From Ruminiclostridium cellulolyticum H10 (lineage in GTDB: Bacteria; Bacillota; Clostridia; Acetivibrionales; DSM-1351): a DNA stretch of 64,000 nt. Positions within the stretch are counted from its first letter, which is position 1; the number at the start of each line of letters is the position of its first letter. Below the pieces are notes generated by a model that ran no database searches, was not told the origin of the DNA, and saw nothing but the letters and a program-made list of their open reading frames with translations. The position numbers were made by a program, and so were the translations under genes. The stretch covers positions 3,599,501 through 3,663,500 of the forward strand of contig NC_011898.1 of NCBI RefSeq assembly GCF_000022065.1. The letters run 5' to 3'. Shown one piece after another: positions 1 through 64,000 of this stretch.

Positions 1-1052
1 CCTTCTGGACCTTTTCTTAAGGTTCTTGTCTGTGTAAATCTTTCTTGGATTCTACTCAGGTCATGCTTGTAAGAATAGAATAATAAGACTGGGTGCCCGT
101 TTGCTGCTTCGAGAATATCTTCCAAGGCGTCGAGCTTAGCATTATGGATTTTCTGTATCTCTTGATTCTCGTTATATACTGCACCGTTTGCAAACTGCAA
201 TAATTTGTTTGATAGCACTGCTGCTGTATTTGCTACTATATCCCCATCCACTAAAGGCAAAAGTAAATCTCTCTCCAGCTTTCGATATTTTGCTTTTGCA
301 GATTCATCCAGTTTAACAGGTACCACTCTGTCAATCCTTTCAGGTAATTCCAGCCAGTCTTCGGACTTCATACTCACACAAATGTCAGATATTTTGTTAA
401 ATACAACTTCCTCGGCTTCTTTCTTTTGCTTCCAGTCGTACACCACATAACCACTTCTGGCTCCTGCTGTAAAATATCTTTCCCGATACCCAGTTATAGT
501 TTTCCCTAATCTCTGGCCCTGATCCAACAAGTAGATCTGTGACCAAAGGTCTAATAGTCCGTTGGGTGTCGGAGTTCCTGTTAATCCGATGATTCTGTTT
601 ATCAACGGTCTGTTTCTTCTCAGTGCCCTAAACCTTTGTGATGATGGGGATTTAAAACTTGAGAGTTCATCTATCACCACCGTATCAAATGGCCAATCAC
701 TGCCTGTCATACTTACCAGCCAAGGTACATTTTCACGGTTGATTATATACAGGTCTGCATCTGCTTTTAATGCTTTTTCTCTCTGGCTCCTACTTCCTAG
801 AATCTTAGATATTGTCAAATGCTTTAGGTGATCCCACTTTTGACTTTCACGGCTCCAGGTATCTTCTGCGACTCTTAAAGGGGCTACTATGAGAATTCTT
901 GACGCCTCGAATCTATCATAAAGCAGCTCGTCCAATGCAGTAAGGGTTATTACGGTCTTACCTAATCCCATCTCCAAAAACAGTCCCACCGCTGGGGTGT
1001 CCATAATTCTTTCAATCGCATATTCCTGGTATTTATGTGGCTTAAATTTCAT
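1..1052 (-). CDS. Phage SNF2/DEAD-type helicase (C-terminus outside window)
   Basis: The leftward frame opens with MKFKPHKYQEYAIERIM and runs off the window edge. It shows a Walker A segment (EMGLGKTVIT), a DExx-like box (VIDELSSFKS) and motif III (GLTGTPTPNG), in the order of superfamily 2 SNF2-like helicases of Firmicutes phages. Such proteins act in phage DNA replication or recombination, but the exact role is not known. The ATG overlaps the end of the upstream nuclease gene by 11 bases, so the two are probably translationally coupled. About 350 residues are visible, including the start of the second RecA-like domain. Confidence 0.85.
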   Translation of the reverse strand, partial: MKFKPHKYQEYAIERIMDTPAVGLFLEMGLGKTVITLTALDELLYDRFEASRILIVAPLRVAEDTWSRESQKWDHLKHLTISKILGSRSQREKALKADADLYIINRENVPWLVSMTGSDWPFDTVVIDELSSFKSPSSQRFRALRRNRPLINRIIGLTGTPTPNGLLDLWSQIYLLDQGQRLGKTITGYRERYFTAGARSGYVVYDWKQKKEAEEVVFNKISDICVSMKSEDWLELPERIDRVVPVKLDESAKAKYRKLERDLLLPLVDGDIVANTAAVLSNKLLQFANGAVYNENQEIQKIHNAKLDALEDILEAANGHPVLLFYSYKHDLSRIQERFTQTRTLRKGPE

Positions 1053-1302
1053 TTGCCTCAGCCTCCGAATCTATTACCCTTACTTCAAATCCTAACGATC
1101 TAAGCTCGTTGTGTCTTTTCTCCTGTAGTGGTCTTGGCTTCTTGTTCGGTGCTTTTGTTTCAACAAAAATTATCTTACCACCGGGATATAGACAAATACG
1201 GTCCGGCACCCCAGACATACCGGGAGATACAAATTTTAAGCATTTACCACCTTTAGCCTCAACCGATTTCTTTAATGTTTTCTCGATTTTTGATTCCCTC
1301 AT
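1042..1302 (-). CDS. VRR-NUC domain nuclease
   Basis: This small protein of about 86 residues is a VRR-NUC type PD-(D/E)XK nuclease, a family that cleaves branched DNA and in phages sits beside replicative helicases. Visible features are the N-terminal MRESKIEKTLKKSVEAKGG, the GVPDRIC motif and the catalytic FVETKAP (E-x-K) strand. The ATG at 1302 is preferred because GAAGGA precedes it; the open frame extends 20 codons further upstream without homology. It overlaps the helicase gene by 11 bases. Confidence 0.85.
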   Translation of the reverse strand: MRESKIEKTLKKSVEAKGGKCLKFVSPGMSGVPDRICLYPGGKIIFVETKAPNKKPRPLQEKRHNELRSLGFEVRVIDSEAEANEI

Positions 1303-1431
1303 TTTTAATCCTTCTTTCACTAGGACACTAAAGACTCTCTCACGCGTATACACGCTATACACGCGTTTAAGTTATATATACTCCCCCTATATCCCCTCTA
1401 TATTAATATTATTATCTATCTAAGGGTTTTT

Positions 1432-1601
1432 ACTGTCCTTACTGTCCTTAAACTCTGTAACACTTTGTTTTATTAGGGTTTAAGGGAGACAGCATTTTTT
1501 GTTTTTACTGTCCTTTTGCTGTCCTTGCTGTCTCTTACTCCCATTTTTTTACTGTCCTCGCTGTCCTCATTTTTGGGGGTATCTGTCCTTGTTACTGTCC
1601 T
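1432..1601. repeat. Cluster of nine CTGTCC-type direct repeats
   Basis: Between the primase gene and the VRR-NUC gene the plus strand carries repeats of the form (A/G/T)CTGTCCT. They start at about 1432, 1441, 1507, 1518, 1527 (variant CTGTCT), 1551, 1560, 1582 and 1593. Most share one orientation, and the last overlaps the primase stop codon. The tract is rich in T on this strand. It resembles iterons of a replication origin or a repeat-expanded tail; the function is inferred only. Confidence 0.6.
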
Positions 1602-3961
1602 ATTTTTTCATAAGTTGTTTGTTTACCATAAAGCTTAAAAGTTAGTCTTCCTTTTCTCTCTTTCCAGTCAGGAAGTTTCCGAAGGATATCATATATAGGT
1701 CGTGCCTCCCACGCTCCAAACTTTGCAGGGTCAAGTCTCAATGCTTCGGCCCATATCTCGGCAGCACACACGCGTGTTCTTGGGATATCACCTGTAGGCT
1801 CTTCAAGGTAGTTCCTTCTTTCCCATACGTCTTTTTCATCCCAATCCGCCGGAAGCTTTGTTTCAAGATACCTCTGTATAAGCCCTTCTCTTGGATCTGT
1901 TTCAGTATGTATGCCCTGCATCCTCTCAGCTTCCCTGGCTGTTTTCTTATCAAGCTCTAATGATTCCCCCGCCTTGTATAGGGTCAAAGCTTCGGCCCAT
2001 ATTTGCCCTATTTCTTCATCTTTCAAGTAGTCCCAATGGTCTAACTTCCTCTTATCAGGGTCAACGTCTACAGGCCAAAAACGCCTGTTTCCTGTAGGGT
2101 CTTGAAGAAAATTATGATTATTAGTTGTTCCAAAGAATATACATTTACGTGGGAACTCTGACACCTGTCTGTCATAGGCTACACGATATCTATCTTCCGT
2201 CTTTGACAAAAAGGCTTTTACTTCTTCAAGCTCACTCTTTTTCATTGCAGAAAGCTCTCCAAGTTCAAATATCCATGCACCCTGTAGGTGTTCCCCAGCT
2301 TCCTTATTCTCAAAATTCCTCAAAGAATCACTAAACCACTTACGGCCAAGCTTTGCCAATAAACTACTTTTACCGGCTCCCTGAGGCCCTACAAGTACAA
2401 GCATATAGTCGAACTTACAGCCTGGCTCATATAGCCTCTTAACAGCGGCAATAAGCATCTTTCTCGTTACAGTACGTACATAACGGCTATCTTCGGCTCC
2501 AAGGTATGTTATAAATATCTCTTCAAGTCGGTTAACCCCGTCCCATTGGCATGATCCCAGATACTCTTTAATTGGATGAAATGTGTTCTTATGAACCACT
2601 TCTGTAAAAGCGTTCTGAATTGTTGCTGTAGCCTTGAACTCATATTTCTTTCCGAAATAATGAAGCATCCTTTTGTCATCAGCACCAAGCCATGGTTCAT
2701 ACTCCTGGTGTGGCCTTTCCCGTTGCCGCCATGGCAGAGGTCCACGAATAACCTCTGCGTTACCAAAAGCATCATAAGCCAGAGTTTTATAAAAAGGTCC
2801 GTTTCTTAGGATTATTTCAGCATTTTTAGCCGTAGGAAATGGCATCCCTGTCTTTGCGTTTACTTTAATCTTACTCTCCCAATTTTGGGGAGGCTCATCA
2901 TTAATTGATATGGGCTCTTCCATATCTTCGTCAAAGTCCTGCTGTAATCGTATTCGCTTAACCTCAGGGTCATTAGCCGCAAATTCAAGCATGGCCTGAT
3001 GGCTTGGAAGCTTAGTTCCCGGTGTATGTTCTTTTACATCAGCATCAAGGTAGCCGAATTTATGGATTCGCACCATATCAAATATATTATGACAGTGGCC
3101 ATCATTAGTAGGGTCGCTCTGGTGTTCACTATAAGCCCATGCATTATCATAGATTCTCATTCCTCCAAACGATGTACCCCCCGTATAGGTCCAGCGGTTT
3201 TCATCATTTGTAGGAGAATATACCTCAGACAGGAAAGTCTCAATCCCCTCCTGCATACCATAAACTTGACAGAATACTCCTATAACTCCCGGTTTCTCTA
3301 CTGGATCACCAAGCTTTTGGAGTGTGGCGGATATATTTTTTTCACTGTCAGGGTGTTTCGGCCATTCTTCCGGATCTCGCCAATCTAGGTATTCATTTAG
3401 TATGTCCTCGACGTTAACCGGCTCACCCTCTGATATCTCAAGAATAGGAGTTGCATCCTTTGAGCAACTTGGGAGATACATCAAACGGTGTACATCAAAG
3501 GTAGTTTTATCAAAGTAAGTCATACCTATTTTGTCAGCCAGTTTACGACTGACAGCTGCGTGTTCATCAGGTGATAATGCACGGTTAACGGGACATACTA
3601 AGCGGTATTTTAATTTATTGGGTCGACAGCTGTGTGTTGAGTAGACCGCGTATGCTGTGCCTCCAAGAATAAGGTCAACACAGAAAAGGAAATCATCATC
3701 GGCGTTGTCAGCATCCAGAGTAATCAACCAGCGGTTTTCAATATTTTCTTTTTTACGTCTTCCACCCTTTACAAGACCGCCGACAAAGGCTCTACCATTT
3801 TTTATCTTGTCCTTATCGTTTTTTGTCATACGGTCATACTCGGCCATGGTTTCGTTTGTCCTGCGTACCTTCCGAAGTATCTCAACAAACTCTTCCCATT
3901 CCATATAATCAGGCTTCCAATTAGTATCAGATCTGTTTTTTCCGAATGAAATCTCTAGCAT
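1592..3961 (-). CDS. VapE-type phage primase/helicase
   Basis: This 789-residue protein belongs to the virulence-associated protein E family, the D5-like AAA+ helicases that in phages unwind the origin and often carry a primase domain. The N-terminal third has a primase-like region with LITLDADNADDD and the STHSCRPNKLKYRLVCPVNR segment typical of AEP-like primases. Around residue 525 lies Walker A (GPQGAGKSSL), then Walker B-like IFELGELSAM and the sensor FFGTTNNHNFL. It is the likely replication initiator of the prophage. The stop codon lies inside the CTGTCC repeat tract. Confidence 0.88.
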   Translation of the reverse strand: MLEISFGKNRSDTNWKPDYMEWEEFVEILRKVRRTNETMAEYDRMTKNDKDKIKNGRAFVGGLVKGGRRKKENIENRWLITLDADNADDDFLFCVDLILGGTAYAVYSTHSCRPNKLKYRLVCPVNRALSPDEHAAVSRKLADKIGMTYFDKTTFDVHRLMYLPSCSKDATPILEISEGEPVNVEDILNEYLDWRDPEEWPKHPDSEKNISATLQKLGDPVEKPGVIGVFCQVYGMQEGIETFLSEVYSPTNDENRWTYTGGTSFGGMRIYDNAWAYSEHQSDPTNDGHCHNIFDMVRIHKFGYLDADVKEHTPGTKLPSHQAMLEFAANDPEVKRIRLQQDFDEDMEEPISINDEPPQNWESKIKVNAKTGMPFPTAKNAEIILRNGPFYKTLAYDAFGNAEVIRGPLPWRQRERPHQEYEPWLGADDKRMLHYFGKKYEFKATATIQNAFTEVVHKNTFHPIKEYLGSCQWDGVNRLEEIFITYLGAEDSRYVRTVTRKMLIAAVKRLYEPGCKFDYMLVLVGPQGAGKSSLLAKLGRKWFSDSLRNFENKEAGEHLQGAWIFELGELSAMKKSELEEVKAFLSKTEDRYRVAYDRQVSEFPRKCIFFGTTNNHNFLQDPTGNRRFWPVDVDPDKRKLDHWDYLKDEEIGQIWAEALTLYKAGESLELDKKTAREAERMQGIHTETDPREGLIQRYLETKLPADWDEKDVWERRNYLEEPTGDIPRTRVCAAEIWAEALRLDPAKFGAWEARPIYDILRKLPDWKERKGRLTFKLYGKQTTYEKIGQ

Positions 3962-3980
3962 ACTTTCAACCCCTTAACCC

Positions 3981-4397
3981 TTAGTGACCTATCCTTTGTT
4001 CTTCCTCATAACGGAATATTCGCTCTATTAATTTGAACTTATCCCCGACTACCCTTTCTACATTGATATTCCAGTAAAAGGCACAGGTCCTGTCATCCTG
4101 CAAGAATAATTCGTCAGTTTCAGCCCAAAGGAATACTTTCTTTCTAAGAGCATTTGCTATACCCAGTTCCGCATGCGTTCCTCTGCCCCCAGGGAGTAGT
4201 ACAATTACAACATCCGCATCCTTTACGCCTTGCAGCTCAAGTTCTGCCACCTGTATTATTCTTGTTTGTTCCTCAGTCTTTACACTTCCATGCTTTGTCC
4301 AGTCATACGTATGTTCTAACCCATAGGCTTTTAGTACTTTTGACAGTGACCTAACCATATATGAATTTTCAAGTCTGCTTGCTATGTAAAATTTCAA
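3981..4397 (-). CDS. Nucleoside 2-deoxyribosyltransferase-like protein
   Basis: A 138-residue protein starting MKFYIASRLEN with the segment DVVIVLLPGGRGTHAELG. This layout (initial beta strand, then a GGRGTHxELG substrate-binding loop) matches the nucleoside 2-deoxyribosyltransferase / DUF4406-like fold that many phages encode. It may act on nucleotides during phage replication. It lies 19 bases upstream of the primase gene and 11 bases downstream of the methyltransferase gene in the same operon. The activity is inferred from the fold only. Confidence 0.65.
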   Translation of the reverse strand: MKFYIASRLENSYMVRSLSKVLKAYGLEHTYDWTKHGSVKTEEQTRIIQVAELELQGVKDADVVIVLLPGGRGTHAELGIANALRKKVFLWAETDELFLQDDRTCAFYWNINVERVVGDKFKLIERIFRYEEEQRIGH

Positions 4398-4408
4398 AAC
4401 AATCCCTC

Positions 4409-5386
4409 CTAATCTAAAAAATCTAATTCCGGTTCTAAGCTTCTACAATTTATAACTGCCTGCGTGTAATAACTCTCTTTGAGTTCGATTCCCACTGCTC
4501 TCCGTCCCATCTGTACAGCTTTATATACCTCACTACCTATACCAGCGAAAGGGCTTAGCACGATGTCATTTGGATTAGTCCAAAGCTGTAGAGCTCGTTC
4601 GATTACGTCAAGTTGCAAAGGACATATATGCCTTTCGTCTCTATCATCCCGGGCTGGTTTACGGTTTAAGGTATTACTCTGTTTGATATCCATCCAGACC
4701 GGAGATGCATATCTACGCCATACTTGATGAGAATAAACTGGGTCTTTATTGTAGGCTTCGTGTTTTGCATAGGCATCAGCATCTGGTACAGGTCTTTCAA
4801 TCTTGGGAGCGTCAGGCTCGTTTTCCCCTACAAAGCTTGTAAACCCTTCAGGATGTGCTATTAATTCTGGATTTTTCCCTGGCTTTCTCATGGTTACCAG
4901 ATAATCTGGTAGTCCTTGACGACAAAGTGACGAATCCTTTTGTATTTGCTTATGTAGTAGGCCTAAGGCTTTTGTTCGTGTTGCTTCTACCAGAGGATCC
5001 TTCCATATCACTACCTTAGAATGATAGATGAAGTCTCCTGATTGAAATATTTTTATTAAATCCCCAGGAAAATCCTTCAAGCCTATATACCCATCTCTTT
5101 CCTTCATAGCTGGGATATCCATACAGTGAAAACTTAATAGTCTTCCGGGCATAAGCACCCGATATAATTCAGCAACTAAAAACTCAAAGTTCAAGTAAAA
5201 TTCATCCTCTGACCTGCAGTTTCCCATATCTCTCTCGCTGTTACTATATGTATAAAGTGACGCAAAAGGTGGACTAAAAACACTGTAATGGATGCTGTTA
5301 TCTGGTATTCCTTTCAAGACCTCGATGCAGTCTCCGTGGTACATAACCCATCTTTCTGTCAATGTCTGATTAAAAACTTGCTGCAC
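4409..5386 (-). CDS. Phage DNA methyltransferase (SPPF motif)
   Basis: A 325-residue S-adenosylmethionine-dependent DNA methyltransferase. The catalytic motif IV is SPPF, near residue 39 (YSVFSPPFAS), which in this group usually means N4-cytosine or N6-adenine methylation. The SAM-binding motif I is C-terminal (VLSPFAGIGSEVYKA, near residue 286), so the motif order is permuted (beta class). It overlaps the upstream helicase gene by 17 bases. No restriction enzyme is next to it, so it is probably an orphan phage methylase that protects or regulates phage DNA. Confidence 0.85.
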   Translation of the reverse strand: MQQVFNQTLTERWVMYHGDCIEVLKGIPDNSIHYSVFSPPFASLYTYSNSERDMGNCRSEDEFYLNFEFLVAELYRVLMPGRLLSFHCMDIPAMKERDGYIGLKDFPGDLIKIFQSGDFIYHSKVVIWKDPLVEATRTKALGLLHKQIQKDSSLCRQGLPDYLVTMRKPGKNPELIAHPEGFTSFVGENEPDAPKIERPVPDADAYAKHEAYNKDPVYSHQVWRRYASPVWMDIKQSNTLNRKPARDDRDERHICPLQLDVIERALQLWTNPNDIVLSPFAGIGSEVYKAVQMGRRAVGIELKESYYTQAVINCRSLEPELDFLD

Positions 5387-6752
5387 TTTTTATCATCTCC
5401 TCCCATTGAGGCAGTTTTATTTTCATTTGCGGATTATATGGGGTTGTTATCCTCTTTATAGATTGTAATTCTTTCTTTGTAATCTCCTTGGTGTACTCGA
5501 TCATTGCATTTTGCATCTTTAAAGAATCAGATGTCTTTCTCTCAATGTTATCCTTAACACACCCTTCCTTAGCACTAATAACTATATGAACATTTACAGG
5601 CTTTTTCTGTCCAAAACGGTAACATCGCCTTACCGCCTGGTAGTATTGTTCGTAACTGTCCGACAATCCAACGAAAATCATATCTGAACAGGTCTGCCAG
5701 TTCATACCAAACCCCGCAATTGAGGGCTTAGTTACAAGGTCTTTAACCTCACCTTTGGAGAAACCAAGCATGGCTGTTTTCTTATGTTCAGGTGAATCAC
5801 TACCTTTTACCTCAACTGCTCCCGGTATAGCGTTCTTAAGCATTTCAGATTCAGAGTTCAAATCACACCATATGAGACATTGACCATCTACACTTTGAGC
5901 TATGTCAGCAGCTTTTTTAACTCTTAAGTCAATACTATCCTTCCTAGCCTGTCTGCGTTGAGTAAGTGTAAGTGGTTCTCTTATGGGTTCATCCCCATCT
6001 ACTATGTGCTCATGGATAATGAGCTTCGGCAGGATATAGTTAGTTCCATCATATCCAAGATCAGCAGGATTACTGAGGAAGATAGACCATGATGCCATCC
6101 ATTGCCAGAATACGTCCTCCGCATGTCTCTTTAGTCTCCATTTAGAGGTATTTCCGCCATCATGCACGAAGTACATTGAGAGCATTTCTGCCCGGCTCAT
6201 GATTCCTAGGAATTCACAGTGATTCCCCATCTCCATAAAGTCATTTGGTGCAGGAGTAGCTGTACAGGCTAGCCTAAAAGGAGTTTGAGAAAAATTCTCT
6301 ATAATCTGATTTCTCATTTTTGAATTGTAGTTTTTAAGTATTGAGGATTCATCCAGAATAATACCGTCAAATTTATTTGCTACAAAGTGATTCAGCATTT
6401 CATAATTTGTGATGTTAATACCCGGCTTTACATCTGACTGACTGCGACATACAGTTACTGGGATATTAAACTTTTCAGCTTCTCTCTTAGTTTGTTCTGC
6501 CACAGCTAAGGGAGCCAGAAGGAGGACATTTCCGCCTGTATAATCGTGAACCTGATAACCCCACTCAAGCTGCATAGGGGTCTTACCAAGACCACAGTCA
6601 GCAAATATGGCACTTTTACCTCTAGCCAGAGAGCATCTAACTATATCGCACTGGAACTCATAAAGCATAAGATTTAGATCGTATTTATTAATTTCAAATC
6701 CAGATGATTCTAATATGAAGCGCTTTTTAAGTAAAAAACTGTTGTAATCCAT
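5370..6752 (-). CDS. Phage SNF2-type DNA helicase
   Basis: A 460-residue superfamily 2 helicase. Walker A is ADCGLGKTPMQLEW (near residue 50), the DExx box is LDESSILKN, motif III is LACTATPAPND, and the C-terminal domain has GFGMNWQ and the QAVRRCYRFGQKKPV motif VI. It is the second SNF2-like helicase of this operon; the other is at 1-1052. It is probably used in phage replication or replication restart. Its stop overlaps the methyltransferase start. Confidence 0.85.
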   Translation of the reverse strand: MDYNSFLLKKRFILESSGFEINKYDLNLMLYEFQCDIVRCSLARGKSAIFADCGLGKTPMQLEWGYQVHDYTGGNVLLLAPLAVAEQTKREAEKFNIPVTVCRSQSDVKPGINITNYEMLNHFVANKFDGIILDESSILKNYNSKMRNQIIENFSQTPFRLACTATPAPNDFMEMGNHCEFLGIMSRAEMLSMYFVHDGGNTSKWRLKRHAEDVFWQWMASWSIFLSNPADLGYDGTNYILPKLIIHEHIVDGDEPIREPLTLTQRRQARKDSIDLRVKKAADIAQSVDGQCLIWCDLNSESEMLKNAIPGAVEVKGSDSPEHKKTAMLGFSKGEVKDLVTKPSIAGFGMNWQTCSDMIFVGLSDSYEQYYQAVRRCYRFGQKKPVNVHIVISAKEGCVKDNIERKTSDSLKMQNAMIEYTKEITKKELQSIKRITTPYNPQMKIKLPQWEEMIKSAASF

Positions 6753-6787
6753 AATTACTCCTTATTTGGTAGGATAATTTTTTAAAA

Positions 6788-6895
6788 CTAATTTTCAAAT
6801 TCATCATCTATAAACAGACCCGGTATAAAATCATCACAATAATCGCAATCGTTTACGCCTTGACATTCATCACAAATACCGTATGTACACGGCAT
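6788..6895 (-). CDS. Small Cys-rich phage protein
   Basis: A 35-codon frame starting MPCTYGICDECQGVNDCDYC with five cysteines in CxxxxCxxC and CxxC spacing, which suggests a metal-binding knuckle, and an acidic tail. AGGAG lies about 10 bases before the ATG. It fills the gap between the helicase and polymerase genes. The function is unknown. Confidence 0.6.
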   Translation of the reverse strand: MPCTYGICDECQGVNDCDYCDDFIPGLFIDDEFEN

Positions 6896-6908
6896 AAATC
6901 CCACGCTC

Positions 6909-8867
6909 CTAATCTTTTTTATAAAATTCAGTTTCATATCCATCTGCCCTGAGAGGTAACCCAGGAGCCCAATCTATAGGCTGACTCATTATTTCGTTTA
7001 CTTGTGCAAGAGCATCTGTATCGGTATTAGGTACGTCCAATATTACTTCGTCGTGTACATGCATTCTTATGTCATATCCTGCATCGTCGAGTCTTAGCAT
7101 ATTAACTGCTAAACAATCCCTCGCTACAGCCTGCACAATATTCTCAACCAACTTGGGGCCATAGGTGTCTATACGTTCCCAAGTCTTTTTTATCTGGTCC
7201 ATTCCCTCATATGTAAGTGCAGGACGTCCGAATTTACCATCCTTTATTTTGGGTTTTACATAAGCCAGTTTTCGCCCCGATGGTAGTTTAATAAATAAAA
7301 ACCCATCTTTATAAGAGAAGGTAATACCGTACTGAATTCTAACAGGCATGTGTTCTCGCACAGCTGTCATAGCAGCTTTATCGACGTCCCACCAAAGCTT
7401 AACGATTTTAGGGTTTGAGTTACGCCAGGCTGTGACAAGGTCTGGAAGCTCATCTGCATCAAGCCCCATTTTAAGTGCACCCATTGCTTCAAGGGCTCCA
7501 ATACTACCACCATATCCGAGAGCAAGTTCTGCGATTTTTCCTTTTTGCCTAAGTGGATTTCCTTTAGTAATCTCCTCTATGGGTACATGAAACATATGGG
7601 ATGCAGAAGCCTCATATATCTTCCCATGACTTTTAAATACCTTCATTCGCCACGACTCTCCTGCTAACCAAGCTATTACTCTGGCCTCGATGGCCGAGAA
7701 GTCCGACACAATAAACCTGCAACCGTCAGAAGGAATGAAAGCTGTTCTAATTAGCTGTGATAACACAAACGGCGGGCTATTAAAAAGAAGTTCTATTGCC
7801 TCAAATTTACCACTATGTAACAACTCTCGAGCTACTCCCAAATCAGGAATTTTGTTCTGTGGCAGGTTCTGAACTTGAATTAATCTTCCCGCCCAGCGCC
7901 ATGTACGATTAGCCCCACAGAATTGCAATAATCCTCTTGCCCTATCATCCGAACACATTGCCCGTTCCATAGCCTCATACTTCTTAGTGCTAGTTTTAGA
8001 CATTTCTTTCCGGAGCTCCAACATTCTGGTTACTGTCTCATCGCCCTTAGCCTGATCTAATAACCCGGGTATATAGTCTTTGCCAAGCCCGTTATCTACA
8101 GTCAATCCTTGTTTTTTAAGCCATACAGTTAATTGAGTAGTACTATTCGGGTTATCAAGGCCTGTCAGTTCCTTTGCCTCTGCATCAAGTCTTGTTGCAT
8201 ACTGTAAATCACACTTTAAAGCTTGCTGGACTAATACTGGATCAAGTCTTACACCTGCATCATTAATTTTCTGATCCAAAGTCCAGAGCTTCCACTCATG
8301 TTCTGGAACAGGGTATTTTTCTATTTTCTTTCTTATCGCCCTTTCAACAACAACATCCTGTTTACAATAGTCCTTGAACTGCTTCCATTTATCAGGTGCA
8401 TGGTGTGGAAAGTTACGGGTCCTACCACCATTTACTTTTGTAGGCTTGCAGGGAACTGAGAAGTATTTTATAAGGTTCTTTCCTGCAGTGTCCTTCTGTG
8501 CATCAAGCCCGAGAACCTTAGCCACTCCGTCAAGGTTGCCCGGGAGCCCTAAAGTTAAAGCGTGAACCGACGTACATCTCCATTGCTCTGGAGGCATTGG
8601 CTTATTATAGAATTTAGCTATACAGGTTCTTTCAAAGTTAGCATTATAGGCAGCTTTTATTACGTCTGGATCTGTAAGGTCTTTCGTTACTTGTTCCGGT
8701 AACTCTTCGAAGTCTGCCAAGTCTATAACAGTTATAGGTTCATCATCGTACGCATATGCAAACAGAAGTATTTCAAAGTCAGGAGCTTCAACGTACCGGT
8801 ATACCCCACATTTTATAAGGTCTACACTGCTGTAGGTCTCGATATCTATCGATAATATCTTTTTCAT
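6909..8867 (-). CDS. Phage family A DNA polymerase
   Basis: A 652-residue DNA polymerase I-type enzyme for phage replication. The N-terminus carries a 3'-5' exonuclease domain (LSIDIETYSS, exo I). Polymerase motif A is VSDFSAIEARVIAWLAGE near residue 387, motif B is around KGNPLRQKGKIAELALGYGG, and motif C is MHVHDEVILD near residue 604. It lacks a 5'-3' nuclease domain, as is usual for phage members. It is followed by the small Cys-rich gene and preceded by small genes of the same operon. Confidence 0.93.
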   Translation of the reverse strand: MKKILSIDIETYSSVDLIKCGVYRYVEAPDFEILLFAYAYDDEPITVIDLADFEELPEQVTKDLTDPDVIKAAYNANFERTCIAKFYNKPMPPEQWRCTSVHALTLGLPGNLDGVAKVLGLDAQKDTAGKNLIKYFSVPCKPTKVNGGRTRNFPHHAPDKWKQFKDYCKQDVVVERAIRKKIEKYPVPEHEWKLWTLDQKINDAGVRLDPVLVQQALKCDLQYATRLDAEAKELTGLDNPNSTTQLTVWLKKQGLTVDNGLGKDYIPGLLDQAKGDETVTRMLELRKEMSKTSTKKYEAMERAMCSDDRARGLLQFCGANRTWRWAGRLIQVQNLPQNKIPDLGVARELLHSGKFEAIELLFNSPPFVLSQLIRTAFIPSDGCRFIVSDFSAIEARVIAWLAGESWRMKVFKSHGKIYEASASHMFHVPIEEITKGNPLRQKGKIAELALGYGGSIGALEAMGALKMGLDADELPDLVTAWRNSNPKIVKLWWDVDKAAMTAVREHMPVRIQYGITFSYKDGFLFIKLPSGRKLAYVKPKIKDGKFGRPALTYEGMDQIKKTWERIDTYGPKLVENIVQAVARDCLAVNMLRLDDAGYDIRMHVHDEVILDVPNTDTDALAQVNEIMSQPIDWAPGLPLRADGYETEFYKKD

Positions 8868-8880
8868 TTTATCACCCGCT

Positions 8881-9114
8881 TTATTGCAGCTCTTTTTGTT
8901 TCAAAAGTTCGTCTATCAGCCTTGATGCTTCCGATTTGGCTATTACATCAAAGTTCACTTCCATATCACTATCTGTCTGAGCCAGTAAAGATTTTATATA
9001 TTCAATTTGTGCGTAAGTTGCAGGATCTACTAAACTATTCTTATGGAATTGACATCCTTTTTTCGTACAATTACCATGGATTATTAAGCTTCCGCAGCTA
9101 CAGAATTCAGCCAT
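8881..9114 (-). CDS. Small phage protein with N-terminal zinc knuckle
   Basis: A 77-residue protein with CSCGSLIIHGNCTKKGC at the N-terminus (a likely Cys4 zinc knuckle) and a helical C-terminal half (SEASRLIDELLKQKELQ). It lies 13 bases upstream of the polymerase gene in the same operon. The function is unknown; such small zinc proteins often accompany phage polymerases. Confidence 0.65.
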   Translation of the reverse strand: MAEFCSCGSLIIHGNCTKKGCQFHKNSLVDPATYAQIEYIKSLLAQTDSDMEVNFDVIAKSEASRLIDELLKQKELQ

Positions 9115-9152
9115 TCATTTTCACATCCTCGTCTTTTATTCATTTGGTGAAC

Positions 9153-9428
9153 TTAGTATCTTAAACCTATATCCTTTAAGTGTTGTTCGAAACCCAAGGT
9201 GCTTTTTGTACCCTCGAGAACTTTATCACGATAATGCATCGGTATTGATAGTTTAATTTCATATAGACACGATACTCCAAAAAATGGTTCGTTATCGTAT
9301 TCAAGTGCCTTTGCTCGACAGCGATTTATAAAATCTTCATTGTATGGTTCATCGCTGTTTGCTCTCTCGTTGTGCTCTTTAAATGTTTCGAATGGAGCCA
9401 TACGTATACCGTTTTCTTTATATGCCAT
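9153..9428 (-). CDS. Hypothetical phage protein
   Basis: A 91-residue soluble protein without a recognisable domain. It is accepted as real because it fits the operon, with gaps under 90 bases, and has AGATTGGAGGG before the ATG at 9428. It contains two cysteines, too few to suggest a metal site. Confidence 0.6.
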   Translation of the reverse strand: MAYKENGIRMAPFETFKEHNERANSDEPYNEDFINRCRAKALEYDNEPFFGVSCLYEIKLSIPMHYRDKVLEGTKSTLGFEQHLKDIGLRY

Positions 9429-9511
9429 ATATTCCCTCCAATCTGTTCCTTTGTACGGAATAGACTTAAATGAAGAAGAAGTGGGGACTCTTACGAATCC
9501 CCCTTATTTGA

Positions 9512-10078
9512 TTAGTCAAGCAGATCATCCTCGTCGTCCTCTATCTCGTCAAAGTCATCTTCTGCCCTTGATCTACCTCCTAGATAGTCTCCATCAGCAA
9601 TTTTCTGAATATTATTGAGTCCACACGCTATGCCCTTATTACCAGCGGTATTAAATGCATAGAAGTTAACACTAGCTCTTGCATAACATCCACTGTATAC
9701 CTCTGTAGAATCTGTTATTTCATTTTTATACCTGTCAATTATGCCAGGCTTTTGCTTACTGGAAGCATTAATGAAATAATGTCCAGCGTACTCTGGATTA
9801 TCTTCGGCTCTTTCCTCATCACCATCACGCAATGGTATCTTTAAATCTGCTGGAATTTTTCCGGCTTTATTCTTAATTTTATCTGCACCTGCTTGCTTTG
9901 CTGCTTCAATTGCTGCTTTAATTTTTTTCACAGTGTCTTTATCAGACTTTGGGATTAACAAGCATACGCTATATTTGGGGTCTTGACTGTCATCAATTGA
10001 TGCCGGTGTGAATAAGTGTGCGTAGGATAGTCTTACCTTTCCTGTTATTACCTTTGTATCTGTATTTGTAGTTGCCAT
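9512..10078 (-). CDS. DUF2815 protein, probable phage ssDNA-binding protein
   Basis: A 188-residue protein matching the DUF2815 pattern. It has an OB-fold-like N-terminus (GKVRLSYAHLFTPASID, then YSVCLLIPKSDKDT) and a very acidic C-terminal tail (DDFDEIEDDEDDLLD), as in single-stranded DNA-binding proteins, where the tail recruits partners. It sits directly downstream of the DUF2800 gene, the usual pairing in clostridial phages. The ssDNA-binding role is inferred from the fold and tail. Confidence 0.85.
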   Translation of the reverse strand: MATTNTDTKVITGKVRLSYAHLFTPASIDDSQDPKYSVCLLIPKSDKDTVKKIKAAIEAAKQAGADKIKNKAGKIPADLKIPLRDGDEERAEDNPEYAGHYFINASSKQKPGIIDRYKNEITDSTEVYSGCYARASVNFYAFNTAGNKGIACGLNNIQKIADGDYLGGRSRAEDDFDEIEDDEDDLLD

Positions 10079-10094
10079 AGTTTTAATCTCCTTT

Positions 10095-11330
10095 TCAATT
10101 TAAAATATCGTCTGGAATTTTTTCTGTTTCATGTTGAAGCTTGTTTTCATAAAGGTCATCAAAATCTCTTACTGCTGATGCTACGGATGATATCTCCGGG
10201 CGTTTATCACTCTCTGGAACAAGAGTTGCTTTACCTGCTGGTTTAACAACAAATTCAGTAAGATAGTCAGCGAAAAGCCTTTTACCAATCTTTTTCTCCA
10301 TTTCGCTAATACCCCAGATTTTTTGTGGCTGGTATATAACATCCGATGCGTAACCCTCGTCTTTCAGCTTTGTAGCCACAGCATCTTCATCCGTATATTT
10401 TCTATTACTTCTACCCTCGACCAGCTTCCAACCAGTAAATTTAACCCCATGATTCTCTGCTTGATCGAGTGCATAGGCTTGTACATCTGATGCCCATTTT
10501 TGGAGCTCTGCTGCTTTAGCTAGAATATCTGCTATCTCATCATTTGATAAGATATTAGGATCTTCGAATTCGTATCTAGCCATTTCAAGATTATCCTCAG
10601 CCCTTTTTCTGCATACTGCTTTAGCTCTACAAAACTGACAGTGATCTCCCGACTTGAATTCTCCTTCACCGGCAATTGCCATATCCGCAGTAGGCTTAAC
10701 AACTGACTCTCCCCAGTCAAGCAATTCCTGAACCGTTATTTCATCCTCGGATATACTGTCAAGTCTAGGCTGAATAATAGTCATTTTGATTTTATCGAAG
10801 TCATACAACATACCATATTGATTAAGTGCACCAAGGGCATATAATCGCATTTGGGTATTTCCTTCGGCGGATACAGGGACACCTTGTCCATATTTCAGGT
10901 CCACAATTTCAAGAATCCCTGGAGATATCAAAACTACGTCCCCAGTTCCAAAACCATCAGGAACCCATTCTGAAAAATCAAGTTTCTGCTCGAGCATTAC
11001 AAAAGAATCTGAACTATTCTTTTTTGCAGCAAGGTATTTCTCACCCACAATATTGATATATTGTTCTATGTAATCATCTAAGCTTTGACTATAAAAAGGA
11101 TCTTTCTTAATCTCTGCTAATTTCTTTTTATAGACACTTGGCTTGAGGTCCGTAGTTATATATCCTCGGAGCTTTAATTCTGCGAAGCTGTGGGCATATG
11201 TACCTTCTTCTGCGAATTCGCTTGTACTTTCCGGGAATTGTTCTTCGAGCTTTGCACTTGGTGGGCAACTAAGCCATCGTTTTGAACCTGAAGCCGAGAG
11301 TATTGCGTGGGCCCTTTGAGTGTTCCCCAT
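10095..11330 (-). CDS. DUF2800 protein, Cas4/RecB-like nuclease
   Basis: A 411-residue DUF2800 protein. It opens with HAILSASGSKRWLSCPPSAKLEEQFP, typical of the family, and has a PD-(D/E)XK core (GTGDVVLI, then LEIVDLKYGQG with the catalytic D-x-K) followed by a cysteine cluster (CQFCRAKAVCRKRA) that probably binds an iron-sulfur cluster, as in AddB/Cas4-like nucleases. It is likely a phage recombination exonuclease working with the DUF2815 ssDNA-binding protein encoded 16 bases downstream. Confidence 0.87.
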   Translation of the reverse strand: MGNTQRAHAILSASGSKRWLSCPPSAKLEEQFPESTSEFAEEGTYAHSFAELKLRGYITTDLKPSVYKKKLAEIKKDPFYSQSLDDYIEQYINIVGEKYLAAKKNSSDSFVMLEQKLDFSEWVPDGFGTGDVVLISPGILEIVDLKYGQGVPVSAEGNTQMRLYALGALNQYGMLYDFDKIKMTIIQPRLDSISEDEITVQELLDWGESVVKPTADMAIAGEGEFKSGDHCQFCRAKAVCRKRAEDNLEMARYEFEDPNILSNDEIADILAKAAELQKWASDVQAYALDQAENHGVKFTGWKLVEGRSNRKYTDEDAVATKLKDEGYASDVIYQPQKIWGISEMEKKIGKRLFADYLTEFVVKPAGKATLVPESDKRPEISSVASAVRDFDDLYENKLQHETEKIPDDILN

Positions 11331-11331
11331 T

Positions 11332-11733
11332 TTATAACCCCTCCGCTTCCTTCAATACTTCGGCATACTTTTCAGCTGGTATCTCTGAAAGCTTTGAGGC
11401 ACCAAACTTAGTGATGAGTTGTTTAATCGGCTTGCCCGCACGGGTTAACTCGGCTAATTTAGCTCTCACTTGTTCAAGTGTAATTTTCTCCTCGGACTGA
11501 CCTTCTTCATCTACTTTTGGCTGTTCTTCGTTTTTGGTTTCTTCCTTAGTCTCTTTAGGTGGTTTAGTGTTTTGCTCTTTTGGCTTGTCCCCTTTACTTG
11601 TTGTTTGCTTGGCTCCTGCATCTCTTCCCAATTCAGCAACTACACTTTTGGTACTTCCCATTGCTACTACTAAGGCGGTAATAGCTTCTACCACTTCCGG
11701 TGCCTTTACATTTACATTTACTGTAATTTCCAT
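11332..11733 (-). CDS. Hypothetical phage protein with Lys/Glu-rich linker
   Basis: A 133-residue protein in three parts: an N-terminal beta/helix segment (EITVNVNVKAPEVVEAITALV), a low-complexity Lys/Glu/Pro/Thr linker (about residues 45-80), and a helical C-terminal domain (VRAKLAELTRAGKPIKQLI). Similar proteins precede DUF2800 genes in clostridial phages. The function is unknown, and a recombination accessory role is only suggested by position. It is separated by one base from the DUF2800 gene. Confidence 0.7.
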   Translation of the reverse strand: MEITVNVNVKAPEVVEAITALVVAMGSTKSVVAELGRDAGAKQTTSKGDKPKEQNTKPPKETKEETKNEEQPKVDEEGQSEEKITLEQVRAKLAELTRAGKPIKQLITKFGASKLSEIPAEKYAEVLKEAEGL

Positions 11734-11757
11734 TTGTAATCTCTCCTTTTATATAAA

Positions 11758-12333
11758 TTATTTTTCTTCTGTTACTTCAACAAAATTACCATCTTTAAGT
11801 GTGTACCAAGTGTCATCTTTTATTATTTCTCCATCGACCAACGCACATTTGACATCCTTTCTGTGCCACTCATAGTCGTTTCTGTTATACTCCCATTCAG
11901 CTATAACCAGCCAACATCCTAATGCACCTCTTGCTTTACTCTCTATACCAAGAGCACATGCAACACTCTGGTCGCCTGTGTTGGTAACCTTTGCATCCTT
12001 CCAATTTACCTTATCCAATATGAATTTAACTCCAGCTTCAATAATGCCCTTCAAACCAATTTCAGCAGAAATATGTATCTTTGAAGCGGCGACCTTGCTA
12101 TCTCCATCAGATTCTTTGTCTATTTCTCCATCGCCCTCAACTTCACAATAACGACTATCATTTGGCGGGTAATATCCTAAAACATCCATTGGATTTTCGC
12201 AAAAGTGAAACCCTGTACTACAAGCTTCTACCTCTCCGTCATGCTCATAGTCTTTCCCAATTTCATACTGAAAAGGGCTACTACCGGTTGGATCACAAAT
12301 CAAATTTTTGTCGAATCCTTTAAATCCTTTCAT
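11758..12333 (-). CDS. DUF7666-like phage protein
   Basis: A 191-residue protein starting MKGFKGFDKNLICDP. The FQYEIGKDYEHDGEVEACSTGFHFCENPMDVL segment is recognisable from the DUF7666 family of phage and plasmid proteins of unknown function. The C-terminal part has a beta-rich repeat-like stretch. The ATG at 12333 is preferred over the upstream one because GAGGTCAAGC precedes it. Confidence 0.7.
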   Translation of the reverse strand: MKGFKGFDKNLICDPTGSSPFQYEIGKDYEHDGEVEACSTGFHFCENPMDVLGYYPPNDSRYCEVEGDGEIDKESDGDSKVAASKIHISAEIGLKGIIEAGVKFILDKVNWKDAKVTNTGDQSVACALGIESKARGALGCWLVIAEWEYNRNDYEWHRKDVKCALVDGEIIKDDTWYTLKDGNFVEVTEEK

Positions 12334-12391
12334 GCTTGACCTCATTCTTTCCCCAGTGTTATACTGGTGTTGATAGTTTTACTTAACGCCT

Positions 12392-12682
12392 TTATTGATG
12401 GGCGTTTTCTTTTTTATAATCTAAAACTGTTTTTATAAAACCTACCACGACCAAATAAAGTAATGGTATTAATACCTCGCCTCCACCAGCCGAATATCCT
12501 CGTTGGACATTTACAATTCTATTGAGTTTTGGAACTGCAACACAGCAAATAATAAATCCTACTGCCGTTAACACCATTTTTTTAACTTTTGAACACCTTG
12601 GGCAAACGTACGGCTTATTAAGTTTTTTATGTACACTTACATTCCAAGGTTGTCCACATTTTGAGCAAGCTGCTTTCATCAC
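12392..12682 (-). CDS. Zinc-ribbon membrane protein
   Basis: A 96-residue protein with an N-terminal zinc ribbon (CSKCGQPW, then CPRCSKV) and two predicted membrane helices (VLTAVGFIICCVAVP and VLIPLLYLVVVGFI). The ATG overlaps the stop of the AbrB-like gene by four bases. The role in the phage is unknown. Confidence 0.65.
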   Translation of the reverse strand: MMKAACSKCGQPWNVSVHKKLNKPYVCPRCSKVKKMVLTAVGFIICCVAVPKLNRIVNVQRGYSAGGGEVLIPLLYLVVVGFIKTVLDYKKENAHQ

Positions 12683-12924
12683 TTAGCCCCCTTAAGTTCC
12701 TTCATACAATCAGGGCAAATATTCTTACCCTTGTATACGATTACATCTTTGGCATTTCCACAGAATACACACGCTGGCTCATACTTTTTAAGTACAATCG
12801 TTTCTTCATCAACAAGGATTTCCAGTGAGTCCTTTTCTTCAATATCCAATGTTCTGCGGAGCTCGATCGGAAGAACCACTCTCCCGAGTTCATCAACTTT
12901 TCTTACAATTCCCGTTGCTTTCAT
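12679..12924 (-). CDS. AbrB-family transition regulator with C-terminal zinc finger
   Basis: An 81-residue protein. The N-terminal 45 residues are a SpoVT/AbrB DNA-binding domain (MKATGIVRKVDELGRVVLP, then IELRRTLDIEEKDSLEI). The C-terminus is a Cys4 zinc finger (CVFCGNAKD, CPDCMKEL). Phage-encoded AbrB paralogues can interfere with host transition-state or sporulation regulation, but the target here is unknown. It overlaps the preceding small gene by 32 bases. Confidence 0.8.
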   Translation of the reverse strand: MKATGIVRKVDELGRVVLPIELRRTLDIEEKDSLEILVDEETIVLKKYEPACVFCGNAKDVIVYKGKNICPDCMKELKGAK

Positions 12925-13093
12925 ACCAATTACCATCCTCTCTTTTAATAAAAATTCTTACCCTACCGGATATTTTATGTACAAAGTGAAGTTCATTAGG
13001 CATATTCTTCACTTGTAAATACTGATTTGCCTTGATATCTCGGTCTTGAAGAAACTCTTTCAATCTTACTGTCAGCTTTCGTCCGTGTTTCAT
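12893..13093 (-). CDS. DUF6906-like small phage protein
   Basis: A 66-residue basic protein starting MKHGRKLTVRLKEFLQDRDI with NELHFVHKISGRVRIF. This resembles the small DUF6906 family common in Firmicutes phages, of unknown function. It overlaps the AbrB-like gene at its 3' end by 32 bases, which is unusual but plausible in this packed operon. Confidence 0.6.
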   Translation of the reverse strand: MKHGRKLTVRLKEFLQDRDIKANQYLQVKNMPNELHFVHKISGRVRIFIKREDGNWYESNGNCKKS

Positions 13094-13097
13094 AATC

Positions 13098-13352
13098 TCA
13101 CCCCACCTTATGTAAATCTTTTGCTAGACTATAAAAGTAATCAGGATCTCCCTCATAAGCTATGGGAACAGGTAAATCATATACGCCTTGTGAGCACTCA
13201 AAATTACCTTTTTCAGAGAACTCATATTTACTTTTAAATGGAGAGTGCATCTTTTCACAGCGTTCACAATACCACCAACCACACCAAAGCTTTACTCGAT
13301 ACCACCCCAGGCTTGTTTTCCATTGAGTTCTTTTGAGCCACTTTTTTAACAT
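13098..13352 (-). CDS. Hypothetical phage protein
   Basis: An 84-residue protein, basic and tryptophan-rich at the N-terminus (MLKKWLKRTQWKTSLGWYRV) with a CxxC knuckle (WWYCERCEKMHS). No family is recognised. It sits between the homing endonuclease and DUF6906-like genes with gaps of 3-4 bases. Confidence 0.55.
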   Translation of the reverse strand: MLKKWLKRTQWKTSLGWYRVKLWCGWWYCERCEKMHSPFKSKYEFSEKGNFECSQGVYDLPVPIAYEGDPDYFYSLAKDLHKVG

Positions 13353-13355
13353 AAA

Positions 13356-13889
13356 TCAATCACCTCCCTCAAAATCGCCCCACTCTTCTCTCCTCCACCC
13401 AAAGCCTGCAGCGGTTTTTAATTGTCCTCTAATTACCTGGCAAATTGTTTCTTTATGGATAAAGTTATCTCTTGCCGCGGATGATATTGAATTATAAAAA
13501 TTTAAAACTTCACCTGTTTTGGGATCTAGCTTTATTACCGGAATTACTCTGGATGTTTTACCCCCGGTTATCCTTCCTAGATCTTGCCTTGAAATCCATT
13601 CCAAATTACCGGCATAATCATCAAATTTGAATCCGTTCTTATGGTGCAAAATTAATCCTGGCGTTGCCGGCGAATCAAGAAATACACTTGCTACGATAGT
13701 ATGTACAACCCTTTCTGCATATTTTCCGTAAAAATCAACTTTAACAACATTCCATTTGTTGTGCTTGGGATATGTTTTTATAGGTTTAGTTGTACCGTTC
13801 TTAAGAATTCTTCGGAAGTGACCGTAATTACTAACTTGATACTTTTCAGAACCTGGAACCATAACCCAATATTCAGGAACTTTTTTCAT
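13356..13889 (-). CDS. HNH homing endonuclease with NUMOD4 domain
   Basis: A 177-residue homing-type endonuclease. The N-terminal NUMOD4 motif is WVMVPGSEKYQVSNYGHFRR. The HNH core follows (VHTIVASVFLD, LILHHKNGFKFDDYAGNLEWIS), and a C-terminal NUMOD1/helix-turn-helix segment (YNSISSAARDNFIHKETICQVI) would read the DNA target. Such free-standing enzymes are selfish insertions in phage genomes. AGGAGG precedes the start. Confidence 0.88.
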   Translation of the reverse strand: MKKVPEYWVMVPGSEKYQVSNYGHFRRILKNGTTKPIKTYPKHNKWNVVKVDFYGKYAERVVHTIVASVFLDSPATPGLILHHKNGFKFDDYAGNLEWISRQDLGRITGGKTSRVIPVIKLDPKTGEVLNFYNSISSAARDNFIHKETICQVIRGQLKTAAGFGWRREEWGDFEGGD

Positions 13890-13962
13890 ACTGCTTGTCC
13901 TCCTATGCAGTTAGAGTATTTGGCAAGTGGTGTTAATTCAGTAACAGTTACATATCCGATAA

Positions 13963-14097
13963 TTAAGTAGCGTTTTGTTCCACCCTATCAAACTTGTTTT
14001 TAAAAAAATCTGTTAAAACCTTTTCATCAATTTCTATGTATTGGTATGTTGTCTCCCCTGTACTAAGGTCTTTTTGTGCGGAAATAGGTATTCTCAC
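13963..14097 (-). CDS. Small phage protein (GTG start)
   Basis: A 44-codon frame beginning GTG at 14097 after a strong GGAGG; an ATG one base out of frame is followed at once by a stop. It encodes a small soluble protein (RIPISAQKDLSTGETTYQYI and so on). It lies between the Cro-like gene and the homing endonuclease, in operon order. The function is unknown. Confidence 0.5.
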   Translation of the reverse strand: MRIPISAQKDLSTGETTYQYIEIDEKVLTDFFKNKFDRVEQNAT

Positions 14098-14129
14098 ATA
14101 AACCTCCTTTATATAAAGCACTAAACGAA

Positions 14130-14447
14130 CTAACTTTCCGGCTGCAAAGGTTGTCCATTTTTAAAAAGCAAAATATAACTTCTGACTAAAGCTTTCTGGC
14201 TATCAGTTAATTCTTCATACTCTTTTGCAACATTCATAGTTTCTTTATTCGCAAAGATATAGCTATCTTCGTAAATCAAGTAATTGACATCTACATTGAA
14301 ATAGTCAGCTACACTTTTTACTTTTGACACAGACGGTTGGGCATTGCCCCACTTGTGGATCGTACCATTCCCAAAATTAAGTTTCTTCTCTAGCTCACTT
14401 ATGGTTAAATTGTTTTGTGAGCAAAGTTGTTTAATTTTTTTTAGCAA
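14130..14447 (-). CDS. XRE-family regulator, Cro-like
   Basis: A 105-residue protein with an N-terminal helix-turn-helix (NNLTISELEKKLNFGNGTI, then HKWGNAQPSVSKVKSVADYF). It is the first gene of the leftward early operon and diverges from the repressor gene at 14680. Its recognition region is similar to that protein (FGNGTIHKW versus LGNATIKKW), so both probably bind the same operators between 14448 and 14680. It is probably the early-gene (Cro-type) regulator. Confidence 0.8.
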   Translation of the reverse strand: MLKKIKQLCSQNNLTISELEKKLNFGNGTIHKWGNAQPSVSKVKSVADYFNVDVNYLIYEDSYIFANKETMNVAKEYEELTDSQKALVRSYILLFKNGQPLQPES

Positions 14448-14483
14448 CAGAATCCCCCCCTTCCTAAAATTTGTAAAAAACTA

Positions 14484-14512
14484 TTGACATGCATTAGATT
14501 TTATTCTATTAT
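14484..14512 (+). promoter_or_regulatory. Rightward sigma-A promoter of the lysogeny block
   Basis: TTGACA at 14484-14489, a 17-base spacer and TATTAT at 14507-14512. It would transcribe the repressor at 14680 with a leader of about 160 bases. It faces the leftward promoter at 14606-14634, so the two initial transcripts would overlap. The AT-rich intergenic region has mirrored TTATTCTAT and ATAGAATAA boxes that could be operators. Confidence 0.6.
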
Positions 14513-14605
14513 TAGTTTGCAGGCTAAAAATAGAATAAAAACTTAGATAATAGAAAATCCACCATAAAATAAGATGTTTTTTATTTACTTTTTGCTTATA
14601 GTCTA

Positions 14606-14634
14606 ATTCTAATGGTATATTTTCTAATTGTCAA
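14606..14634 (-). promoter_or_regulatory. Leftward sigma-A promoter of the early operon
   Basis: On the minus strand TTGACA (14629-14634), a 17-base spacer and TAGAAT (14606-14611). It would drive the Cro-like gene and the replication operon. It is placed face to face with the rightward promoter at 14484. Confidence 0.55.
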
Positions 14635-14679
14635 TAGTTTTTTTACAATTTTAATTATTAAATATTAGGAGGTGTACCA

Positions 14680-15030
14680 TTGGAAACGTTATATGATAGA
14701 ATCCAGAAACTATGTAAAGAAAACGGCACCAATATTGCAGCCTTAGAAAGAGCATGTGGTTTAGGAAATGCTACAATTAAAAAATGGAGTAACTCTACTC
14801 CGTCGGGTGATAAGCTTTCAAAAGTTGCTGATTATTTTAACGTTACAACTGACTATTTGCTTGGGAGGGATAATAACAGTAAAGAATTAAGTCCTACAGC
14901 CAAGAAATTGGTAGTATTAGCAAGAAGGGCTGAGGAAATACCAAAAGAGCAAAGAGATGAATTGATTAAGTATTTTGAAAATACAATAGATATCTATTTA
15001 AAAGCGAAAGGTTTAAACAAGGAGGACTAA
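14680..15030 (+). CDS. XRE-family repressor, CI-like
   Basis: A 116-residue protein with a TTG start after TAGGAGG. The N-terminal helix-turn-helix is NGTNIAALERACGLGNATIKKWS, followed by DKLSKVADYFNVTTDYLLGR, as in SinR/CI-like phage repressors. It is the first gene of the rightward lysogeny block, followed four bases later by an ImmA-type protease gene. In ICEBs1 the equivalent pair (ImmR and ImmA) controls induction by cleavage of the repressor; the same logic is inferred here. Confidence 0.85.
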   Translation: METLYDRIQKLCKENGTNIAALERACGLGNATIKKWSNSTPSGDKLSKVADYFNVTTDYLLGRDNNSKELSPTAKKLVVLARRAEEIPKEQRDELIKYFENTIDIYLKAKGLNKED

Positions 15031-15034
15031 AGTA

Positions 15035-15621
15035 TTGATAAATTGTTCCTGTAAGCCAAACTTTAACTTAGCAGAAAAAACGGCTACCAAATTATTACTA
15101 TTGCAAAACAATCTATCGTTAAGGATTGATGTGAAATTATTAAAATATAATAAAAACGTAATATTTGATACCTTCCAAAGCTATAGTAACTTAGTTGGGG
15201 TATCGTTGCTAGAATTTAGTGAAAATGGCGTTTTAAATGATGGATGCGTAGTAGATTTAGGACATACAAAGTTAATACTTTATGATGCTTACAACAATAA
15301 TCAAGAAAGACTAAACTTTACCCTCGCTCATGAAGTTGGGCATATATATCTCGATCATAAAAAGGATGGACCCATAGAAGAAGTTGAAGCAAATTTCTTC
15401 GCTGCACAATTATTAATGCCAGAAATAGCAATATTAGAGCTGTCGAAAAGACTAGATGTTCTCGATTACTTTACATTATATATGCTTTTTAATGTAACTA
15501 TGCCGGCGGCTCAAAAAAGGATAGATACTATTAGCCGCAAATATCGATACAATAACGGTTATGACGAACAACAACTATTACATAAATTTAAAGATGAAAT
15601 CGAAAGGGTGTGTAATCTTAT

Positions 15622-15625
<4 letters not shown>
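15035..15625 (+). CDS. ImmA/IrrE-family metallopeptidase
   Basis: A 196-residue protein with a TTG start preceded by AGGAGG. The zinc-protease signature FTLAHEVGHIYLDH (HExxH) lies near residues 97-103, and the third ligand is probably in EEVEANFFAAQLLMP, the usual ImmA arrangement. It is expected to cleave the adjacent XRE repressor upon a DNA-damage or cell signal and so induce the prophage. Its end overlaps the recombinase start by four bases. Confidence 0.9.
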
Positions 15626-17124
<1,499 letters not shown>

Positions 17125-17373
17125 ATAATTAAATTATATTATTAAGTATGCTCAACGGACATTAACTTTATTCATCATTACCGCTGACAACTATTATAAT
17201 TTAACACATTACTTATAAAATTGCAAGTGTTATTTAAAAAGAATTTTTATTTCGGCATAAAGAGACAATATTTAAAATAAATTTACAAAAAGTATATACA
17301 TTTTAGACAAACAATGTTATTTAATTATATATGCTAGGGCTTTTAATAGTTTTTACACACAGGAGGATTTAAA

Positions 17374-18000
17374 ATGATTAAAAACCTTATTAGAAAAAAA
17401 GCTTTTTTTATAGTTGCCAGCCTGATATTTACTATTTTGCTGTCCGGCTGCGGTAAACCGGGGTCACAGAGCAACTCCAACCAGCCTTCTGGTCATCCTA
17501 GAATTCAGTTTGAGATGGAAGGTGGAGATAAGATGACTTTTGAACTATACCCTGAATATGCTCCCGAAACGGTAGAAAACTTTGTGTCATTAGCCGAATC
17601 CGGTTTTTACAACGGCTTGACCTTTCACCGGATTATAAAGGGATTTATGGTACAGGGCGGAGACCCAAATGGTAACGGTTCAGGAGGGTCTGACAAGAAC
17701 ATAAAAGGTGAATTCAGCTCAAATGGCTTTACCCAAAACACCTTGAAACACACCAAGGGTATTATATCTATGGCAAGAAGCAATGATCCTGATTCTGCAT
17801 CCAGTCAGTTCTTTATAATGGATGGAACAGCCGCCACCCTTGACGGCGGGTATGCGGCATTCGGCAAGCTGACAAGCGGTGAGGAAACCTTGGATAAAAT
17901 AGCAAGTACGCCTGTAAAAGCAAACCCCAGTATGAGGGGTGAAGTTTCAGTTCCGACAGAGAAAGTAATTATTAAATCAGTAACGGTGCTTGAAAAATAG
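17374..18000 (+). CDS. Cyclophilin-type peptidyl-prolyl isomerase, lipoprotein
   Basis: A 208-residue lipoprotein. The signal peptide ends in the lipobox LSGC (cysteine near residue 26), so the protein is anchored on the outer face of the membrane. The rest is a cyclophilin domain with FHRIIKGFMVQGGDP, SSQFFIMDG and GGYAAFGKL, the residues that form the active site. It isomerises prolyl bonds in exported proteins. AGGAGG precedes the ATG. It is the first host gene to the right of the prophage and is probably monocistronic. Confidence 0.93.
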   Translation: MIKNLIRKKAFFIVASLIFTILLSGCGKPGSQSNSNQPSGHPRIQFEMEGGDKMTFELYPEYAPETVENFVSLAESGFYNGLTFHRIIKGFMVQGGDPNGNGSGGSDKNIKGEFSSNGFTQNTLKHTKGIISMARSNDPDSASSQFFIMDGTAATLDGGYAAFGKLTSGEETLDKIASTPVKANPSMRGEVSVPTEKVIIKSVTVLEK

Positions 18001-18108
18001 AAAACTTATTTAAACAAAGCATATTGAGTCGAGGTTTTCTATACTATTCGCACCTAGAATGTTTACATAAATATATATAATTGAAATTATATTTCTCACA
18101 AAATAAAT

Positions 18109-18144
18109 AAAGGATTGAGATTACTTAGATAATCTCAATCCTTT
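18109..18144. terminator. Bidirectional terminator
   Basis: Perfect 15-base arms (18109-18123 and 18130-18144) with a six-base loop, flanked by A/T-rich tracts on both sides. It can end both the cyclophilin transcript from the left and the tRNA-Leu transcript from the right. Confidence 0.8.
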
Positions 18145-18147
18145 ATT

Positions 18148-18236
18148 TGGTGCCGAAGACCGGAATCGAACCGGTACGGGAGGTTAGTCCCGCAGGATTT
18201 TAAGTCCTGTGCGTCTGCCAGTTCCGCCACTTCGGC
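18148..18236 (-). tRNA. tRNA-Leu (UAA)
   Basis: The minus strand gives an 89-base class II tRNA with encoded CCA, acceptor stem GCCGAAG/CTTCGGC, a long variable arm, and the anticodon loop CTTAAAA (anticodon TAA). Confidence 0.95.
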
Positions 18237-18333
18237 CTAATTAAAATGATCAACCAGCGACTAGATTATTATAATACTATATAGTGGCAAGTGTCAACAC
18301 CTATTTGTCCAATTTTTTTAACAAGTCATACAG

Positions 18334-18768
18334 TTAGTATTGTGCAGACTTTCTGTACCCGCTACTACCGCGTTTGGATTCAACACTCTTTTTTAGGTCA
18401 TGTAGTTTTTCATCGCTATCCTTCATGAATTTTGCCAAACGATCCTCAAAGGACACATTAACGGAATTGTTCTTTCCCGCATTCCAGTCGACCTCTGCAG
18501 GCGGCCTGAACTTGGGTACAGTAGTAGGGCCGCCTGCCATAGCCTTCTTTATGGACAAACTTACCTTACCGTTTGTATCAACAGACAAAATCTTAACTTT
18601 TACAATCTGATTTTCTTTAAGATGAGCACTGACATCTTTTACATACTCTTGAGCTACTTCAGAAATGTGAACAAGTCCTGTTTTTCCTTCGGGTAATTGG
18701 ACAAATGCCCCAAATGCTGTTATACCAGTCACTTTACCCTCAACAATCTTACCTACTTCAAGTGGCAT
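18334..18768 (-). CDS. S1 RNA-binding domain protein (YabR-like)
   Basis: A 144-residue protein with one S1 domain at the N-terminus (MPLEVGKIVEGKVTGITAFG, then GLVHISEVAQEYVKDV) and a charged tail. It corresponds to YabR / general stress protein 13 type RNA-binding proteins. The ATG at 18768 matches the family start and has GGAGGA upstream; the frame extends 22 codons further with no homology. It lies next to divIC as in the yabP-yabQ-divIC-yabR order of B. subtilis. Confidence 0.87.
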   Translation of the reverse strand: MPLEVGKIVEGKVTGITAFGAFVQLPEGKTGLVHISEVAQEYVKDVSAHLKENQIVKVKILSVDTNGKVSLSIKKAMAGGPTTVPKFRPPAEVDWNAGKNNSVNVSFEDRLAKFMKDSDEKLHDLKKSVESKRGSSGYRKSAQY

Positions 18769-18888
18769 AAAATAAGAAATCCTCCTCAACAACAGCCATA
18801 GATAAGCAATCATATTGTACAGAATATTGTACAATGCTTAAAAACAATTCGATTATATATCATATAATATAATCCGTCAAGCAATAAG

Positions 18889-19167
18889 TTACTTATTGGT
18901 GTCTATGTAAATTTTCTCACCGTCTTTAACATATCCAAGCTTATCTCTCGCAATCTTTTCAGCAAATTCATCTGTATTTATCATAGACTTCTGTTTCTCC
19001 AACTGCTGCTTTTTTACTTCCTCAGAATGAATATTTGCTTTTAAATCAGATAGCTTTGTATTTCCTACCTCCAACAAAGCCTGTTGATGGTATACGGTAT
19101 ACACAAAGTAGCAGAAGGCAGCAATTAATATGAGCGTCCATATATTGAATTTTTTTCGTTTTTTCAT
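18889..19167 (-). CDS. divIC: Septum formation initiator, DivIC/FtsB family
   Basis: A 92-residue bitopic membrane protein: a short basic N-terminus, one membrane helix (NIWTLILIAAFCYFVYTVY) and an outer coiled coil followed by FAEKIARDKLGYVKDGEKIY, the DivIC/FtsB signature. It stabilises the divisome with FtsL and DivIB. It follows yabQ with a gap of 78 bases, the same order as in B. subtilis. Confidence 0.9.
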   Translation of the reverse strand: MKKRKKFNIWTLILIAAFCYFVYTVYHQQALLEVGNTKLSDLKANIHSEEVKKQQLEKQKSMINTDEFAEKIARDKLGYVKDGEKIYIDTNK

Positions 19168-19245
19168 TGTCTTTCCTCATATAAGATATAATCATTGATA
19201 TGTTTATTGGTTATATTCTATATGTCGGCTAAAACTCCTTCAAAA

Positions 19246-19785
19246 TTAAGTCTTTTTTCTAACTTTTCTTATAAACTTGCCCCAAACCTTTACCTTTTTA
19301 ACTCCTGAACCTGCCGCCCCCTTTGCCTTATGTGCCGCTTTTCCTGAAATCCGAAATAATAGCCTGCCCAATTTCCCAAAACATCGTCCGATAAACCTTA
19401 ACGGTACTGATAAGATTTTAAAAAGCAATCTAAAGGGATAAGTAATTACCTTCCAAATGAAAAATACTACTTTTTTTATAAAATTAATAACCAGCATTGA
19501 AGATGCTATTACAATTCTACTAAAAAGAGATAAATATAAAGTAACTCCAAGTATATTTCCTATAAAAATAAAACCTCTCATTTGCCCATCATTAATGTTA
19601 TATACGGTAAAAAAGACTATTATTGCCGACAGCAGCCAGTAAACTATATCCTCTATGCTTAATATTACAACATTTGTTTTAATTGCTCTTCTTTTTATCC
19701 TTAGAATATCATACAGAAAAGCTAAAATGCCACCTGCCAAAACTGCATATAAAAATATGTATACCTGTTCAACAATTAAACTCAT
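19246..19785 (-). CDS. yabQ: Spore cortex protein YabQ
   Basis: A 179-residue membrane protein with several N-terminal membrane helices (YIFLYAVLAGGILAFLYDI, IEDIVYWLLSAIIVFFTVY) and a basic C-terminal tail. It matches YabQ, a sporulation membrane protein needed for the spore cortex in B. subtilis. It lies 24 bases downstream of yabP and probably shares its sporulation promoter. Confidence 0.92.
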   Translation of the reverse strand: MSLIVEQVYIFLYAVLAGGILAFLYDILRIKRRAIKTNVVILSIEDIVYWLLSAIIVFFTVYNINDGQMRGFIFIGNILGVTLYLSLFSRIVIASSMLVINFIKKVVFFIWKVITYPFRLLFKILSVPLRFIGRCFGKLGRLLFRISGKAAHKAKGAAGSGVKKVKVWGKFIRKVRKKT

Positions 19786-19809
19786 TTAACTACCACAAGC
19801 CTTTATATT

Positions 19810-20094
19810 TTATTTAAACATTTTACCGAAAAAAGACTTAGACTTGCCGGTCTCCCCGTCACTGTATTCAAGTGAGAAAATATCTCCATCAACAACAAGC
19901 TCATTACAGTCAAGGTTCAGTTTATTAATGTGCATTTCTGTTCCCCGAATAATAAGAACACCCAAATCGGTAACAGCTATAATATTTTCCTCATTAAAGC
20001 TTTCAACATCAACCACCCCGCTTACACATAATCGTTCCCTGTTATCAAGGGTTATCGTCTGATTTGTAGGTTTTGTAGTCTTTTTCTCTTCCAT
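19810..20094 (-). CDS. yabP: Sporulation protein YabP
   Basis: A 94-residue soluble beta-rich protein (TLDNRERLCVSGVVDVESFNEENI, then VLIIRGTEMHINKLNLD) matching YabP, which is made in the mother cell during sporulation. It is the first gene of a yabP-yabQ pair, with a good sigma-E promoter match 23-51 bases upstream and a terminator separating it from the rqcP gene. Confidence 0.93.
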   Translation of the reverse strand: MEEKKTTKPTNQTITLDNRERLCVSGVVDVESFNEENIIAVTDLGVLIIRGTEMHINKLNLDCNELVVDGDIFSLEYSDGETGKSKSFFGKMFK

Positions 20095-20116
20095 AAATCC
20101 AGCCTCCCTATTGTAT

Positions 20117-20145
20117 CTTGTATGAATCCCATTAATTATATATGC
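20117..20145 (-). promoter_or_regulatory. Sigma-E promoter of yabP-yabQ
   Basis: On the minus strand GCATATA (20139-20145), a 14-base spacer and CATACAAG (20117-20124). This agrees with the B. subtilis sigma-E consensus (KMATATT, 14-15 bases, CATACAMT) at 13 of 15 positions. It fits mother-cell expression of yabP and yabQ. Confidence 0.65.
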
Positions 20146-20170
20146 CTGTACAAAATGAAAAAGAACATTA

Positions 20171-20214
20171 AAAAAGGATTTAATCCACCTCTTAGAGTTG
20201 ATTAAATCCTTTTT
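20171..20214. terminator. Terminator after rqcP
   Basis: 15-base perfect arms (20171-20185 and 20200-20214) with A and T tracts at the ends. It separates the hup-rqcP transcript from the yabP promoter. Confidence 0.8.
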
Positions 20215-20221
20215 ATAATGT

Positions 20222-20461
20222 TTATTTTAACATATACATTTCTTTTGCATCGTCTTTTGCAACATGCTCGGTTATACGTGTTATTTCTATTTTTGTTATG
20301 TTGTTTCCAAACTGAATTTCAACTATATCCCCAACTTTTACTTCCGAACCGGGCTTGGCTATTCTGTCGTTTATTTTAACTCGGCCCTGCTCACAAACTT
20401 CATTGGCCACTGTCCGCCTTTTGATTAGTCTGCTGACTTTTAAGTACTTGTCTATTCTCAT
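20222..20461 (-). CDS. rqcP: S4-domain RNA-binding protein RqcP (YabO)
   Basis: A 79-residue S4-domain protein (MRIDKYLKVSRLIKRRTVAN, EVCEQGRVKINDRIAKPGSEVKVGD). It corresponds to YabO/RqcP, which binds 50S subunits with RqcH and helps add alanine tails to stalled peptides in ribosome quality control. The ATG at 20461 fits the family start better than the one five codons upstream. It is next to hup, as is common in Clostridia. Confidence 0.9.
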   Translation of the reverse strand: MRIDKYLKVSRLIKRRTVANEVCEQGRVKINDRIAKPGSEVKVGDIVEIQFGNNITKIEITRITEHVAKDDAKEMYMLK

Positions 20462-20603
20462 TTTAACCCTCCACATGCCTGATATCGTGCATATCAGACA
20501 CTATATCCATTTTGTATGTCCCGTTAGTTTTCTAAAAAAGGAAATACAAGTTCAACACGGGAAGCCTATGATTGCTTCCCTTTTGCTGAAAACTTGTAAA
20601 CTA

Positions 20604-20879
20604 CTATTTATTAATCATTTCCTTTAAATCCTTGCCGGCCTTGAATACAGGAGCTTTACTCTCCGGAATATTTATTTCTTCCATTGTTTGTGGGTTTCTT
20701 CCCTTTCTGGCTGCTCTCTGCTTTACCTCGAATGATCCAAAGCCAATAAGTTGAACCTTGTCACCACCGGTCAGTGCTTCTTCTACGCTTTCCAACATCG
20801 CATTCAACGCCTTATCAGAGTCTTTCTTTGTAAGGCCTGACTTTTCTGCCATTTTGTCTATCAATTCCGATTTATTCAT
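20604..20879 (-). CDS. hup: DNA-binding protein HU
   Basis: A 91-residue HU-family nucleoid protein. The start MNKSELIDKMAEKSGLTKKD and the DNA-binding arm region (GFGSFEVKQRAARKGRNPQT) are canonical. It bends and compacts DNA as a homodimer. A GGGAGGAATTACT ribosome-binding region precedes the ATG. Confidence 0.96.
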   Translation of the reverse strand: MNKSELIDKMAEKSGLTKKDSDKALNAMLESVEEALTGGDKVQLIGFGSFEVKQRAARKGRNPQTMEEINIPESKAPVFKAGKDLKEMINK

Positions 20880-20915
20880 TAGTAATTCCTCCCATCTGTT
20901 TATTACACTATGATT

Positions 20916-21710
20916 TTATCCATTTTCCTCACATTTATTCATTTTAGCCTCATTCCACAGGTCATCCATTTCTGAAAGGGTCATATCCCCCAAATCTTTT
21001 CCCGCTTCTGCTGCCTTTTTCTCTATATATTCAAATCTTTTTATGAATTTATTAGTGGATTGAGTAAGTGATAATTCGGGATGAACTTTATAAAAACGTG
21101 ATAAATTAACTACTGAAAAAAATACATCGCCCATCTCGTCCTCGATTGCAGCTTTATCTGATTTTTTTACTTCCTGCTCCAATTCATTTATTTCTTCTCT
21201 TATTTTAGCAAAAACATCTGACGTATCATCCCAGTCAAATCCCACCTGTGCTGCCTTTTGCTGAACCTTATAGCTTCGCATAAGTGCAGGCAGATTTTTA
21301 GGAACATCCTGAAGTACTGAGGCTTGGTTTACCAGCCCTTTTTCCTTTTTCTTGATTTCCTCCCAATTCTCAACAACTTCACTGGAAGTATCCGCCTTTA
21401 CATTTCCGAATACGTGAGGATGACGATGGATAAGCTTATCACAAATTCCGTTAATTACATCTTCCATGGTAAAATCACCGTTTTCTGATGCTATAACTGC
21501 ATGAAATACGACTTGGAGAAGTACATCCCCAAGCTCTTCAACCATCTTCTTCTTATCATTTAAATCAACTGCTTCAAGGTACTCATAGGTTTCCTCAATA
21601 AAATACCTTTTTAAGCTTTCATAGGTCTGCTCTCGATCCCATGGACAGCCATTCTCGCTTCGCAAGGTTTTCATAATATCTATTAATCTATCCAGTTTAC
21701 CTTCATTCAT
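20916..21710 (-). CDS. mazG: Nucleoside triphosphate pyrophosphohydrolase MazG
   Basis: A 264-residue protein with two MazG domains. The first has CPWDREQTYESLKRYFIEETYE and EELGDVLLQVVFHA (the ExxED metal-binding pattern); the second has FDWDDTSDVFAKI and DEMGDVFFSVVNL. It hydrolyses NTPs to NMP and pyrophosphate, clearing abnormal nucleotides. It lies 36 bases upstream of hup, so they may be cotranscribed. Confidence 0.95.
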   Translation of the reverse strand: MNEGKLDRLIDIMKTLRSENGCPWDREQTYESLKRYFIEETYEYLEAVDLNDKKKMVEELGDVLLQVVFHAVIASENGDFTMEDVINGICDKLIHRHPHVFGNVKADTSSEVVENWEEIKKKEKGLVNQASVLQDVPKNLPALMRSYKVQQKAAQVGFDWDDTSDVFAKIREEINELEQEVKKSDKAAIEDEMGDVFFSVVNLSRFYKVHPELSLTQSTNKFIKRFEYIEKKAAEAGKDLGDMTLSEMDDLWNEAKMNKCEENG

Positions 21711-21821
21711 ATTAATTCTCCAATTTGACTATATACGGCGTAATGCGTATTTTCCTTTTCCTGTTATTATACTACATTTTTAGTATTATAACCATCAATC
21801 CGACATAATAACTTATACAAA

Positions 21822-22244
21822 TTACGCTTTATCTCCTGATAAAACTTCCTCGTCTAATTCTTCTATTTCCTGTTCATATTTAGCCTCTTTCAACTCCTCC
21901 TCACCCGGTTCATCGAATTCCCTTTGCTTTGCATCAGCAAAAAATACCCTGTCTGCGACAACTTCGGTAACATAGTGCCTGTTTTTATCCTCATCTTCCC
22001 AAACCCTAGTATGTATGCTTCCCTGAAGGGCTATACGGTGACCCTTTGAAAAGTACTTGCTTGCAAACTCAGCAGTTTTTCCCCAGGTAACAATCGGTAT
22101 AAAATCTGCGGTTTTACCATTTGTTACTTTTCTGAGATCCCGGTCTACAGCTAACGTAAATGATCCCACCGCTCTCATTTTTTTGGTGGTATACCTAAGA
22201 TCAACATCCTTTGTTAACCTTCCCACAAGACTGACATTATTCAT
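21822..22244 (-). CDS. ssb: Single-stranded DNA-binding protein
   Basis: A 140-residue SSB. The OB-fold begins MNNVSLVGRLTKDVDLRYTT and includes FTLAVDRDLRK and PIVTWGKTAEFASKYFSKG. The C-terminus is acidic, but the usual DDDIPF tip is absent (the protein ends EEVLSGDKA), so this may be a secondary SSB. The ATG at 22244 has an ideal AAAGGAGG; the longer frame has no homology upstream. Confidence 0.9.
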   Translation of the reverse strand: MNNVSLVGRLTKDVDLRYTTKKMRAVGSFTLAVDRDLRKVTNGKTADFIPIVTWGKTAEFASKYFSKGHRIALQGSIHTRVWEDEDKNRHYVTEVVADRVFFADAKQREFDEPGEEELKEAKYEQEIEELDEEVLSGDKA

Positions 22245-22660
22245 AAATAAATCCTCCTTTGTTCCTTTTATACAGGAACTAATTTTATAACAGCAACCAC
22301 TTCTCACGCTGCTACAGGTATGAAATGCCGGGCTGGTGAAAATACGGTTGACGTGTTCAATTTGTACTAATGAAATATTAAAGATGTAAAAATCTAAGAA
22401 TTGGTACCTTTTGCTGAAATTTAATAAAGAGATAAAATAAGAAACTTACAAATAGAAAAATTTTATGGAAAGCTTATTAAAAAAAGAAAGTACTTAGACA
22501 ATTTTTCTTACAAAGAGATTATATATTTTACAATACAACCTGTCAACTATTAATTGGATATTATTTTTTTTTATAAAAAGGAGGATTTCATTCAATCCTC
22601 CTTTAATAAAAACCAACCGATTATATTAATCTCCTTAAAAATAACCTATTGACCTGTACA
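22245..22660. other. Intergenic region between ssb and spoVT
   Basis: This 416-base AT-rich stretch holds the ssb ribosome-binding site and the spoVT terminator (22577-22604). No coding frame, repeat or conserved RNA is recognised in the remainder. Confidence 0.5.
22577..22604 (-). terminator. Terminator after spoVT
   Basis: 11-base arms (22577-22587 and 22594-22604), AAAGGAGGATT and its complement, with a six-base loop, followed on the minus strand by a long T-rich tract. Confidence 0.75.
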
Positions 22661-23215
22661 CTATTGTTCCATTTGCTTTCCTAAAAATCCCGCAGCAGAT
22701 TGTGCGAGCTTTGCTTCAACTTCTCCCATTCTCACATTTGCATCCGTAGAAAGCATTATTACCGCTCCTATCGGATCACCTTCAGAAATGATTGGTGAAA
22801 CAACCTGTGAGGTATATTTCCTTTCACCATTTTCTTCTGCCAAAATAGAAATCGATTTTTCTTCAGGAGATTTTATAAGTAGTGTAGTTTTCTCCTCTAT
22901 AGTTTTCTCAACATCAGAGCTGAGCTGCTTTTCAAGAAATTCTTTTTTTGATGCACCGGATACTGCAATTACTGTGTCTCTATCAGTAATACAAGTAATG
23001 TGCCCGCTGGTCTTATGCAATGACTCTGCGTACTGTGTAGCAAAATCACTGAGTTCTCCAATCGGAGAATATTTCTTTAAAATAACCTCCCCTTCCTTAT
23101 CAGTGAATATTTCCAGAGGATCTCCCTCTCTAATTCTCAAGGTTCTTCTTATTTCTTTTGGTATTACAACTCTTCCTAAATCGTCTATACGTCTAACTAT
23201 CCCAGTTGCTTTCAA
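22661..23215 (-). CDS. spoVT: Stage V sporulation protein T
   Basis: A 184-residue regulator: an AbrB-type N-terminal DNA-binding domain (MKATGIVRRIDDLGRVVIP, KEIRRTLRIREGDPLEIFTD) and a C-terminal GAF-like domain. SpoVT tunes forespore (sigma-G) genes late in sporulation. The start codon is TTG at 23215, nine bases after AGGAGG. A forespore-type promoter match lies about 35-65 bases upstream. Confidence 0.95.
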   Translation of the reverse strand: MKATGIVRRIDDLGRVVIPKEIRRTLRIREGDPLEIFTDKEGEVILKKYSPIGELSDFATQYAESLHKTSGHITCITDRDTVIAVSGASKKEFLEKQLSSDVEKTIEEKTTLLIKSPEEKSISILAEENGERKYTSQVVSPIISEGDPIGAVIMLSTDANVRMGEVEAKLAQSAAGFLGKQMEQ

Positions 23216-23249
23216 AGTATATTACCTCCTTAATAGGTTATTTTAGTCT

Positions 23250-23280
23250 TATTATTGTTTTGTTAAAGATTTTTTATACA
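23250..23280 (-). promoter_or_regulatory. Possible sigma-G promoter of spoVT
   Basis: On the minus strand TGTATA (23275-23280), a 17-base spacer and CAATAATA (23250-23257), close to the sigma-G consensus. SpoVT is sigma-G dependent in B. subtilis, which supports the call. Confidence 0.4.
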
Positions 23281-23360
23281 TAATTGGGAGCACAATCGAG
23301 ACAAACCATTTTATAATATCTTTCACACATTTTATGTATTTTGTGATTTTTTGCAATACA

Positions 23361-23419
23361 AAAAAGGACTGCCCGCACAAATGAATAAACACTTATTCAT
23401 TCTACAAACAGTCCTTTTT
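23361..23419 (-). terminator. Terminator after the parvulin gene
   Basis: Outer arms AAAAAGGACTG (23361-23371) and its complement (23409-23419) enclose a second inner hairpin built from AATGAATAA and TTATTCATT. On the minus strand a T-run lies directly after the outer stem. It is just downstream of the foldase stop codon. Confidence 0.75.
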
Positions 23420-23448
23420 ATTTTTTTAAGATGTGTACATAGGTATAA

Positions 23449-24540
23449 TTATTTGTATAGGGTTTTGTCAATTTTAGCTAAAGCATCTTCGTCTTTTTTA
23501 AGTGGAAATACTTTCTTCCAGCTGTCCAATTTCTTTGTTAAGAATTCATCCTCAAATTTTTTATTCAGGATTGTTGACTTAATTTGATCTTTTACATCGT
23601 CATACTTTGTTTCTTCTCTTTTTTCAAACCTCATAACGTGATAACCGTAAGAAGTTTCTACAATACCGGTATCTCCTGCCTTACGATTTGCAAACGCCCA
23701 ATCTTCGAACTGAGGTACCATTTGGCCCTTGACGAAGGTATAGACGCCTTTATTGTTTACAGCTCCGTTTTGGTCCTTATCATCGGAGTTTTTTTCGGCA
23801 AGTGCTTGCATATCAGCACCTTCTTGTATTTGCTTCAAAAGGTTTTCTGCCTTATCCTTTGCTTCCTTTTTCTTACCCTCAGTAAAGGCCGCACCTGTTT
23901 GCAAGTCCTGTGTAGCAATCAGTATATGTGTTACAGTTACTTTATCGTAGTCAGCTTTATGGTCGTCATACTGCTTTTTGACTTCTTCGTCCGGCACTTT
24001 AACTTTATTTCTTTCACTTTCAATATATTTTTGTGACAAAACAAGCTCTTTGTATACTTCTTTGTAATCCGCCAGTGATACACCGTAATCTTGTTTTAAC
24101 TGTTTGTCGGCTTGCGATCTGCTTCCTCCGGCATTTTGAATTCTTTGATTGATAGCTGCTTCAATGTTATCCAAGTCTGTTTTTTCAAGCTTGATACCTG
24201 CTTCTTTTGCCTTTATCAGTTGAATTTTAATTTCCTGGATACTATCTAGAGTAGCTTTTTTAATTTGTTCTTTTGCAGTACTTCCCTGATATTTCTGGTT
24301 CCAATCAAACTTTGCAGGGTCTGCACTTTGTGCATTCTGAAGGAATGAATTCATATTGAACTTTGACAACACCAGATATTCCTGCTTTGTAATACTTAAT
24401 TCCCCTACTTTTCCAACATCACCTGAAGACATACTAAAAATAACAACTACAGCTATTACCGCAACTACCAGTACAGCTGCAATAATTCCTATAATCAGCC
24501 CTTTTGATGTCTTTTTCACTTTAGCATTTTCGTTTTCCAA
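23449..24540 (-). CDS. Membrane-anchored parvulin-type peptidyl-prolyl isomerase
   Basis: A 363-residue PrsA/SurA-like foldase. It has one N-terminal membrane helix (GLIIGIIAAVLVVAVIAVVVIF) without a lipobox cysteine, a SurA-N-like helical region, a parvulin domain around residues 200-300 (TVTHILIATQD, YTFVKGQMVPQFEDWAF, YGYHVMRFE) and a short C-terminal helix. It assists folding of exported proteins outside the membrane. It follows mfd with a gap of 85 bases. Confidence 0.9.
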   Translation of the reverse strand: MENENAKVKKTSKGLIIGIIAAVLVVAVIAVVVIFSMSSGDVGKVGELSITKQEYLVLSKFNMNSFLQNAQSADPAKFDWNQKYQGSTAKEQIKKATLDSIQEIKIQLIKAKEAGIKLEKTDLDNIEAAINQRIQNAGGSRSQADKQLKQDYGVSLADYKEVYKELVLSQKYIESERNKVKVPDEEVKKQYDDHKADYDKVTVTHILIATQDLQTGAAFTEGKKKEAKDKAENLLKQIQEGADMQALAEKNSDDKDQNGAVNNKGVYTFVKGQMVPQFEDWAFANRKAGDTGIVETSYGYHVMRFEKREETKYDDVKDQIKSTILNKKFEDEFLTKKLDSWKKVFPLKKDEDALAKIDKTLYK

Positions 24541-24625
24541 AGGTTATCTCTCCCCATATTTTTATTCAAAATCTAATTTGTAACCTGAATTTTACAAATT
24601 ACTTGTTGATTATAATTATATTCAA

Positions 24626-27600
24626 TTATTCATTATACTGCAATTTAATAATGTATTGTAACAAAATCTTAATATTTGCCAAATTTTCTCTTCCCGAGGA
24701 ATATATCAATTTAAATGACAAATAAGGGTTGCTGCTGGCATTAAGCATAATCCTTCTAGGGTACTTATCCATAAGCACTCCCAGATACTTGGATACTGTT
24801 GAAGCGGACTTCCGCAACTGAAACAATATTGTATCGTCCTTCTGGACAATACCGATAAAGCCGCACTCTACAGCAAGTGCCTTAATGTATGCAATGTCCA
24901 TAAGATTTTCCACTTCTTCGGGTATATCTCCGTACCTGTCTATTAACTCATCTTTCAAATCAATGACGTCATTTTCATTTTGTATTGCGGCAATTTTTTT
25001 GTACATATCAATTTTTTGCTCTTCTGAACTTATATATTCATTATCTATATAAGCATTAACGTTCAGGTCAACTGCCATTTCTTCATCTGTTGTGCGTACT
25101 TCCTTGCCGCTCAACTCCTGCACAGCCTCGTCCAGTAGTTTGCAGTACATTTCGTAACCTACGGTTTCCAAATGTCCGTGCTGCTCAGATCCAAGCAGGT
25201 TTCCTGCCCCTCTTATCTCAAGGTCCCGCATTGCTATTCTGAATCCTGAACCGAATTCAGTAAATTCCTTTATAGCCTGAAGTCTTTTTTCTGCCACCTC
25301 TGAAAGAACCTTGTCCTTTTTATATGTGATATAGGCATATGCAAGCCTGTTGGATCTTCCAACCCTTCCTCTTATCTGGTAAAGTTGAGATAGGCCCATT
25401 CTGTCGGCATCTTCTACAACAATAGTATTAACGTTTGGCATATCAAGTCCTGACTCAATAATAGTAGTACATACAAGCACATCATACTCCCCGTTGATAA
25501 AGCCGTACATTACATCTTCAAGCTCTTTTTCATTCATTTTACCATGAGCAACCGCAACTCTTGCATCAGGTATCATTTTCCTGATTTCCTGTGCCTTCAG
25601 GTCAATGCCTCTTACCCTGTTGTACATATAGAAAACCTGACCATCTCTTGCCATTTCACGGATTATACCATCACGTATAAGCTCCATGTTGTATTCCATA
25701 ACGTAGGTCTGAACAGGGTACCTTTCTTCCGGAGGATCCTCCAGTACACTTATATCCCTTATTCCGACCAGTGACATATGCAGGGTTCTGGGGATAGGTG
25801 TAGCTGTCAGAGTCAAGACATCAACATTTGGCTTTAACGTTTTCAATTTTTCCTTGTGGGTTACACCAAAACGCTGTTCCTCATCAATCACAAGAAGTCC
25901 AAGGTCCTTAAATTCAACATCCTTTTGCAGAAGCCTGTGTGTGCCTATGAGTATATCTGTGTTCCCGGCCTTAACAGATTTTACAATTTTCTTCTGCTCT
26001 GCCGGTGTCCTGAATCTGCTCATGACATCAACAGTTACTGGGAAATCATTCATCCTTGTCTTAAAGTTTTCATACAGCTGCTGGGCAAGGATAGTTGTAG
26101 GTGCAAGGTAAGCCACCTGCTTCCCATCCATCACGGCCTTGAATACAGCCCTTATTGCAACTTCGGTTTTGCCGTAGCCCACATCTCCGCAAAGCAGCCT
26201 GTCCATGAGCCCTTCTGACTCCATATCCTTTTTTATTTCATCTATACATTTAAGTTGATCGTCGGTTTCCTGATATGGAAACAGTTCCTCAAACTGCCTT
26301 TGCCAAACGGTGTCCTCGCTGAAAGAATGTCCCTTTGCAGACTGTCTCTGTGCATAAAGCTTTATGAGCTCCGCCGCAAGTTGCTGCAGAGATTCCTTTA
26401 CACGACTCTTTGTCTTGGCCCATTCAGTACCTCCAAGCTTATTAACCCTCGGTGTTTTCCCTTCGGACCCGATGTATTTTTGGAGTAAATCCAGCTGGTT
26501 AGTTGGAATGTAAAGGAAGTCTCCTTCCTGATAACGGATTTTGAGATAATCCCTCTTAACTTCACCCACGCTGAGATTTTCAATACCGATATATTGGCCT
26601 ATACCGTGAGCCTGATGTACAACAAAGTCACCAATATTGAGGTCGGAAAATGCTTTTATTTTATTGCCAGCCCTCTTTGCCTTTGCCTTTTTTATTCGTT
26701 TAGCCTGACCGAAAACCTCAATGTCACTTATTACAACAAATGCCGCGGTCGGGTATTCAAACCCTTTCTGCAGGCTGCCGTGAGTTACCACAACCTCTCC
26801 GTTCTGTATCCTGTACTCAGGATGCTCTTTGTAACTGGACATTATTTCATTAGTTGCAAGGGTTTCAACCAGTCTGTGTCCCCTCCCGCTGGGGCCTGAA
26901 AGAACAATTATTTTATATTCTCTTTTCCGAAGTTGTCCTATGTCGTCAACAAGTAAGTCTATATGGTTCTGGTAAGAGTTCCCTGACTTACAGGGTATTG
27001 ATATCTGGTTATAAGGTCTGATTAGTGAGTTGTTGGATGAAATAGCAGACAATGTTATAGTCCTGAAATTCAAAATGCGATCGACTATTGAGTCTGTGGA
27101 AAAGGTCCATTGTGCTCCTTTAGGCAGAATACCGCCTTTCTCTAACAGACTCTTGGCAAGTTCTTCATGTTCAAGCTCGACGTTCTCAATCCTCTGGCTT
27201 ATTCTTAAGGTTTCATCCATGATAATGATTGATTCACTCTCAATATAGTCTATTACAGAAGCTGGACTTTCTAAAATATACGGATAGTATCTGTCAATCC
27301 CCGGAAAATAATGGTGTTCAATTAAACTGTCAATATCCTCCTCAACCCGTTTTGATATATTTTTAACACCTTCTCTGTTCTCCTTCTGCTTTAACTTTTT
27401 AATGTAGTCAGCCAGATCCTTTTTTATCTTTGAAATTATTCCTTCCCTTGAAACTTCCTTGTAAACTACGTCCCTTGCGGGAGCAATTCTGCACTCATCA
27501 ATTGAATTTGTAGATCTCTGTGTTGTTTCATCAAAGTGCCTAATAGAATCCACGTCAGTATCAAATAATTCAATACGAACAGGATGTTCACTGTTTACTG

Positions 27601-28150
27601 CAAAAACATCTATTATTCCACCTCGAACAGCAAACTGAGCTTTACCTTCCACACTTTCAACTCTTTCATAGCCATACAAAACAAGCTTTGAGACAAGCTC
27701 ATCAAGATTCACCTGTGAACCGACATAGAAGTCCATTATCCCTTCTCTAAAGAGTTCAACTGGTGAAATCATCTGTATAAGCGCTTCAGCTGACATTACA
27801 ACCATCTTATAGTTTCCCTCTAAACAGTTCAAAAGGGTTTTAGTCCTTTGGTATATTATATCGTTGCTTCTGGCTTCTACATTATAGAGCATAGTCTCTT
27901 TTGGAGGGTAATACAAAACATCATCCCCAAGGAAAAACGAAAAATCGTCGTAAACCCTCCTGGCCTGCATTTCATTGTATGTTATATACAGTCCTCTTTT
28001 TTGTAAATGAGTACACAAAGAATATATCAGGTGCACCTTCTGTGAATCTGACGGCCCTATAACCGATACGGGGCCCCGTTCCTCCCTGACGTTTGATAAA
28101 AGTGTATTATATTCATCTATTTTTAAGAGAGGATCTGTAAAAAAGTTCAT
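24626..28150 (-). CDS. mfd: Transcription-repair coupling factor Mfd
   Basis: A 1174-residue Mfd. It has a UvrB-homology N-terminus (AVRGGIIDVF), a CarD-like RNA polymerase interaction domain (FSDLNIGDFVVHQAHGIGQY), a RecG-like translocase with Walker A GDVGYGKTEV, DEEQRFGV and QIRGRVGRSNRLAYAY, and a C-terminal regulatory domain. It removes stalled RNA polymerase and recruits UvrA. It lies 20 bases downstream of pth, as in Bacillus. Confidence 0.97.
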   Translation of the reverse strand: MNFFTDPLLKIDEYNTLLSNVREERGPVSVIGPSDSQKVHLIYSLCTHLQKRGLYITYNEMQARRVYDDFSFFLGDDVLYYPPKETMLYNVEARSNDIIYQRTKTLLNCLEGNYKMVVMSAEALIQMISPVELFREGIMDFYVGSQVNLDELVSKLVLYGYERVESVEGKAQFAVRGGIIDVFAVNSEHPVRIELFDTDVDSIRHFDETTQRSTNSIDECRIAPARDVVYKEVSREGIISKIKKDLADYIKKLKQKENREGVKNISKRVEEDIDSLIEHHYFPGIDRYYPYILESPASVIDYIESESIIIMDETLRISQRIENVELEHEELAKSLLEKGGILPKGAQWTFSTDSIVDRILNFRTITLSAISSNNSLIRPYNQISIPCKSGNSYQNHIDLLVDDIGQLRKREYKIIVLSGPSGRGHRLVETLATNEIMSSYKEHPEYRIQNGEVVVTHGSLQKGFEYPTAAFVVISDIEVFGQAKRIKKAKAKRAGNKIKAFSDLNIGDFVVHQAHGIGQYIGIENLSVGEVKRDYLKIRYQEGDFLYIPTNQLDLLQKYIGSEGKTPRVNKLGGTEWAKTKSRVKESLQQLAAELIKLYAQRQSAKGHSFSEDTVWQRQFEELFPYQETDDQLKCIDEIKKDMESEGLMDRLLCGDVGYGKTEVAIRAVFKAVMDGKQVAYLAPTTILAQQLYENFKTRMNDFPVTVDVMSRFRTPAEQKKIVKSVKAGNTDILIGTHRLLQKDVEFKDLGLLVIDEEQRFGVTHKEKLKTLKPNVDVLTLTATPIPRTLHMSLVGIRDISVLEDPPEERYPVQTYVMEYNMELIRDGIIREMARDGQVFYMYNRVRGIDLKAQEIRKMIPDARVAVAHGKMNEKELEDVMYGFINGEYDVLVCTTIIESGLDMPNVNTIVVEDADRMGLSQLYQIRGRVGRSNRLAYAYITYKKDKVLSEVAEKRLQAIKEFTEFGSGFRIAMRDLEIRGAGNLLGSEQHGHLETVGYEMYCKLLDEAVQELSGKEVRTTDEEMAVDLNVNAYIDNEYISSEEQKIDMYKKIAAIQNENDVIDLKDELIDRYGDIPEEVENLMDIAYIKALAVECGFIGIVQKDDTILFQLRKSASTVSKYLGVLMDKYPRRIMLNASSNPYLSFKLIYSSGRENLANIKILLQYIIKLQYNE

Positions 28151-28170
28151 TCCGTAACCTCCGGCTGTTC

Positions 28171-28740
28171 TTATTTATTATAGCTGTTCATTGCCTTTTC
28201 CGTCCCGCTTTGTGCTATCATTATTGCCGCCTGTGCAGCTTTTACAATACTTTGATCAATTACCTGTCTATCCTCTTTGGAGAATTTACTAAGAACATAG
28301 TCAGCCAGATCCCATTTTTCAGGTGCTCTTCCGATACCGATTCTCACTCTGGGAAAGCTGTCATCCTGTAATTGGTATATTATGGACTTCATTCCGTTGT
28401 GTGTGCCGGAACTGCCCTTGGGTCTTACTCTCATTTTTCCCGGTTCAAGATCAATATCATCATATATTACTATTAATCTTTCAAGAGGCAGCTTGTACCA
28501 GTCAACTATTTCCCTGACACTCTCGCCGCTCAGATTCATAAAAGTCTGAGGCTTTACAAGAATGGTTCTGATCCCCTCGATGCTGCCTTCGCCGTACAGT
28601 GCCTTAAACCCGATTTTAGAGAGTTTTATATTATACTTTACCGAAATATAATCTATGGTATCAAAGCCAACGTTATGCCTTGTATTTTCGAATTTTGTGC
28701 CGGGGTTGCCAAGCCCCACAAACAAATATACCTCTCCCAT
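28171..28740 (-). CDS. pth: Peptidyl-tRNA hydrolase
   Basis: A 189-residue Pth that recycles peptidyl-tRNA. The signature VGLGNPGTKFENTRHNVGF (with the catalytic His), PQTFMNLSGESV and DDIDLEPGKMRVRPKGSSG,THNG are all present. The ATG at 28740 has GGGAGG upstream and fits family length; the open frame extends 29 codons further without homology. Confidence 0.95.
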   Translation of the reverse strand: MGEVYLFVGLGNPGTKFENTRHNVGFDTIDYISVKYNIKLSKIGFKALYGEGSIEGIRTILVKPQTFMNLSGESVREIVDWYKLPLERLIVIYDDIDLEPGKMRVRPKGSSGTHNGMKSIIYQLQDDSFPRVRIGIGRAPEKWDLADYVLSKFSKEDRQVIDQSIVKAAQAAIMIAQSGTEKAMNSYNK

Positions 28741-28838
28741 GTATGCCTGCCTCCCATCATTTGTAAACAATATATTCATGCCCAAAAGGGCGGTTCCATA
28801 TAAGAACCGCCCCGGTAAATCAACCACAAATATACAGG

Positions 28839-29798
28839 TTATATCTGAGTAAATAATGTACTTATCGATATATCTCCATATATTCTCTCTATAGCTTCAG
28901 CAAATACTCCGGCTACAGACAAAGACTTAATCTTGTCAATTTTCTTTTCTTCGCTAAGTGTTATAGTATTTAATGTAACCATCTCTTTTATTGCCGATTC
29001 ATTAATCCTTTGAATAGCCGGACCTGAAAGAACACCGTGTGTACAGCTTGCATAAACTTCCTTTGCACCCGCCTCTATCAGGGCATTAGCTCCGTTGACA
29101 ATGGTTCCTCCAGTATCAATCATATCATCCACAAGAATTACTTTCTTATTTCTTATGTCACCTATTATATTCATAACTTCCGAAACATTTGCCTTAGGAC
29201 GCCTCTTATCTATTATAGCCAGCGGGCAATCCAGTCTTTCGGCAACCTTTCTGGATCTCGTAACGCTGCCTACATCAGGAGAAACAACTACAACATCCTT
29301 CAGTCCTGCAAACTTTTCTTTAAAATACTCAGCAATAATAGGAAGACCCAGAAGATGATCCACAGGTATATCAAAAAACCCCTGTATCTGTGGAGCGTGC
29401 AAATCCATCGTTAATATTCTGTCTGCCCCGGCTATTGTTAAAAGATTTGCAACTAGTTTAGCGGAAATAGGATCTCTTGCTCTTGATTTTCTATCCTGTC
29501 TAGCGTAACCAAAGTACGGCATAACTGCTGTAATTCTGCCTGCCGAAGCTCTTTTTATCGCATCAATCATAACCAAAAGCTCCATAAGGTTATCATTTAC
29601 GGGCTGACAAGTTGATTGAATGATAAACACATCTGAACCTCTGACTACTTCACCGATATTAACAGCGGTTTCTCCGTCACTAAACCTTCCAACATTGGCA
29701 ATACCTACCGGTATCCCAATCTTTTCAGCTATTTCATCAGCTAAAGGCCTGTTGGAATTACCTGTAAATATTTTAATATCCTTTCCGTGCAGATTCAT
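28839..29798 (-). CDS. prs: Ribose-phosphate pyrophosphokinase
   Basis: A 319-residue PRPP synthase, which makes PRPP from ribose 5-phosphate and ATP for nucleotide synthesis. It starts [20 protein letters not shown] and contains [18 protein letters not shown] (ATP site) and [18 protein letters not shown] (PRPP-binding loop). It lies 37 bases downstream of the glmU-like gene, as in the glmU-prs pair of Firmicutes. Confidence 0.97.
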
Positions 29799-29835
29799 TT
29801 CAATTCTCCTTTTTATTACTTATATTATTGTGTGT

Positions 29836-31008
29836 TTATTTTCGCTTTAAATCTTTCTTTGTAACCCAATCCTGTTTTATTGTCTGTCTTTGCCGTGCTA
29901 TTGCCAGAGAATTTTCGGGCACTTCATCCGTTATGGTGGAACCTGCGGCAATATACGCATCATTTTTTACAACAACAGGCGATACAAGATTTACATTACA
30001 ACCTATAAATGAATTATCTCCAACAATTGTCTTGTTTTTGTTCTTTCCGTCATAATTTACAAAAACAACACCACAGCCTATATTAACATTTGAACCTACT
30101 TCTGCATCACCAACATATGTTAGATGTGAGATTTTAGTTCTGTCTCCGATAACTGATTTCTTGATTTCAACAAAATCTCCAATTTTAACATTTTTACCAA
30201 CCTTGCTTTCCGGTCTCAAGTATGCAAATGGGCCAATATGAGTATCATCTCCTACTGAACTGTCATATGCGACTGAATTTGCTACCTCAACATTATTTCC
30301 AATCCTACAGTTGACAATTCTTGAGTTAGGGCCTATTATGGAACCCTCACCGATAACTGTATTTCCCTCAATTATGGTGTTGGGCATAATTACCGTATCC
30401 TCACCGATAACTGCACCTGAATCAATAAATGTAGATGATGGACTAATTATAGTAACACCCGACAACATAACCTTTTTCAATATAGAAGATTTGATTTCCT
30501 CCATGGCAACTGAAAGGGCTACCCTGTCATCTACTACAATAAATTGGGTTTTATCTTCCGAAGATATCATGTTTTTACTTTGGAAGGACTGAAAAATCTG
30601 GGCAATGTAAAACTTTGAAAATGACTGAATACCTAATTCATTTAAACGGTTAAGAAAATTTTTGCTTTTAAACACATAAATCGAGGCTTTCTTATTACTG
30701 GAAATAATAGCCGTAGTGTCATTCCCCTCCGATATATGTTTCTCCAGTAAATGCCTAAAAGTCTCGGCCAGTATCAGCGGCTGGTCTCCCCAGTTGATTA
30801 TAAAATTCTCCGAATTGCCGATTAAATCCTTGACTCTATCAATATCATCACAATCTATTGATTGAGTTTCACCTGTAATTTCGGCTAATGCAGACCCTGA
30901 CCATTGCAGTATACTTTGACCGAATATATTATGGCTCTCTACGGGATTTTTGGATTTAAACGTACTGTTATTACTGTCGGTAATGACTAATCCTACAATT
31001 TTATTCAT
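29836..31008 (-). CDS. GlmU-like protein with degenerate uridylyltransferase half
   Basis: A 390-residue protein. The C-terminal two thirds is a left-handed beta-helix of hexapeptide repeats with the GlmU acetyltransferase signature (GPFAYLRPESKVG, then VEIKKSVIG, LTYVGDAEVGSNVNIGCGVVFVNYDGKNKNKT, AAGSTIT). The N-terminus (NKIVGLVITDSNNSTFKSK) keeps the nucleotidyltransferase fold pattern but lacks the LAAGxGTRM loop that binds UTP, and the domain is shorter than the usual 230 residues. It probably acetylates glucosamine 1-phosphate or a related sugar but cannot uridylylate it. The ATG at 31008 has a GGGGGC ribosome-binding site. Confidence 0.8.
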   Translation of the reverse strand: MNKIVGLVITDSNNSTFKSKNPVESHNIFGQSILQWSGSALAEITGETQSIDCDDIDRVKDLIGNSENFIINWGDQPLILAETFRHLLEKHISEGNDTTAIISSNKKASIYVFKSKNFLNRLNELGIQSFSKFYIAQIFQSFQSKNMISSEDKTQFIVVDDRVALSVAMEEIKSSILKKVMLSGVTIISPSSTFIDSGAVIGEDTVIMPNTIIEGNTVIGEGSIIGPNSRIVNCRIGNNVEVANSVAYDSSVGDDTHIGPFAYLRPESKVGKNVKIGDFVEIKKSVIGDRTKISHLTYVGDAEVGSNVNIGCGVVFVNYDGKNKNKTIVGDNSFIGCNVNLVSPVVVKNDAYIAAGSTITDEVPENSLAIARQRQTIKQDWVTKKDLKRK

Positions 31009-31153
31009 TATTAAAGCCCCCACTGTATTTTACAGGATATATTCTCTCATTTTTATCAAATAATTTCAACCCGTTAATATAACTAAAATTTCGCTATAAT
31101 TTAATACCATAATATTCCATGTGTTAGTGTGTTATATAGGTTTCTTCTCAATA

Positions 31154-31184
31154 AAAAAAGATACTCGTTTAAAGTATCTTTTTT
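31154..31184 (-). terminator. Terminator after spoVG
   Basis: 12-base arms AAAAAAGATACT (31154-31165) and AGTATCTTTTTT (31173-31184), seven-base loop, A/T tracts at both ends, directly downstream of spoVG. Confidence 0.75.
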
Positions 31185-31205
31185 GTTCTTGGAATCAATG
31201 CTTTT

Positions 31206-31457
31206 CTATGAGTTTTTATAGCTTTCAAGAATAGCAGTTTGAAGTTTTTCTCTCGCCTCAGCATTTATAGGATGTGCGATATCTCTGAATTCACCGTCCG
31301 GTGTTTTCCTGCTGGGCATTGCAATAAACAGGCCGCTCTGACTTTCAATTACTTTAATGTCGTGTACAACAAACTCATTGCTAAATGTTACAGAAACTAC
31401 TGCTTTCATTTTTCCTTCAGTTTCAATTTTTCTGATTCTGATATCCGTTATTTCCAT
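31206..31457 (-). CDS. spoVG: Septation/transition regulator SpoVG
   Basis: An 83-residue Spo[44 protein letters not shown]-type motif, and AREKLQ near the C-terminus. It is an RNA- and DNA-binding regulator of septation and transition-state genes. A sigma-H promoter match lies about 40-65 bases upstream, as in B. subtilis, and GGAGGG precedes the start. Confidence 0.97.
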
Positions 31458-31498
31458 ATTGGCGAACCCTCCAAGAAGTATTATGTTTTAGATACAAT

Positions 31499-31523
31499 AT
31501 TCGCCATAAATACTAAAAATCCT
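31499..31523 (-). promoter_or_regulatory. Sigma-H promoter of spoVG
   Basis: On the minus strand AGGATTT (31517-31523), then 14 bases, then GAAT (31499-31502). This is the same layout as the B. subtilis spoVG P1 sigma-H promoter as I remember it (AGGATTT, 14 bases, GAAT). Confidence 0.65.
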
Positions 31524-31586
31524 TCTTTTTGTACATTATTTTTACATATTTTTGGTTTATTTTACATAGTTATAACTAATTAACCG

Positions 31587-32399
31587 CTAAATATTGGGTT
31601 TTATGTCGATAGAATTATTTTCCTGCATTTCGGAAGTATTAAGTTTCATAAGAGAATGGTAGTTTCCCACAAGTTTTTTAACCGGAAGGCCCGTTTCTAT
31701 CATAACTCCTATTCCAACCACCTTACTGTCAAACTGGTTTGCCAATTCTATAATACCCTTTGAAGTTCCCCCAGCTTTCATAAAGTCATCTATAAACAGA
31801 ATCTTTGAATTCCTCTTCAAGGATTTCATTGGAAGTACCATTGTCTGAATTTTTTTTGCTGAGCCGGATGCGTAGTTTATGTTTACAGATGCCCCGTCTG
31901 TTGCTTCATTGTTGTGTCTTACTATTACCAGTGGAACATTGAGATATTGTGCAGTCGCAAATGCTATAGGTATACCTTTAGTTTCCACTGTAATTACACA
32001 ATCAATACCCAAACCAGAAAATTTGGTAGCAAATATCATTGCCACTTTGTTAACCCATTTGGGGTTATAAATGATGTCCAGCATATATAAAAAACCGCCC
32101 GAGAGTATCCTGTCCGGGTGAGACAATTCCTTTGCGAGTTCTTCCAAAGTTTCACGTACATCCATTTCACTCACAGAAGGTATATATTTAACTCCGCCTG
32201 AAGCACCTGCTATAGTACAAATATTTCCCATAGAATTCTTTTTGAAGGTTTTTTGAAGTAAATCCAGGTCCTCGCTTATTGTAGATTTGGCAGAGCCGAA
32301 CATTTCCGAAAAATATCCAAGTGTAAAAACTTTGTTTGGATTGTCGCACAATGTTTTGATTATAACAGAAAGCCTTTCATTTCTTTGGATTTTATCCAT
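31587..32399 (-). CDS. purR: Pur operon repressor PurR
   Basis: A 270-residue Firmicutes PurR. It has an N-terminal winged helix (RNERLSVIIKTLCDNPNKVF, SAKSTISEDLDLLQKTF) and a phosphoribosyltransferase-like domain with the PRPP loop ILFIDDFMKAGGTSKGI. It senses PRPP and represses purine genes. The ATG at 32399 has GGGGAG five bases upstream. It belongs with spoVG and the glmU-like/prs genes, as in Bacillus. Confidence 0.95.
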   Translation of the reverse strand: MDKIQRNERLSVIIKTLCDNPNKVFTLGYFSEMFGSAKSTISEDLDLLQKTFKKNSMGNICTIAGASGGVKYIPSVSEMDVRETLEELAKELSHPDRILSGGFLYMLDIIYNPKWVNKVAMIFATKFSGLGIDCVITVETKGIPIAFATAQYLNVPLVIVRHNNEATDGASVNINYASGSAKKIQTMVLPMKSLKRNSKILFIDDFMKAGGTSKGIIELANQFDSKVVGIGVMIETGLPVKKLVGNYHSLMKLNTSEMQENNSIDIKPNI

Positions 32400-32682
32400 A
32401 AAATCTCCCCACATCATTAGTTTACATCATAGCTATTATACAATAATATTATGAATAATAAAACTTAAAATATAAGGATTATTCGGATTTTTTATTTTTA
32501 TCTAATATTAATCCCGTATGCTTCATACAATATATAAAGGATACTCTTCTGCAAATCAATTAAGTTTAATATATTCCTTTTACATTTATATGAAAATACT
32601 GTATTATCTTTTTGAGTAGAACTTACTCTATACAGAATTCTTCAACTAATTTTATTAGCAATACAACAAGGGAGTGTTTCTT

Positions 32683-34086
32683 TTGAATATTAATTCTAAC
32701 ATTTTAGATTGTGAAAAAATTAAGTATGTCCATTTTGTAGGAATAGGCGGCTCAAGCATGAGCGGTCTCGCCGAAATTCTTTTAGCAAAAGGCTATAAGG
32801 TATCAGGCTCGGATATCAAATCCTCTAATTCTACCCAGAAATTGGAAGCAAAGGGTGCTGAAATATTTATTGGTCACCGTTCCGAAAATATTACCGATCA
32901 GGACCTCACTGTTTATACAGTTGCCGTTAAGGAGGATAATCCTGAAATAACCCGTTCAAAAGAGCTGGGTCTACCTGTCATAGATCGTGCCGAACTATTG
33001 GGGCTTCTGATGAAAAAGCATTCCTTTGGAATAGCCGTTGCAGGTACTCACGGAAAGACCACAACAACGTCTATGATAACTACAATAATGCTAGAGTCCA
33101 ATACAGACCCAACCGCTCATATAGGAGGCGAGCTAGACTGTATCGGTGGAAATACCCGCATCGGTAATTCAGAATTTTTTATAACTGAGGCGTGCGAATA
33201 TTATGGAAGCTTTTTAAAATTTCATCCGTTTATGGCAGTTGTCTTAAATATAGAATTAGATCATGTGGATTATTTCCGTGATTTGGAGCATATTAAGTCA
33301 ATCTTTGGAGAATTTCTTGCTCTTGTTCCCAACGACGGATATATTGTGGCATGTGCCGATGATGAAAATACTCTTTCTGTCGTCAGTAAAAAAGAGTGTA
33401 ACATAATTACCTACGGATTAAAAAATAAGGATGCAATGTGGACTGCTAAAGGTATAACATACAACAGTATGGGCTGTGCTTCCTTTGACGTATACAAAAA
33501 GGGAGAAAAAGTGGGAAATGTCTCCTTGTCCGTTCCAGGCCCGCATAACGTAAATAATTCACTTGCAGCTATTGCAGTAGCTTACACTTGCGGCTGCAGT
33601 ATGGAAAACATAGCTTATGGACTTTCAAGATTCGGAGGAAGCCATAAGCGATTTGAATTGAAAGGCTTGGTTGATAACATTAAGGTTATTGATGACTATG
33701 CCCACCATCCGTCAGAAGTTCAGGCAACTCTCAATGCGGCAAAAAGCAGCAACCATAATAAAATATGGTGTGTTTTTCAACCCCATACCTATACACGAAC
33801 AAAGGCATTTTTGGATAGGTTCTCAAAATCCTTTGGTGAGGCAGATAACATAATAATAACTGATATTTATGCAGCCCGGGAAAAAGATCCGGGGGATATA
33901 CACTCAAGTATGCTGGCAGACAGGATTCGTGAGAATGGTGGTAATGCCGTATATATCAGTGATTTTCAGGATATAGCCGAGTATCTGGATAAAAAAGTAG
34001 AACCAGGAGATCTTATTCTAACAATGGGGGCAGGCGATATTGTAAGAATTGGCGAAATGTTCTTAAACCTAAGAGCAAATAAGTAA
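32683..34086 (+). CDS. murC: UDP-N-acetylmuramate-L-alanine ligase MurC
   Basis: A 467-residue MurC that adds L-alanine to UDP-MurNAc in the cytoplasmic stage of peptidoglycan synthesis. It shows HFVGIGGSSMSGLAEIL, the ATP loop GTHGKTTTTSM, EACEYYGSFLKFHP and DDYAHHPSEVQATL. The TTG at 32683 is preferred, eight bases after GGGAG; a GTG at 32674 overlaps the ribosome-binding site. It is one of few rightward host genes here and is convergent with fabZ. Confidence 0.95.
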   Translation: MNINSNILDCEKIKYVHFVGIGGSSMSGLAEILLAKGYKVSGSDIKSSNSTQKLEAKGAEIFIGHRSENITDQDLTVYTVAVKEDNPEITRSKELGLPVIDRAELLGLLMKKHSFGIAVAGTHGKTTTTSMITTIMLESNTDPTAHIGGELDCIGGNTRIGNSEFFITEACEYYGSFLKFHPFMAVVLNIELDHVDYFRDLEHIKSIFGEFLALVPNDGYIVACADDENTLSVVSKKECNIITYGLKNKDAMWTAKGITYNSMGCASFDVYKKGEKVGNVSLSVPGPHNVNNSLAAIAVAYTCGCSMENIAYGLSRFGGSHKRFELKGLVDNIKVIDDYAHHPSEVQATLNAAKSSNHNKIWCVFQPHTYTRTKAFLDRFSKSFGEADNIIITDIYAAREKDPGDIHSSMLADRIRENGGNAVYISDFQDIAEYLDKKVEPGDLILTMGAGDIVRIGEMFLNLRANK

Positions 34087-34095
34087 ATTTTATTA

Positions 34096-34403
34096 GGGGG
34101 CTGTCGAAAAACTAATATTTTATCTTTCTTAGCCTGTACTTAGAGTATAAATTGTATCAATGGAAGCTTGGTTAAAGATATTTGCAGTTGTTTATAGGCG
34201 AATATGGATATTTTATCGGAAAACCTAAACGATGTACGTTTTAGCGAAACAATGAATCATGGACGATGAATGTGAGCGACGGTAAAATATTCTAGGATGA
34301 GCCGCTAGAAACTCTTGCAAATATCTTGGAAGCAATCATTGATATAATTTTATACGGGAGTATCGGCGCTTGAAACAGAAAAACATTCTTGTTTGCAACA
34401 GCC
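34096..34403. repeat. MITE-like inverted-repeat element
   Basis: A non-coding block of about 308 bases between the convergent murC and fabZ genes. The ends are imperfect inverted repeats (GGCTGTCGAAAAAC on the left, GTTTGCAACAGCC on the right). Mirrored boxes continue inward: AAAGATATTTGCAG with CTTGCAAATATCTT, and TTGTATCAATGG with a copy of its complement near 34330. It could fold into one long hairpin. No transposase is present, so it is probably a miniature non-autonomous element. Confidence 0.6.
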
Positions 34404-34427
34404 ACTTTTATTCTTATGAAATTTTAC

Positions 34428-34856
34428 TTATGCTTTTGTCATTGCAAACTTGATTTCACCTTCGGCAGCAACTTTGCCGTCTACGCTTGCCTTAACCTTT
34501 GCCTTGGTAACTCCAAGCTTGCTCACAAGAATCTCGGCTTCAAGGGTAAGAACATCCCCCGGCATTACCTGATTTTTAAACTTCATAGCTTCTATTCCGG
34601 CAAACACGCCTAATTTACCCTTGTTATCTTCTAAAACGGCAACTGCTATTCCGGCTGCCTGTGCTAAAGCTTCTACTATCAGTACCCCGGGCATTATCGG
34701 ATATTCCGGGAAATGCCCTTGAAAAAACGGTTCGTTAGCGGAAACATTCTTTACAGCAACTACTTTTTTCCCCGGCTCCAGCTCTATAACCTTGTCAACC
34801 AACAGAAAGGGGTATCTGTGAGGTAATAATTCTCTGATTTCTTTATTTGTAAGCAT
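34428..34856 (-). CDS. fabZ: 3-hydroxyacyl-ACP dehydratase FabZ
   Basis: A 142-residue hot-dog fold dehydratase of fatty acid synthesis. Key motifs: [15 protein letters not shown] (catalytic His), [20 protein letters not shown] (catalytic Glu region). The ATG at 34856 is preferred, since GGAGG lies just upstream. It is in the same gene neighbourhood as mbl-flhO-flhP, as in B. subtilis. Confidence 0.96.
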
Positions 34857-34974
34857 AATAACCTCCAATTAATCTAAAAATACTTTCTTTGTACGTATTA
34901 ATATGACTAGGTAATATATTCGACTATAGTATTCAAAAATCCTTTTAGCGTATAAAAATTTTATACCTAACTGC

Positions 34975-36129
34975 TTATTTGATCTTAACTATAAAACATC
35001 CAGCTACTGGCCTCTCAATCCCTTCATAGGACGGTCTGTTCTGGATTCTGCCATTTATTATCATCTGTGAAGTGGCTCCGCCGTCTAGCATTGCCGCATC
35101 CCTCACACCTATTTTCACTAGGAATTCACCCATTTCTTTACCCGTCATTCCTTCACTATATCCCGGCTGGCGACCATCGGCAACCACTAGTACTATCTTG
35201 CCGTTTGTTTTTATACCAATAACCGTCCTAGGGTCACGGTTACCTAAAGTTCCCGCCCATTTGTCACGTTCCGGCACTACTGATTTCCCGTTTTTTACAA
35301 GCATACTCCCGCATTCATAAGCCTGGTAATTATAACCTAAATACGGTTCTATCCTAATATTTACTTTATCACCCGTTTTTAAACCAATTTTGTCAGGCAG
35401 CGATGATTTATCGCCGTAAAAGCTGATGACATACATACCTTTTTTTATGTTAACTTCTTTTGTACTTTCAATTATAGAAATTATTTTATTGTTATCAACT
35501 ATAAGTGATGTACTTTTTACTTCAGCTCTGTTTGTATTTCCGAATTTGTCAATATATAAAATTATATCATCATTTTTACCTACCCTGTTCATCTCATTTA
35601 TCTTAACTCTATTACCTTTAGATTCCAAAAAAATATTGGAATAAAAGGTTTCAAATCTCGCACCCATTTTATCTAAAATAAGTACAGGACTCAATCCCGT
35701 TGATGTCGTGAGCATCTGGCCGTCTATAGCAACCATCCCTGCCGGATCACCAAATTGGTAAAAAAATCCTCCATTAACCGCTGCATATGCCCCATTCCTT
35801 TTACAAATATCAGATAATTTTTCAAATCCGAAAATATTATCAAATGACAATGCTGGCTTGAATTCAACTCTTTCGTCTCTTGGATCAAACTCCAGCATAT
35901 ATATTTCCTGCTTATACCCGTTTATGGTTTCTGTTGTACTCTTGTATTGAACAGGTAAAGGCTGTACTGAATTTGACGATGTATCCGGTGAATTCAAGGT
36001 GTTGTCAGCCTTTCCCGGAGTATTATTATTTGGGGAAAATAAAAATTGTCCTGCATAAATTAAAATGAAGGACAATACTAAAACCAAACCAATATTTATA
36101 ATCAGTTTCTGATTATTTTTTTTCATCAA
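34975..36129 (-). CDS. Phosphodiester glycosidase family (NAGPA-like) exported protein
   Basis: A 384-residue protein with one N-terminal membrane helix (LIINIGLVLVLSFILIYAGQ) and a phosphodiester glycosidase (DUF2233/NAGPA) domain. Visible motifs are YAAVNGGFFYQFGDPAG, PRTVIGIKTNGKIVLVVADGR and AAMLDGGATSQMIING. It probably acts on cell-wall glycan phosphodiesters outside the membrane; the substrate is unknown. It overlaps the flagellar rod-binding gene by 17 bases. Confidence 0.87.
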   Translation of the reverse strand: MMKKNNQKLIINIGLVLVLSFILIYAGQFLFSPNNNTPGKADNTLNSPDTSSNSVQPLPVQYKSTTETINGYKQEIYMLEFDPRDERVEFKPALSFDNIFGFEKLSDICKRNGAYAAVNGGFFYQFGDPAGMVAIDGQMLTTSTGLSPVLILDKMGARFETFYSNIFLESKGNRVKINEMNRVGKNDDIILYIDKFGNTNRAEVKSTSLIVDNNKIISIIESTKEVNIKKGMYVISFYGDKSSLPDKIGLKTGDKVNIRIEPYLGYNYQAYECGSMLVKNGKSVVPERDKWAGTLGNRDPRTVIGIKTNGKIVLVVADGRQPGYSEGMTGKEMGEFLVKIGVRDAAMLDGGATSQMIINGRIQNRPSYEGIERPVAGCFIVKIK

Positions 36130-36502
36130 GTACCCCTCCGGTAACTTCCGCAGAGTCTCCCTGTTTATACTTTTTAGACAACTGCTTAAACATCATATCA
36201 CCTAAACCGATACCTCTCTCAGATGCAACCTCACAAAGCTGATCATCAAGCATTGAATTATATATTTCGGATGCCGTATCACTTTCTATATAACCAGACT
36301 TTGGTACCGTAGCTTTCATCTGTTTGTAAAGCATACTTATAAAAAGGCTTTCAAATTCATGACATACTTCCTTCAATTCGCTGTCATTACCTTTAGCAGC
36401 AGCCTCTCTGAGTTTCTTTTCAAAACTGTCTTGAGAGATTTTCGAACTGGTGTTTCTGGCAGTATCAAATGTATTTTTTGAATTAATGCTTCCTACATCC
36501 AT
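36113..36502 (-). CDS. Flagellar rod-binding protein (FlgJ N-terminal type)
   Basis: A 129-residue protein with the rod-binding domain: ELKEVCHEFESLFISMLYKQMKATVP, then AsEIYNSMLDDQLCEVAS-type sequence and GIGLGDMMFKQL. It lacks the muramidase half of proteobacterial FlgJ, as is usual in Firmicutes. It helps assemble the flagellar rod. It lies 18 bases downstream of the flgG-like gene. Confidence 0.87.
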   Translation of the reverse strand: MDVGSINSKNTFDTARNTSSKISQDSFEKKLREAAAKGNDSELKEVCHEFESLFISMLYKQMKATVPKSGYIESDTASEIYNSMLDDQLCEVASERGIGLGDMMFKQLSKKYKQGDSAEVTGGVLDEKK

Positions 36503-36519
36503 TAAAATTCACCTGTTTT

Positions 36520-37332
36520 CTATCTTCTCAAATTATTTGCTATCTGAAGCATATCGTCAGATGACTGTATTGCCTTTGAACTGACTTCATATGCTCTCTG
36601 TGCAACAATAAGCTTTACCATTTCGTCAACAACCTGTACATTGGAGGATTCAAGAAAACCCTGCTTCATAATGCTCTTAGCATTTTCATCTTCACTGACC
36701 TGAACAGGTTCTCCGGTTGCTGAATTACTTGAGTAAAGATTGTTTCCTACTGCTTCTAATGCATACTTGTTGGGAAAAATTACCATCCCTATAGTCTGAT
36801 CCATAGGAACACTGACGCCTTCAGCATCCTTGTAGCTCATCTCTCCGCGGGGAGAAACTGAAAGCTCTGATATATTTACTTCAGGGTCGAATAGTATCTC
36901 CTCTCCTGAATTGTCAAGAACAGCGTATCCATCAGCGGTGGTAAGTTTCTTCATGCCGTCCTCTGTAATACTCAGCTTGAAGGAACCATCTCTTGTATAC
37001 TGGACAGTTCCCTGTGGGCCCATTATAGTAAAGAAGCCTTCTCCATCTATAGCAAAATCGAGATTGGAACTTGTCTGCTCAGGGGTACCGTTTTCAAAAT
37101 TTCTCACTGTGGAGCTTACTACAGTTCCATGTCCAACCTGAAGATTTACCGGCTTTCCGGCATCGTTCAGGACATATGCCCTGTCCATTGTCTGGTATAG
37201 TAAATCCTTGAACTCTGCTCTTTCCTTTTTATATCCTGTGGTATTTACGTTTGCAAGATTATTTGAAATAACATCTACATTAAACTGCTGAGCCTTCATT
37301 CCTGAGCCGGCTGTATACAATGCTCTCATCAT
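36520..37332 (-). CDS. flgG: Flagellar rod protein FlgG/FlhP
   Basis: A 270-residue distal-rod protein: N-terminal RALYTAGSGMKAQQFNVDVI and SNNLANVNTTGYKK, and C-terminal GFLESSNVQVVDEMVKLIVA and QRAYEVSSKAIQSSDDML. These are the paired axial-family signatures. It pairs with the gene at 37382-38179 (FlgF/FlhO type). In B. subtilis the equivalent pair follows mbl, as here. Confidence 0.92.
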   Translation of the reverse strand: MMRALYTAGSGMKAQQFNVDVISNNLANVNTTGYKKERAEFKDLLYQTMDRAYVLNDAGKPVNLQVGHGTVVSSTVRNFENGTPEQTSSNLDFAIDGEGFFTIMGPQGTVQYTRDGSFKLSITEDGMKKLTTADGYAVLDNSGEEILFDPEVNISELSVSPRGEMSYKDAEGVSVPMDQTIGMVIFPNKYALEAVGNNLYSSNSATGEPVQVSEDENAKSIMKQGFLESSNVQVVDEMVKLIVAQRAYEVSSKAIQSSDDMLQIANNLRR

Positions 37333-37381
37333 AGCCTTTAAACCTCCAAATAAATTAAAAATATATGTTTATCGGAATCTA

Positions 37382-38179
37382 TTATCTAACTAAGCCTATC
37401 TCATTAACTGCTTTTTCCAATGTCCCATCCTGGGCCTGAAGCACCTTCTGGTTTGCTTCGTAAGCTCTCATAACAGTGATCATATCTACCATCTCATCTA
37501 TAACATTAACATTTGATTGCTCATCAAAACCCTGAATAACTGTTCCTGAGAATTCAGCTACCTCGCCGCCGTTATTCATAACAAGATTATTTCCTAGTTT
37601 TCTTAACTGAGTTGAATCTGCAAACTGAGCTATACGAAGAGTGTCAACAACAGCCCCGTTCTGCATAATATTTCCTTTGCTGTCAACTGTAAAGTCTCCT
37701 GTTTTAAGGGTTATAGGTCCTTTTTTGCCTAATACAGCATATCCGTCCCCTGTTACCAGCTGATTATTAGCATCCAGAGAAAAGGAGCCGTTTTTTGTAT
37801 AAAACTCCTGCACTGTGTTATCCTGTGGATTTATAACTCCTACAGTAAAAAAAGCAGGACTTGCCACCTCTCCCGTATTATCATCTTTAATTGCAAGGTC
37901 GTATCTGTCTCCAGTCTGCACCATCTGACCCTGTGTGTAATATGTATATACTTCGCCGACATCACTGCTGAGCTCCATTGTACCAACAACGGCTGACGGA
38001 TTGGTCGGACTCTGTGTGTCGTTAATTCTCCTTGTTAAAATTTCAGGAAAACTCTGATAAACTACTGTATCTTTCTTGTATGCCGTTGTATTGACGTTTG
38101 CCATATTATTTGTAATAACATCCAGTTTCTTTTGGTTTGCCAGCATACTCCACGCAGAAGTATATAACCCTCTAATCAT
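37382..38179 (-). CDS. Flagellar rod protein FlgF/FlhO
   Basis: A 265-residue flagellar basal-body rod protein. N-terminal IRGLYTSAWSMLANQKKLDVI and TNNMANVNTTAYKK, C-terminal GFDEQSNVNVIDEMVDMITV and MRAYEANQKVLQAQDGTLEK. It is the proximal-rod type paralogue and lies directly downstream of the mreB/mbl gene, matching the mbl-flhO-flhP order of B. subtilis. Confidence 0.9.
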   Translation of the reverse strand: MIRGLYTSAWSMLANQKKLDVITNNMANVNTTAYKKDTVVYQSFPEILTRRINDTQSPTNPSAVVGTMELSSDVGEVYTYYTQGQMVQTGDRYDLAIKDDNTGEVASPAFFTVGVINPQDNTVQEFYTKNGSFSLDANNQLVTGDGYAVLGKKGPITLKTGDFTVDSKGNIMQNGAVVDTLRIAQFADSTQLRKLGNNLVMNNGGEVAEFSGTVIQGFDEQSNVNVIDEMVDMITVMRAYEANQKVLQAQDGTLEKAVNEIGLVR

Positions 38180-38311
38180 AAGATATCTCCTTATGCAAAT
38201 TCATTACTTTATATATCGGCAGCTGTGAATATTTACTTTAGATTTTTTTGTACTAAATATCCTACATATCAAAAAAGGAGGGTAAATGTTTTACCCCCCG
38301 GCCAATCAGTC

Positions 38312-39349
38312 TTATCTTCTATAATTTGTTCTTTTTTCAACAAGTGCACTATCTTCAATAGCTTCTATATTATCCAAAGCTCTACCTGTGCCAAGTGCTA
38401 CACAAGAGATAGAATCATCAGATATTATGACATTTATACCTGTCTTCTCGTGGAGCAGTTTATCCAGACCATAAATCAGGCTTCCTCCACCTGTCATAAC
38501 TATACCTCTATCACTAATATCAGCAGCAAGCTCAGGAGGTGTGCGTTCCAGAACTGAATGTACTGCTTCAACAATACTTGAAATAGGTTCTTCCAATGCC
38601 TCCATCATCTCAGTTGAGGAAATTGTGATTGTCTTTGGAAGTCCTGAAATCAGGTTTCTTCCTCTGATATCCATTGTAACCTCCTGGACTCTCGGATAAA
38701 CCGTACCGATGTTAATTTTCAACTCTTCAGCGGTTCTCTCACCTATCATAATGTTGTGCTTTTTACGCATATATCGCACTATAGCTTCATCAAATTTGTC
38801 TCCGGCTATTTTTATGGAAGTACTTACTACTGTACCTCCCAGTGATATTACAGCAATGTCCGTAGTACCCCCGCCCATATCGACAACCATGCTTCCACAC
38901 GCCTTTGCAATATCAATGCCTGCTCCTATCGCAGCAGCAATAGGCTCTTCTATCAGGTATGTCTTTCTTGCTCCGGCTTGCATGGATGCATCAATGACAG
39001 CTCGCTTTTCAACCTCTGTAACACCGCTTGGAACACAAACCATTATCCTTGGCTTGAAAAATCTTCTGCTCCCGGTAACCTTATTTATGAAATATTTAAG
39101 CATTCTTTCTGTTATGTCATAATCAGAAATTACACCCTCACGCAGAGGTCTGATTGCCACGATGTTTCCCGGTGTCCTTCCCAACATTCTCCTTGCCTCT
39201 TCACCTACCGCAAGTAATTTGTTGGTGTTCTTATCTATCGCTACAACTGCTGGCTCCCTTAAAACTATTCCCTTACCCTTAATGTATACAAGTACTGTGG
39301 CTGTGCCCAAATCAATACCGATGTCCTGTCCAAATCCCAAACGAAACAA
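38312..39349 (-). CDS. mbl: Rod shape protein of the MreB/Mbl family
   Basis: A 345-residue bacterial actin. ATP-binding motifs: DIGIDLGTATVLVYIKGKGI, MVVDMGGGTTDIAVISLGG and GIVMTGGGSLIYGLDKLL. It forms membrane filaments that guide cell-wall synthesis. Its neighbours (flhO and flhP type genes downstream, spoIIID 7 kb away) suggest Mbl rather than MreB, but sequence alone does not separate them. Confidence 0.9.
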   Translation of the reverse strand: MFRLGFGQDIGIDLGTATVLVYIKGKGIVLREPAVVAIDKNTNKLLAVGEEARRMLGRTPGNIVAIRPLREGVISDYDITERMLKYFINKVTGSRRFFKPRIMVCVPSGVTEVEKRAVIDASMQAGARKTYLIEEPIAAAIGAGIDIAKACGSMVVDMGGGTTDIAVISLGGTVVSTSIKIAGDKFDEAIVRYMRKKHNIMIGERTAEELKINIGTVYPRVQEVTMDIRGRNLISGLPKTITISSTEMMEALEEPISSIVEAVHSVLERTPPELAADISDRGIVMTGGGSLIYGLDKLLHEKTGINVIISDDSISCVALGTGRALDNIEAIEDSALVEKRTNYRR

Positions 39350-39524
39350 CTCCTTGATTCCTTTAATTTGATAATTTAACAGAAATTATAACTATTTATA
39401 AAGTACGATTTAAATTGTGTGCATATTAAGTCAAAATTATCTATTATTTATATTATCATATTAATATAATTATGCAATATTTTTGTAATTTTAAAAGGTT
39501 ACAAAATGGTAAATCCTTCATTAC

Positions 39525-40715
39525 CTATAATGCAACTTTTTCTAGTATGCCTCTTAGCTTCGCGATTGCAATTCCGTAATTACAAATTCTTACATTCTGT
39601 GCCTTAGCAGACTCTATACGTGAGAGTACATATTTCCTGTTAAACATGCAGCAGCCACACTGAATGACCAGTGAATATTTTGACAAATCTTTTGGAAAGT
39701 CGCTCCCGCTTACAATGTCAACAGTTAGACCTTTTCCTATCTTTTCCCTGAGAAGCCTTGGCAGCTGCACACGTCCGATATCCTCACTTAGAGGTGCATG
39801 GGTACAGGCTTCCGCTATCAGAACGGCTGAATTCTCAGTTAGTGCATCTATTGCTTCAGCACCTTTAATGTATGCAGAAATATCACCTTTATATTCTGCA
39901 AACAGAACGGAAAATGATGTCAACAGGCTTTCTTCAGGTTTTTTAGCATATACTTTGTCGAACACCTGTGAATCGGTAATTATTAATTTGGGAGGTCCTG
40001 ACATTGCCTTTAGTGCATTTTCAAGCTTGTCGGTAGTAACACTCATAACAATACATTTTAAATCCAGTAAATCTCTGATTACCTGCACCTGAGGCAGAAT
40101 CAGGCGTCCCTTTGGAGCTTGAATGTCCTGAGGCATGACCAACAAAACAAAATCTCCTTCATTTACAAGATGGGCGGTTATGCTGCTTACCTCAAAATCC
40201 TCCGGCACCGCTCTAATTAGCTCTTCTCTGACTTTATCAAGCCCTGTTTTTTCCTTTGCACTGATAATGATTGGCATCAGGCCCAGAGTTTCCTCCACCT
40301 GCTTTTTTATATCATCTGTATTATTAAGTATATCCGCTTTATTTATTATGGGAATAACGGGTATTTTACGTTTTTTTAGCTCATTCATCCATTCCTTTTC
40401 CATCGAAAGCTCGGTTTCAGAGAAAATTACAATGGCTATATCCGTTTTATCAATTACCTTTCGTGTTTTCTCTATTCTTAGTTCGCCTAAAGTGCCCACA
40501 TCATCAAAGCCTGCCGTATCAATAAACATAACAGGGCCTATAGGGTGCAGTTCCATAGCCTTGTATACGGGATCTGTAGTGGTTCCGGCAATTTCCGATA
40601 CCAGAGCAATGTCCTGTCCTGTTATTGTATTAATTAGTGAAGATTTTCCGCTGTTTCTTCTGCCGAATAGTGCAATGTGCAGCCTGTTTGCACCCGGTGT
40701 ATTTGTGAGACTCAT
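39525..40715 (-). CDS. hydF: [FeFe]-hydrogenase maturation GTPase HydF
   Basis: A 396-residue HydF, the scaffold GTPase on which the di-iron subcluster of the H-cluster is built. The N-terminal GTPase shows GRRNSGKSSLINTI, DTAGFDD and NKAD. The C-terminal iron-sulfur region has ACTHAPLSEDIGR and IQCGCCMFNRK (the CxHx(n)CxxC ligands). It lies 15 bases after hydG. Confidence 0.95.
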   Translation of the reverse strand: MSLTNTPGANRLHIALFGRRNSGKSSLINTITGQDIALVSEIAGTTTDPVYKAMELHPIGPVMFIDTAGFDDVGTLGELRIEKTRKVIDKTDIAIVIFSETELSMEKEWMNELKKRKIPVIPIINKADILNNTDDIKKQVEETLGLMPIIISAKEKTGLDKVREELIRAVPEDFEVSSITAHLVNEGDFVLLVMPQDIQAPKGRLILPQVQVIRDLLDLKCIVMSVTTDKLENALKAMSGPPKLIITDSQVFDKVYAKKPEESLLTSFSVLFAEYKGDISAYIKGAEAIDALTENSAVLIAEACTHAPLSEDIGRVQLPRLLREKIGKGLTVDIVSGSDFPKDLSKYSLVIQCGCCMFNRKYVLSRIESAKAQNVRICNYGIAIAKLRGILEKVAL

Positions 40716-40730
40716 TTTTATTCCTCCTAA

Positions 40731-42143
40731 TTAGAACCTGAAATCCCTCTTACCCTCATGGAGGTCACTTAAATGTTCTTTAACGATTCTTTTAACATCG
40801 CTGTTTTGCAGTAGCTCCACTTCTTTTTCTATCATTTTCTCACCTTTTGCTCTTGTATCTTCCGATGCATAGTCTTCCAGATATTCCTTTAATGTCATAA
40901 TTGCATTGGGATGACAAACCTGTGCAATTGCACCGCTTTTAACAAGTCTCATAAATCTGTCCCCTGTTCGACCTTCCCGGTAGCATGCTGTACAGAAGCT
41001 TGGAATATACCCCAATGTCAGGAGCCAGTTAACTACTTCGTCCATGGTTCTTGTATCGTTAACTTCGAACTGTGCAGAATTCTCTGCTTCTTTTTCTACA
41101 TAACCGCCCACACTTGTTGATGATCCTCCGCTAATTTGAGAAACACCCAATTTGAGACATTCCCCACGGGTCTTTTCTGATTCTCTTGTGGACATGATTA
41201 TACCTGTGTATGGTACCGCTATACGAAGTATAGCTACAATTTTTTCAAATATAGAGTCAGGTATTGCATTTGAATATTCTTTCAAATCCACATCATCAGC
41301 CGGCCTTATACGTGGTACACTGATTGTATGAGGCCCAACTCCCATTGCATCCTCCAAATGCTTTGCGTGCATGAGCAGACCTACAAAATCATACTTGTAA
41401 AGGTTCAGACCAAAGAGGACACCAAGTCCTACATCATCAATTCCACCCTCCATTGCTCTGTCCATGGCTTCAGTATGATAAGCATAATTGTGCTTAGGAC
41501 CCTTGGGGTGCAGGTACTCGTATGTGGGCTTATGGTAAGTTTCCTGAAACAGTATATATGTTCCTATTCCCGCATCTTTGAGTTTTTTGTAATTTTCAAT
41601 GGTTGTAGCGGCAATATTCACATTGACACGGCGGATTGCACCGTTCTTATGCTTTATTCCGTAAATTGTTTTTATACTTTCCAATACATATTCTATAGGA
41701 CAGTTCTCCGGGTCCTCTCCCGTTTCAAGGGCAAGTCGTTTGTGACCCATATCCTGCAAGGCCATAACCTCCCTGACTATATCCTCCTGTGACAGCTGTT
41801 TTCTTGAAATATGCTTGTTGGAACCATGGTAAGGGCAGTATCTGCACTCATTTACACAGTAGTTCGAAAGATAAAGAGGTGCAAACATTACTATCCTGTT
41901 TCCATAGAATTTCTTTTTAATATGCTCTGCAAGACCGAACACTTTTTCTTTAACCTCGTCAAGCTCACATTCCAATAATACTGCTGCTTCCCTATAGCTT
42001 AATCCTTTGTACTCAGCTGCCTTTTTAAGAATATCTTCTATCAGTGACATATTCTCCTTGTTCCTACGGGCATACTCCAACGTTTCTAATATCTCCTCGT
42101 CGTTAATAAAGTCTTCAGCCTTTTTTGATTTACTGTTATACAT
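40731..42143 (-). CDS. hydG: [FeFe]-hydrogenase maturase HydG (radical SAM)
   Basis: A 470-residue radical SAM tyrosine lyase that makes the CO and cyanide ligands of the H-cluster. The radical SAM cluster motif is YCVNECRYCPYHG (CxxxCxxC); later LALETGEDPENCP and the C-terminal cluster motif CTACYREGRTGDRFM are present. It is in an operon with the upstream TM1266-like regulator and downstream hydF. HydE is not in this window. Confidence 0.96.
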   Translation of the reverse strand: MYNSKSKKAEDFINDEEILETLEYARRNKENMSLIEDILKKAAEYKGLSYREAAVLLECELDEVKEKVFGLAEHIKKKFYGNRIVMFAPLYLSNYCVNECRYCPYHGSNKHISRKQLSQEDIVREVMALQDMGHKRLALETGEDPENCPIEYVLESIKTIYGIKHKNGAIRRVNVNIAATTIENYKKLKDAGIGTYILFQETYHKPTYEYLHPKGPKHNYAYHTEAMDRAMEGGIDDVGLGVLFGLNLYKYDFVGLLMHAKHLEDAMGVGPHTISVPRIRPADDVDLKEYSNAIPDSIFEKIVAILRIAVPYTGIIMSTRESEKTRGECLKLGVSQISGGSSTSVGGYVEKEAENSAQFEVNDTRTMDEVVNWLLTLGYIPSFCTACYREGRTGDRFMRLVKSGAIAQVCHPNAIMTLKEYLEDYASEDTRAKGEKMIEKEVELLQNSDVKRIVKEHLSDLHEGKRDFRF

Positions 42144-42202
42144 TTTAATTCCTCCACCAAAACAGATTTTAATCTGACTTTATAAGGATGTTATAATTGG
42201 AT

Positions 42203-42448
42203 TTATATTTTCGAATAAACGGTCTTTATATTGACTCCCCTTAACATTCCTAATCTTCCGGAAAGCGAGCTGATGACATCGTTTGGGGCATCAACAACCA
42301 CACTTATAATGGAGACATCCTTTTCACGGTACGGAATACCCATTCTCCCTACTATAAATTTACCAAATTCATGCAGTATCAGGTTTATCTTTTCTGCTGA
42401 CGACAAGTCATCAACTATAATTCCTATCAGAGCAATCCTTGTCTCCAT
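42203..42448 (-). CDS. Hydrogenase-system regulator, TM1266 type
   Basis: An 81-residue ACT-like protein (METRIALIGIIVDDLSSAEK, then GRMGIPYREKDVSIISVVVDA and GRLGMLRGVNIKTVYSK). It matches the small 'iron-only hydrogenase system regulator' family found with hydE/F/G. It is the first gene of the hydG-hydF operon and has a structured leader with a terminator upstream. Confidence 0.87.
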   Translation of the reverse strand: METRIALIGIIVDDLSSAEKINLILHEFGKFIVGRMGIPYREKDVSIISVVVDAPNDVISSLSGRLGMLRGVNIKTVYSKI

Positions 42449-42477
42449 TTGGCCGCCTCCTTATACATAAAATAAAA

Positions 42478-42600
42478 CCCCGGATGCATTTACAGGCACG
42501 GGGTTTTTCATACTCCACCTTATAGCACCGCCTTACCACTTGGGACTTACCCTCGTGCATTCAGAACGATTATTTAAATAATCCTTCACTCTTAGCATAA
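42478..42600 (-). promoter_or_regulatory. Structured leader with overlapping terminator upstream of the hyd operon
   Basis: On the minus strand, upstream of the regulator gene, GCACGAGGG (42550-42558) can pair with CCCCGTGC (42496-42503), closing an aptamer-like region of about 45 bases. The same CCCCG also forms the 5' arm of a terminator hairpin with CGGGG (42478-42482), followed by a T-rich stretch. The two pairings exclude each other, as in a riboswitch or attenuator. The family is not recognised. A palindrome GATTATTTAAATAATC lies just upstream. Confidence 0.5.
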
Positions 42601-42770
42601 AACTTTGAGTTCAGATACTTTGATAATATTTTAACATATTCCTTCAACATCTTCAAGCAAATATGCCTTTAAACTGTACATATTAGTTAAACTACCGTTA
42701 AAATACATATTGCAAAACGGTTTCAACACAACTAAAATATATTTAACCCACAACTTACGGAGGAAATTAT

Positions 42771-43163
42771 ATGAATTGGTTTAGGAAATTTATGATTGGA
42801 AGATATGGACCCGATCATTTGTCCGCAGGGCTTCTTTTTTTATCTCTGCTTATTTCATTAATAGGTATGTTTGTACCGATTAAATGGTTTGGCTATCTAT
42901 CTTATATCCCGCTACTGTTATGCTTTTACAGACTTTTTTCGAAAAATATTTATGGCAGAAGGGCAGAAAATAACAAATTCTTAAAGCTCTGGAATCCGAT
43001 TGCCGCCTGGTTTTTGAAAAAGAAAACCCGTATAGGAGATTCTAAAACCCATAGGTATTACAAATGTCCTAAATGCCAACAGGAAGTTCGTGTTCCCAAG
43101 GGTAAAGGTAAAATCCAGATAACCTGTCCAAAGTGCAAGGCAGAGTTTATACGCAAATCCTGA
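42771..43163 (+). CDS. Membrane protein with C-terminal zinc ribbon
   Basis: A 130-residue protein with two predicted membrane helices (LSAGLLFLSLLISLIGMFV and WFGYLSYIPLLLCFYRLF) and a C-terminal Cys4 zinc ribbon (YKCPKCQQEVRVPKGKGKIQ, CPKCKAEF). It is widespread in Clostridia with unknown function. A strong GGAGG precedes the ATG. Confidence 0.8.
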   Translation: MNWFRKFMIGRYGPDHLSAGLLFLSLLISLIGMFVPIKWFGYLSYIPLLLCFYRLFSKNIYGRRAENNKFLKLWNPIAAWFLKKKTRIGDSKTHRYYKCPKCQQEVRVPKGKGKIQITCPKCKAEFIRKS

Positions 43164-43198
43164 TTAATTATTAACTTGGTCAAAACCTAAAAAGTCCA

Positions 43199-43366
43199 TT
43201 ACTTACTTCCTTTTATCAGCTTACTAGGATTGACCTTTTTCCGTTTACAGTACGGAAGGTATTTTGAGTTTTCCTTATGGTATTTTAAGCACTCAGCACA
43301 TTTACCGTGACGTATACATGATTTCTTTTTACAGTTGCATTCTTTGAGGCCGTTCTCAAGAATCAT
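43199..43366 (-). CDS. Small Cys-rich protein
   Basis: A 55-codon frame with AGGAGGAG before the ATG. The core is ECNCKKKSCIRHGKCAECLK followed by YHKENSKYLPYCKRKK. This CxCxxxxCxxHGxCxxC pattern with a later cysteine recurs in short clostridial proteins and suggests metal binding. The role is unknown. Confidence 0.7.
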   Translation of the reverse strand: MILENGLKECNCKKKSCIRHGKCAECLKYHKENSKYLPYCKRKKVNPSKLIKGSK

Positions 43367-43403
43367 CTTCAATCTCCTCCTATTTATTTTATTTTAAATC
43401 GAT

Positions 43404-43432
43404 AAAAAAGCCGGGTTACCCCAGGCTTTTTT
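43404..43432. terminator. Terminator hairpin
   Basis: AAAAAAGCC and GGCTTTTTT arms with a GGGTTACCC core; symmetric A/T tracts allow use in both directions between the small Cys-rich gene and its neighbours. Confidence 0.65.
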
Positions 43433-43712
43433 GTGTATTTAATTTTTCAGAAAGATCTCATAACAGCTTCCTTCAGAAAAACAATTTTTCAATAGTTTAT
43501 TAAATTGCCTTTTATATAATGCTTTCTTCTCTCACACTGAGAAGCCTGCCCCGTTTTAACTAATAAAAGGTTACATCACTAGATTTTAAAGACTATAAAG
43601 TATATGAACTAAAAGTATTTCTACGCCTACAGCAATCAGTAGGAACTCCATAAGATGAATAAATAATTTATTGGTAATAAAATATTTTATTCATAAAGCA
43701 ATAGCTTCACAG

Positions 43713-44915
43713 CTATTTCTCCCTTTTCTTTCTTCCGAAAATCTTTTGATATCCATTATAAATTTGGACTGATTGTTTGGACATCACCGGACCGGCTATC
43801 GCTAAAATAAGCACATATAACACCGCAAAAGATTGTATGACAGGCATAAGCCCTCCGGCTTTGCCTATGTTTGCCATGATTATTGAAAATTCACCTCTAG
43901 ATGCCAATGTAAGACCAATATTTGCTCTGGCAGAGCCAGTAATCCCTGCTATATGCCCCGCTATTAAACCTGAAACGATATTGCCTACAACCGTAAGCAA
44001 CGCTGCAACAACTGCTAACCAAACTGCACCGCCCAGCGACATCGGGTCAATGGTTAATCCGAAACTGAAGAAAAAAACGGCTCCGAAAAAATCCTTGAAA
44101 GGAAGAATGTTTTGCTCTATTCTTTTTGCATGTACAGACTCTGCAAATACTAGTCCGACCAGTAATGCCCCTATAGACTCGGCAACATGCAGAGACTCGG
44201 AAAATCCCGCAAACAGGAACAGAAGTGCCATTACTATCAACAGGAACAACTCCGTGGACTGAATATTCAGAAGTTTGTCCAGATATTTGATTAATCTCTT
44301 TCCTACAAACAGCATGAATAGTATAAAAAATAAAGCTGTGGCCGCAGTAAAGATAATTCCCCATACAGACTTTGATCCACTTAAAAGTAATCCTGATAAT
44401 ATGGAAATATGTATGGCAATGAACAAATCATCAAACATGATCATTCCCATAATTATTTCAGTTTCCCGATTAGCAGTTCGTTTAAGGTCCATTAGCACCT
44501 TTGCAACGATCGCTGTTGAGGAACTGGTCATAATACCACATATTACCAGAGTTTCATTTATCGGAAGACCTCCGATCCAGCCTATCATCAAACCGGTGAA
44601 AAAGTTGATTGCTATATAGCATAAACCACCCGTCAATATTGATTTCCCTGATTTTACAAACCTTGAGACAGAAAACTCCATGCCTAGACTAAAAAGAAGG
44701 AAAAGCATACCCAAGCGGCCCATAAACTCAATAAATGTGGAGCTTTCAATAAATCTTAAATCAAATATACCAAAATGCGGTGCATGCGGTCCCACAGCCA
44801 TCCCGATCAGAATATAAAACGGAATGACTGAGAAACGGAGCTTTTTTGATATCAGCCCCACTATGGCTATTAATGCAACCGCCAAACCAATCTCGAAAAT
44901 TAAATTGCCCATCAT
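43713..44915 (-). CDS. khtU: CPA2-type K+(Na+)/H+ antiporter, KhtU-like
   Basis: A 400-residue membrane antiporter with about 12 helices (for example AVALIAIVGLISKKLRFSVI, GRLGMLFLLFSLGMEFSVSR). The CPA2 ion-site region is FFFSFGLTIDPMSLGG and LTLASRGEFSIIMANIG. With the TrkA-C type subunit encoded immediately upstream (one-base overlap) it matches the B. subtilis KhtTU potassium efflux system. Confidence 0.9.
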   Translation of the reverse strand: MMGNLIFEIGLAVALIAIVGLISKKLRFSVIPFYILIGMAVGPHAPHFGIFDLRFIESSTFIEFMGRLGMLFLLFSLGMEFSVSRFVKSGKSILTGGLCYIAINFFTGLMIGWIGGLPINETLVICGIMTSSSTAIVAKVLMDLKRTANRETEIIMGMIMFDDLFIAIHISILSGLLLSGSKSVWGIIFTAATALFFILFMLFVGKRLIKYLDKLLNIQSTELFLLIVMALLFLFAGFSESLHVAESIGALLVGLVFAESVHAKRIEQNILPFKDFFGAVFFFSFGLTIDPMSLGGAVWLAVVAALLTVVGNIVSGLIAGHIAGITGSARANIGLTLASRGEFSIIMANIGKAGGLMPVIQSFAVLYVLILAIAGPVMSKQSVQIYNGYQKIFGRKKREK

Positions 44916-45403
44916 TACCTTCCATCTCTAATATAATTTTTGAATGTATTCAAATTCTTTCTTTCCCCCGTAACAATTAATGTGGAATTAGGCTTGAACT
45001 GATAGTCAGGTCTGGGATTGATATTCTTTTCACGATTTTTTTCAACCACTGCAAGTATGGTGACTCCGGTAGCCTGTCGTATATTCATTTCCTCTATGGT
45101 TTTCCCAATACAGGCAGAACCTTCCTCTACCCTATACCACTCAATAACAAGACCACCTATTACTACCTCTACATTATCCATTGACTTGGGACTATATGCC
45201 ATTCCCCCAATAATACTTGCCAGCAGCCTTGCTTCGGTATCCTCAAGGCTGATCACGGATACACTGTCATCTTCTCCATTACAAAAATGGTACAGCTCCC
45301 GGCGTCCATCGTCGTGAACAATAACTACAATTTTATCGCCACCGCCGATTTCTATTTCAAATTTCCTTCCGATTCCCGGTAAATCAATTTCTCTGACTAT
45401 CAC
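44915..45403 (-). CDS. khtT: Antiporter regulatory subunit, KhtT-like
   Basis: A 162-residue cytoplasmic protein. N-terminal domain REIDLPGIGRKFEIEI, GDKIVVIVHDDGRRELYHF and IIGGMAYSPKS; C-terminal TrkA-C (RCK-C) domain with GKTIEEMNIRQATGVTILAV and LIVTGERKNLN. In B. subtilis KhtT the RCK-C domain binds c-di-AMP and controls KhtU; the same is inferred here. Confidence 0.9.
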   Translation of the reverse strand: MIVREIDLPGIGRKFEIEIGGGDKIVVIVHDDGRRELYHFCNGEDDSVSVISLEDTEARLLASIIGGMAYSPKSMDNVEVVIGGLVIEWYRVEEGSACIGKTIEEMNIRQATGVTILAVVEKNREKNINPRPDYQFKPNSTLIVTGERKNLNTFKNYIRDGR

Positions 45404-46498
45404 AGTATTCCCTCCGAAATTCTCACTCTTTTTGTACGTCTGCCAAAACCTCTTCTTAGGCGGCAGTCTGCTATACGTGAATATAATGTATTCTTTCCTA
45501 TCTTACATATACTATGCAAACTAATTCTAATAAACAACTCTGATTCCTTCTATTTCAGCATTGCTACCTGTAAACTTTGTGCACCTCCTCACCTCTTTTA
45601 AGACCTTTATTAGAAATTGTGACAGGGTTTTCACTCCTAGTGTATGACTCTTTTCTTCCTGTAGGGTTTTTTATAAATTTTTAAACTACTCATAAGGGTA
45701 AGTCACAAAAACCCATGGCTTTTTAGTAAAAGCCGTATGGCTGAATATAATTGCAATATAGTACAAATCAAATGGTCTTTTCATGCCAATCTCAATTGAT
45801 TATAAGACTGGTAGACCTCGAAAATTCCGCCGAATTTTCATCGCTGCTTATTCAGTTGTTATCTTGTTGCTTCTTAACATAAAACTTATAAAAATGACAA
45901 TCAAACGACAATCAAACGGCAATCAAAATATGCATCACCATTTTTTAAAGATAAGAATCAGATATTATTTATCTTTTTTATTTTAGCTTACTTATACACA
46001 ATTTTCAATATATTATTTCAAATTTCAAATTTAATATTAATTATCTATTATTATCACAATAAATCAACGTTTATTTCACTAAATCTATTTTTACATTAGT
46101 TGTAAATTAGAAAGGCATATTTCGATTGTTCTATAAACCATGCATTTATTCACACAAACCATCAATATTCTTTATTTCTTCTAACTCTAAGTTTGATTTA
46201 GTGGTACTGTACAAAGTCGGATTGCAAAAATAAGCGTAACTGCATAATTTGTATAATTTGAAAGCTGCCATCGTAATACGAACTGCTTAAAGAAAAATCA
46301 TTAACATGTTGAAGGTGAAAATGTCAACTTCTTATTATTTGACTAAATTTTGCAGCTATCATTCATAAGCCCTTCCACAAAGGCATATATATACACTGTA
46401 GACGATGCCATACAGCTTTTTAGCGAGTTTTAACTTGCTTAAAGGATAATATATCTACGTTGCAGTGAATAATGCCTTATCAAAAGGGGGGTATATGG
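45404..46498. other. Long intergenic region before spoIIID
   Basis: About 1.1 kb without a convincing gene. It holds the upstream regions of khtT and spoIIID. An open frame of 67 codons at 45783-45986 (plus) has a basic and hydrophobic composition but no ribosome-binding site or homology and was not called. The khtT-proximal 300 bases are conserved-looking in places (GAGGTGAGGAGGTG near 45590) but match no RNA family I know. Confidence 0.4.
46387..46416 (+). promoter_or_regulatory. Possible sigma-E promoter of spoIIID
   Basis: CATACAGC at 46409-46416 resembles the sigma-E -10 element (CATACAMT), with an AT-rich ATATATA box 15 bases upstream at 46387-46393. SpoIIID is sigma-E dependent in B. 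subtilis. The -35 match is weak. Confidence 0.4.
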
Positions 46499-46639
46499 TT
46501 GAAGGAGTACATAGAAGAACGGGTCTTAGAACTCGCAAATTATATCATCGACAAAAGGACAACAGTACGATACGCCGCTAAAAAGTTTGGAATAAGCAAG
46601 AGCACCGTCCACAAGGACGTAACAAAATGGAACGGCTAA
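46499..46639 (+). pseudogene. spoIIID: 5' part of spoIIID, interrupted by the mobile element
   Basis: Reading from TTG at 46499, eight bases after a GGGGGG ribosome-binding site, the frame encodes KEYIEERVLELANYIIDKRT then TVRYAAKKFGISKSTVHKDVT. This is the N-terminal half of SpoIIID, including the helix-turn-helix. After codon 42 homology stops abruptly and the frame ends KWNG-stop. Normal SpoIIID has about 80-90 residues: the missing part contains ERLPxINPxLA and the basic RHxRGGEATxxKYK tail needed for DNA binding. A serine recombinase gene begins 93 bases downstream. The 3' half is expected at the other end of the element, beyond the window. Confidence 0.85.
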
Positions 46640-46731
46640 CTACTTATAATTCAAATGTATTATATCATATTTTTGACATAGTAAAAGGAATATAAACAAT
46701 ATATATTCCCTTTGATGTATTTGCATATATT

Positions 46732-48267
46732 TTAATTTACAAGTTCCAAGTCTTTAAACAATTTAAGGTAAACTTTAATACCACCATCGGTATTTACAAC
46801 AATTTTATCAATAACCTTTTTAAGCATACTGTTATCAATCGTATCAGTGTTTAAAACATCATTTATACTTCCGCAGTACTTTTTGACTATTGCTTCTAAT
46901 CTGTCAAAGGTTGATGTATTCCCCTGAAGGATTGACAATTCAGCTTCAGCTTTTCTTATAGCTTCGTTTATATCAGCGGTTCTCTCTTTAAGTTCTTCTA
47001 TAGAAATTATATCTGCCTCGTACATTTTTGTTTGCTTTAACTTTAACTTTTTTAATCTTTCCAGTTCACTTGTCAAATCGCTTTCATTTGTTTCGCCATG
47101 TCCCAGCTTGTACTTTTTCTTGAATTCATTTATGGTCTTTTCAAGAAGCTTTTCCTTTGATGAAACTACAGTGTTTAAATATTCCTTTATTTCATCTAAT
47201 AGTTCTACTTCATCAACAAGTGTTGTATTACTGCATTGGGTAGCTCCGTCTGAATTTCGGGTGCTACAGCCCCATTTGATATATTCACTGTTTTCTCTCT
47301 TCCTGTAGATTCTTCGGAAACTTCTATCACAACAACCGCACTTGATGAGTGTACTTAAAGCATATTTATTTGAATGTCTTTCCTTCTTTATTTTAAATGT
47401 ATCAACCCTTTGGCCTAATAGCGACTGAGCCTGCTCAAATTCACTTCTACTTATGATTGCTATTTCCGGCTTGTCCACAATGGATTGCCCGCTTTCCTCC
47501 ACTTTAACCCGTTTGCCTGTTAAAAAATCTTCAACTCTCTCTTTACAATTTATTACTTTGCCTGTATAGAGTTCATTTGAAAGTATTCTGCATATAGCGT
47601 TTTGGCTCCAATTACAGTTCCTCTTTGTTTTTATGCATTCCTTATTCAGTATTTGAGAAATCTTATTTGTACCAAATCCCTTGTTAATATACATATCAAA
47701 TATACGCTTGACTATTTCTGCTTCACGAACATTTATCTTAAGATTAAAATAGTCTCCCACTGTCTTGTCATAGCCAAATACAAGGTTTGGTACTTTTCCC
47801 ATCTCTGCATTTTTCTTTTTCCCGAATTTAACTCTTTTTGACAGGTTTGAGCTTTCTTCCTGGGCTACCGCCGCCAAAATTGTCAGTGTAAGCTCCCCAT
47901 CATTTGCAGACATATTTGCTGTGATAAACTGACAATCTATATTCAATGATTTGAGCTTTCTTATACTTTGCAAAAAATCAACAACATTTCTTGCCAGACG
48001 GGATACATCTTTTACGTATACCCTCTCAAAAAGTCCTCTTTCTGCATCCTGCATCATTTTATTGAATTGTTTTCTGTTCTTTAGCTTTGTACCACTTATA
48101 CCTTCATCTGCGTAGAGGGCCACCAATTCAAAGCCCATTTTGTCAGCATATTCTTCAAAAAACTCTTTTTGAGCTTTTAGTGATAAAAGCTGCTCATCCT
48201 TTTCCGTTGATACCCTACAATAAGCGGCAACTCTGATTCTTTTATAACTTGTCCTTATTTCAGTCAA
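46732..48267 (-). CDS. Large serine recombinase (SpoIVCA/TndX type)
   Basis: A 511-residue large serine recombinase. The catalytic domain starts RIRVAAYCRVSTEKDEQ (Ser20 nucleophile) with YVKDVSRLARN. The recombinase domain includes VFGYDKTVGDYF and RILSNELYTGK. A zinc ribbon (CGCCDRSFRR, CSTRNSDGATQC) and a coiled coil follow. The TTG at 48267 is chosen as start because GAGGAGGT precedes it; the frame extends 39 codons upstream over a separate small gene. The gene ends 93 bases from the spoIIID junction, so it is expected to integrate and excise the element. Confidence 0.93.
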   Translation of the reverse strand: MTEIRTSYKRIRVAAYCRVSTEKDEQLLSLKAQKEFFEEYADKMGFELVALYADEGISGTKLKNRKQFNKMMQDAERGLFERVYVKDVSRLARNVVDFLQSIRKLKSLNIDCQFITANMSANDGELTLTILAAVAQEESSNLSKRVKFGKKKNAEMGKVPNLVFGYDKTVGDYFNLKINVREAEIVKRIFDMYINKGFGTNKISQILNKECIKTKRNCNWSQNAICRILSNELYTGKVINCKERVEDFLTGKRVKVEESGQSIVDKPEIAIISRSEFEQAQSLLGQRVDTFKIKKERHSNKYALSTLIKCGCCDRSFRRIYRKRENSEYIKWGCSTRNSDGATQCSNTTLVDEVELLDEIKEYLNTVVSSKEKLLEKTINEFKKKYKLGHGETNESDLTSELERLKKLKLKQTKMYEADIISIEELKERTADINEAIRKAEAELSILQGNTSTFDRLEAIVKKYCGSINDVLNTDTIDNSMLKKVIDKIVVNTDGGIKVYLKLFKDLELVN

Positions 48268-48292
48268 AAGAGTTACCTCCTCAATACTTCTT

Positions 48293-48430
48293 TTAGGCAG
48301 ATTTATTTTTATTATCAGTAATATTTTCGTTCTGAAGCTTATTAATAAGAGCTTGTGCCAGTATTGATGGTAAGATTTTTTCAATGTCAGATGGTAAATT
48401 GGGATCTACAAATTCAATCCTTTTAATCAT
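48293..48430 (-). CDS. Small protein upstream of the recombinase
   Basis: A 45-codon frame starting MIKRIEFVDPNLPSDIEKIL with an ideal GGAGGG ribosome-binding site, ending 26 bases before the recombinase start. It is soluble and mostly helical. Given its position it could be cotranscribed with the recombinase and might act as a recombination directionality or regulatory factor; this is inference. Confidence 0.55.
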   Translation of the reverse strand: MIKRIEFVDPNLPSDIEKILPSILAQALINKLQNENITDNKNKSA

Positions 48431-48521
48431 TTATATTCCCTCCTACAAAATAATTTATTTATAAGATATGTATGTATTTCCTGTTACGGCTATGACTATA
48501 AAAATAAATGTCACAACACAT

Positions 48522-48550
48522 CTATGTACTGAAAAGTATTCAGTACATAG
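48522..48550. repeat. Perfect 12-base inverted repeat upstream of the recombinase operon
   Basis: CTATGTACTGAA (48522-48533) and TTCAGTACATAG (48539-48550) with a five-base gap. It lies about 92 bases upstream of the small gene at 48430, in the promoter region of the recombinase operon. There is no T-run, so an operator or protein-binding site is more likely than a terminator. Confidence 0.5.
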
Positions 48551-49147
48551 TCTATTGTGATAAAAATAATAATCAATTTCGCCAATTCAAACTTCAATTG
48601 TAACTTCCTCGCAGGGTTTAACCTCTTGGCTCCGCTCCGGTATTATCAGCAGCTATTTGTGCTTGGCATATTACCATTATCCATGTGAGCCGCCGAATGC
48701 AGTTCTTTTTATACATGGAACACAAATTAATTGCACTGCTGTACAATTGGCGTTTATATTCCACTCCTCATCTGCTGTCAAATGTTCAAGCAAACCCATC
48801 TCACATTTAACTATTTATTTCCTTTGCTGTTGACGGACGCCTGAGACACCGATACAATTAAGATACCTATACAGTATAATTTGATGACAGAGTTATGTTA
48901 TCAAGGTTCAAAGGGTGGGCGGCAGCACAACGTATGTTAACAGTGTGTTGGTTGTCGCCTTTTTTATTTTCATAAACTGCTATTGCAATTTAGAGGGAAA
49001 CGCCCTATAATTAAAAATATCAAAGGTTACTTTTGAGAGAGTCACCTAAACTTAATAGTTTTTGTAAGAACTATCCGATACTCAGTGGTCGCAACACTGG
49101 GTATTTTTCGTTTTGCGGGTCTTATAACAATTCTTTTATCAGTAAAT
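48551..49147. other. Intergenic region inside the element
   Basis: About 600 bases without a convincing gene. It contains a terminator-like hairpin at 49078-49109 (ATACTCAGTG and CACTGGGTAT arms followed by TTTTTC). An open frame at 49033-49245 on the plus strand runs through that hairpin and was not called. Nothing else is recognised. Confidence 0.4.
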
Positions 49148-49363
49148 TCAATTATTATTTTCATCGGTTTCAAAAAGGTACTCCATTTCAAGCTCTGAAA
49201 AATAAGTATTTTTTATTTTTAAGGCATCTGACCATGGTATTTTAGAAGTTCCATTTAGATAATTTCTTGCAGTTTTTTCACTTATTTCTAAACATTCAGC
49301 AATGTTCAGTTTTGTTATTCTTGGTCTATGCCTTGCCATTTCGGCTAACAAATTATAAAACAT
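49148..49363 (-). CDS. Small helix-turn-helix regulator
   Basis: A 71-residue protein with a helix-turn-helix (ITKLNIAECLEISEKTARNYL, NGTSKIPWSDALKI) and an acidic tail. It is divergent from the XRE gene at 49527. Its promoter (TTGACA, 17 bases, TATAAT on the minus strand, 49404-49432) is consensus and contains an operator in its spacer, so the gene is probably strongly expressed unless repressed. Confidence 0.75.
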   Translation of the reverse strand: MFYNLLAEMARHRPRITKLNIAECLEISEKTARNYLNGTSKIPWSDALKIKNTYFSELEMEYLFETDENNN

Positions 49364-49380
49364 ATATTCCCCACACCTTT

Positions 49381-49463
49381 CCGTTGACGGTTACTTAAAT
49401 AATATTATATTACCGTTAACGGAAAATGTCAATGCTTTATTAGCCACTTTTATCCGTTAACGG
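49381..49463. promoter_or_regulatory. Three palindromic CCGTTAACGG operators
   Basis: CCGTTGACGG (49381-49390, one change), CCGTTAACGG (49413-49422) and CCGTTAACGG (49454-49463) lie between two divergent regulator genes. The middle site is inside the spacer of the leftward promoter, the left site is just downstream of it, and the right site is just upstream of the rightward -35. This is a compact repressor-controlled switch. Confidence 0.75.
49404..49432 (-). promoter_or_regulatory. Consensus sigma-A promoter, leftward
   Basis: On the minus strand TTGACA (49427-49432), 17 bases, TATAAT (49404-49409). The spacer contains the middle CCGTTAACGG operator. Confidence 0.75.
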
Positions 49464-49473
49464 TCAATTTGTG

Positions 49474-49503
49474 TTGACAGATTACAAGTACACAAGATAT
49501 ATT
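49474..49503 (+). promoter_or_regulatory. Sigma-A promoter of the XRE repressor gene
   Basis: TTGACA at 49474-49479, 18 bases, TATATT at 49498-49503, about 24 bases before the ATG at 49527. The rightmost CCGTTAACGG operator ends 10 bases before the -35. Confidence 0.65.
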
Positions 49504-49526
49504 TATACTAATGTGAGGTGAAATTT

Positions 49527-49850
49527 ATGGGACTTGAAGTAATCAATGAATTAAGAAAATTAAAAGGTTTAACATCGGAGCAATTATCTAATCAATCTGG
49601 TGTACCTATTGGGACATTAAATAAAATTTTATCTGGTGTAACCAAAGATCCAAAGTTAGAAACATTGAAAGCTTTGGCTAAAGTTTTGGATTGCAGTCTT
49701 AATGACTTTGATGATAGCAATAATAATAATACCTGTAATAGCAAAACATATTCAGAAGCATTTAAAATATTTCAAATGTTAAATTCTGATTTTCAACGGT
49801 ACGCATTAAATCAAATAAAGTCATTATTAGACTTACAGAATAAATTATGA
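49527..49850 (+). CDS. XRE-family repressor of the element
   Basis: A 107-residue protein with an N-terminal XRE helix-turn-helix (LRKLKGLTSEQLSNQSGVPI, GTLNKILSGVTKDPKLETLK) and an Asn-rich linker, then a helical tail. The ATG at 49527 follows GAGGTG. It is the likely ligand of the CCGTTAACGG sites upstream and would control the divergent regulator gene and element functions. Confidence 0.85.
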   Translation: MGLEVINELRKLKGLTSEQLSNQSGVPIGTLNKILSGVTKDPKLETLKALAKVLDCSLNDFDDSNNNNTCNSKTYSEAFKIFQMLNSDFQRYALNQIKSLLDLQNKL

Positions 49851-50229
49851 AACAACTCTGTTTATTTGCATATCCGTCAGCACTAGAAGAACCTTTTAAA
49901 ATGTTGAAATAATCCTTTTTTATTCAGTCTACAATAATTGTTTTTTATAGTGTAAATTCTCTGTTTCATTTTTCATGTTTAAAGTTCCCTTCAAAATATA
50001 TATTTCGATAAAGAAAACATCCATTTCGATAAGAGATCAAACAAATTCATGTTCAATTGATATATAATTTAATGTTATAATGTGATTATTATAACAAATT
50101 TTTGAATTAATTCCATACAAAGAAATTAACAAAATATTATAAAATTCTCCAAAAATCATTATTTTTTTATATTTAAAGATATATTTTAGGGAAAATGCGT
50201 ATTATAATGTAAATTAAGGTAGGTATAGA
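49851..50229. other. Promoter region of the agr response-regulator gene
   Basis: 379 bases, very AT-rich, no gene. It contains a pair of 9-base direct repeats at 50002-50031 (separate entry) and TATAAT boxes at 50063-50068 and 50203-50208, which could serve as activator-dependent -10 elements. Confidence 0.5.
50002..50031. promoter_or_regulatory. Direct-repeat pair, possible LytTR (AgrA-type) binding site
   Basis: ATTTCGATA at 50002-50010 and again at 50023-50031, separated by 12 bases (period 21). LytTR regulators such as AgrA and ComE bind two 9-base direct repeats with 12-13 bases between them. The sites are upstream of a LytTR regulator gene and about 30 bases before a TATAAT box at 50063. 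Confidence 0.45.
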
Positions 50230-50937
50230 ATGATTAATATCGCTGTTTTGGATGACGAACTCAAATTTATTTATGATTACGAAAATAAAATTCCTGAAAT
50301 ACTGAAAAAGAATAGTATTGAAGGCAGCCTAATAATTGCGACTAATTCAACATCAAAGTTTATTGATACAGTCAAAAGTAATAAAGTGAATGTTTGTATA
50401 TTGGATATTGATTTAAAATCCGATATAACCGGCATGAATATTGCTAATCAATTACGCCAAGAAGATTATCCCTGCGAGATTATTTTTATGACTGGGCATT
50501 ATGAGTATATTAAGGAAGCCTTTAATGTACAAGCATTTAATTTTATACAAAAACCTGGTTGGGATGAACTTGAACGTAATATATTAAAACTATCAAATGA
50601 GGATTTAAAACGGATTTCTAAGAAAACTGTAGGAATTAAATGTGGCTTTGATGTAATTTTTATTAATTTTGATACCATACTATGCATTGAACATGTAGGT
50701 ACTAAAACTACGATACATACAACAACTGGCAGGTATGACACTTATGAGGGACTTGAAGACTTAATTAATAGAATTAATGATAAAAGATTTATAAGATGTC
50801 ACCGTTCAGTATTTATAAATATTAATTATTTGCAAAAAATTGATATTAAAAATAGAGAAATAATGCTTACAGACGGGTCACAATATAAAATAGGGCCAAA
50901 ATATTATCCAGTATTCCAAACTTGGAGGGATTTGTAG
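50230..50937 (+). CDS. agrA: LytTR-family response regulator, AgrA-like
   Basis: A 235-residue response regulator. The receiver domain has IAVLDDE, the phosphoacceptor Asp59 in CILDIDLKSDITGM, and KP near residue 108 (FIQKPGW). The C-terminal LytTR DNA-binding domain includes YEGLEDLINRINDKRFIRCH and RSVFININYLQKI. It overlaps the downstream kinase gene by one base and probably activates element genes on peptide sensing. Confidence 0.88.
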   Translation: MINIAVLDDELKFIYDYENKIPEILKKNSIEGSLIIATNSTSKFIDTVKSNKVNVCILDIDLKSDITGMNIANQLRQEDYPCEIIFMTGHYEYIKEAFNVQAFNFIQKPGWDELERNILKLSNEDLKRISKKTVGIKCGFDVIFINFDTILCIEHVGTKTTIHTTTGRYDTYEGLEDLINRINDKRFIRCHRSVFININYLQKIDIKNREIMLTDGSQYKIGPKYYPVFQTWRDL

Positions 50938-52229
50938 TGCTTATAATCGGTCAATTATTGATTAACACCGTATTTGCTATGATTACTGCCTATTTAACTT
51001 ACATATTTATTAAGAATAATTTTAATATACAAATACAACTAAAATCCTTAGTTGTATTTGTTATTTTCAATGGTATGCTAAGCGGGATTGTATCAACTTT
51101 GTGGATGAGCGTACTTCCTATACCCGGCAATTTACAATTTCTAAAAACAATAATATTAATTATAATAAATATTATAATGTTAAGATACTTTCTACATATT
51201 GAATGGGCTAAAGCTGTTTTGGCTTTTTGTTTGATGACACTTTTTATTGGTATTAGTAATTTCACAGTGCCATTAGTTTTTTATATTTGTGGAATTAATG
51301 CTACCCCGGATATTATAAACAATAATATCCCTTTGTTTGTTCTGATGAATATAGTTATTTATGCAGTAACATTGCTTCTTATTAAGCTTTCCCCTTATGC
51401 TAAAATAATTGGTAATATAAAAAACCTCACTCCTATAGGGTTTTTACTAGTTATTACCATATTGATAATGGCGTCTTTTCTGGGGGTTCATTTCGTTGTT
51501 CATTTTGACCCTGTTTCATTTATTCTTGTACTTCTTTCATCTATTGCATATTTCTTTTTCTCAGTCTGGTATATAAGTATATATCATAAATATGAAATGC
51601 AAAGGGAGGAACGAAACCAGCAAGAATTTTATAACGAATCTCTTGCTAATACACTTCATGATTTAAGACGTATAAAACATGATCAAATGAACCACATATC
51701 AGTTTTATATTCAATGCAGAAAATGAAAAGGTTTGATGAAACTACTTCATATCTTAAAGAAATGTTAGATACAAGCTCAAGTGTTGGAAATACTGCAATC
51801 TATAATATCAAGAATGCGGGGCTTTTTGGATTAATATCAGCTAAAATAAACTTTGCCAAAAGCAATGGAGTAAAAATTAATTTGAAAATTATTGGTATTG
51901 TTGATTCTATTCCATATATAAAAATATCGGAGTTGTGCGAGGTAATAGGAATATATCTTGACAATGCACTGGAAGAAGTTTTAATTAACGGAAAACTAAA
52001 ATTTGATATGCAAATAATAAGTACAGACAGTAACCTTACGATTAGAGTAGATAATCAATGCGATAAATTTCCTAATATAAAAAAATCATCAAAGGGAAAA
52101 GATCGAGGAGACGGGTTAAATATTGCAAATAAAATTATAAGTTCATATAAAAACATTCTAAGTTCAACTTTTTTTGATGAAAGTAGTATGATATTCTCTC
52201 AGGTACTAACAATAGCAAAAGAGGCTTAA
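50937..52229 (+). CDS. agrC: Peptide-sensing histidine kinase, AgrC-like
   Basis: A 430-residue membrane kinase with six or seven N-terminal helices and an HPK10-type cytoplasmic part. The phosphoacceptor region is LHDLRRIKHDQMNHISVLYS (His near residue 250), followed by the GHKL ATPase (IGIYLDNALEEVL, then RGDGLNIANKII). The GTG at 50937 overlaps the agrA stop and has GGAGGG upstream. It is expected to sense the AgrD peptide encoded by the convergent gene at 52244-52378. Confidence 0.87.
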   Translation: MLIIGQLLINTVFAMITAYLTYIFIKNNFNIQIQLKSLVVFVIFNGMLSGIVSTLWMSVLPIPGNLQFLKTIILIIINIIMLRYFLHIEWAKAVLAFCLMTLFIGISNFTVPLVFYICGINATPDIINNNIPLFVLMNIVIYAVTLLLIKLSPYAKIIGNIKNLTPIGFLLVITILIMASFLGVHFVVHFDPVSFILVLLSSIAYFFFSVWYISIYHKYEMQREERNQQEFYNESLANTLHDLRRIKHDQMNHISVLYSMQKMKRFDETTSYLKEMLDTSSSVGNTAIYNIKNAGLFGLISAKINFAKSNGVKINLKIIGIVDSIPYIKISELCEVIGIYLDNALEEVLINGKLKFDMQIISTDSNLTIRVDNQCDKFPNIKKSSKGKDRGDGLNIANKIISSYKNILSSTFFDESSMIFSQVLTIAKEA

Positions 52230-52240
52230 CAGCCTCTTTT
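52217..52240. terminator. Bidirectional terminator between agrC and agrD
   Basis: Perfect 10-base arms AAAAGAGGCT (52217-52226) and AGCCTCTTTT (52231-52240), four-base loop, A and T tracts on both sides. It sits at the convergence of the agrC and agrD genes. Confidence 0.8.
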
Positions 52241-52243
52241 TAC

Positions 52244-52378
52244 TTACTTGAGTAAAGATTTAGGGCATTCTTTTTGATAATAAGACCAGAGCCAACATGC
52301 ACCTGCAGATGCAGTAGCTGCAAATACTCCAACTAGAGATAGAACAGTCAATACCAGTAATTTGATTTTTCCCTTCAT
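52244..52378 (-). CDS. agrD: Cyclic lactone autoinducer peptide precursor, AgrD-like
   Basis: A 44-residue precursor. N-terminal amphipathic/hydrophobic leader (MKGKIKLLVLTVLSLVGVFA), then SAGACWLWSYYQKECPKSLL. The ASxxAGACxWxxYxxExP pattern is that of clostridial AgrD peptides, where the cysteine forms a thiolactone with the ring C-terminus and the Glu/Pro region is removed. It lies directly downstream of an agrB remnant and converges with agrC. Confidence 0.85.
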   Translation of the reverse strand: MKGKIKLLVLTVLSLVGVFAATASAGACWLWSYYQKECPKSLLK

Positions 52379-52430
52379 GTAATTATCCCACCCCTCTTTT
52401 TTTGTTATTTTATACACTATTGGTGTAATG

Positions 52431-52652
52431 TTAACAGTTTATATTATTTTTTATCACCGAAATGATATTTGAGTAAATATTAGGACCTATTAATGTAACT
52501 GTAAAGCATATAACTAATAATATACTACCCTTTATCCTTAACTCCCGTTTTCTTTTTTCAGTAACTATAGGTTTTGACACCCGATCTGCAGGTGCATATA
52601 GAAATGTCAAAATTGCAGATAAAGCGAATAAAACTATATTTAGGAATTTCAT
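52431..52652 (-). pseudogene. agrB: C-terminal fragment of agrB
   Basis: A 73-codon frame (MKFLNIVLFALSAILTFLYA, then PADRVSKPIVTEKRKRELRI and two hydrophobic stretches). The LYAPADxxxKPI...KRxxLRxKS pattern is the C-terminal third of AgrB, the membrane protease that processes AgrD. A stop lies seven codons before this ATG, and the N-terminal region with the catalytic His and Cys is absent. The full-length protein has about 200 residues. The missing part borders the CRISPR array. Confidence 0.7.
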
Positions 52653-52856
52653 ATTAATAATCAGTGCTAGTCATATGGTAGCAAATATGAATGTAAAGTG
52701 GGAAATTAAACATCCGATTTGGGTTTTAGCATACAACCAATCACCACTGTTTACATTTTACACCATTATATCCCTTTTTTCTCTCTTTGTCGATAATATT
52801 TTATTCGTTAGAGTCTTATTAAAGTCTTGTTATAAAATTTATAGTCCTAATGTTTA
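52653..52856. other. AT-rich region between agrB remnant and CRISPR array
   Basis: 204 bases with no convincing gene (a 60-codon plus-strand frame at 52675-52857 lacks a ribosome-binding site). It may hold the upstream promoter of the array in the plus direction and remnants of agrB in other frames. Confidence 0.4.
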
Positions 52857-53423
52857 GTTATAGCTCCGATTCAAGCTCCGATATGCTATAATTAAAAAAT
52901 AAGCAAGCGATGATATGAATGCGTTATAGCTCCAATTCAGGCTCCGATATGCTATAATTATATTTGTAAGCATCATATTCACCAATAAGGTTATAGCTCC
53001 AATTCAGGCTCCGATATGCTATAATTATATTTGTAAGCATCATATTCACCAATAAGGTTATAGCTCCAATTCAGGCTCCGATATGCTATAATTATATTTG
53101 TAAGCATCATATTCACCAATAAGGTTATAGCTCCAATTCAGGCTCCGATATGCTATAATCTATTATCTATATTATAAATTATCATATATGTTATAGCTCC
53201 AATTCAGGCTCCGATATGCTATAATCTATTATCTATATTATAAATTATCATATATGTTATAGCTCCAATTCAGGCTCCGATATGCTATAATGGTAACACG
53301 TTGCTAACAGTGATTAGTTTAGTTATAGCTCCAATTCAGGCTCCGATATGCTATAATCAATTATTATAAGCCGTTAAATGGCAGAAAGTTATAGCTCCAA
53401 TTCAGGCTCCGATATGCTATAAT
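52857..53423 (+). CRISPR. Type II-C CRISPR array, 9 repeats and 8 spacers
   Basis: Nine 36-base repeats start at 52857, 52923, 52990, 53057, 53124, 53190, 53256, 53322 and 53388. They begin GTTATAGCTCC and end GATATGCTATAAT. The first repeat differs at two positions (12 and 18); the other eight are identical. Spacers are 30 or 31 bases. Spacers 2, 3 and 4 are identical (31 bases, starting TATATTTGTAAGC), and spacers 5 and 6 are identical (no G). Only five distinct spacers exist. Each repeat ends in TGCTATAAT, an extended -10 that could start transcription into the following spacer, as in the Neisseria type II-C system. Confidence 0.97.
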
Positions 53424-53430
53424 ACCATTC

Positions 53431-53470
53431 AATAAAAGCTTTGATTTCACAGGATTTTAAAGCTTTTATT
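53431..53470. terminator. Hairpin between array and cas2
   Basis: AATAAAAGCTTT (53431-53442) and its perfect complement (53459-53470) with a 16-base loop. It could end array transcripts from the left or cas transcripts from the right. Only short T tracts follow, so termination strength is uncertain. Confidence 0.45.
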
Positions 53471-53489
53471 GTGCAAAAAAATAAATGTT

Positions 53490-53837
53490 TCATATTAACA
53501 TTCCTTGCCCTTCAATCATTTTTTTATCAATCCATTCATTCGAAGTTTTTTTACCAAGAAGTATAATCATTGATGAATACTGCCTGTCCGTTACTGTCAA
53601 AACTCTCACAGATCCTTTTGCAGGTAAAAAAGTCTTAACTTTATTTACATGTTTTTCGGCCATTTCCGGGCAGGAGCAAACCCTGCAGTATACCGAATAC
53701 TGGATCATGCAAAATCCATCTTTTATTAAATTTCTTCTGAACTTTGTGTAGTTGTCTCGGTCCATTTTTTTCTTAACAGGTAAATCAAAAAATACAAGAA
53801 TTCTCATAAACCTATTTCTCCCTAAAATATCACTCAT
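53490..53837 (-). CDS. cas2: CRISPR adaptation endonuclease Cas2
   Basis: A 115-residue Cas2 with MRILVFFDLPVKKKMDRDNY, RRNLIKDGFCMIQYSVYCRV and FLPAKGSVRVLTVTDRQY. The ferredoxin-like fold bears the conserved Asp in FFDLP. With Cas1 it forms the spacer integration complex. The MSD start at 53837 overlaps the cas1 end by eight bases; a start at 53807 (MRILV) is also possible. Confidence 0.95.
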   Translation of the reverse strand: MSDILGRNRFMRILVFFDLPVKKKMDRDNYTKFRRNLIKDGFCMIQYSVYCRVCSCPEMAEKHVNKVKTFLPAKGSVRVLTVTDRQYSSMIILLGKKTSNEWIDKKMIEGQGMLI

Positions 53838-54726
53838 TTGCATGTACCTCTAATGGTATTATTTCAGGTAATTTCAATAAACTATAATCGTTCTTTGCAC
53901 AAGAACTTGAAAAACTTGAAATCACCTTTTCGATTGCAGACCTTATAGATATTATTTTTCCCTCAAAGACACATTCGTAACCCAACAAACTTATAAGATT
54001 TAACTTATGTTTAGGTGTTAAAAGTGTATCCTCATTTATATTTTGTTTTACCCACATATCAACAATTGGTCTGAACGGTTCGATAAAGTCATCAGCAAGA
54101 TTAAAATTATTCAATTCGCTTCTATGATGTATTCCAATAGAAGGGATAAATCCATACGATGCTATGGTTCTGGCTACAGCTCCCCTTAATATTGAATAGC
54201 CATAGTTTAATGCATAGTTTGTGTTATCCTGCATACCCCTTTTGAAGTTTGTGAATAGAACAGAGAAATAATATTTTGCAGCATGAGCCTCTACATTAGT
54301 TGAATCACCAGATAGAACACTCTTAGATAGATTTATTAATTCATCTCTTCCTTTTAATTCTAGAATATTTAAGCAAAAGGCCTGATTTTCTATTTTCTGT
54401 TGAACAACTCTTTGCCAGCACCTTTTTTTAAAAGGTGCTGAAAGATTTATTTGAGTTTTTACAATTTTGTATTGTCTACTATGACAACTGAATGGAAGAA
54501 GTACTCCATTCGGTGTGTGCTTCCCATCACAAGAATACAAAGCAATGTCTTCTTCTGCCAATTTTGATAATAGTGCGGATGTAATCGTAACATCCGCACT
54601 ATCAAGTACTATTGTATTTATATCATCAATCGGTATACTAAAGCCATCTGATTGTTCAACCCATAAGTTATTCTGTTTTAATTTCAGTTTAGTTGGATTT
54701 GAAACTATTATATTTCTCCATCCCAC
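53830..54726 (-). CDS. cas1: CRISPR integrase Cas1 (type II)
   Basis: A 298-residue Cas1. N-terminal beta domain (GWRNIIVSNPTKLKLKQNNL, IPIDDINTIVLD) and the catalytic helical domain with Glu in NVEAHAAKYYF, His in GIHHRSELNNFNLADDF and Asp in PIVDMW. It catalyses spacer insertion. It overlaps the cas9 3' end by 38 bases and is followed by cas2, with no cas4 or csn2, which defines subtype II-C. Confidence 0.96.
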   Translation of the reverse strand: MGWRNIIVSNPTKLKLKQNNLWVEQSDGFSIPIDDINTIVLDSADVTITSALLSKLAEEDIALYSCDGKHTPNGVLLPFSCHSRQYKIVKTQINLSAPFKKRCWQRVVQQKIENQAFCLNILELKGRDELINLSKSVLSGDSTNVEAHAAKYYFSVLFTNFKRGMQDNTNYALNYGYSILRGAVARTIASYGFIPSIGIHHRSELNNFNLADDFIEPFRPIVDMWVKQNINEDTLLTPKHKLNLISLLGYECVFEGKIISIRSAIEKVISSFSSSCAKNDYSLLKLPEIIPLEVHANE

Positions 54727-57700
54727 GTCTTGGTTCTCCTTTTACTATGCTTTTATTACCAAGTATATCCACATTATATTTTTCAATACTTATTGCTGTC
54801 CTAACTCCAATATCTATTTTAACATTCTTATTATTAGCAAAATGAGGCATTAGGCTCAGGCTACCGGTACCCCTGTGGCAAGATCTATAATAGCCCTCAG
54901 TTATACCCTTTTTAGTTTTTATAACAAGGTAATCATTTTGGTATAGTGAAAAAAGAAATTCATGAGTACTATCAATTAACTCCCATTGAGATTCAGGTTT
55001 CAGAGGAACTATAGCTTTCGAAGGTAACTCTTTTTTTATCATATGTGCTACATATATTGGCACAAGGTAATACTTATCTTTTTTCTTAAATACATCAACC
55101 CTAACCATTAAGGAATTATCAGATATCCCCTTTCCTTCATTTCTGAATACTCCTGTATATGATGGTGTCTCAACTCGAATACTCCTAATTATTGCACCGT
55201 TTGTACCATTTTTTAGTGGTTTATATATTTTTTCAGCAAAAGCTTTTAATGGCTTATTATTATGCTCTATTAATCTATTTTTTAGAACGTTATATACTGC
55301 CTTATCTGAAATTCCCCCTTTTGTATTTTTTACCATTGTCTCAAGTTTTTCCAACGTCACTGTTGTTAACGGTATTTTTACCGAAGTTAAACCTTTGTTA
55401 AAATGCTTGGGAGATCTGATTGTCTCATCATGGGCTGGCCCGGTAATTTTTCTTCTGGGTGCCCGGGATATGAAAACACCTGCTAACGTTTCCATTAAAT
55501 CTTGCCTAAACGAATGCCAAGGCAAAGGATATTTAACTTTATAATTATGGTTTTCTCTTTCATTATAATAGTTTGTTATTTCTTTAATTATTTTTCTATC
55601 TGCACACGCAATTACTGCTGCATCAAGGGCATGATGCAGGTCTGACTCTTCTCGATTTTTATTTAACCCCCATCTACTTCTAAGCTGAGCGGTACACTGA
55701 CCATTAACGCAGACCACACAAGACTTAGGTGAATCATTACTAAACTGCAGATACGATTCTATATAGTTTTTTAAAAACCTTGATATATACCTAGTATCGT
55801 TAAGATTTCTTGAAATAAATGAGTCCAAATCTTTTGTAATAAAGTTTCTGTTCAAAAGCCTTTTTTCTTTACTTTGAGGTAAATGCATAGAATATATTCT
55901 TGCCTCAAAATCCTCCCATTTTTCAGTTGACCCCCATACTTCATATGGCGTATAACTTCTTTTATTTTGATTTTCGTCGGTTAAAACTAAAACTTTATTC
56001 ATATATGAATCGTCCATACTTCTACTATACGGATAAATGTGATCTATCTGAGTCAGTGAGTCATTCAATAAATCACAAACAGGAATTGGTTTGCCGGAAT
56101 AAGCACATCTTCCGCCCTGGTCTTCCCAAAGACGCCATTTCAGTATATCCAGACCACTTGCAACTCTACCATTTTGGCGTATTAGGTCTGATATTTTTTC
56201 CCTTGCTTTTCGGTTGTTTTCATGTTCTTTTTTTAAATTATCTCTATCCTGACGTGTCATTCCCGCTTCACGTGCAAGTTCTATATTTACCATATACGGG
56301 AGACCATACTTCTGTATAATCGCATTTATAACTTTCCTTGCTTGCGTCAGAGCCCTTATTACAACTGGATTAGTTACATTCTCAATAATTGGTTCAACAG
56401 TTAACTTATTACACTTTTCAAGTTTGCTGGAACCTGTAAAATCTAATTCCGCCATATTACAGGCATCACTATATTTATACCCTTTTTCCATAAACGGAAT
56501 AATCCTTTTCATGGCAACTAAAGATAGATGTTTAAATTTGTTGAAAGTTGGCAATTTTGCTATATATTCAATTAAATAATCAAGATTATTCGCTTGTAAA
56601 TAGTCCTTTATTTCGTTATCGTTTTTATAGACCGTAAGGCAGTAAAAAAGATTATCAAGAGATTCCTTGTTAGAATGCAATTTCCCCCAGATGTCTGTAG
56701 GTAATGTGCTTTTCAGTTTATGATAAGACTTCATTTCATAAAACTTTTTGCTCTCATTGTTTCCTGAGGGATTTTTGTGTGTCAAATTATGTGCTTTGAA
56801 TAAAATTTCAGGTTCAATATCTAATAATTTTCTTATTTCAGAATACTTGATTTCATTCTTGAAATGAGCATATTCTATTATTTTTGCTCTTTGATCATTA
56901 TTTAATGTTAATGTATTGTTATCTTCAACCAAAACTAGATTGTTAATCGATTGAAGTAATCCAAAATATTCTGATGTGTAACAGGAAGTCGGTGCTCTCA
57001 ACTCCTCCTTTAGCAGGGTACACTTTCCCACTTTTGAAAGTATACTATCACCACTGGCAAAAGGACGTTGAAATTCCCATATATTCAAAAAGTCATGTTC
57101 TAATTTTTCAGTTACAAAGGGGCTTCCAAGCTTTCTTTGTATACTAAATATATATTTTATTTCATTGAGAAGATCTTCTCTGGCAATAGTGTGAATATAC
57201 TCGTCTACCTTATTCCTTTTGTTACTATTTTCAGGAGTCTCCATAAAAATCATTTCTCCAATAGTACGGTAATTTTTCGTACGAAGCATCTCAGAATTGT
57301 TTTTAATACTAGTTATAACTACACCTTCTTTTGTAGTAGACAAGTCTTCCTTTCTGTTACTTTTAAAGCCTCTTCTCTTAGTAATATGTGTAAGTACCTG
57401 AACAAGTTCATAAGGTTTAAGTATTCTTGATAAAGCATTATACCTTAATTCCCAAGGATCTTTCCACCCATCCCGCGAAGTGTCAAATATCCGGTTAAAT
57501 TCACTTGAATCTTTAATAATTTCATATTGAACAAACAGTTTTTTAACTAAACGTAGCCTTTGGGATCTTCTCGAAATTCTTCTTCTCATACCTCTAGCTA
57601 TCCTTCTAGCTGTTGCAAGTGACTCACCCGTTTTAGATTCCTCTGCTTTATCAAAACATCTAACTCCTAAGTCAATAATTTTATTATTATCCTTATCAAT

Positions 57701-57754
57701 TACCGCCCAACCTACAGAAGCAATTCCAACATCAAGACCTAATGTATATTTCAT
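54689..57754 (-). CDS. cas9: CRISPR effector nuclease Cas9 (subtype II-C)
   Basis: A 1021-residue RNA-guided DNA endonuclease. RuvC-I is KYTLGLDVGIASVGWAV (Asp8). The Arg-rich bridge helix follows (ATARRIARGMRRRISRRSQR, residues 47-66). RuvC-II is MVNIELAREAG (Glu492), HNH is QIDHIYPYSRSMDD (His572), and RuvC-III is SDLHHALDAAVIACAD (His708, Asp711). The catalytic residues look intact. The ATG at 57754 has GGAGGT upstream; an extra 16 codons upstream overlap the tracrRNA. Size and sequence resemble the characterised R. cellulolyticum Cas9 (1021 residues), as remembered. Confidence 0.97.
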   Translation of the reverse strand: MKYTLGLDVGIASVGWAVIDKDNNKIIDLGVRCFDKAEESKTGESLATARRIARGMRRRISRRSQRLRLVKKLFVQYEIIKDSSEFNRIFDTSRDGWKDPWELRYNALSRILKPYELVQVLTHITKRRGFKSNRKEDLSTTKEGVVITSIKNNSEMLRTKNYRTIGEMIFMETPENSNKRNKVDEYIHTIAREDLLNEIKYIFSIQRKLGSPFVTEKLEHDFLNIWEFQRPFASGDSILSKVGKCTLLKEELRAPTSCYTSEYFGLLQSINNLVLVEDNNTLTLNNDQRAKIIEYAHFKNEIKYSEIRKLLDIEPEILFKAHNLTHKNPSGNNESKKFYEMKSYHKLKSTLPTDIWGKLHSNKESLDNLFYCLTVYKNDNEIKDYLQANNLDYLIEYIAKLPTFNKFKHLSLVAMKRIIPFMEKGYKYSDACNMAELDFTGSSKLEKCNKLTVEPIIENVTNPVVIRALTQARKVINAIIQKYGLPYMVNIELAREAGMTRQDRDNLKKEHENNRKAREKISDLIRQNGRVASGLDILKWRLWEDQGGRCAYSGKPIPVCDLLNDSLTQIDHIYPYSRSMDDSYMNKVLVLTDENQNKRSYTPYEVWGSTEKWEDFEARIYSMHLPQSKEKRLLNRNFITKDLDSFISRNLNDTRYISRFLKNYIESYLQFSNDSPKSCVVCVNGQCTAQLRSRWGLNKNREESDLHHALDAAVIACADRKIIKEITNYYNERENHNYKVKYPLPWHSFRQDLMETLAGVFISRAPRRKITGPAHDETIRSPKHFNKGLTSVKIPLTTVTLEKLETMVKNTKGGISDKAVYNVLKNRLIEHNNKPLKAFAEKIYKPLKNGTNGAIIRSIRVETPSYTGVFRNEGKGISDNSLMVRVDVFKKKDKYYLVPIYVAHMIKKELPSKAIVPLKPESQWELIDSTHEFLFSLYQNDYLVIKTKKGITEGYYRSCHRGTGSLSLMPHFANNKNVKIDIGVRTAISIEKYNVDILGNKSIVKGEPRRGMEKYNSFKSN

Positions 57755-57781
57755 ATATAATTTACCTCCGAAAAATGTCAT

Positions 57782-57895
57782 AAAAACAAGATACCCCAGC
57801 AATAAATGCCGGGGTTAACTTGGCGGTCTGGGCTAAACCCAGCACCTTATTATAGCAACAATTCAGGCTCCGATATGCCATAATTTACTATAATA
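57782..57895 (-). ncRNA. tracrRNA
   Basis: On the minus strand upstream of cas9, an anti-repeat at 57849-57884 matches the CRISPR repeat complement with four differences. It is followed by AAGGTGCTGGG, TTTAGCCCAGACCGCC, a short hairpin, and a terminator hairpin (57794-57814, CCCCGGCA and TGCTGGGG arms) with a T-rich tail. The layout matches type II-C tracrRNAs such as that of Neisseria. The end coordinates are estimates. It pairs with crRNA and binds Cas9. Confidence 0.87.
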
Positions 57896-57900
57896 GTTAT

Positions 57901-57928
57901 ATTATATCACATAAAAGTAACATTACAA
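57901..57928 (-). promoter_or_regulatory. Promoter of tracrRNA
   Basis: On the minus strand TTGTAA (57923-57928), a 16-base spacer and TATAAT (57901-57906), with TGTGA before the -10. It predicts a transcript start near 57895, just before the anti-repeat. Confidence 0.6.
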
Positions 57929-58225
57929 TACCTACGTTCATAAGAAATTATATCCACAAACTACGACCCTCAAATAGTACTTAAATAGCTTCGAAGTTCA
58001 TTTTTTGCAAGAATAACCTTTATGTTTTTTTGCTAATTCTATAGCTGCTAAACTATGTTATGATTGGAAATTGAAATCTTGCTAGGTAGGGCTAATTTCA
58101 CAATATTTGGCTTCTTGCTATTAATCAATACATAACACTATTAGTTGATTCTTTAATTGTTACTAATAAATTGGAAAATACTTTTTGCCCACTATACTGA
58201 ATTTTACCTAAATATTCGAATCCAA
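57929..58225. other. Region with no recognised feature
   Basis: About 300 AT-rich bases upstream of the tracrRNA promoter. No coding frame, repeat or RNA was recognised. Confidence 0.5.
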
Positions 58226-58413
58226 TCAATCCATGTTGCAGGGTCTGTTACATATTGATTTACTTTCCATTTTATAGTTTATATAAAAACTATTTTCAAT
58301 GGATTTATATGTACTTTTTAGTCCCTGAACGGCATCATCGAAAACATAAACTTCAGCGAGTTCTTTCAAAGCGACACAAATTTTACATCCTGAGCCTAAA
58401 ATTTTATAACCAT
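58226..58413 (-). pseudogene. Frameshifted thioredoxin-like redox protein remnant
   Basis: An ATG at 58413, seven bases after GGAGTG, starts MVIK, but the frame must shift by one base in the run AAAATTTT to continue as KILGSGCKICVALKEL. That is the N-terminal signature of small thioredoxin-fold proteins (KILGSGCxxCxxLE). Homology fades after VYVFDDAV. The frameshift at a short A/T run, with a good ribosome-binding site still in place, points to recent decay. Confidence 0.5.
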
Positions 58414-58871
58414 CTAATATCACTCCTAGATATATTTTAGTTATTAAAAGCCAAGATAAGTGTACCCATCAAGATTCTTAGTGTTTACTGGCACTGCCAT
58501 ATTTTTTACTTGATCATAATGAACTCCATGTACAGCTATGTTTAGCATTGTCAAACAAATAATCGAAAAATTTCAAAGAAGCAATAATCGATTTTCTACA
58601 TTTTGAAAAATTAGTTAGCAGTCATTATCATCTAGTATTTTATTTGTATCTTCAGCAATATGCATACAATTCCATATACATAATACCCTCTAGCCTCCCA
58701 TTATACCATACTAACCATTAACTGGGGTACCGCCAACATTTCCGACACCCTCGTTTAAGGATAAATTGAGTATAGAACCCATTTTTCACTTCAATTTCCA
58801 CAAACTTTACTGTTTCCAATAAATCACATATAATAGATGTTATTAAGTAACAAATAAGGGGGAGTTTTTTA
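58414..58871. other. Region with one copy of a 29-base inverted repeat
   Basis: No gene seen. It contains the left copy of an inverted repeat at 58719-58747 whose partner is at 60232-60260 (separate entry), and the promoter region of the membrane protein gene. Confidence 0.45.
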
Positions 58872-59129
58872 ATGCAAAAGATTGTTAACAAATTAAAGGT
58901 TTTAGCAATAATTATATATTTGTTTCCTATACTCTTTGTTTCTATTTTTACACAAAGTATAGATTATTTTTTACTAAGCACAGGAATAATGACTATATTA
59001 TTAGGCCTATGTATGAATTTCGCCCCACATTACTTGGGTTACAACAAGAGTGCAGACAAATATCATTCTTCGACTTTTATAGGAATATCAGGAATATTGT
59101 TATTATTGCTTTATACGATGGGGTTATGA
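58872..59129 (+). CDS. Small membrane protein
   Basis: An 85-residue protein with GGGGAG before the ATG and three predicted helices (VLAIIIYLFPILFVSIFTQ, FLLSTGIMTILLGLCMNFA, FIGISGILLLLLYTMGL). No family is recognised. It is convergent with the secreted protein gene at 59214, separated by a strong shared terminator; an immunity role for that protein is possible but unproven. Confidence 0.65.
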   Translation: MQKIVNKLKVLAIIIYLFPILFVSIFTQSIDYFLLSTGIMTILLGLCMNFAPHYLGYNKSADKYHSSTFIGISGILLLLLYTMGL

Positions 59130-59158
59130 AATATTATTCAATTTATTAAAATTAATAA

Positions 59159-59205
59159 ACTAAAAAGGTCTACCATAAGTAATCCTTATGGTAGACCTTT
59201 TTAGT
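59159..59205. terminator. Strong bidirectional terminator
   Basis: Perfect 21-base arms (59159-59179 and 59185-59205) with a five-base loop TAATC and A/T tracts on both flanks, between two convergent genes. Confidence 0.85.
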
Positions 59206-59213
59206 ATGAATTT

Positions 59214-59783
59214 TTAGAATGTTATGGTTGCAAATTCAGATCCAAGTGAAAATTGTAAATTTACTAAAGCATTTTCTATAACAAGTGCACCACCGATAAT
59301 AGCAGCTACAGGTGCAGTTACAGTAATACCGGCAATTGCTGCAATTGCAAAACCTACAGTAGCAGAACCTCCACCTAAATTCAATACTTCTTTTATAATA
59401 TTCCAACCTGCTTTATTAAACATAAGTTGCCCATGAAGGGGAGAAGGCATGCTGCTATAAACAATAACAGCACCAGTAGATTGATTATAATAGTTAGTAT
59501 GTATTGTCCCAGCGTTAGAATTGGAGGAAGAACTGTCAGCATATTTTTCTACAATTGCCGTTACTTGTTCGGAATAATCCATTGTTATTGATTTATCCTT
59601 AACTAACTGTTCTAATACATCTTTAACTTTTTCTTCATCAATCTGAGTAGAATCTGCTACTTTGTTCTGAGTAATAGTGGTTACAGAGCTATCCTCATTA
59701 GAAGCTGCAAAACTTTGAACACTAAAAGCAAATAAAATACATAGAACCAAAACAAGTGAAGTAACTTTCTTAAATCTTAACAT
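59214..59783 (-). CDS. Secreted protein with Gly/Ala-rich hydrophobic C-terminus
   Basis: A 189-residue protein with a clear signal peptide (VTSLVLVLCILFAFSVQSFA, cleavage after ASA-like site), an acidic Ser/Thr-rich region and a hydrophobic C-terminal domain (GGGSATVGFAIAAIAGITVT, APVAAIIGGALVIENALV). The glycine-zipper-like end suggests membrane insertion, as in some bacteriocins or pore formers, but no family is recognised. GGAGATTAATT precedes the ATG. Confidence 0.65.
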   Translation of the reverse strand: MLRFKKVTSLVLVLCILFAFSVQSFAASNEDSSVTTITQNKVADSTQIDEEKVKDVLEQLVKDKSITMDYSEQVTAIVEKYADSSSSNSNAGTIHTNYYNQSTGAVIVYSSMPSPLHGQLMFNKAGWNIIKEVLNLGGGSATVGFAIAAIAGITVTAPVAAIIGGALVIENALVNLQFSLGSEFATITF

Positions 59784-59900
59784 AATTAATCTCCTTTACA
59801 TTGGTTTTTATTGATTTTCACATATACATATATTTACATATTTAAATATATTTGTCAATATATTCAATTCAATAACCAATGAAAATTTTGGTGCTAGTAA

Positions 59901-60284
59901 ACAAAGCCGATTGCGCAATTTAAACTTTCATCAGACTCCTGGAAACAGAACAGAATTATAAATATTGAGAATACCAGTGACAGTGGTAATATAGCTCTCG
60001 TTTTGGCTAAATATCCAATTAAAACAAGTAGCTTTATTTTGACAGATGAGAATGGTAAACCAGTTCCGCTTAATGAACCATTACAGTACAAAGAATCTGG
60101 TACCCATTCCCTCACTCTTAAATGTCAAAACACATTGGGTAAATGGTCAGACCCTTACACTGTGGAATTTGAAGTGTTTGAGGACATTGCACCAAATATC
60201 GAATTGAATCTGATGGACAAAACGTGGTATTTGTCGGAAATGTTGGAGGTACCCCAGTTATATTCTACCAAAATTAATTCGTAA
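59901..60284 (+). pseudogene. Fragment of an Ig-like surface protein
   Basis: An open frame from 59901 with no plausible start encodes PIKTSSFILTDENGKPVPLN, YKESGTHSLTLKCQN and PYTVEFEVFEDIAPNIELN, the pattern of a bacterial Ig-like repeat. It runs into the right copy of the 29-base inverted repeat at 60232 and stops at 60284. The beginning and end are missing, so it is likely a remnant truncated by an insertion sequence. Confidence 0.5.
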
Positions 60285-60465
60285 AATATAAAAGTTCATC
60301 CCTGATATAATTTAACCATAGCGAATATTGTCAATCACCCTAATGCTGTATCCTTTTATTTACCGGCAAGACTTACCCATGTTTTCCGAAACTACGACAA
60401 AGGATCTCCAACATAGTCACCTAACCATTACTGCATAAATATACATACTTTCTTTTTCAGTAACC

Positions 60466-61206
60466 CTAGTTAAATGGATAAGTTCCTGGGGGGTCGCCCA
60501 TGACCTCCCCCCGGTTCATTTTCTTAAATATATTTAAATTTTGGTAGTGGATTTTTTGATTAAGAGACTTAAACCAGTATAACACTCTGCTTTTTGAACA
60601 ATTTATATATTTACTAAGCTTGAAGCGATTGGCAGTTATTTTAATCTTTTCAAATTGAGGTTTCGCACTGCTTGTAGTTTCATTAAAAATATGTACTTCT
60701 CCCAAGTTATCAATAGTATTTGCCCCTGGTTCTTCAAATGAATTATTTTCATCGTTTTTTTGCTCTCTATTATCCTGCTCGTTTTTATACACGGATGTCG
60801 TACATGGACGAGCTGGTTCATTGTATTCAGATTCTGAAAAAGAAATATCCTCCTGGAGTGAACCAGACATTTCAAATTGGGCTTGATCCACTTCGTTTTC
60901 AGCTTCATATTTTGATATTTCTTCAAAATTGCAGGGCATTATCTTATATAAATTTGAGGTTTGACCTCCGTCCTTCCTGAATCGTGGAGTCCGTTCTACT
61001 GCTCCGTATTTACACAGTTCTCTCATGGCTCTTTTTATTGTTGAGATTGATTTGCCCACTATCTGAGCGATTCTGTTTAGCGATGGAAAACAGGTTTGAT
61101 TAGTGTTATCTGCATGTTTGCACAGACAAAGATATACGAACCTTGCACTTTGGGATACGATACTTCCTTTAAAACAAATACTGTCAAAAGCCTCATTCAT
61201 GTACAT
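60466..61206 (-). CDS. Helix-turn-helix replication/transfer-type protein
   Basis: A 246-residue protein with an N-terminal winged helix (IVSQSARFVYLCLCKHADNT, CFPSLNRIAQIVGKSISTIK and RAMRELCKYGAVERTPRF, an HTH_36-like domain) and a low-complexity acidic middle. Such proteins occur at the start of conjugative element replication or transfer modules. ATG 61206 is chosen because GGAGG lies 11 bases upstream; an earlier ATG at 61254 is also open. Confidence 0.7.
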   Translation of the reverse strand: MYMNEAFDSICFKGSIVSQSARFVYLCLCKHADNTNQTCFPSLNRIAQIVGKSISTIKRAMRELCKYGAVERTPRFRKDGGQTSNLYKIMPCNFEEISKYEAENEVDQAQFEMSGSLQEDISFSESEYNEPARPCTTSVYKNEQDNREQKNDENNSFEEPGANTIDNLGEVHIFNETTSSAKPQFEKIKITANRFKLSKYINCSKSRVLYWFKSLNQKIHYQNLNIFKKMNRGEVMGDPPGTYPFN

Positions 61207-61282
61207 ATTTATATAAGCCTCCATTTTTTTCTGTAGTAATTGATAAGGCCCCATGAAGTTTTACTCATGGAGCCTTGATAAT

Positions 61283-62416
61283 TTAAAAAAGTTTAACCAT
61301 ATTATCATTTGTTTTCTCTTTGATGTATTCCTGAAATATTCTTTGGAATACATCGCTATTTACATCCTCTGCAAACATATCAGGGGTATATTCGGTAAAA
61401 TATACGCTAATATGCTTGTCTCCGAATAAGTCCGCTAAGTGAGCTTTTTCATGTTCCGGTGTAAATGCCAGGCAAAGATTTATTTTGTAACAACCGTACT
61501 TTTGAAGTAGCTCTATCTTTTTCTTTATCTCCTGTAGCTCATATGGCTTGCTTGTCCCACAGAGTATTGCTACATTGCAGTTCTTTGCAAATTCTAATGC
61601 TCCTTCGCTGCTTTCATCTTGGATAACCCTGCTCATATCATTTATTACAAAGTTTACTTCTTCAGGTATTTCACCTTTCAAATACACTACACCCTCACGC
61701 TCAAAGCGGTTTTCGGTAACGGCTGTAAAGCCGGGTGTTGAGTTTATTATCTTATCCAAATGCCCCAGTTCACCGTTTAATTCTACGCAGGATACCGTTG
61801 CACCGATAGAATTGAGATAAGCAGCCATATTTATACTGAGTGTTGTTGATCCTGCTCTCGGGTAGGCATTTATTACAGCCACCATGACTTTTTGATTTTT
61901 GAATATATATTCCTTTTTAGCTTCGCATTTCTTGGAAGCTTCGTTTTTACCTGTTGTAGTATTTGAAGCAATTACTGTGTTACCTCGGCTTTCTTTTTCG
62001 GTATCTAAGATTTGCTGTGTATATTGTAATCCGGCTGTTACCTGTGTTTTAAATCGTGACATATCTTCTTCCGGATTTTCTGTTATTACCGGTATATCTC
62101 CAAAAGTTTTAAGAACCTCCTGCAATACATTTGTCTTATTCCCTATGTCAATATAAAGAAACTTTATCTTGGGGTTCATTATATGTATACTTTGTATCGC
62201 AAGCTTAAAGGTTTCTGTATCATTTACAACTGCACTTAGATCTATTGCAAGGTATTTATAGTAGTTAATGCCTATTGCTTCTTTTTTGGCAAATGCCGAT
62301 AAATCCAACTGGGTTGAAGATATTTTTTTTAGCATGAAGGGTTGAGCTACCAAACTGGATTCATTGAGCCAATCAAAGAGATTAACATTATTATGGCTGC
62401 ATAGGTAAAGCATCAT
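61283..62416 (-). CDS. ParA/CpaE-like P-loop ATPase
   Basis: A 377-residue protein. The N-terminal receiver-like domain (about residues 1-130) is followed by a deviant Walker A (VINAYPRAGSTTLSINMAAY near residue 190), then CVELNGELGHLDKI. This combination resembles TadZ/CpaE-type or MinD-like ATPases that localise secretion or transfer machinery. It is in a conjugation context. It overlaps the next small gene by 26 bases. Confidence 0.75.
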   Translation of the reverse strand: MMLYLCSHNNVNLFDWLNESSLVAQPFMLKKISSTQLDLSAFAKKEAIGINYYKYLAIDLSAVVNDTETFKLAIQSIHIMNPKIKFLYIDIGNKTNVLQEVLKTFGDIPVITENPEEDMSRFKTQVTAGLQYTQQILDTEKESRGNTVIASNTTTGKNEASKKCEAKKEYIFKNQKVMVAVINAYPRAGSTTLSINMAAYLNSIGATVSCVELNGELGHLDKIINSTPGFTAVTENRFEREGVVYLKGEIPEEVNFVINDMSRVIQDESSEGALEFAKNCNVAILCGTSKPYELQEIKKKIELLQKYGCYKINLCLAFTPEHEKAHLADLFGDKHISVYFTEYTPDMFAEDVNSDVFQRIFQEYIKEKTNDNMVKLF

Positions 62417-62573
62417 ATGGACTCACCTGACTTTCTATTGTTGTTTTTGCCGGACTATCTACGTGTACCGGCTTTTTATCATAGGGTTTATTTATAAAAT
62501 ACAGGACTATAAATATAATGCTAAGTGCTGCGTAGAACAGCAACTCAAGCACTTTGTTTGTGCTATTTTTCAA
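62391..62573 (-). CDS. Small single-pass membrane protein
   Basis: A 60-residue protein with one helix (LELLFYAALSIIFIVLYFIN) and a short basic/proline tail. It lies 12 bases downstream of the peptidase gene and overlaps the ATPase gene. A role in the transfer apparatus is only suggested by position. Confidence 0.6.
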   Translation of the reverse strand: MKNSTNKVLELLFYAALSIIFIVLYFINKPYDKKPVHVDSPAKTTIESQVSPYDALPMQP

Positions 62574-62584
62574 GTTTCTCCCTC

Positions 62585-63517
62585 CTAATTTAAGCTTACG
62601 ATGGACACCTTTGAGATATTATCCTGATATGACCAATCTCTGGCCACTATACTGTAGCTGCCTGAATTAAGACTACTGAAAGTATATGTCTTTTCAAATG
62701 TACCAATCCAAGTTATACCGCCATCAATGCTTACTTCGTATCCCCTATCCTTACCTCCTGCGATATTGACTTTTATACTGCCTTTACCAGATGAACAAGA
62801 TATCTCAATCGGTACAGGGTCTATGTACAATTTGGGATCTACTGGTACGGCACTGCTGTAAGTACTGCCTACCCTTACTTCAAAGTGCAAATGGTGTCCC
62901 GTTGATGTTCCCGGATACATATCCTTTCCCGGTTCACCGCCTTCCGAAGCCACTGCATCTCCCTGTCTTATCCGGCTGTTCTGATGTACATGTATAGCTG
63001 ACAAATGGAGATACCGGGTAAAGAATTGTTTTCCGTTCACATCGTGGTACAGGACTAAAAACATTCCGGCTTCATCACTTATACCCATGTTGTATACCTG
63101 ACCATCCGCAATAGCATAGACATTTGAATGCCATTGTGTATTAAAATCCTGTCCCCAGTGTGGCCTTGATATTCCGAGAACAGGGTGGTGTACAGGGGTT
63201 GGGCTGAATCCTCTGGTTCCGGTTGTTCCTTCCGTTGGATACGTAAATAGGCCTCCCCTGTCCAGTACTTTATTTTCCGGTATCAAATAAAAACCGTAAT
63301 CTGTTTGGGCATTTTGTATTGCAGTTTGTTCATCAGCAGATAAACTATATGTGTCGGTAAGAAATTGAAACGGTGCCGTAAGTATGTAGAAAATAACGCA
63401 TATTATCAGCATTAATATACCTATTGGTACAAATATGGCAATCAAAAGTCCCTTTCGTCCTTTTTCTGTCGATACTATCTGTACTGCTGCTTTTATAAGT
63501 GCAGGATTTATGGCCAA
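62585..63517 (-). CDS. M23-family peptidase (conjugation cell-wall hydrolase)
   Basis: A 310-residue protein with an N-terminal membrane helix (GLLIAIFVPIGILMLIICVIF) and an M23 (LytM) domain. Zinc-site motifs: HPVLGISRPHWGQDFNTQW, GMFLVLYHDVNGKQFFTRYLHL-type segment and GTSTGHHLHFEVRVG. A C-terminal beta domain follows. It probably opens the peptidoglycan for the transfer channel, as in other ICEs. Confidence 0.87.
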   Translation of the reverse strand: MAINPALIKAAVQIVSTEKGRKGLLIAIFVPIGILMLIICVIFYILTAPFQFLTDTYSLSADEQTAIQNAQTDYGFYLIPENKVLDRGGLFTYPTEGTTGTRGFSPTPVHHPVLGISRPHWGQDFNTQWHSNVYAIADGQVYNMGISDEAGMFLVLYHDVNGKQFFTRYLHLSAIHVHQNSRIRQGDAVASEGGEPGKDMYPGTSTGHHLHFEVRVGSTYSSAVPVDPKLYIDPVPIEISCSSGKGSIKVNIAGGKDRGYEVSIDGGITWIGTFEKTYTFSSLNSGSYSIVARDWSYQDNISKVSIVSLN

Positions 63518-63529
63518 TATAATTCACCT

Positions 63530-64000
63530 CTACTTTCCTCCGGCTTTTCCGAAATATTTCATTTTATATTCCGGCAAGTCAAATTCTATCTGAAGGCGTT
63601 TTGAACCAATGATTAATAGTGCTATTTTTCTTCGTTTTGCTGCTAAAAGTTCTTCTTCGGCTTCCGTAAGTTTGTACAGTTCCTTGGTTTCCTGAAGGTT
63701 TTTACCGTCAGTACCCATCAGGATTTTTATGCAGGGTATATCAAGTAACGCCTGTCCGTACATTTTAACACTAGGATCAAGGAAATCTACTACTGAATGC
63801 GAGATTATTGCAATGGCTGCTTCATATTTTCTGGCTCTTTTTACAGCATTTCTAAGGAATATCAGTGACTGCGGTACTCTGTGGTCAATCATCAGATAGG
63901 CCTCATCTGAAATCAGAAGCACTCTTTCTTCTCTGTCTCTGGTCATTTGTTCCCAAGCCCATTGAAGGATTGTAAAGTACTGGGTACTTTTTATATTATC
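63530..64000 (-). CDS. VirB4/TraE-type conjugation ATPase (N-terminus outside window)
   Basis: The C-terminal 156 residues of a leftward gene that continues past the window edge. It shows LLISDEAYLMIDHRVPQSLI (Walker B), RKYEAAIAIISHSVVDFLDP and LMGTDGKNLQETKELYKLTE, the usual end of VirB4/TraE ATPases, which energise the type IV secretion channel of conjugative elements. It lies 12 bases upstream of the M23 peptidase gene. Confidence 0.87.
   Translation of the reverse strand, partial: DNIKSTQYFTILQWAWEQMTRDREERVLLISDEAYLMIDHRVPQSLIFLRNAVKRARKYEAAIAIISHSVVDFLDPSVKMYGQALLDIPCIKILMGTDGKNLQETKELYKLTEAEEELLAAKRRKIALLIIGSKRLQIEFDLPEYKMKYFGKAGGK

Follow-up and report, generated by a model that had tools for sequence, protein, structure and literature searches.

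Elements that interrupt sporulation genes have been described in sigK, spoVFB, spoVR, spsM, gerE, kamA, yabG and, as one paper prints it, spoIVFB in the accessible portions of the literature (PMC6957869, PMC4191935, PMC10747680, PMC5595907, PMC5025042). In the skin element of sigK, found in B. subtilis and C. difficile, DNA bearing a large serine recombinase (LSR) splits the gene of a mother-cell regulator, the two gene halves lie in the same orientation with a short shared core, and excision rebuilds sigK. In C. difficile, the recombination directionality factor (RDF) CD1234 is produced under the control of σE and SpoIIID, which limits skin excision to the mother cell, as given in the available text of PMC5025042. 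The gin element, in gerE of B. cereus ATCC 10987, is a non-prophage element in a very small mother-cell regulator gene and uses a serine recombinase with a small extra factor (GirC, GirX); it is 28.6 kb long, has a 9-bp core and encodes three recombinases, and the accessible part of its description mentions no conjugation genes. SPβ in spsM, vfbin in spoVFB, vrin in spoVR and yin in yabG likewise intervene in sporulation genes, and the available excerpts describe them as prophages or prophage-like, with targets that are not early regulators. In cyanobacteria, developmental excision of the heterocyst nifD, fdxN and hupL elements rebuilds other genes in the differentiating cell (PMC6957869, in the accessible text). 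Earlier descriptions of sporulation-gene elements were mostly made strain by strain, in sigK or later genes. No spoIIID-intervening element was found in the literature searched, mostly papers open without subscription, and the author of the sequence-only reading of this DNA knew of none; spoIIID is reported to be one of the genes that distinguish two Anaerostipes hadrus strains (PMC12888040, available in part).

The element examined here, from Ruminiclostridium cellulolyticum H10 (G000), resembles the skin in bearing an LSR, in splitting a mother-cell regulator gene and in its same-orientation halves with a short shared core. Its LSR and a neighboring small ORF may be likened to the GirC and GirX pair of gin, the target being a very small gene in both. 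Judged from its genes and junctions, it differs from the known skin type in its target, its predicted ICE-type body and its spread at one dinucleotide. The target, spoIIID, stands one step earlier in the cascade than sigK, SpoIIID acting before σK, and the 65-kb body is ICE-like, whereas the skin is a prophage remnant. Unlike excision of the C. difficile skin, excision from spoIIID cannot need SpoIIID.

The window, a stretch of 64,000 nucleotides, covers bases 3599501–3663500 of the one-contig H10 genome (4,068,724 bp). The features at the junction, in window positions, were as follows:

46499–46639, + strand: spoIIID N-terminal part, 42 SpoIIID residues, then KWNG and a stop (PF12116 positions 1–42, 68.6 bits)
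46607–46623, + strand: attL core GTCCACAAGGACGTAAC, 17 bp (genome position 3646107); the same 17 bp lies at genome position 3710874 (attR, outside the window)
46610–46611, + strand: predicted crossover dinucleotide CA in the His38 codon, at the center of the attP inverted repeat and common to 15 joined loci
46610–64000, + strand: the part of the element within the window; the total is 64,767 bp, and the right end, like the C part of spoIIID (from genome position 3710874), lies outside
46619–46633, + strand: attP right arm GTAACAAAATGGAAC, whose inverted partner GTTCCATTTTGTTAC directly precedes the C part of spoIIID at attR
46732–48267, − strand: LSR, 511 aa, 3′ end facing attL (PF00239, PF07508, PF13408)
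48293–48430, − strand: 45-aa ORF directly upstream of the LSR, with a strong ribosome-binding site, a candidate RDF; similar ORFs precede related recombinases

The sequence-only reading had placed the first 42 residues of SpoIIID in a frame starting at TTG 46499, with homology breaking off at 46624, the frame ending four codons later and an LSR directly beside the junction and facing it. All of this was borne out. TTG 46499 starts a 46-aa frame whose score to PF12116 marks it as real SpoIIID and not a chance match, and the match to intact orthologues ends with the 17-bp core. The 3′ end of the LSR lies ~0.1 kb from the junction, and the protein carries the Resolvase, Recombinase and Zn-ribbon domains, all three of LSRs. 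The other half of the gene, predicted to lie in the same orientation at the far end, was found there. A PF12116 search of the whole H10 genome gave two matches on the same strand, the N part and a C part (profile positions 35–81, 76 bits) that begins beyond the window, at 111374 in window numbering. The halves lie 64,767 bp apart and bound a single element, one at either end, and the predicted att core is present at both junctions. A second intact spoIIID was sought in the one-contig genome, and no third PF12116 match was found at E ≤ 0.001.

Joined at the core, the two halves encode an 82-aa product scoring 139.8 bits to PF12116, vs. 137.3–139.6 bits for the intact orthologues of the genus. 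The rebuilt gene differs from intact spoIIID of G006 at six synonymous codons and one nonsynonymous codon and from that of G005 at nine and one, respectively. The N part includes most of the helix-turn-helix region; in the integrated state, the predicted SpoIIID is cut at this region and lacks its basic tail. Same-orientation halves, a shared core, exact rebuilding, an LSR inside and no intact copy found in the genome together make up the skin-like arrangement that had been proposed, and on these sequence features the H10 element classes with skin-type elements.

The sister genome G005, with an intact spoIIID, appears from its collinearity to provide a sound empty-site comparison. Its left side is collinear with H10 for ~6 kb to the core end, with gaps, and its right side is collinear from the core start beyond the element, so that the two overlap by 17 bp. 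Then follow 4.4 kb of other DNA and the next right-hand neighbors of H10 in the same orientation. G005 was chosen because the outer neighbors in G004, G006 and G007 lie the other way round. G006 was set aside as an empty site, being collinear only over the gene, ~160 bp upstream and ~60 bp downstream. Relative to these outer neighbors, spoIIID is inverted in G004 (L158 6898–7340), G006 and G007 compared with H10 and G005, which by gene order is a small inversion around the locus within the genus. The attP reconstructed for H10 contains a 15-bp perfect inverted repeat, GTTCCATTTTGTTAC / GTAACAAAATGGAAC, centered on the CA of the His38 codon.

The recurrence of split spoIIID was investigated by PF12116 searches of 58 genomes of the order, 391 of the class and 398 of the phylum (the last at E ≤ 1e-9), which gave matches in 54, 280 and 324 genomes, respectively. 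Within the order, separate N and C parts were present in G000, G009 (R. sufflavum DSM 19573, of the same genus as H10), G025, G026, G046 and, besides an intact copy, G030; further fragments occurred in G002 and G016, both with an intact copy, and in G050. Candidates in the class were chosen by each genome's best E-value, which was weaker than 1e-24 in 15 of 280. G177 turned out to hold one near-full match, and the remaining 14 candidates, G000 and G009 among them, had no full-length match, 10 having both parts and four having one. G177 and G062 were rejected as split cases on account of single near-full or full matches. Two more split cases, G609 and G622, are labeled outside the class. These counts are lower bounds, as G449 has its gene in two pieces despite a better E-value (4.3e-28). 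Genome annotation may label spoIIID missing or truncated where the gene is split.

We assembled 15 joined loci: G000, G009, Marasmitruncus, G026, G025, G030, G342, G335, G622, G398, G046, G609, G104, G116 and G352. Kept out were G294 and G360 (N part frameshifted), G449 (5.9 kb between the N and C fragments, and no LSR of the spoIIID-linked family seen), G002, G016 and G712 (an intact gene plus fragments) and the one-sided G282, G221, G146, G205, G497 and G050. Both halves were on one contig and the same strand in nine of the joined loci and on two contigs in the other six. Over all split genomes, element sizes ran from ~5.9 kb up to the ICE-like 65 kb. The CA at the His38 codon was present on both sides in every joined locus (15/15), and each gave a stop-free frame of 82–94 aa. 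Because both halves keep homologous codons up to the CA, they would join in frame in any case; the telling point is that neither half contained a stop or frameshift. The start codon fell at aligned codon 1 in 13 loci, one codon upstream in G352 and two in G116. One small early regulator gene has been struck at the same two base pairs across many spore-former families, by related recombinases.

Among 25 half-base offsets tried, the attP inverted repeat was best centered exactly on the CA in 14 of the 15 loci, where 13–20 of 25 positions paired vs. shuffled means of 6.3–8.6, and at most 0.4% of 2000 shuffles did as well. At the same place in the host attB, 5–10 of 25 positions paired. The exception was G030, whose attP pairs at 9 of 25 positions and whose element bears its own full second spoIIID directly after attL (L028 6457–6696). 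Since a spare spoIIID would make excision no longer needed, the symmetry of this attP may have decayed; this single case fits excision with relaxed selection for it.

Several loci departed from the H10 arrangement. In G009, the ParA/ParB side is at attL and the LSR at attR, so that the body is reversed relative to spoIIID compared with H10, and the core orientation is kept. Marasmitruncus massiliensis was considered as a counter-example, with a 65% LSR and no spoIIID within 10 kb; its gene proved to be split, with halves 125 kb apart and the LSR within this interval, 36 kb from the C part. Nested or rearranged elements are perhaps present there (L154–L156, L033). In G002 (L022 6659–10675), the intact spoIIID is followed at ~2.3 and ~3.7 kb by two vestigial attR/C-part copies, which are separated by a two-gene ATPase pair; from their position, these copies are likely relics of earlier insertions. 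The N parts of G294 and G360 (L082, L083) have apparently the same one-base frameshift after an A run, which may mark a pseudogene or programmed slippage. A mixture of excised and integrated DNA could explain the contig ends near the junctions of G221, G398, G294 and G360, a sign too weak to count.

An LSR of the spoIIID-linked family was found in 14 of the 15 joined loci; none was seen in G398, where contigs end near the junction. It lay within ~150 bp of the C part and read toward it in 10 (G025, G030, G046, G104, G116, G342, G352, G335, G609 and G622) and lay ~1.8 kb and ~2.4 kb from the C part in G026 and G009, respectively. The H10 LSR is at the attL end, and most others are at attR. In the order, an LSR at E ≤ 1e-70 occurred in six of 58 genomes, the same six that have separate N and C parts, a coincidence expected by chance about once in 40 million if relatedness is ignored.

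LSRs integrate their DNA unaided, and recombination of attL with attR needs an RDF. The 45-aa protein preceding the H10 LSR is probably this factor, judging from its position. Small ORFs precede most spoIIID-linked LSRs and, by eye, are alike within each LSR branch; none was picked up in G104, and the contig of G335 starts too close to the LSR. Homology of the 45-aa ORF to a known RDF was sought in Pfam and PHROG and none was found; as a group, these small ORFs matched no Pfam family, and PHROG matches had E-values of 0.06 or worse. With defined attB and attP sites and candidate RDFs, this LSR family may be of practical use.

In the class, the LSR search gave matches in 31 of 391 genomes, with at most three candidates per genome scored. 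Eight of these genomes are split at spoIIID (in G282, only the C part was seen). G127 has an LSR of the spoIIID clade and no spoIIID match, and the LSR of G622, 83% identical to it, adjoins a spoIIID C part; G127 might be a site that has lost spoIIID. More distant LSRs (41–44%) in G359, G179, G091 and G090 immediately precede the C-terminal part of a different conserved protein. The other 18 matches showed lower identity or were roughly half-length, and no spoIIID was seen in the 600 bases downstream of the five read by eye. G104 also carries a broken second copy of the LSR in front of a different gene. The conserved protein beside the LSRs of G359 (L133), G091 (L135), G090 (L136) and G179 (L137) reads VEVVDPI...LLIPAYDFCIPEKEC...FPVDEFFPP and had no Pfam or NCBIfam match in the two scanned; it is probably the product of another interrupted gene, perhaps of sporulation.

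A tree of 25 LSR sequences, drawn up without G609 and G622, split 13 spoIIID-linked LSRs from those of G359, G179, G091 and G090 by one branch (support 86/95, 96% of 200 bootstraps), with the G127 LSR among the spoIIID-linked ones. The LSR of G046, from the order of H10, grouped with those of G104, G116 and G352 of other orders (100/100), and the LSRs of G046 and G609, which are assigned to different classes, are 86% identical. This points to horizontal movement, and the latter identity is a hint that such elements were transferred in the past. Searches for the LSR in viral contigs and, at E ≤ 1e-60, in plasmids found none.

The body of the element was characterized by a Pfam scan of 30 of the 73 ORFs called in or beside it. 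The features within the window were as follows:

52854–53423, no strand: CRISPR array of nine repeats, three adjacent repeat-spacer units being identical
53490–53837, − strand: cas2 (PF09827)
53830–54726, − strand: cas1 (PF01867)
54689–57754, − strand: cas9
60466–61206, − strand: HTH_36 protein (PF13730), probably of a replication or transfer region
62585–63517, − strand: M23 peptidase (PF01551), putatively of the conjugation module
63530–64000, − strand: 3′ end of a TraG/VirB4-like ATPase gene (Pfam), which continues past the window

The CRISPR-Cas9 system (52854–57754) is of Type II; two other repeat-spacer units of its array are identical too. Past the window, the element encodes TrbL, VirD4 (T4SS-DNA_transf), a MobL relaxase, ParA, ParB, an N6/N4 methylase and a 2077-aa helicase/methylase. 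The components of an ICE are thus present (LSR and att sites, MobL relaxase, VirD4 coupling protein, TraG P-loop ATPase and TrbL), and no phage structural families were found among the 30 proteins scanned. By this gene content, the element appears ICE-like rather than prophage-like. GC content was rejected as a marker, the element (35.9%) not being set apart from its flanks (37.2% and 36.7%).

We consider it highly probable that this 64.8-kb ICE-like element with CRISPR-Cas9 cargo intervenes in spoIIID, that its own LSR inserted it at the CA in the codon for His38, and that excision by the LSR and an RDF rebuilds the gene, likely in the mother cell early in σE activity. The LSR and its directionality factor, probably the 45-aa protein, would recombine attL with attR, the element would leave as a circle and the 82-aa spoIIID would be rebuilt exactly, with the spore chromosome keeping the element. 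The mother cell would have to produce the 45-aa protein under σE control and independently of SpoIIID. The Ccel_ locus tags of the C. cellulolyticum sporulation paper are presumably those of H10. Wild-type C. cellulolyticum formed heat-resistant spores at 35.7 ± 7.3% in the accessible text (PMC3936895); if the strain is the same and SpoIIID matters, spoIIID must therefore be rebuilt. Excision in the mother cell and a dependence of sporulation on the element are what we infer from this arrangement. The dependence should be held with caution, since sporulation of a C. difficile spoIIID mutant was less severely affected than that of sigE or sigK mutants, according to the available part of PMC5025042.

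The timing could be otherwise. The element might behave as an ordinary ICE and leave only rarely, in vegetative or stressed cells, with SpoIIID made only in excised or cured cells and no developmental timing. Its gene set is of the ICE type, and in a scan for σE-type promoters before the operon of the 45-aa ORF and the LSR, 80 of 200 shuffles did as well as H10; across 12 elements, the same scan was matched by seven of 200 shuffles or fewer in only four, a result that speaks neither for nor against σE control. The yin element of yabG was also found excised at all time points tested, in the accessible text of PMC10747680. Yet, provided that SpoIIID is needed at all, rare excision would hardly give a heat survival as high as 35.7% (PMC3936895, in part), and the available text of PMC6957869 has sporulation-gene elements leave in the mother cell and places nearly all of them in mother-cell genes. 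We consider this account unlikely.

Less likely still is a dead insertion, with spoIIID permanently broken and the organism living without SpoIIID. The comparatively mild C. difficile mutant would suit such a loss (PMC5025042, in part), and some splits may indeed be dead, because the N parts of G294 and G360 are frameshifted. The joined loci argue otherwise: their halves are free of stops in all 15, att symmetry is kept in 14 of them, and codon changes are mostly synonymous in both halves of G000 and G009. The sole locus with a spare spoIIID, G030, is also the one whose attP symmetry has decayed. That the truncated 46-aa N part works alone, the insertion being only regulatory, we regard as extremely improbable; most of the helix-turn-helix region is present and preserved in it, but the C part is likewise preserved in all 15 joined loci.

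The sigK gene of H10 is split as well, its parts (3–115 and 102–226) lying on the same strand 6.6 kb apart around a skin element (G000:C1:498635–505944; L092 2636–9945). This element has its own LSR, which falls far from the spoIIID-linked family in the tree. Among 11 genomes of the genus, both sigK parts were detected in nine at the threshold used, one part in G008 and an intact gene in G002; in G001 and G003, one part was read through stops. Both spoIIID and sigK are split in G000, G009, G025, G026, G342 and, alongside a spare spoIIID, G030, and sigK looks intact in G046, G104, G116, G335, G352, G398 and G282. Should skin excision depend on SpoIIID here, as it does in C. difficile, one excision would have to follow the other. 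We tentatively propose, at somewhat less than even chances, that mother-cell excisions are serial, with spoIIID rebuilt and SpoIIID then licensing skin excision and σK, and that an LSR family specialized on one CA within the DNA-recognition codons of spoIIID makes this gene, across Clostridia and neighboring classes, an insertion hot spot and an addiction site of mobile elements, some of them conjugative. Early mother-cell regulation by DNA excision and the ordering of two excisions in series can now be tested, as can the maintenance in a population of a putatively conjugative CRISPR-Cas9 element through a gene needed only in a dying cell. By eye, the cargo of the H10 sigK element includes a 663-aa carbon monoxide dehydrogenase-like protein and ABC-transporter genes.
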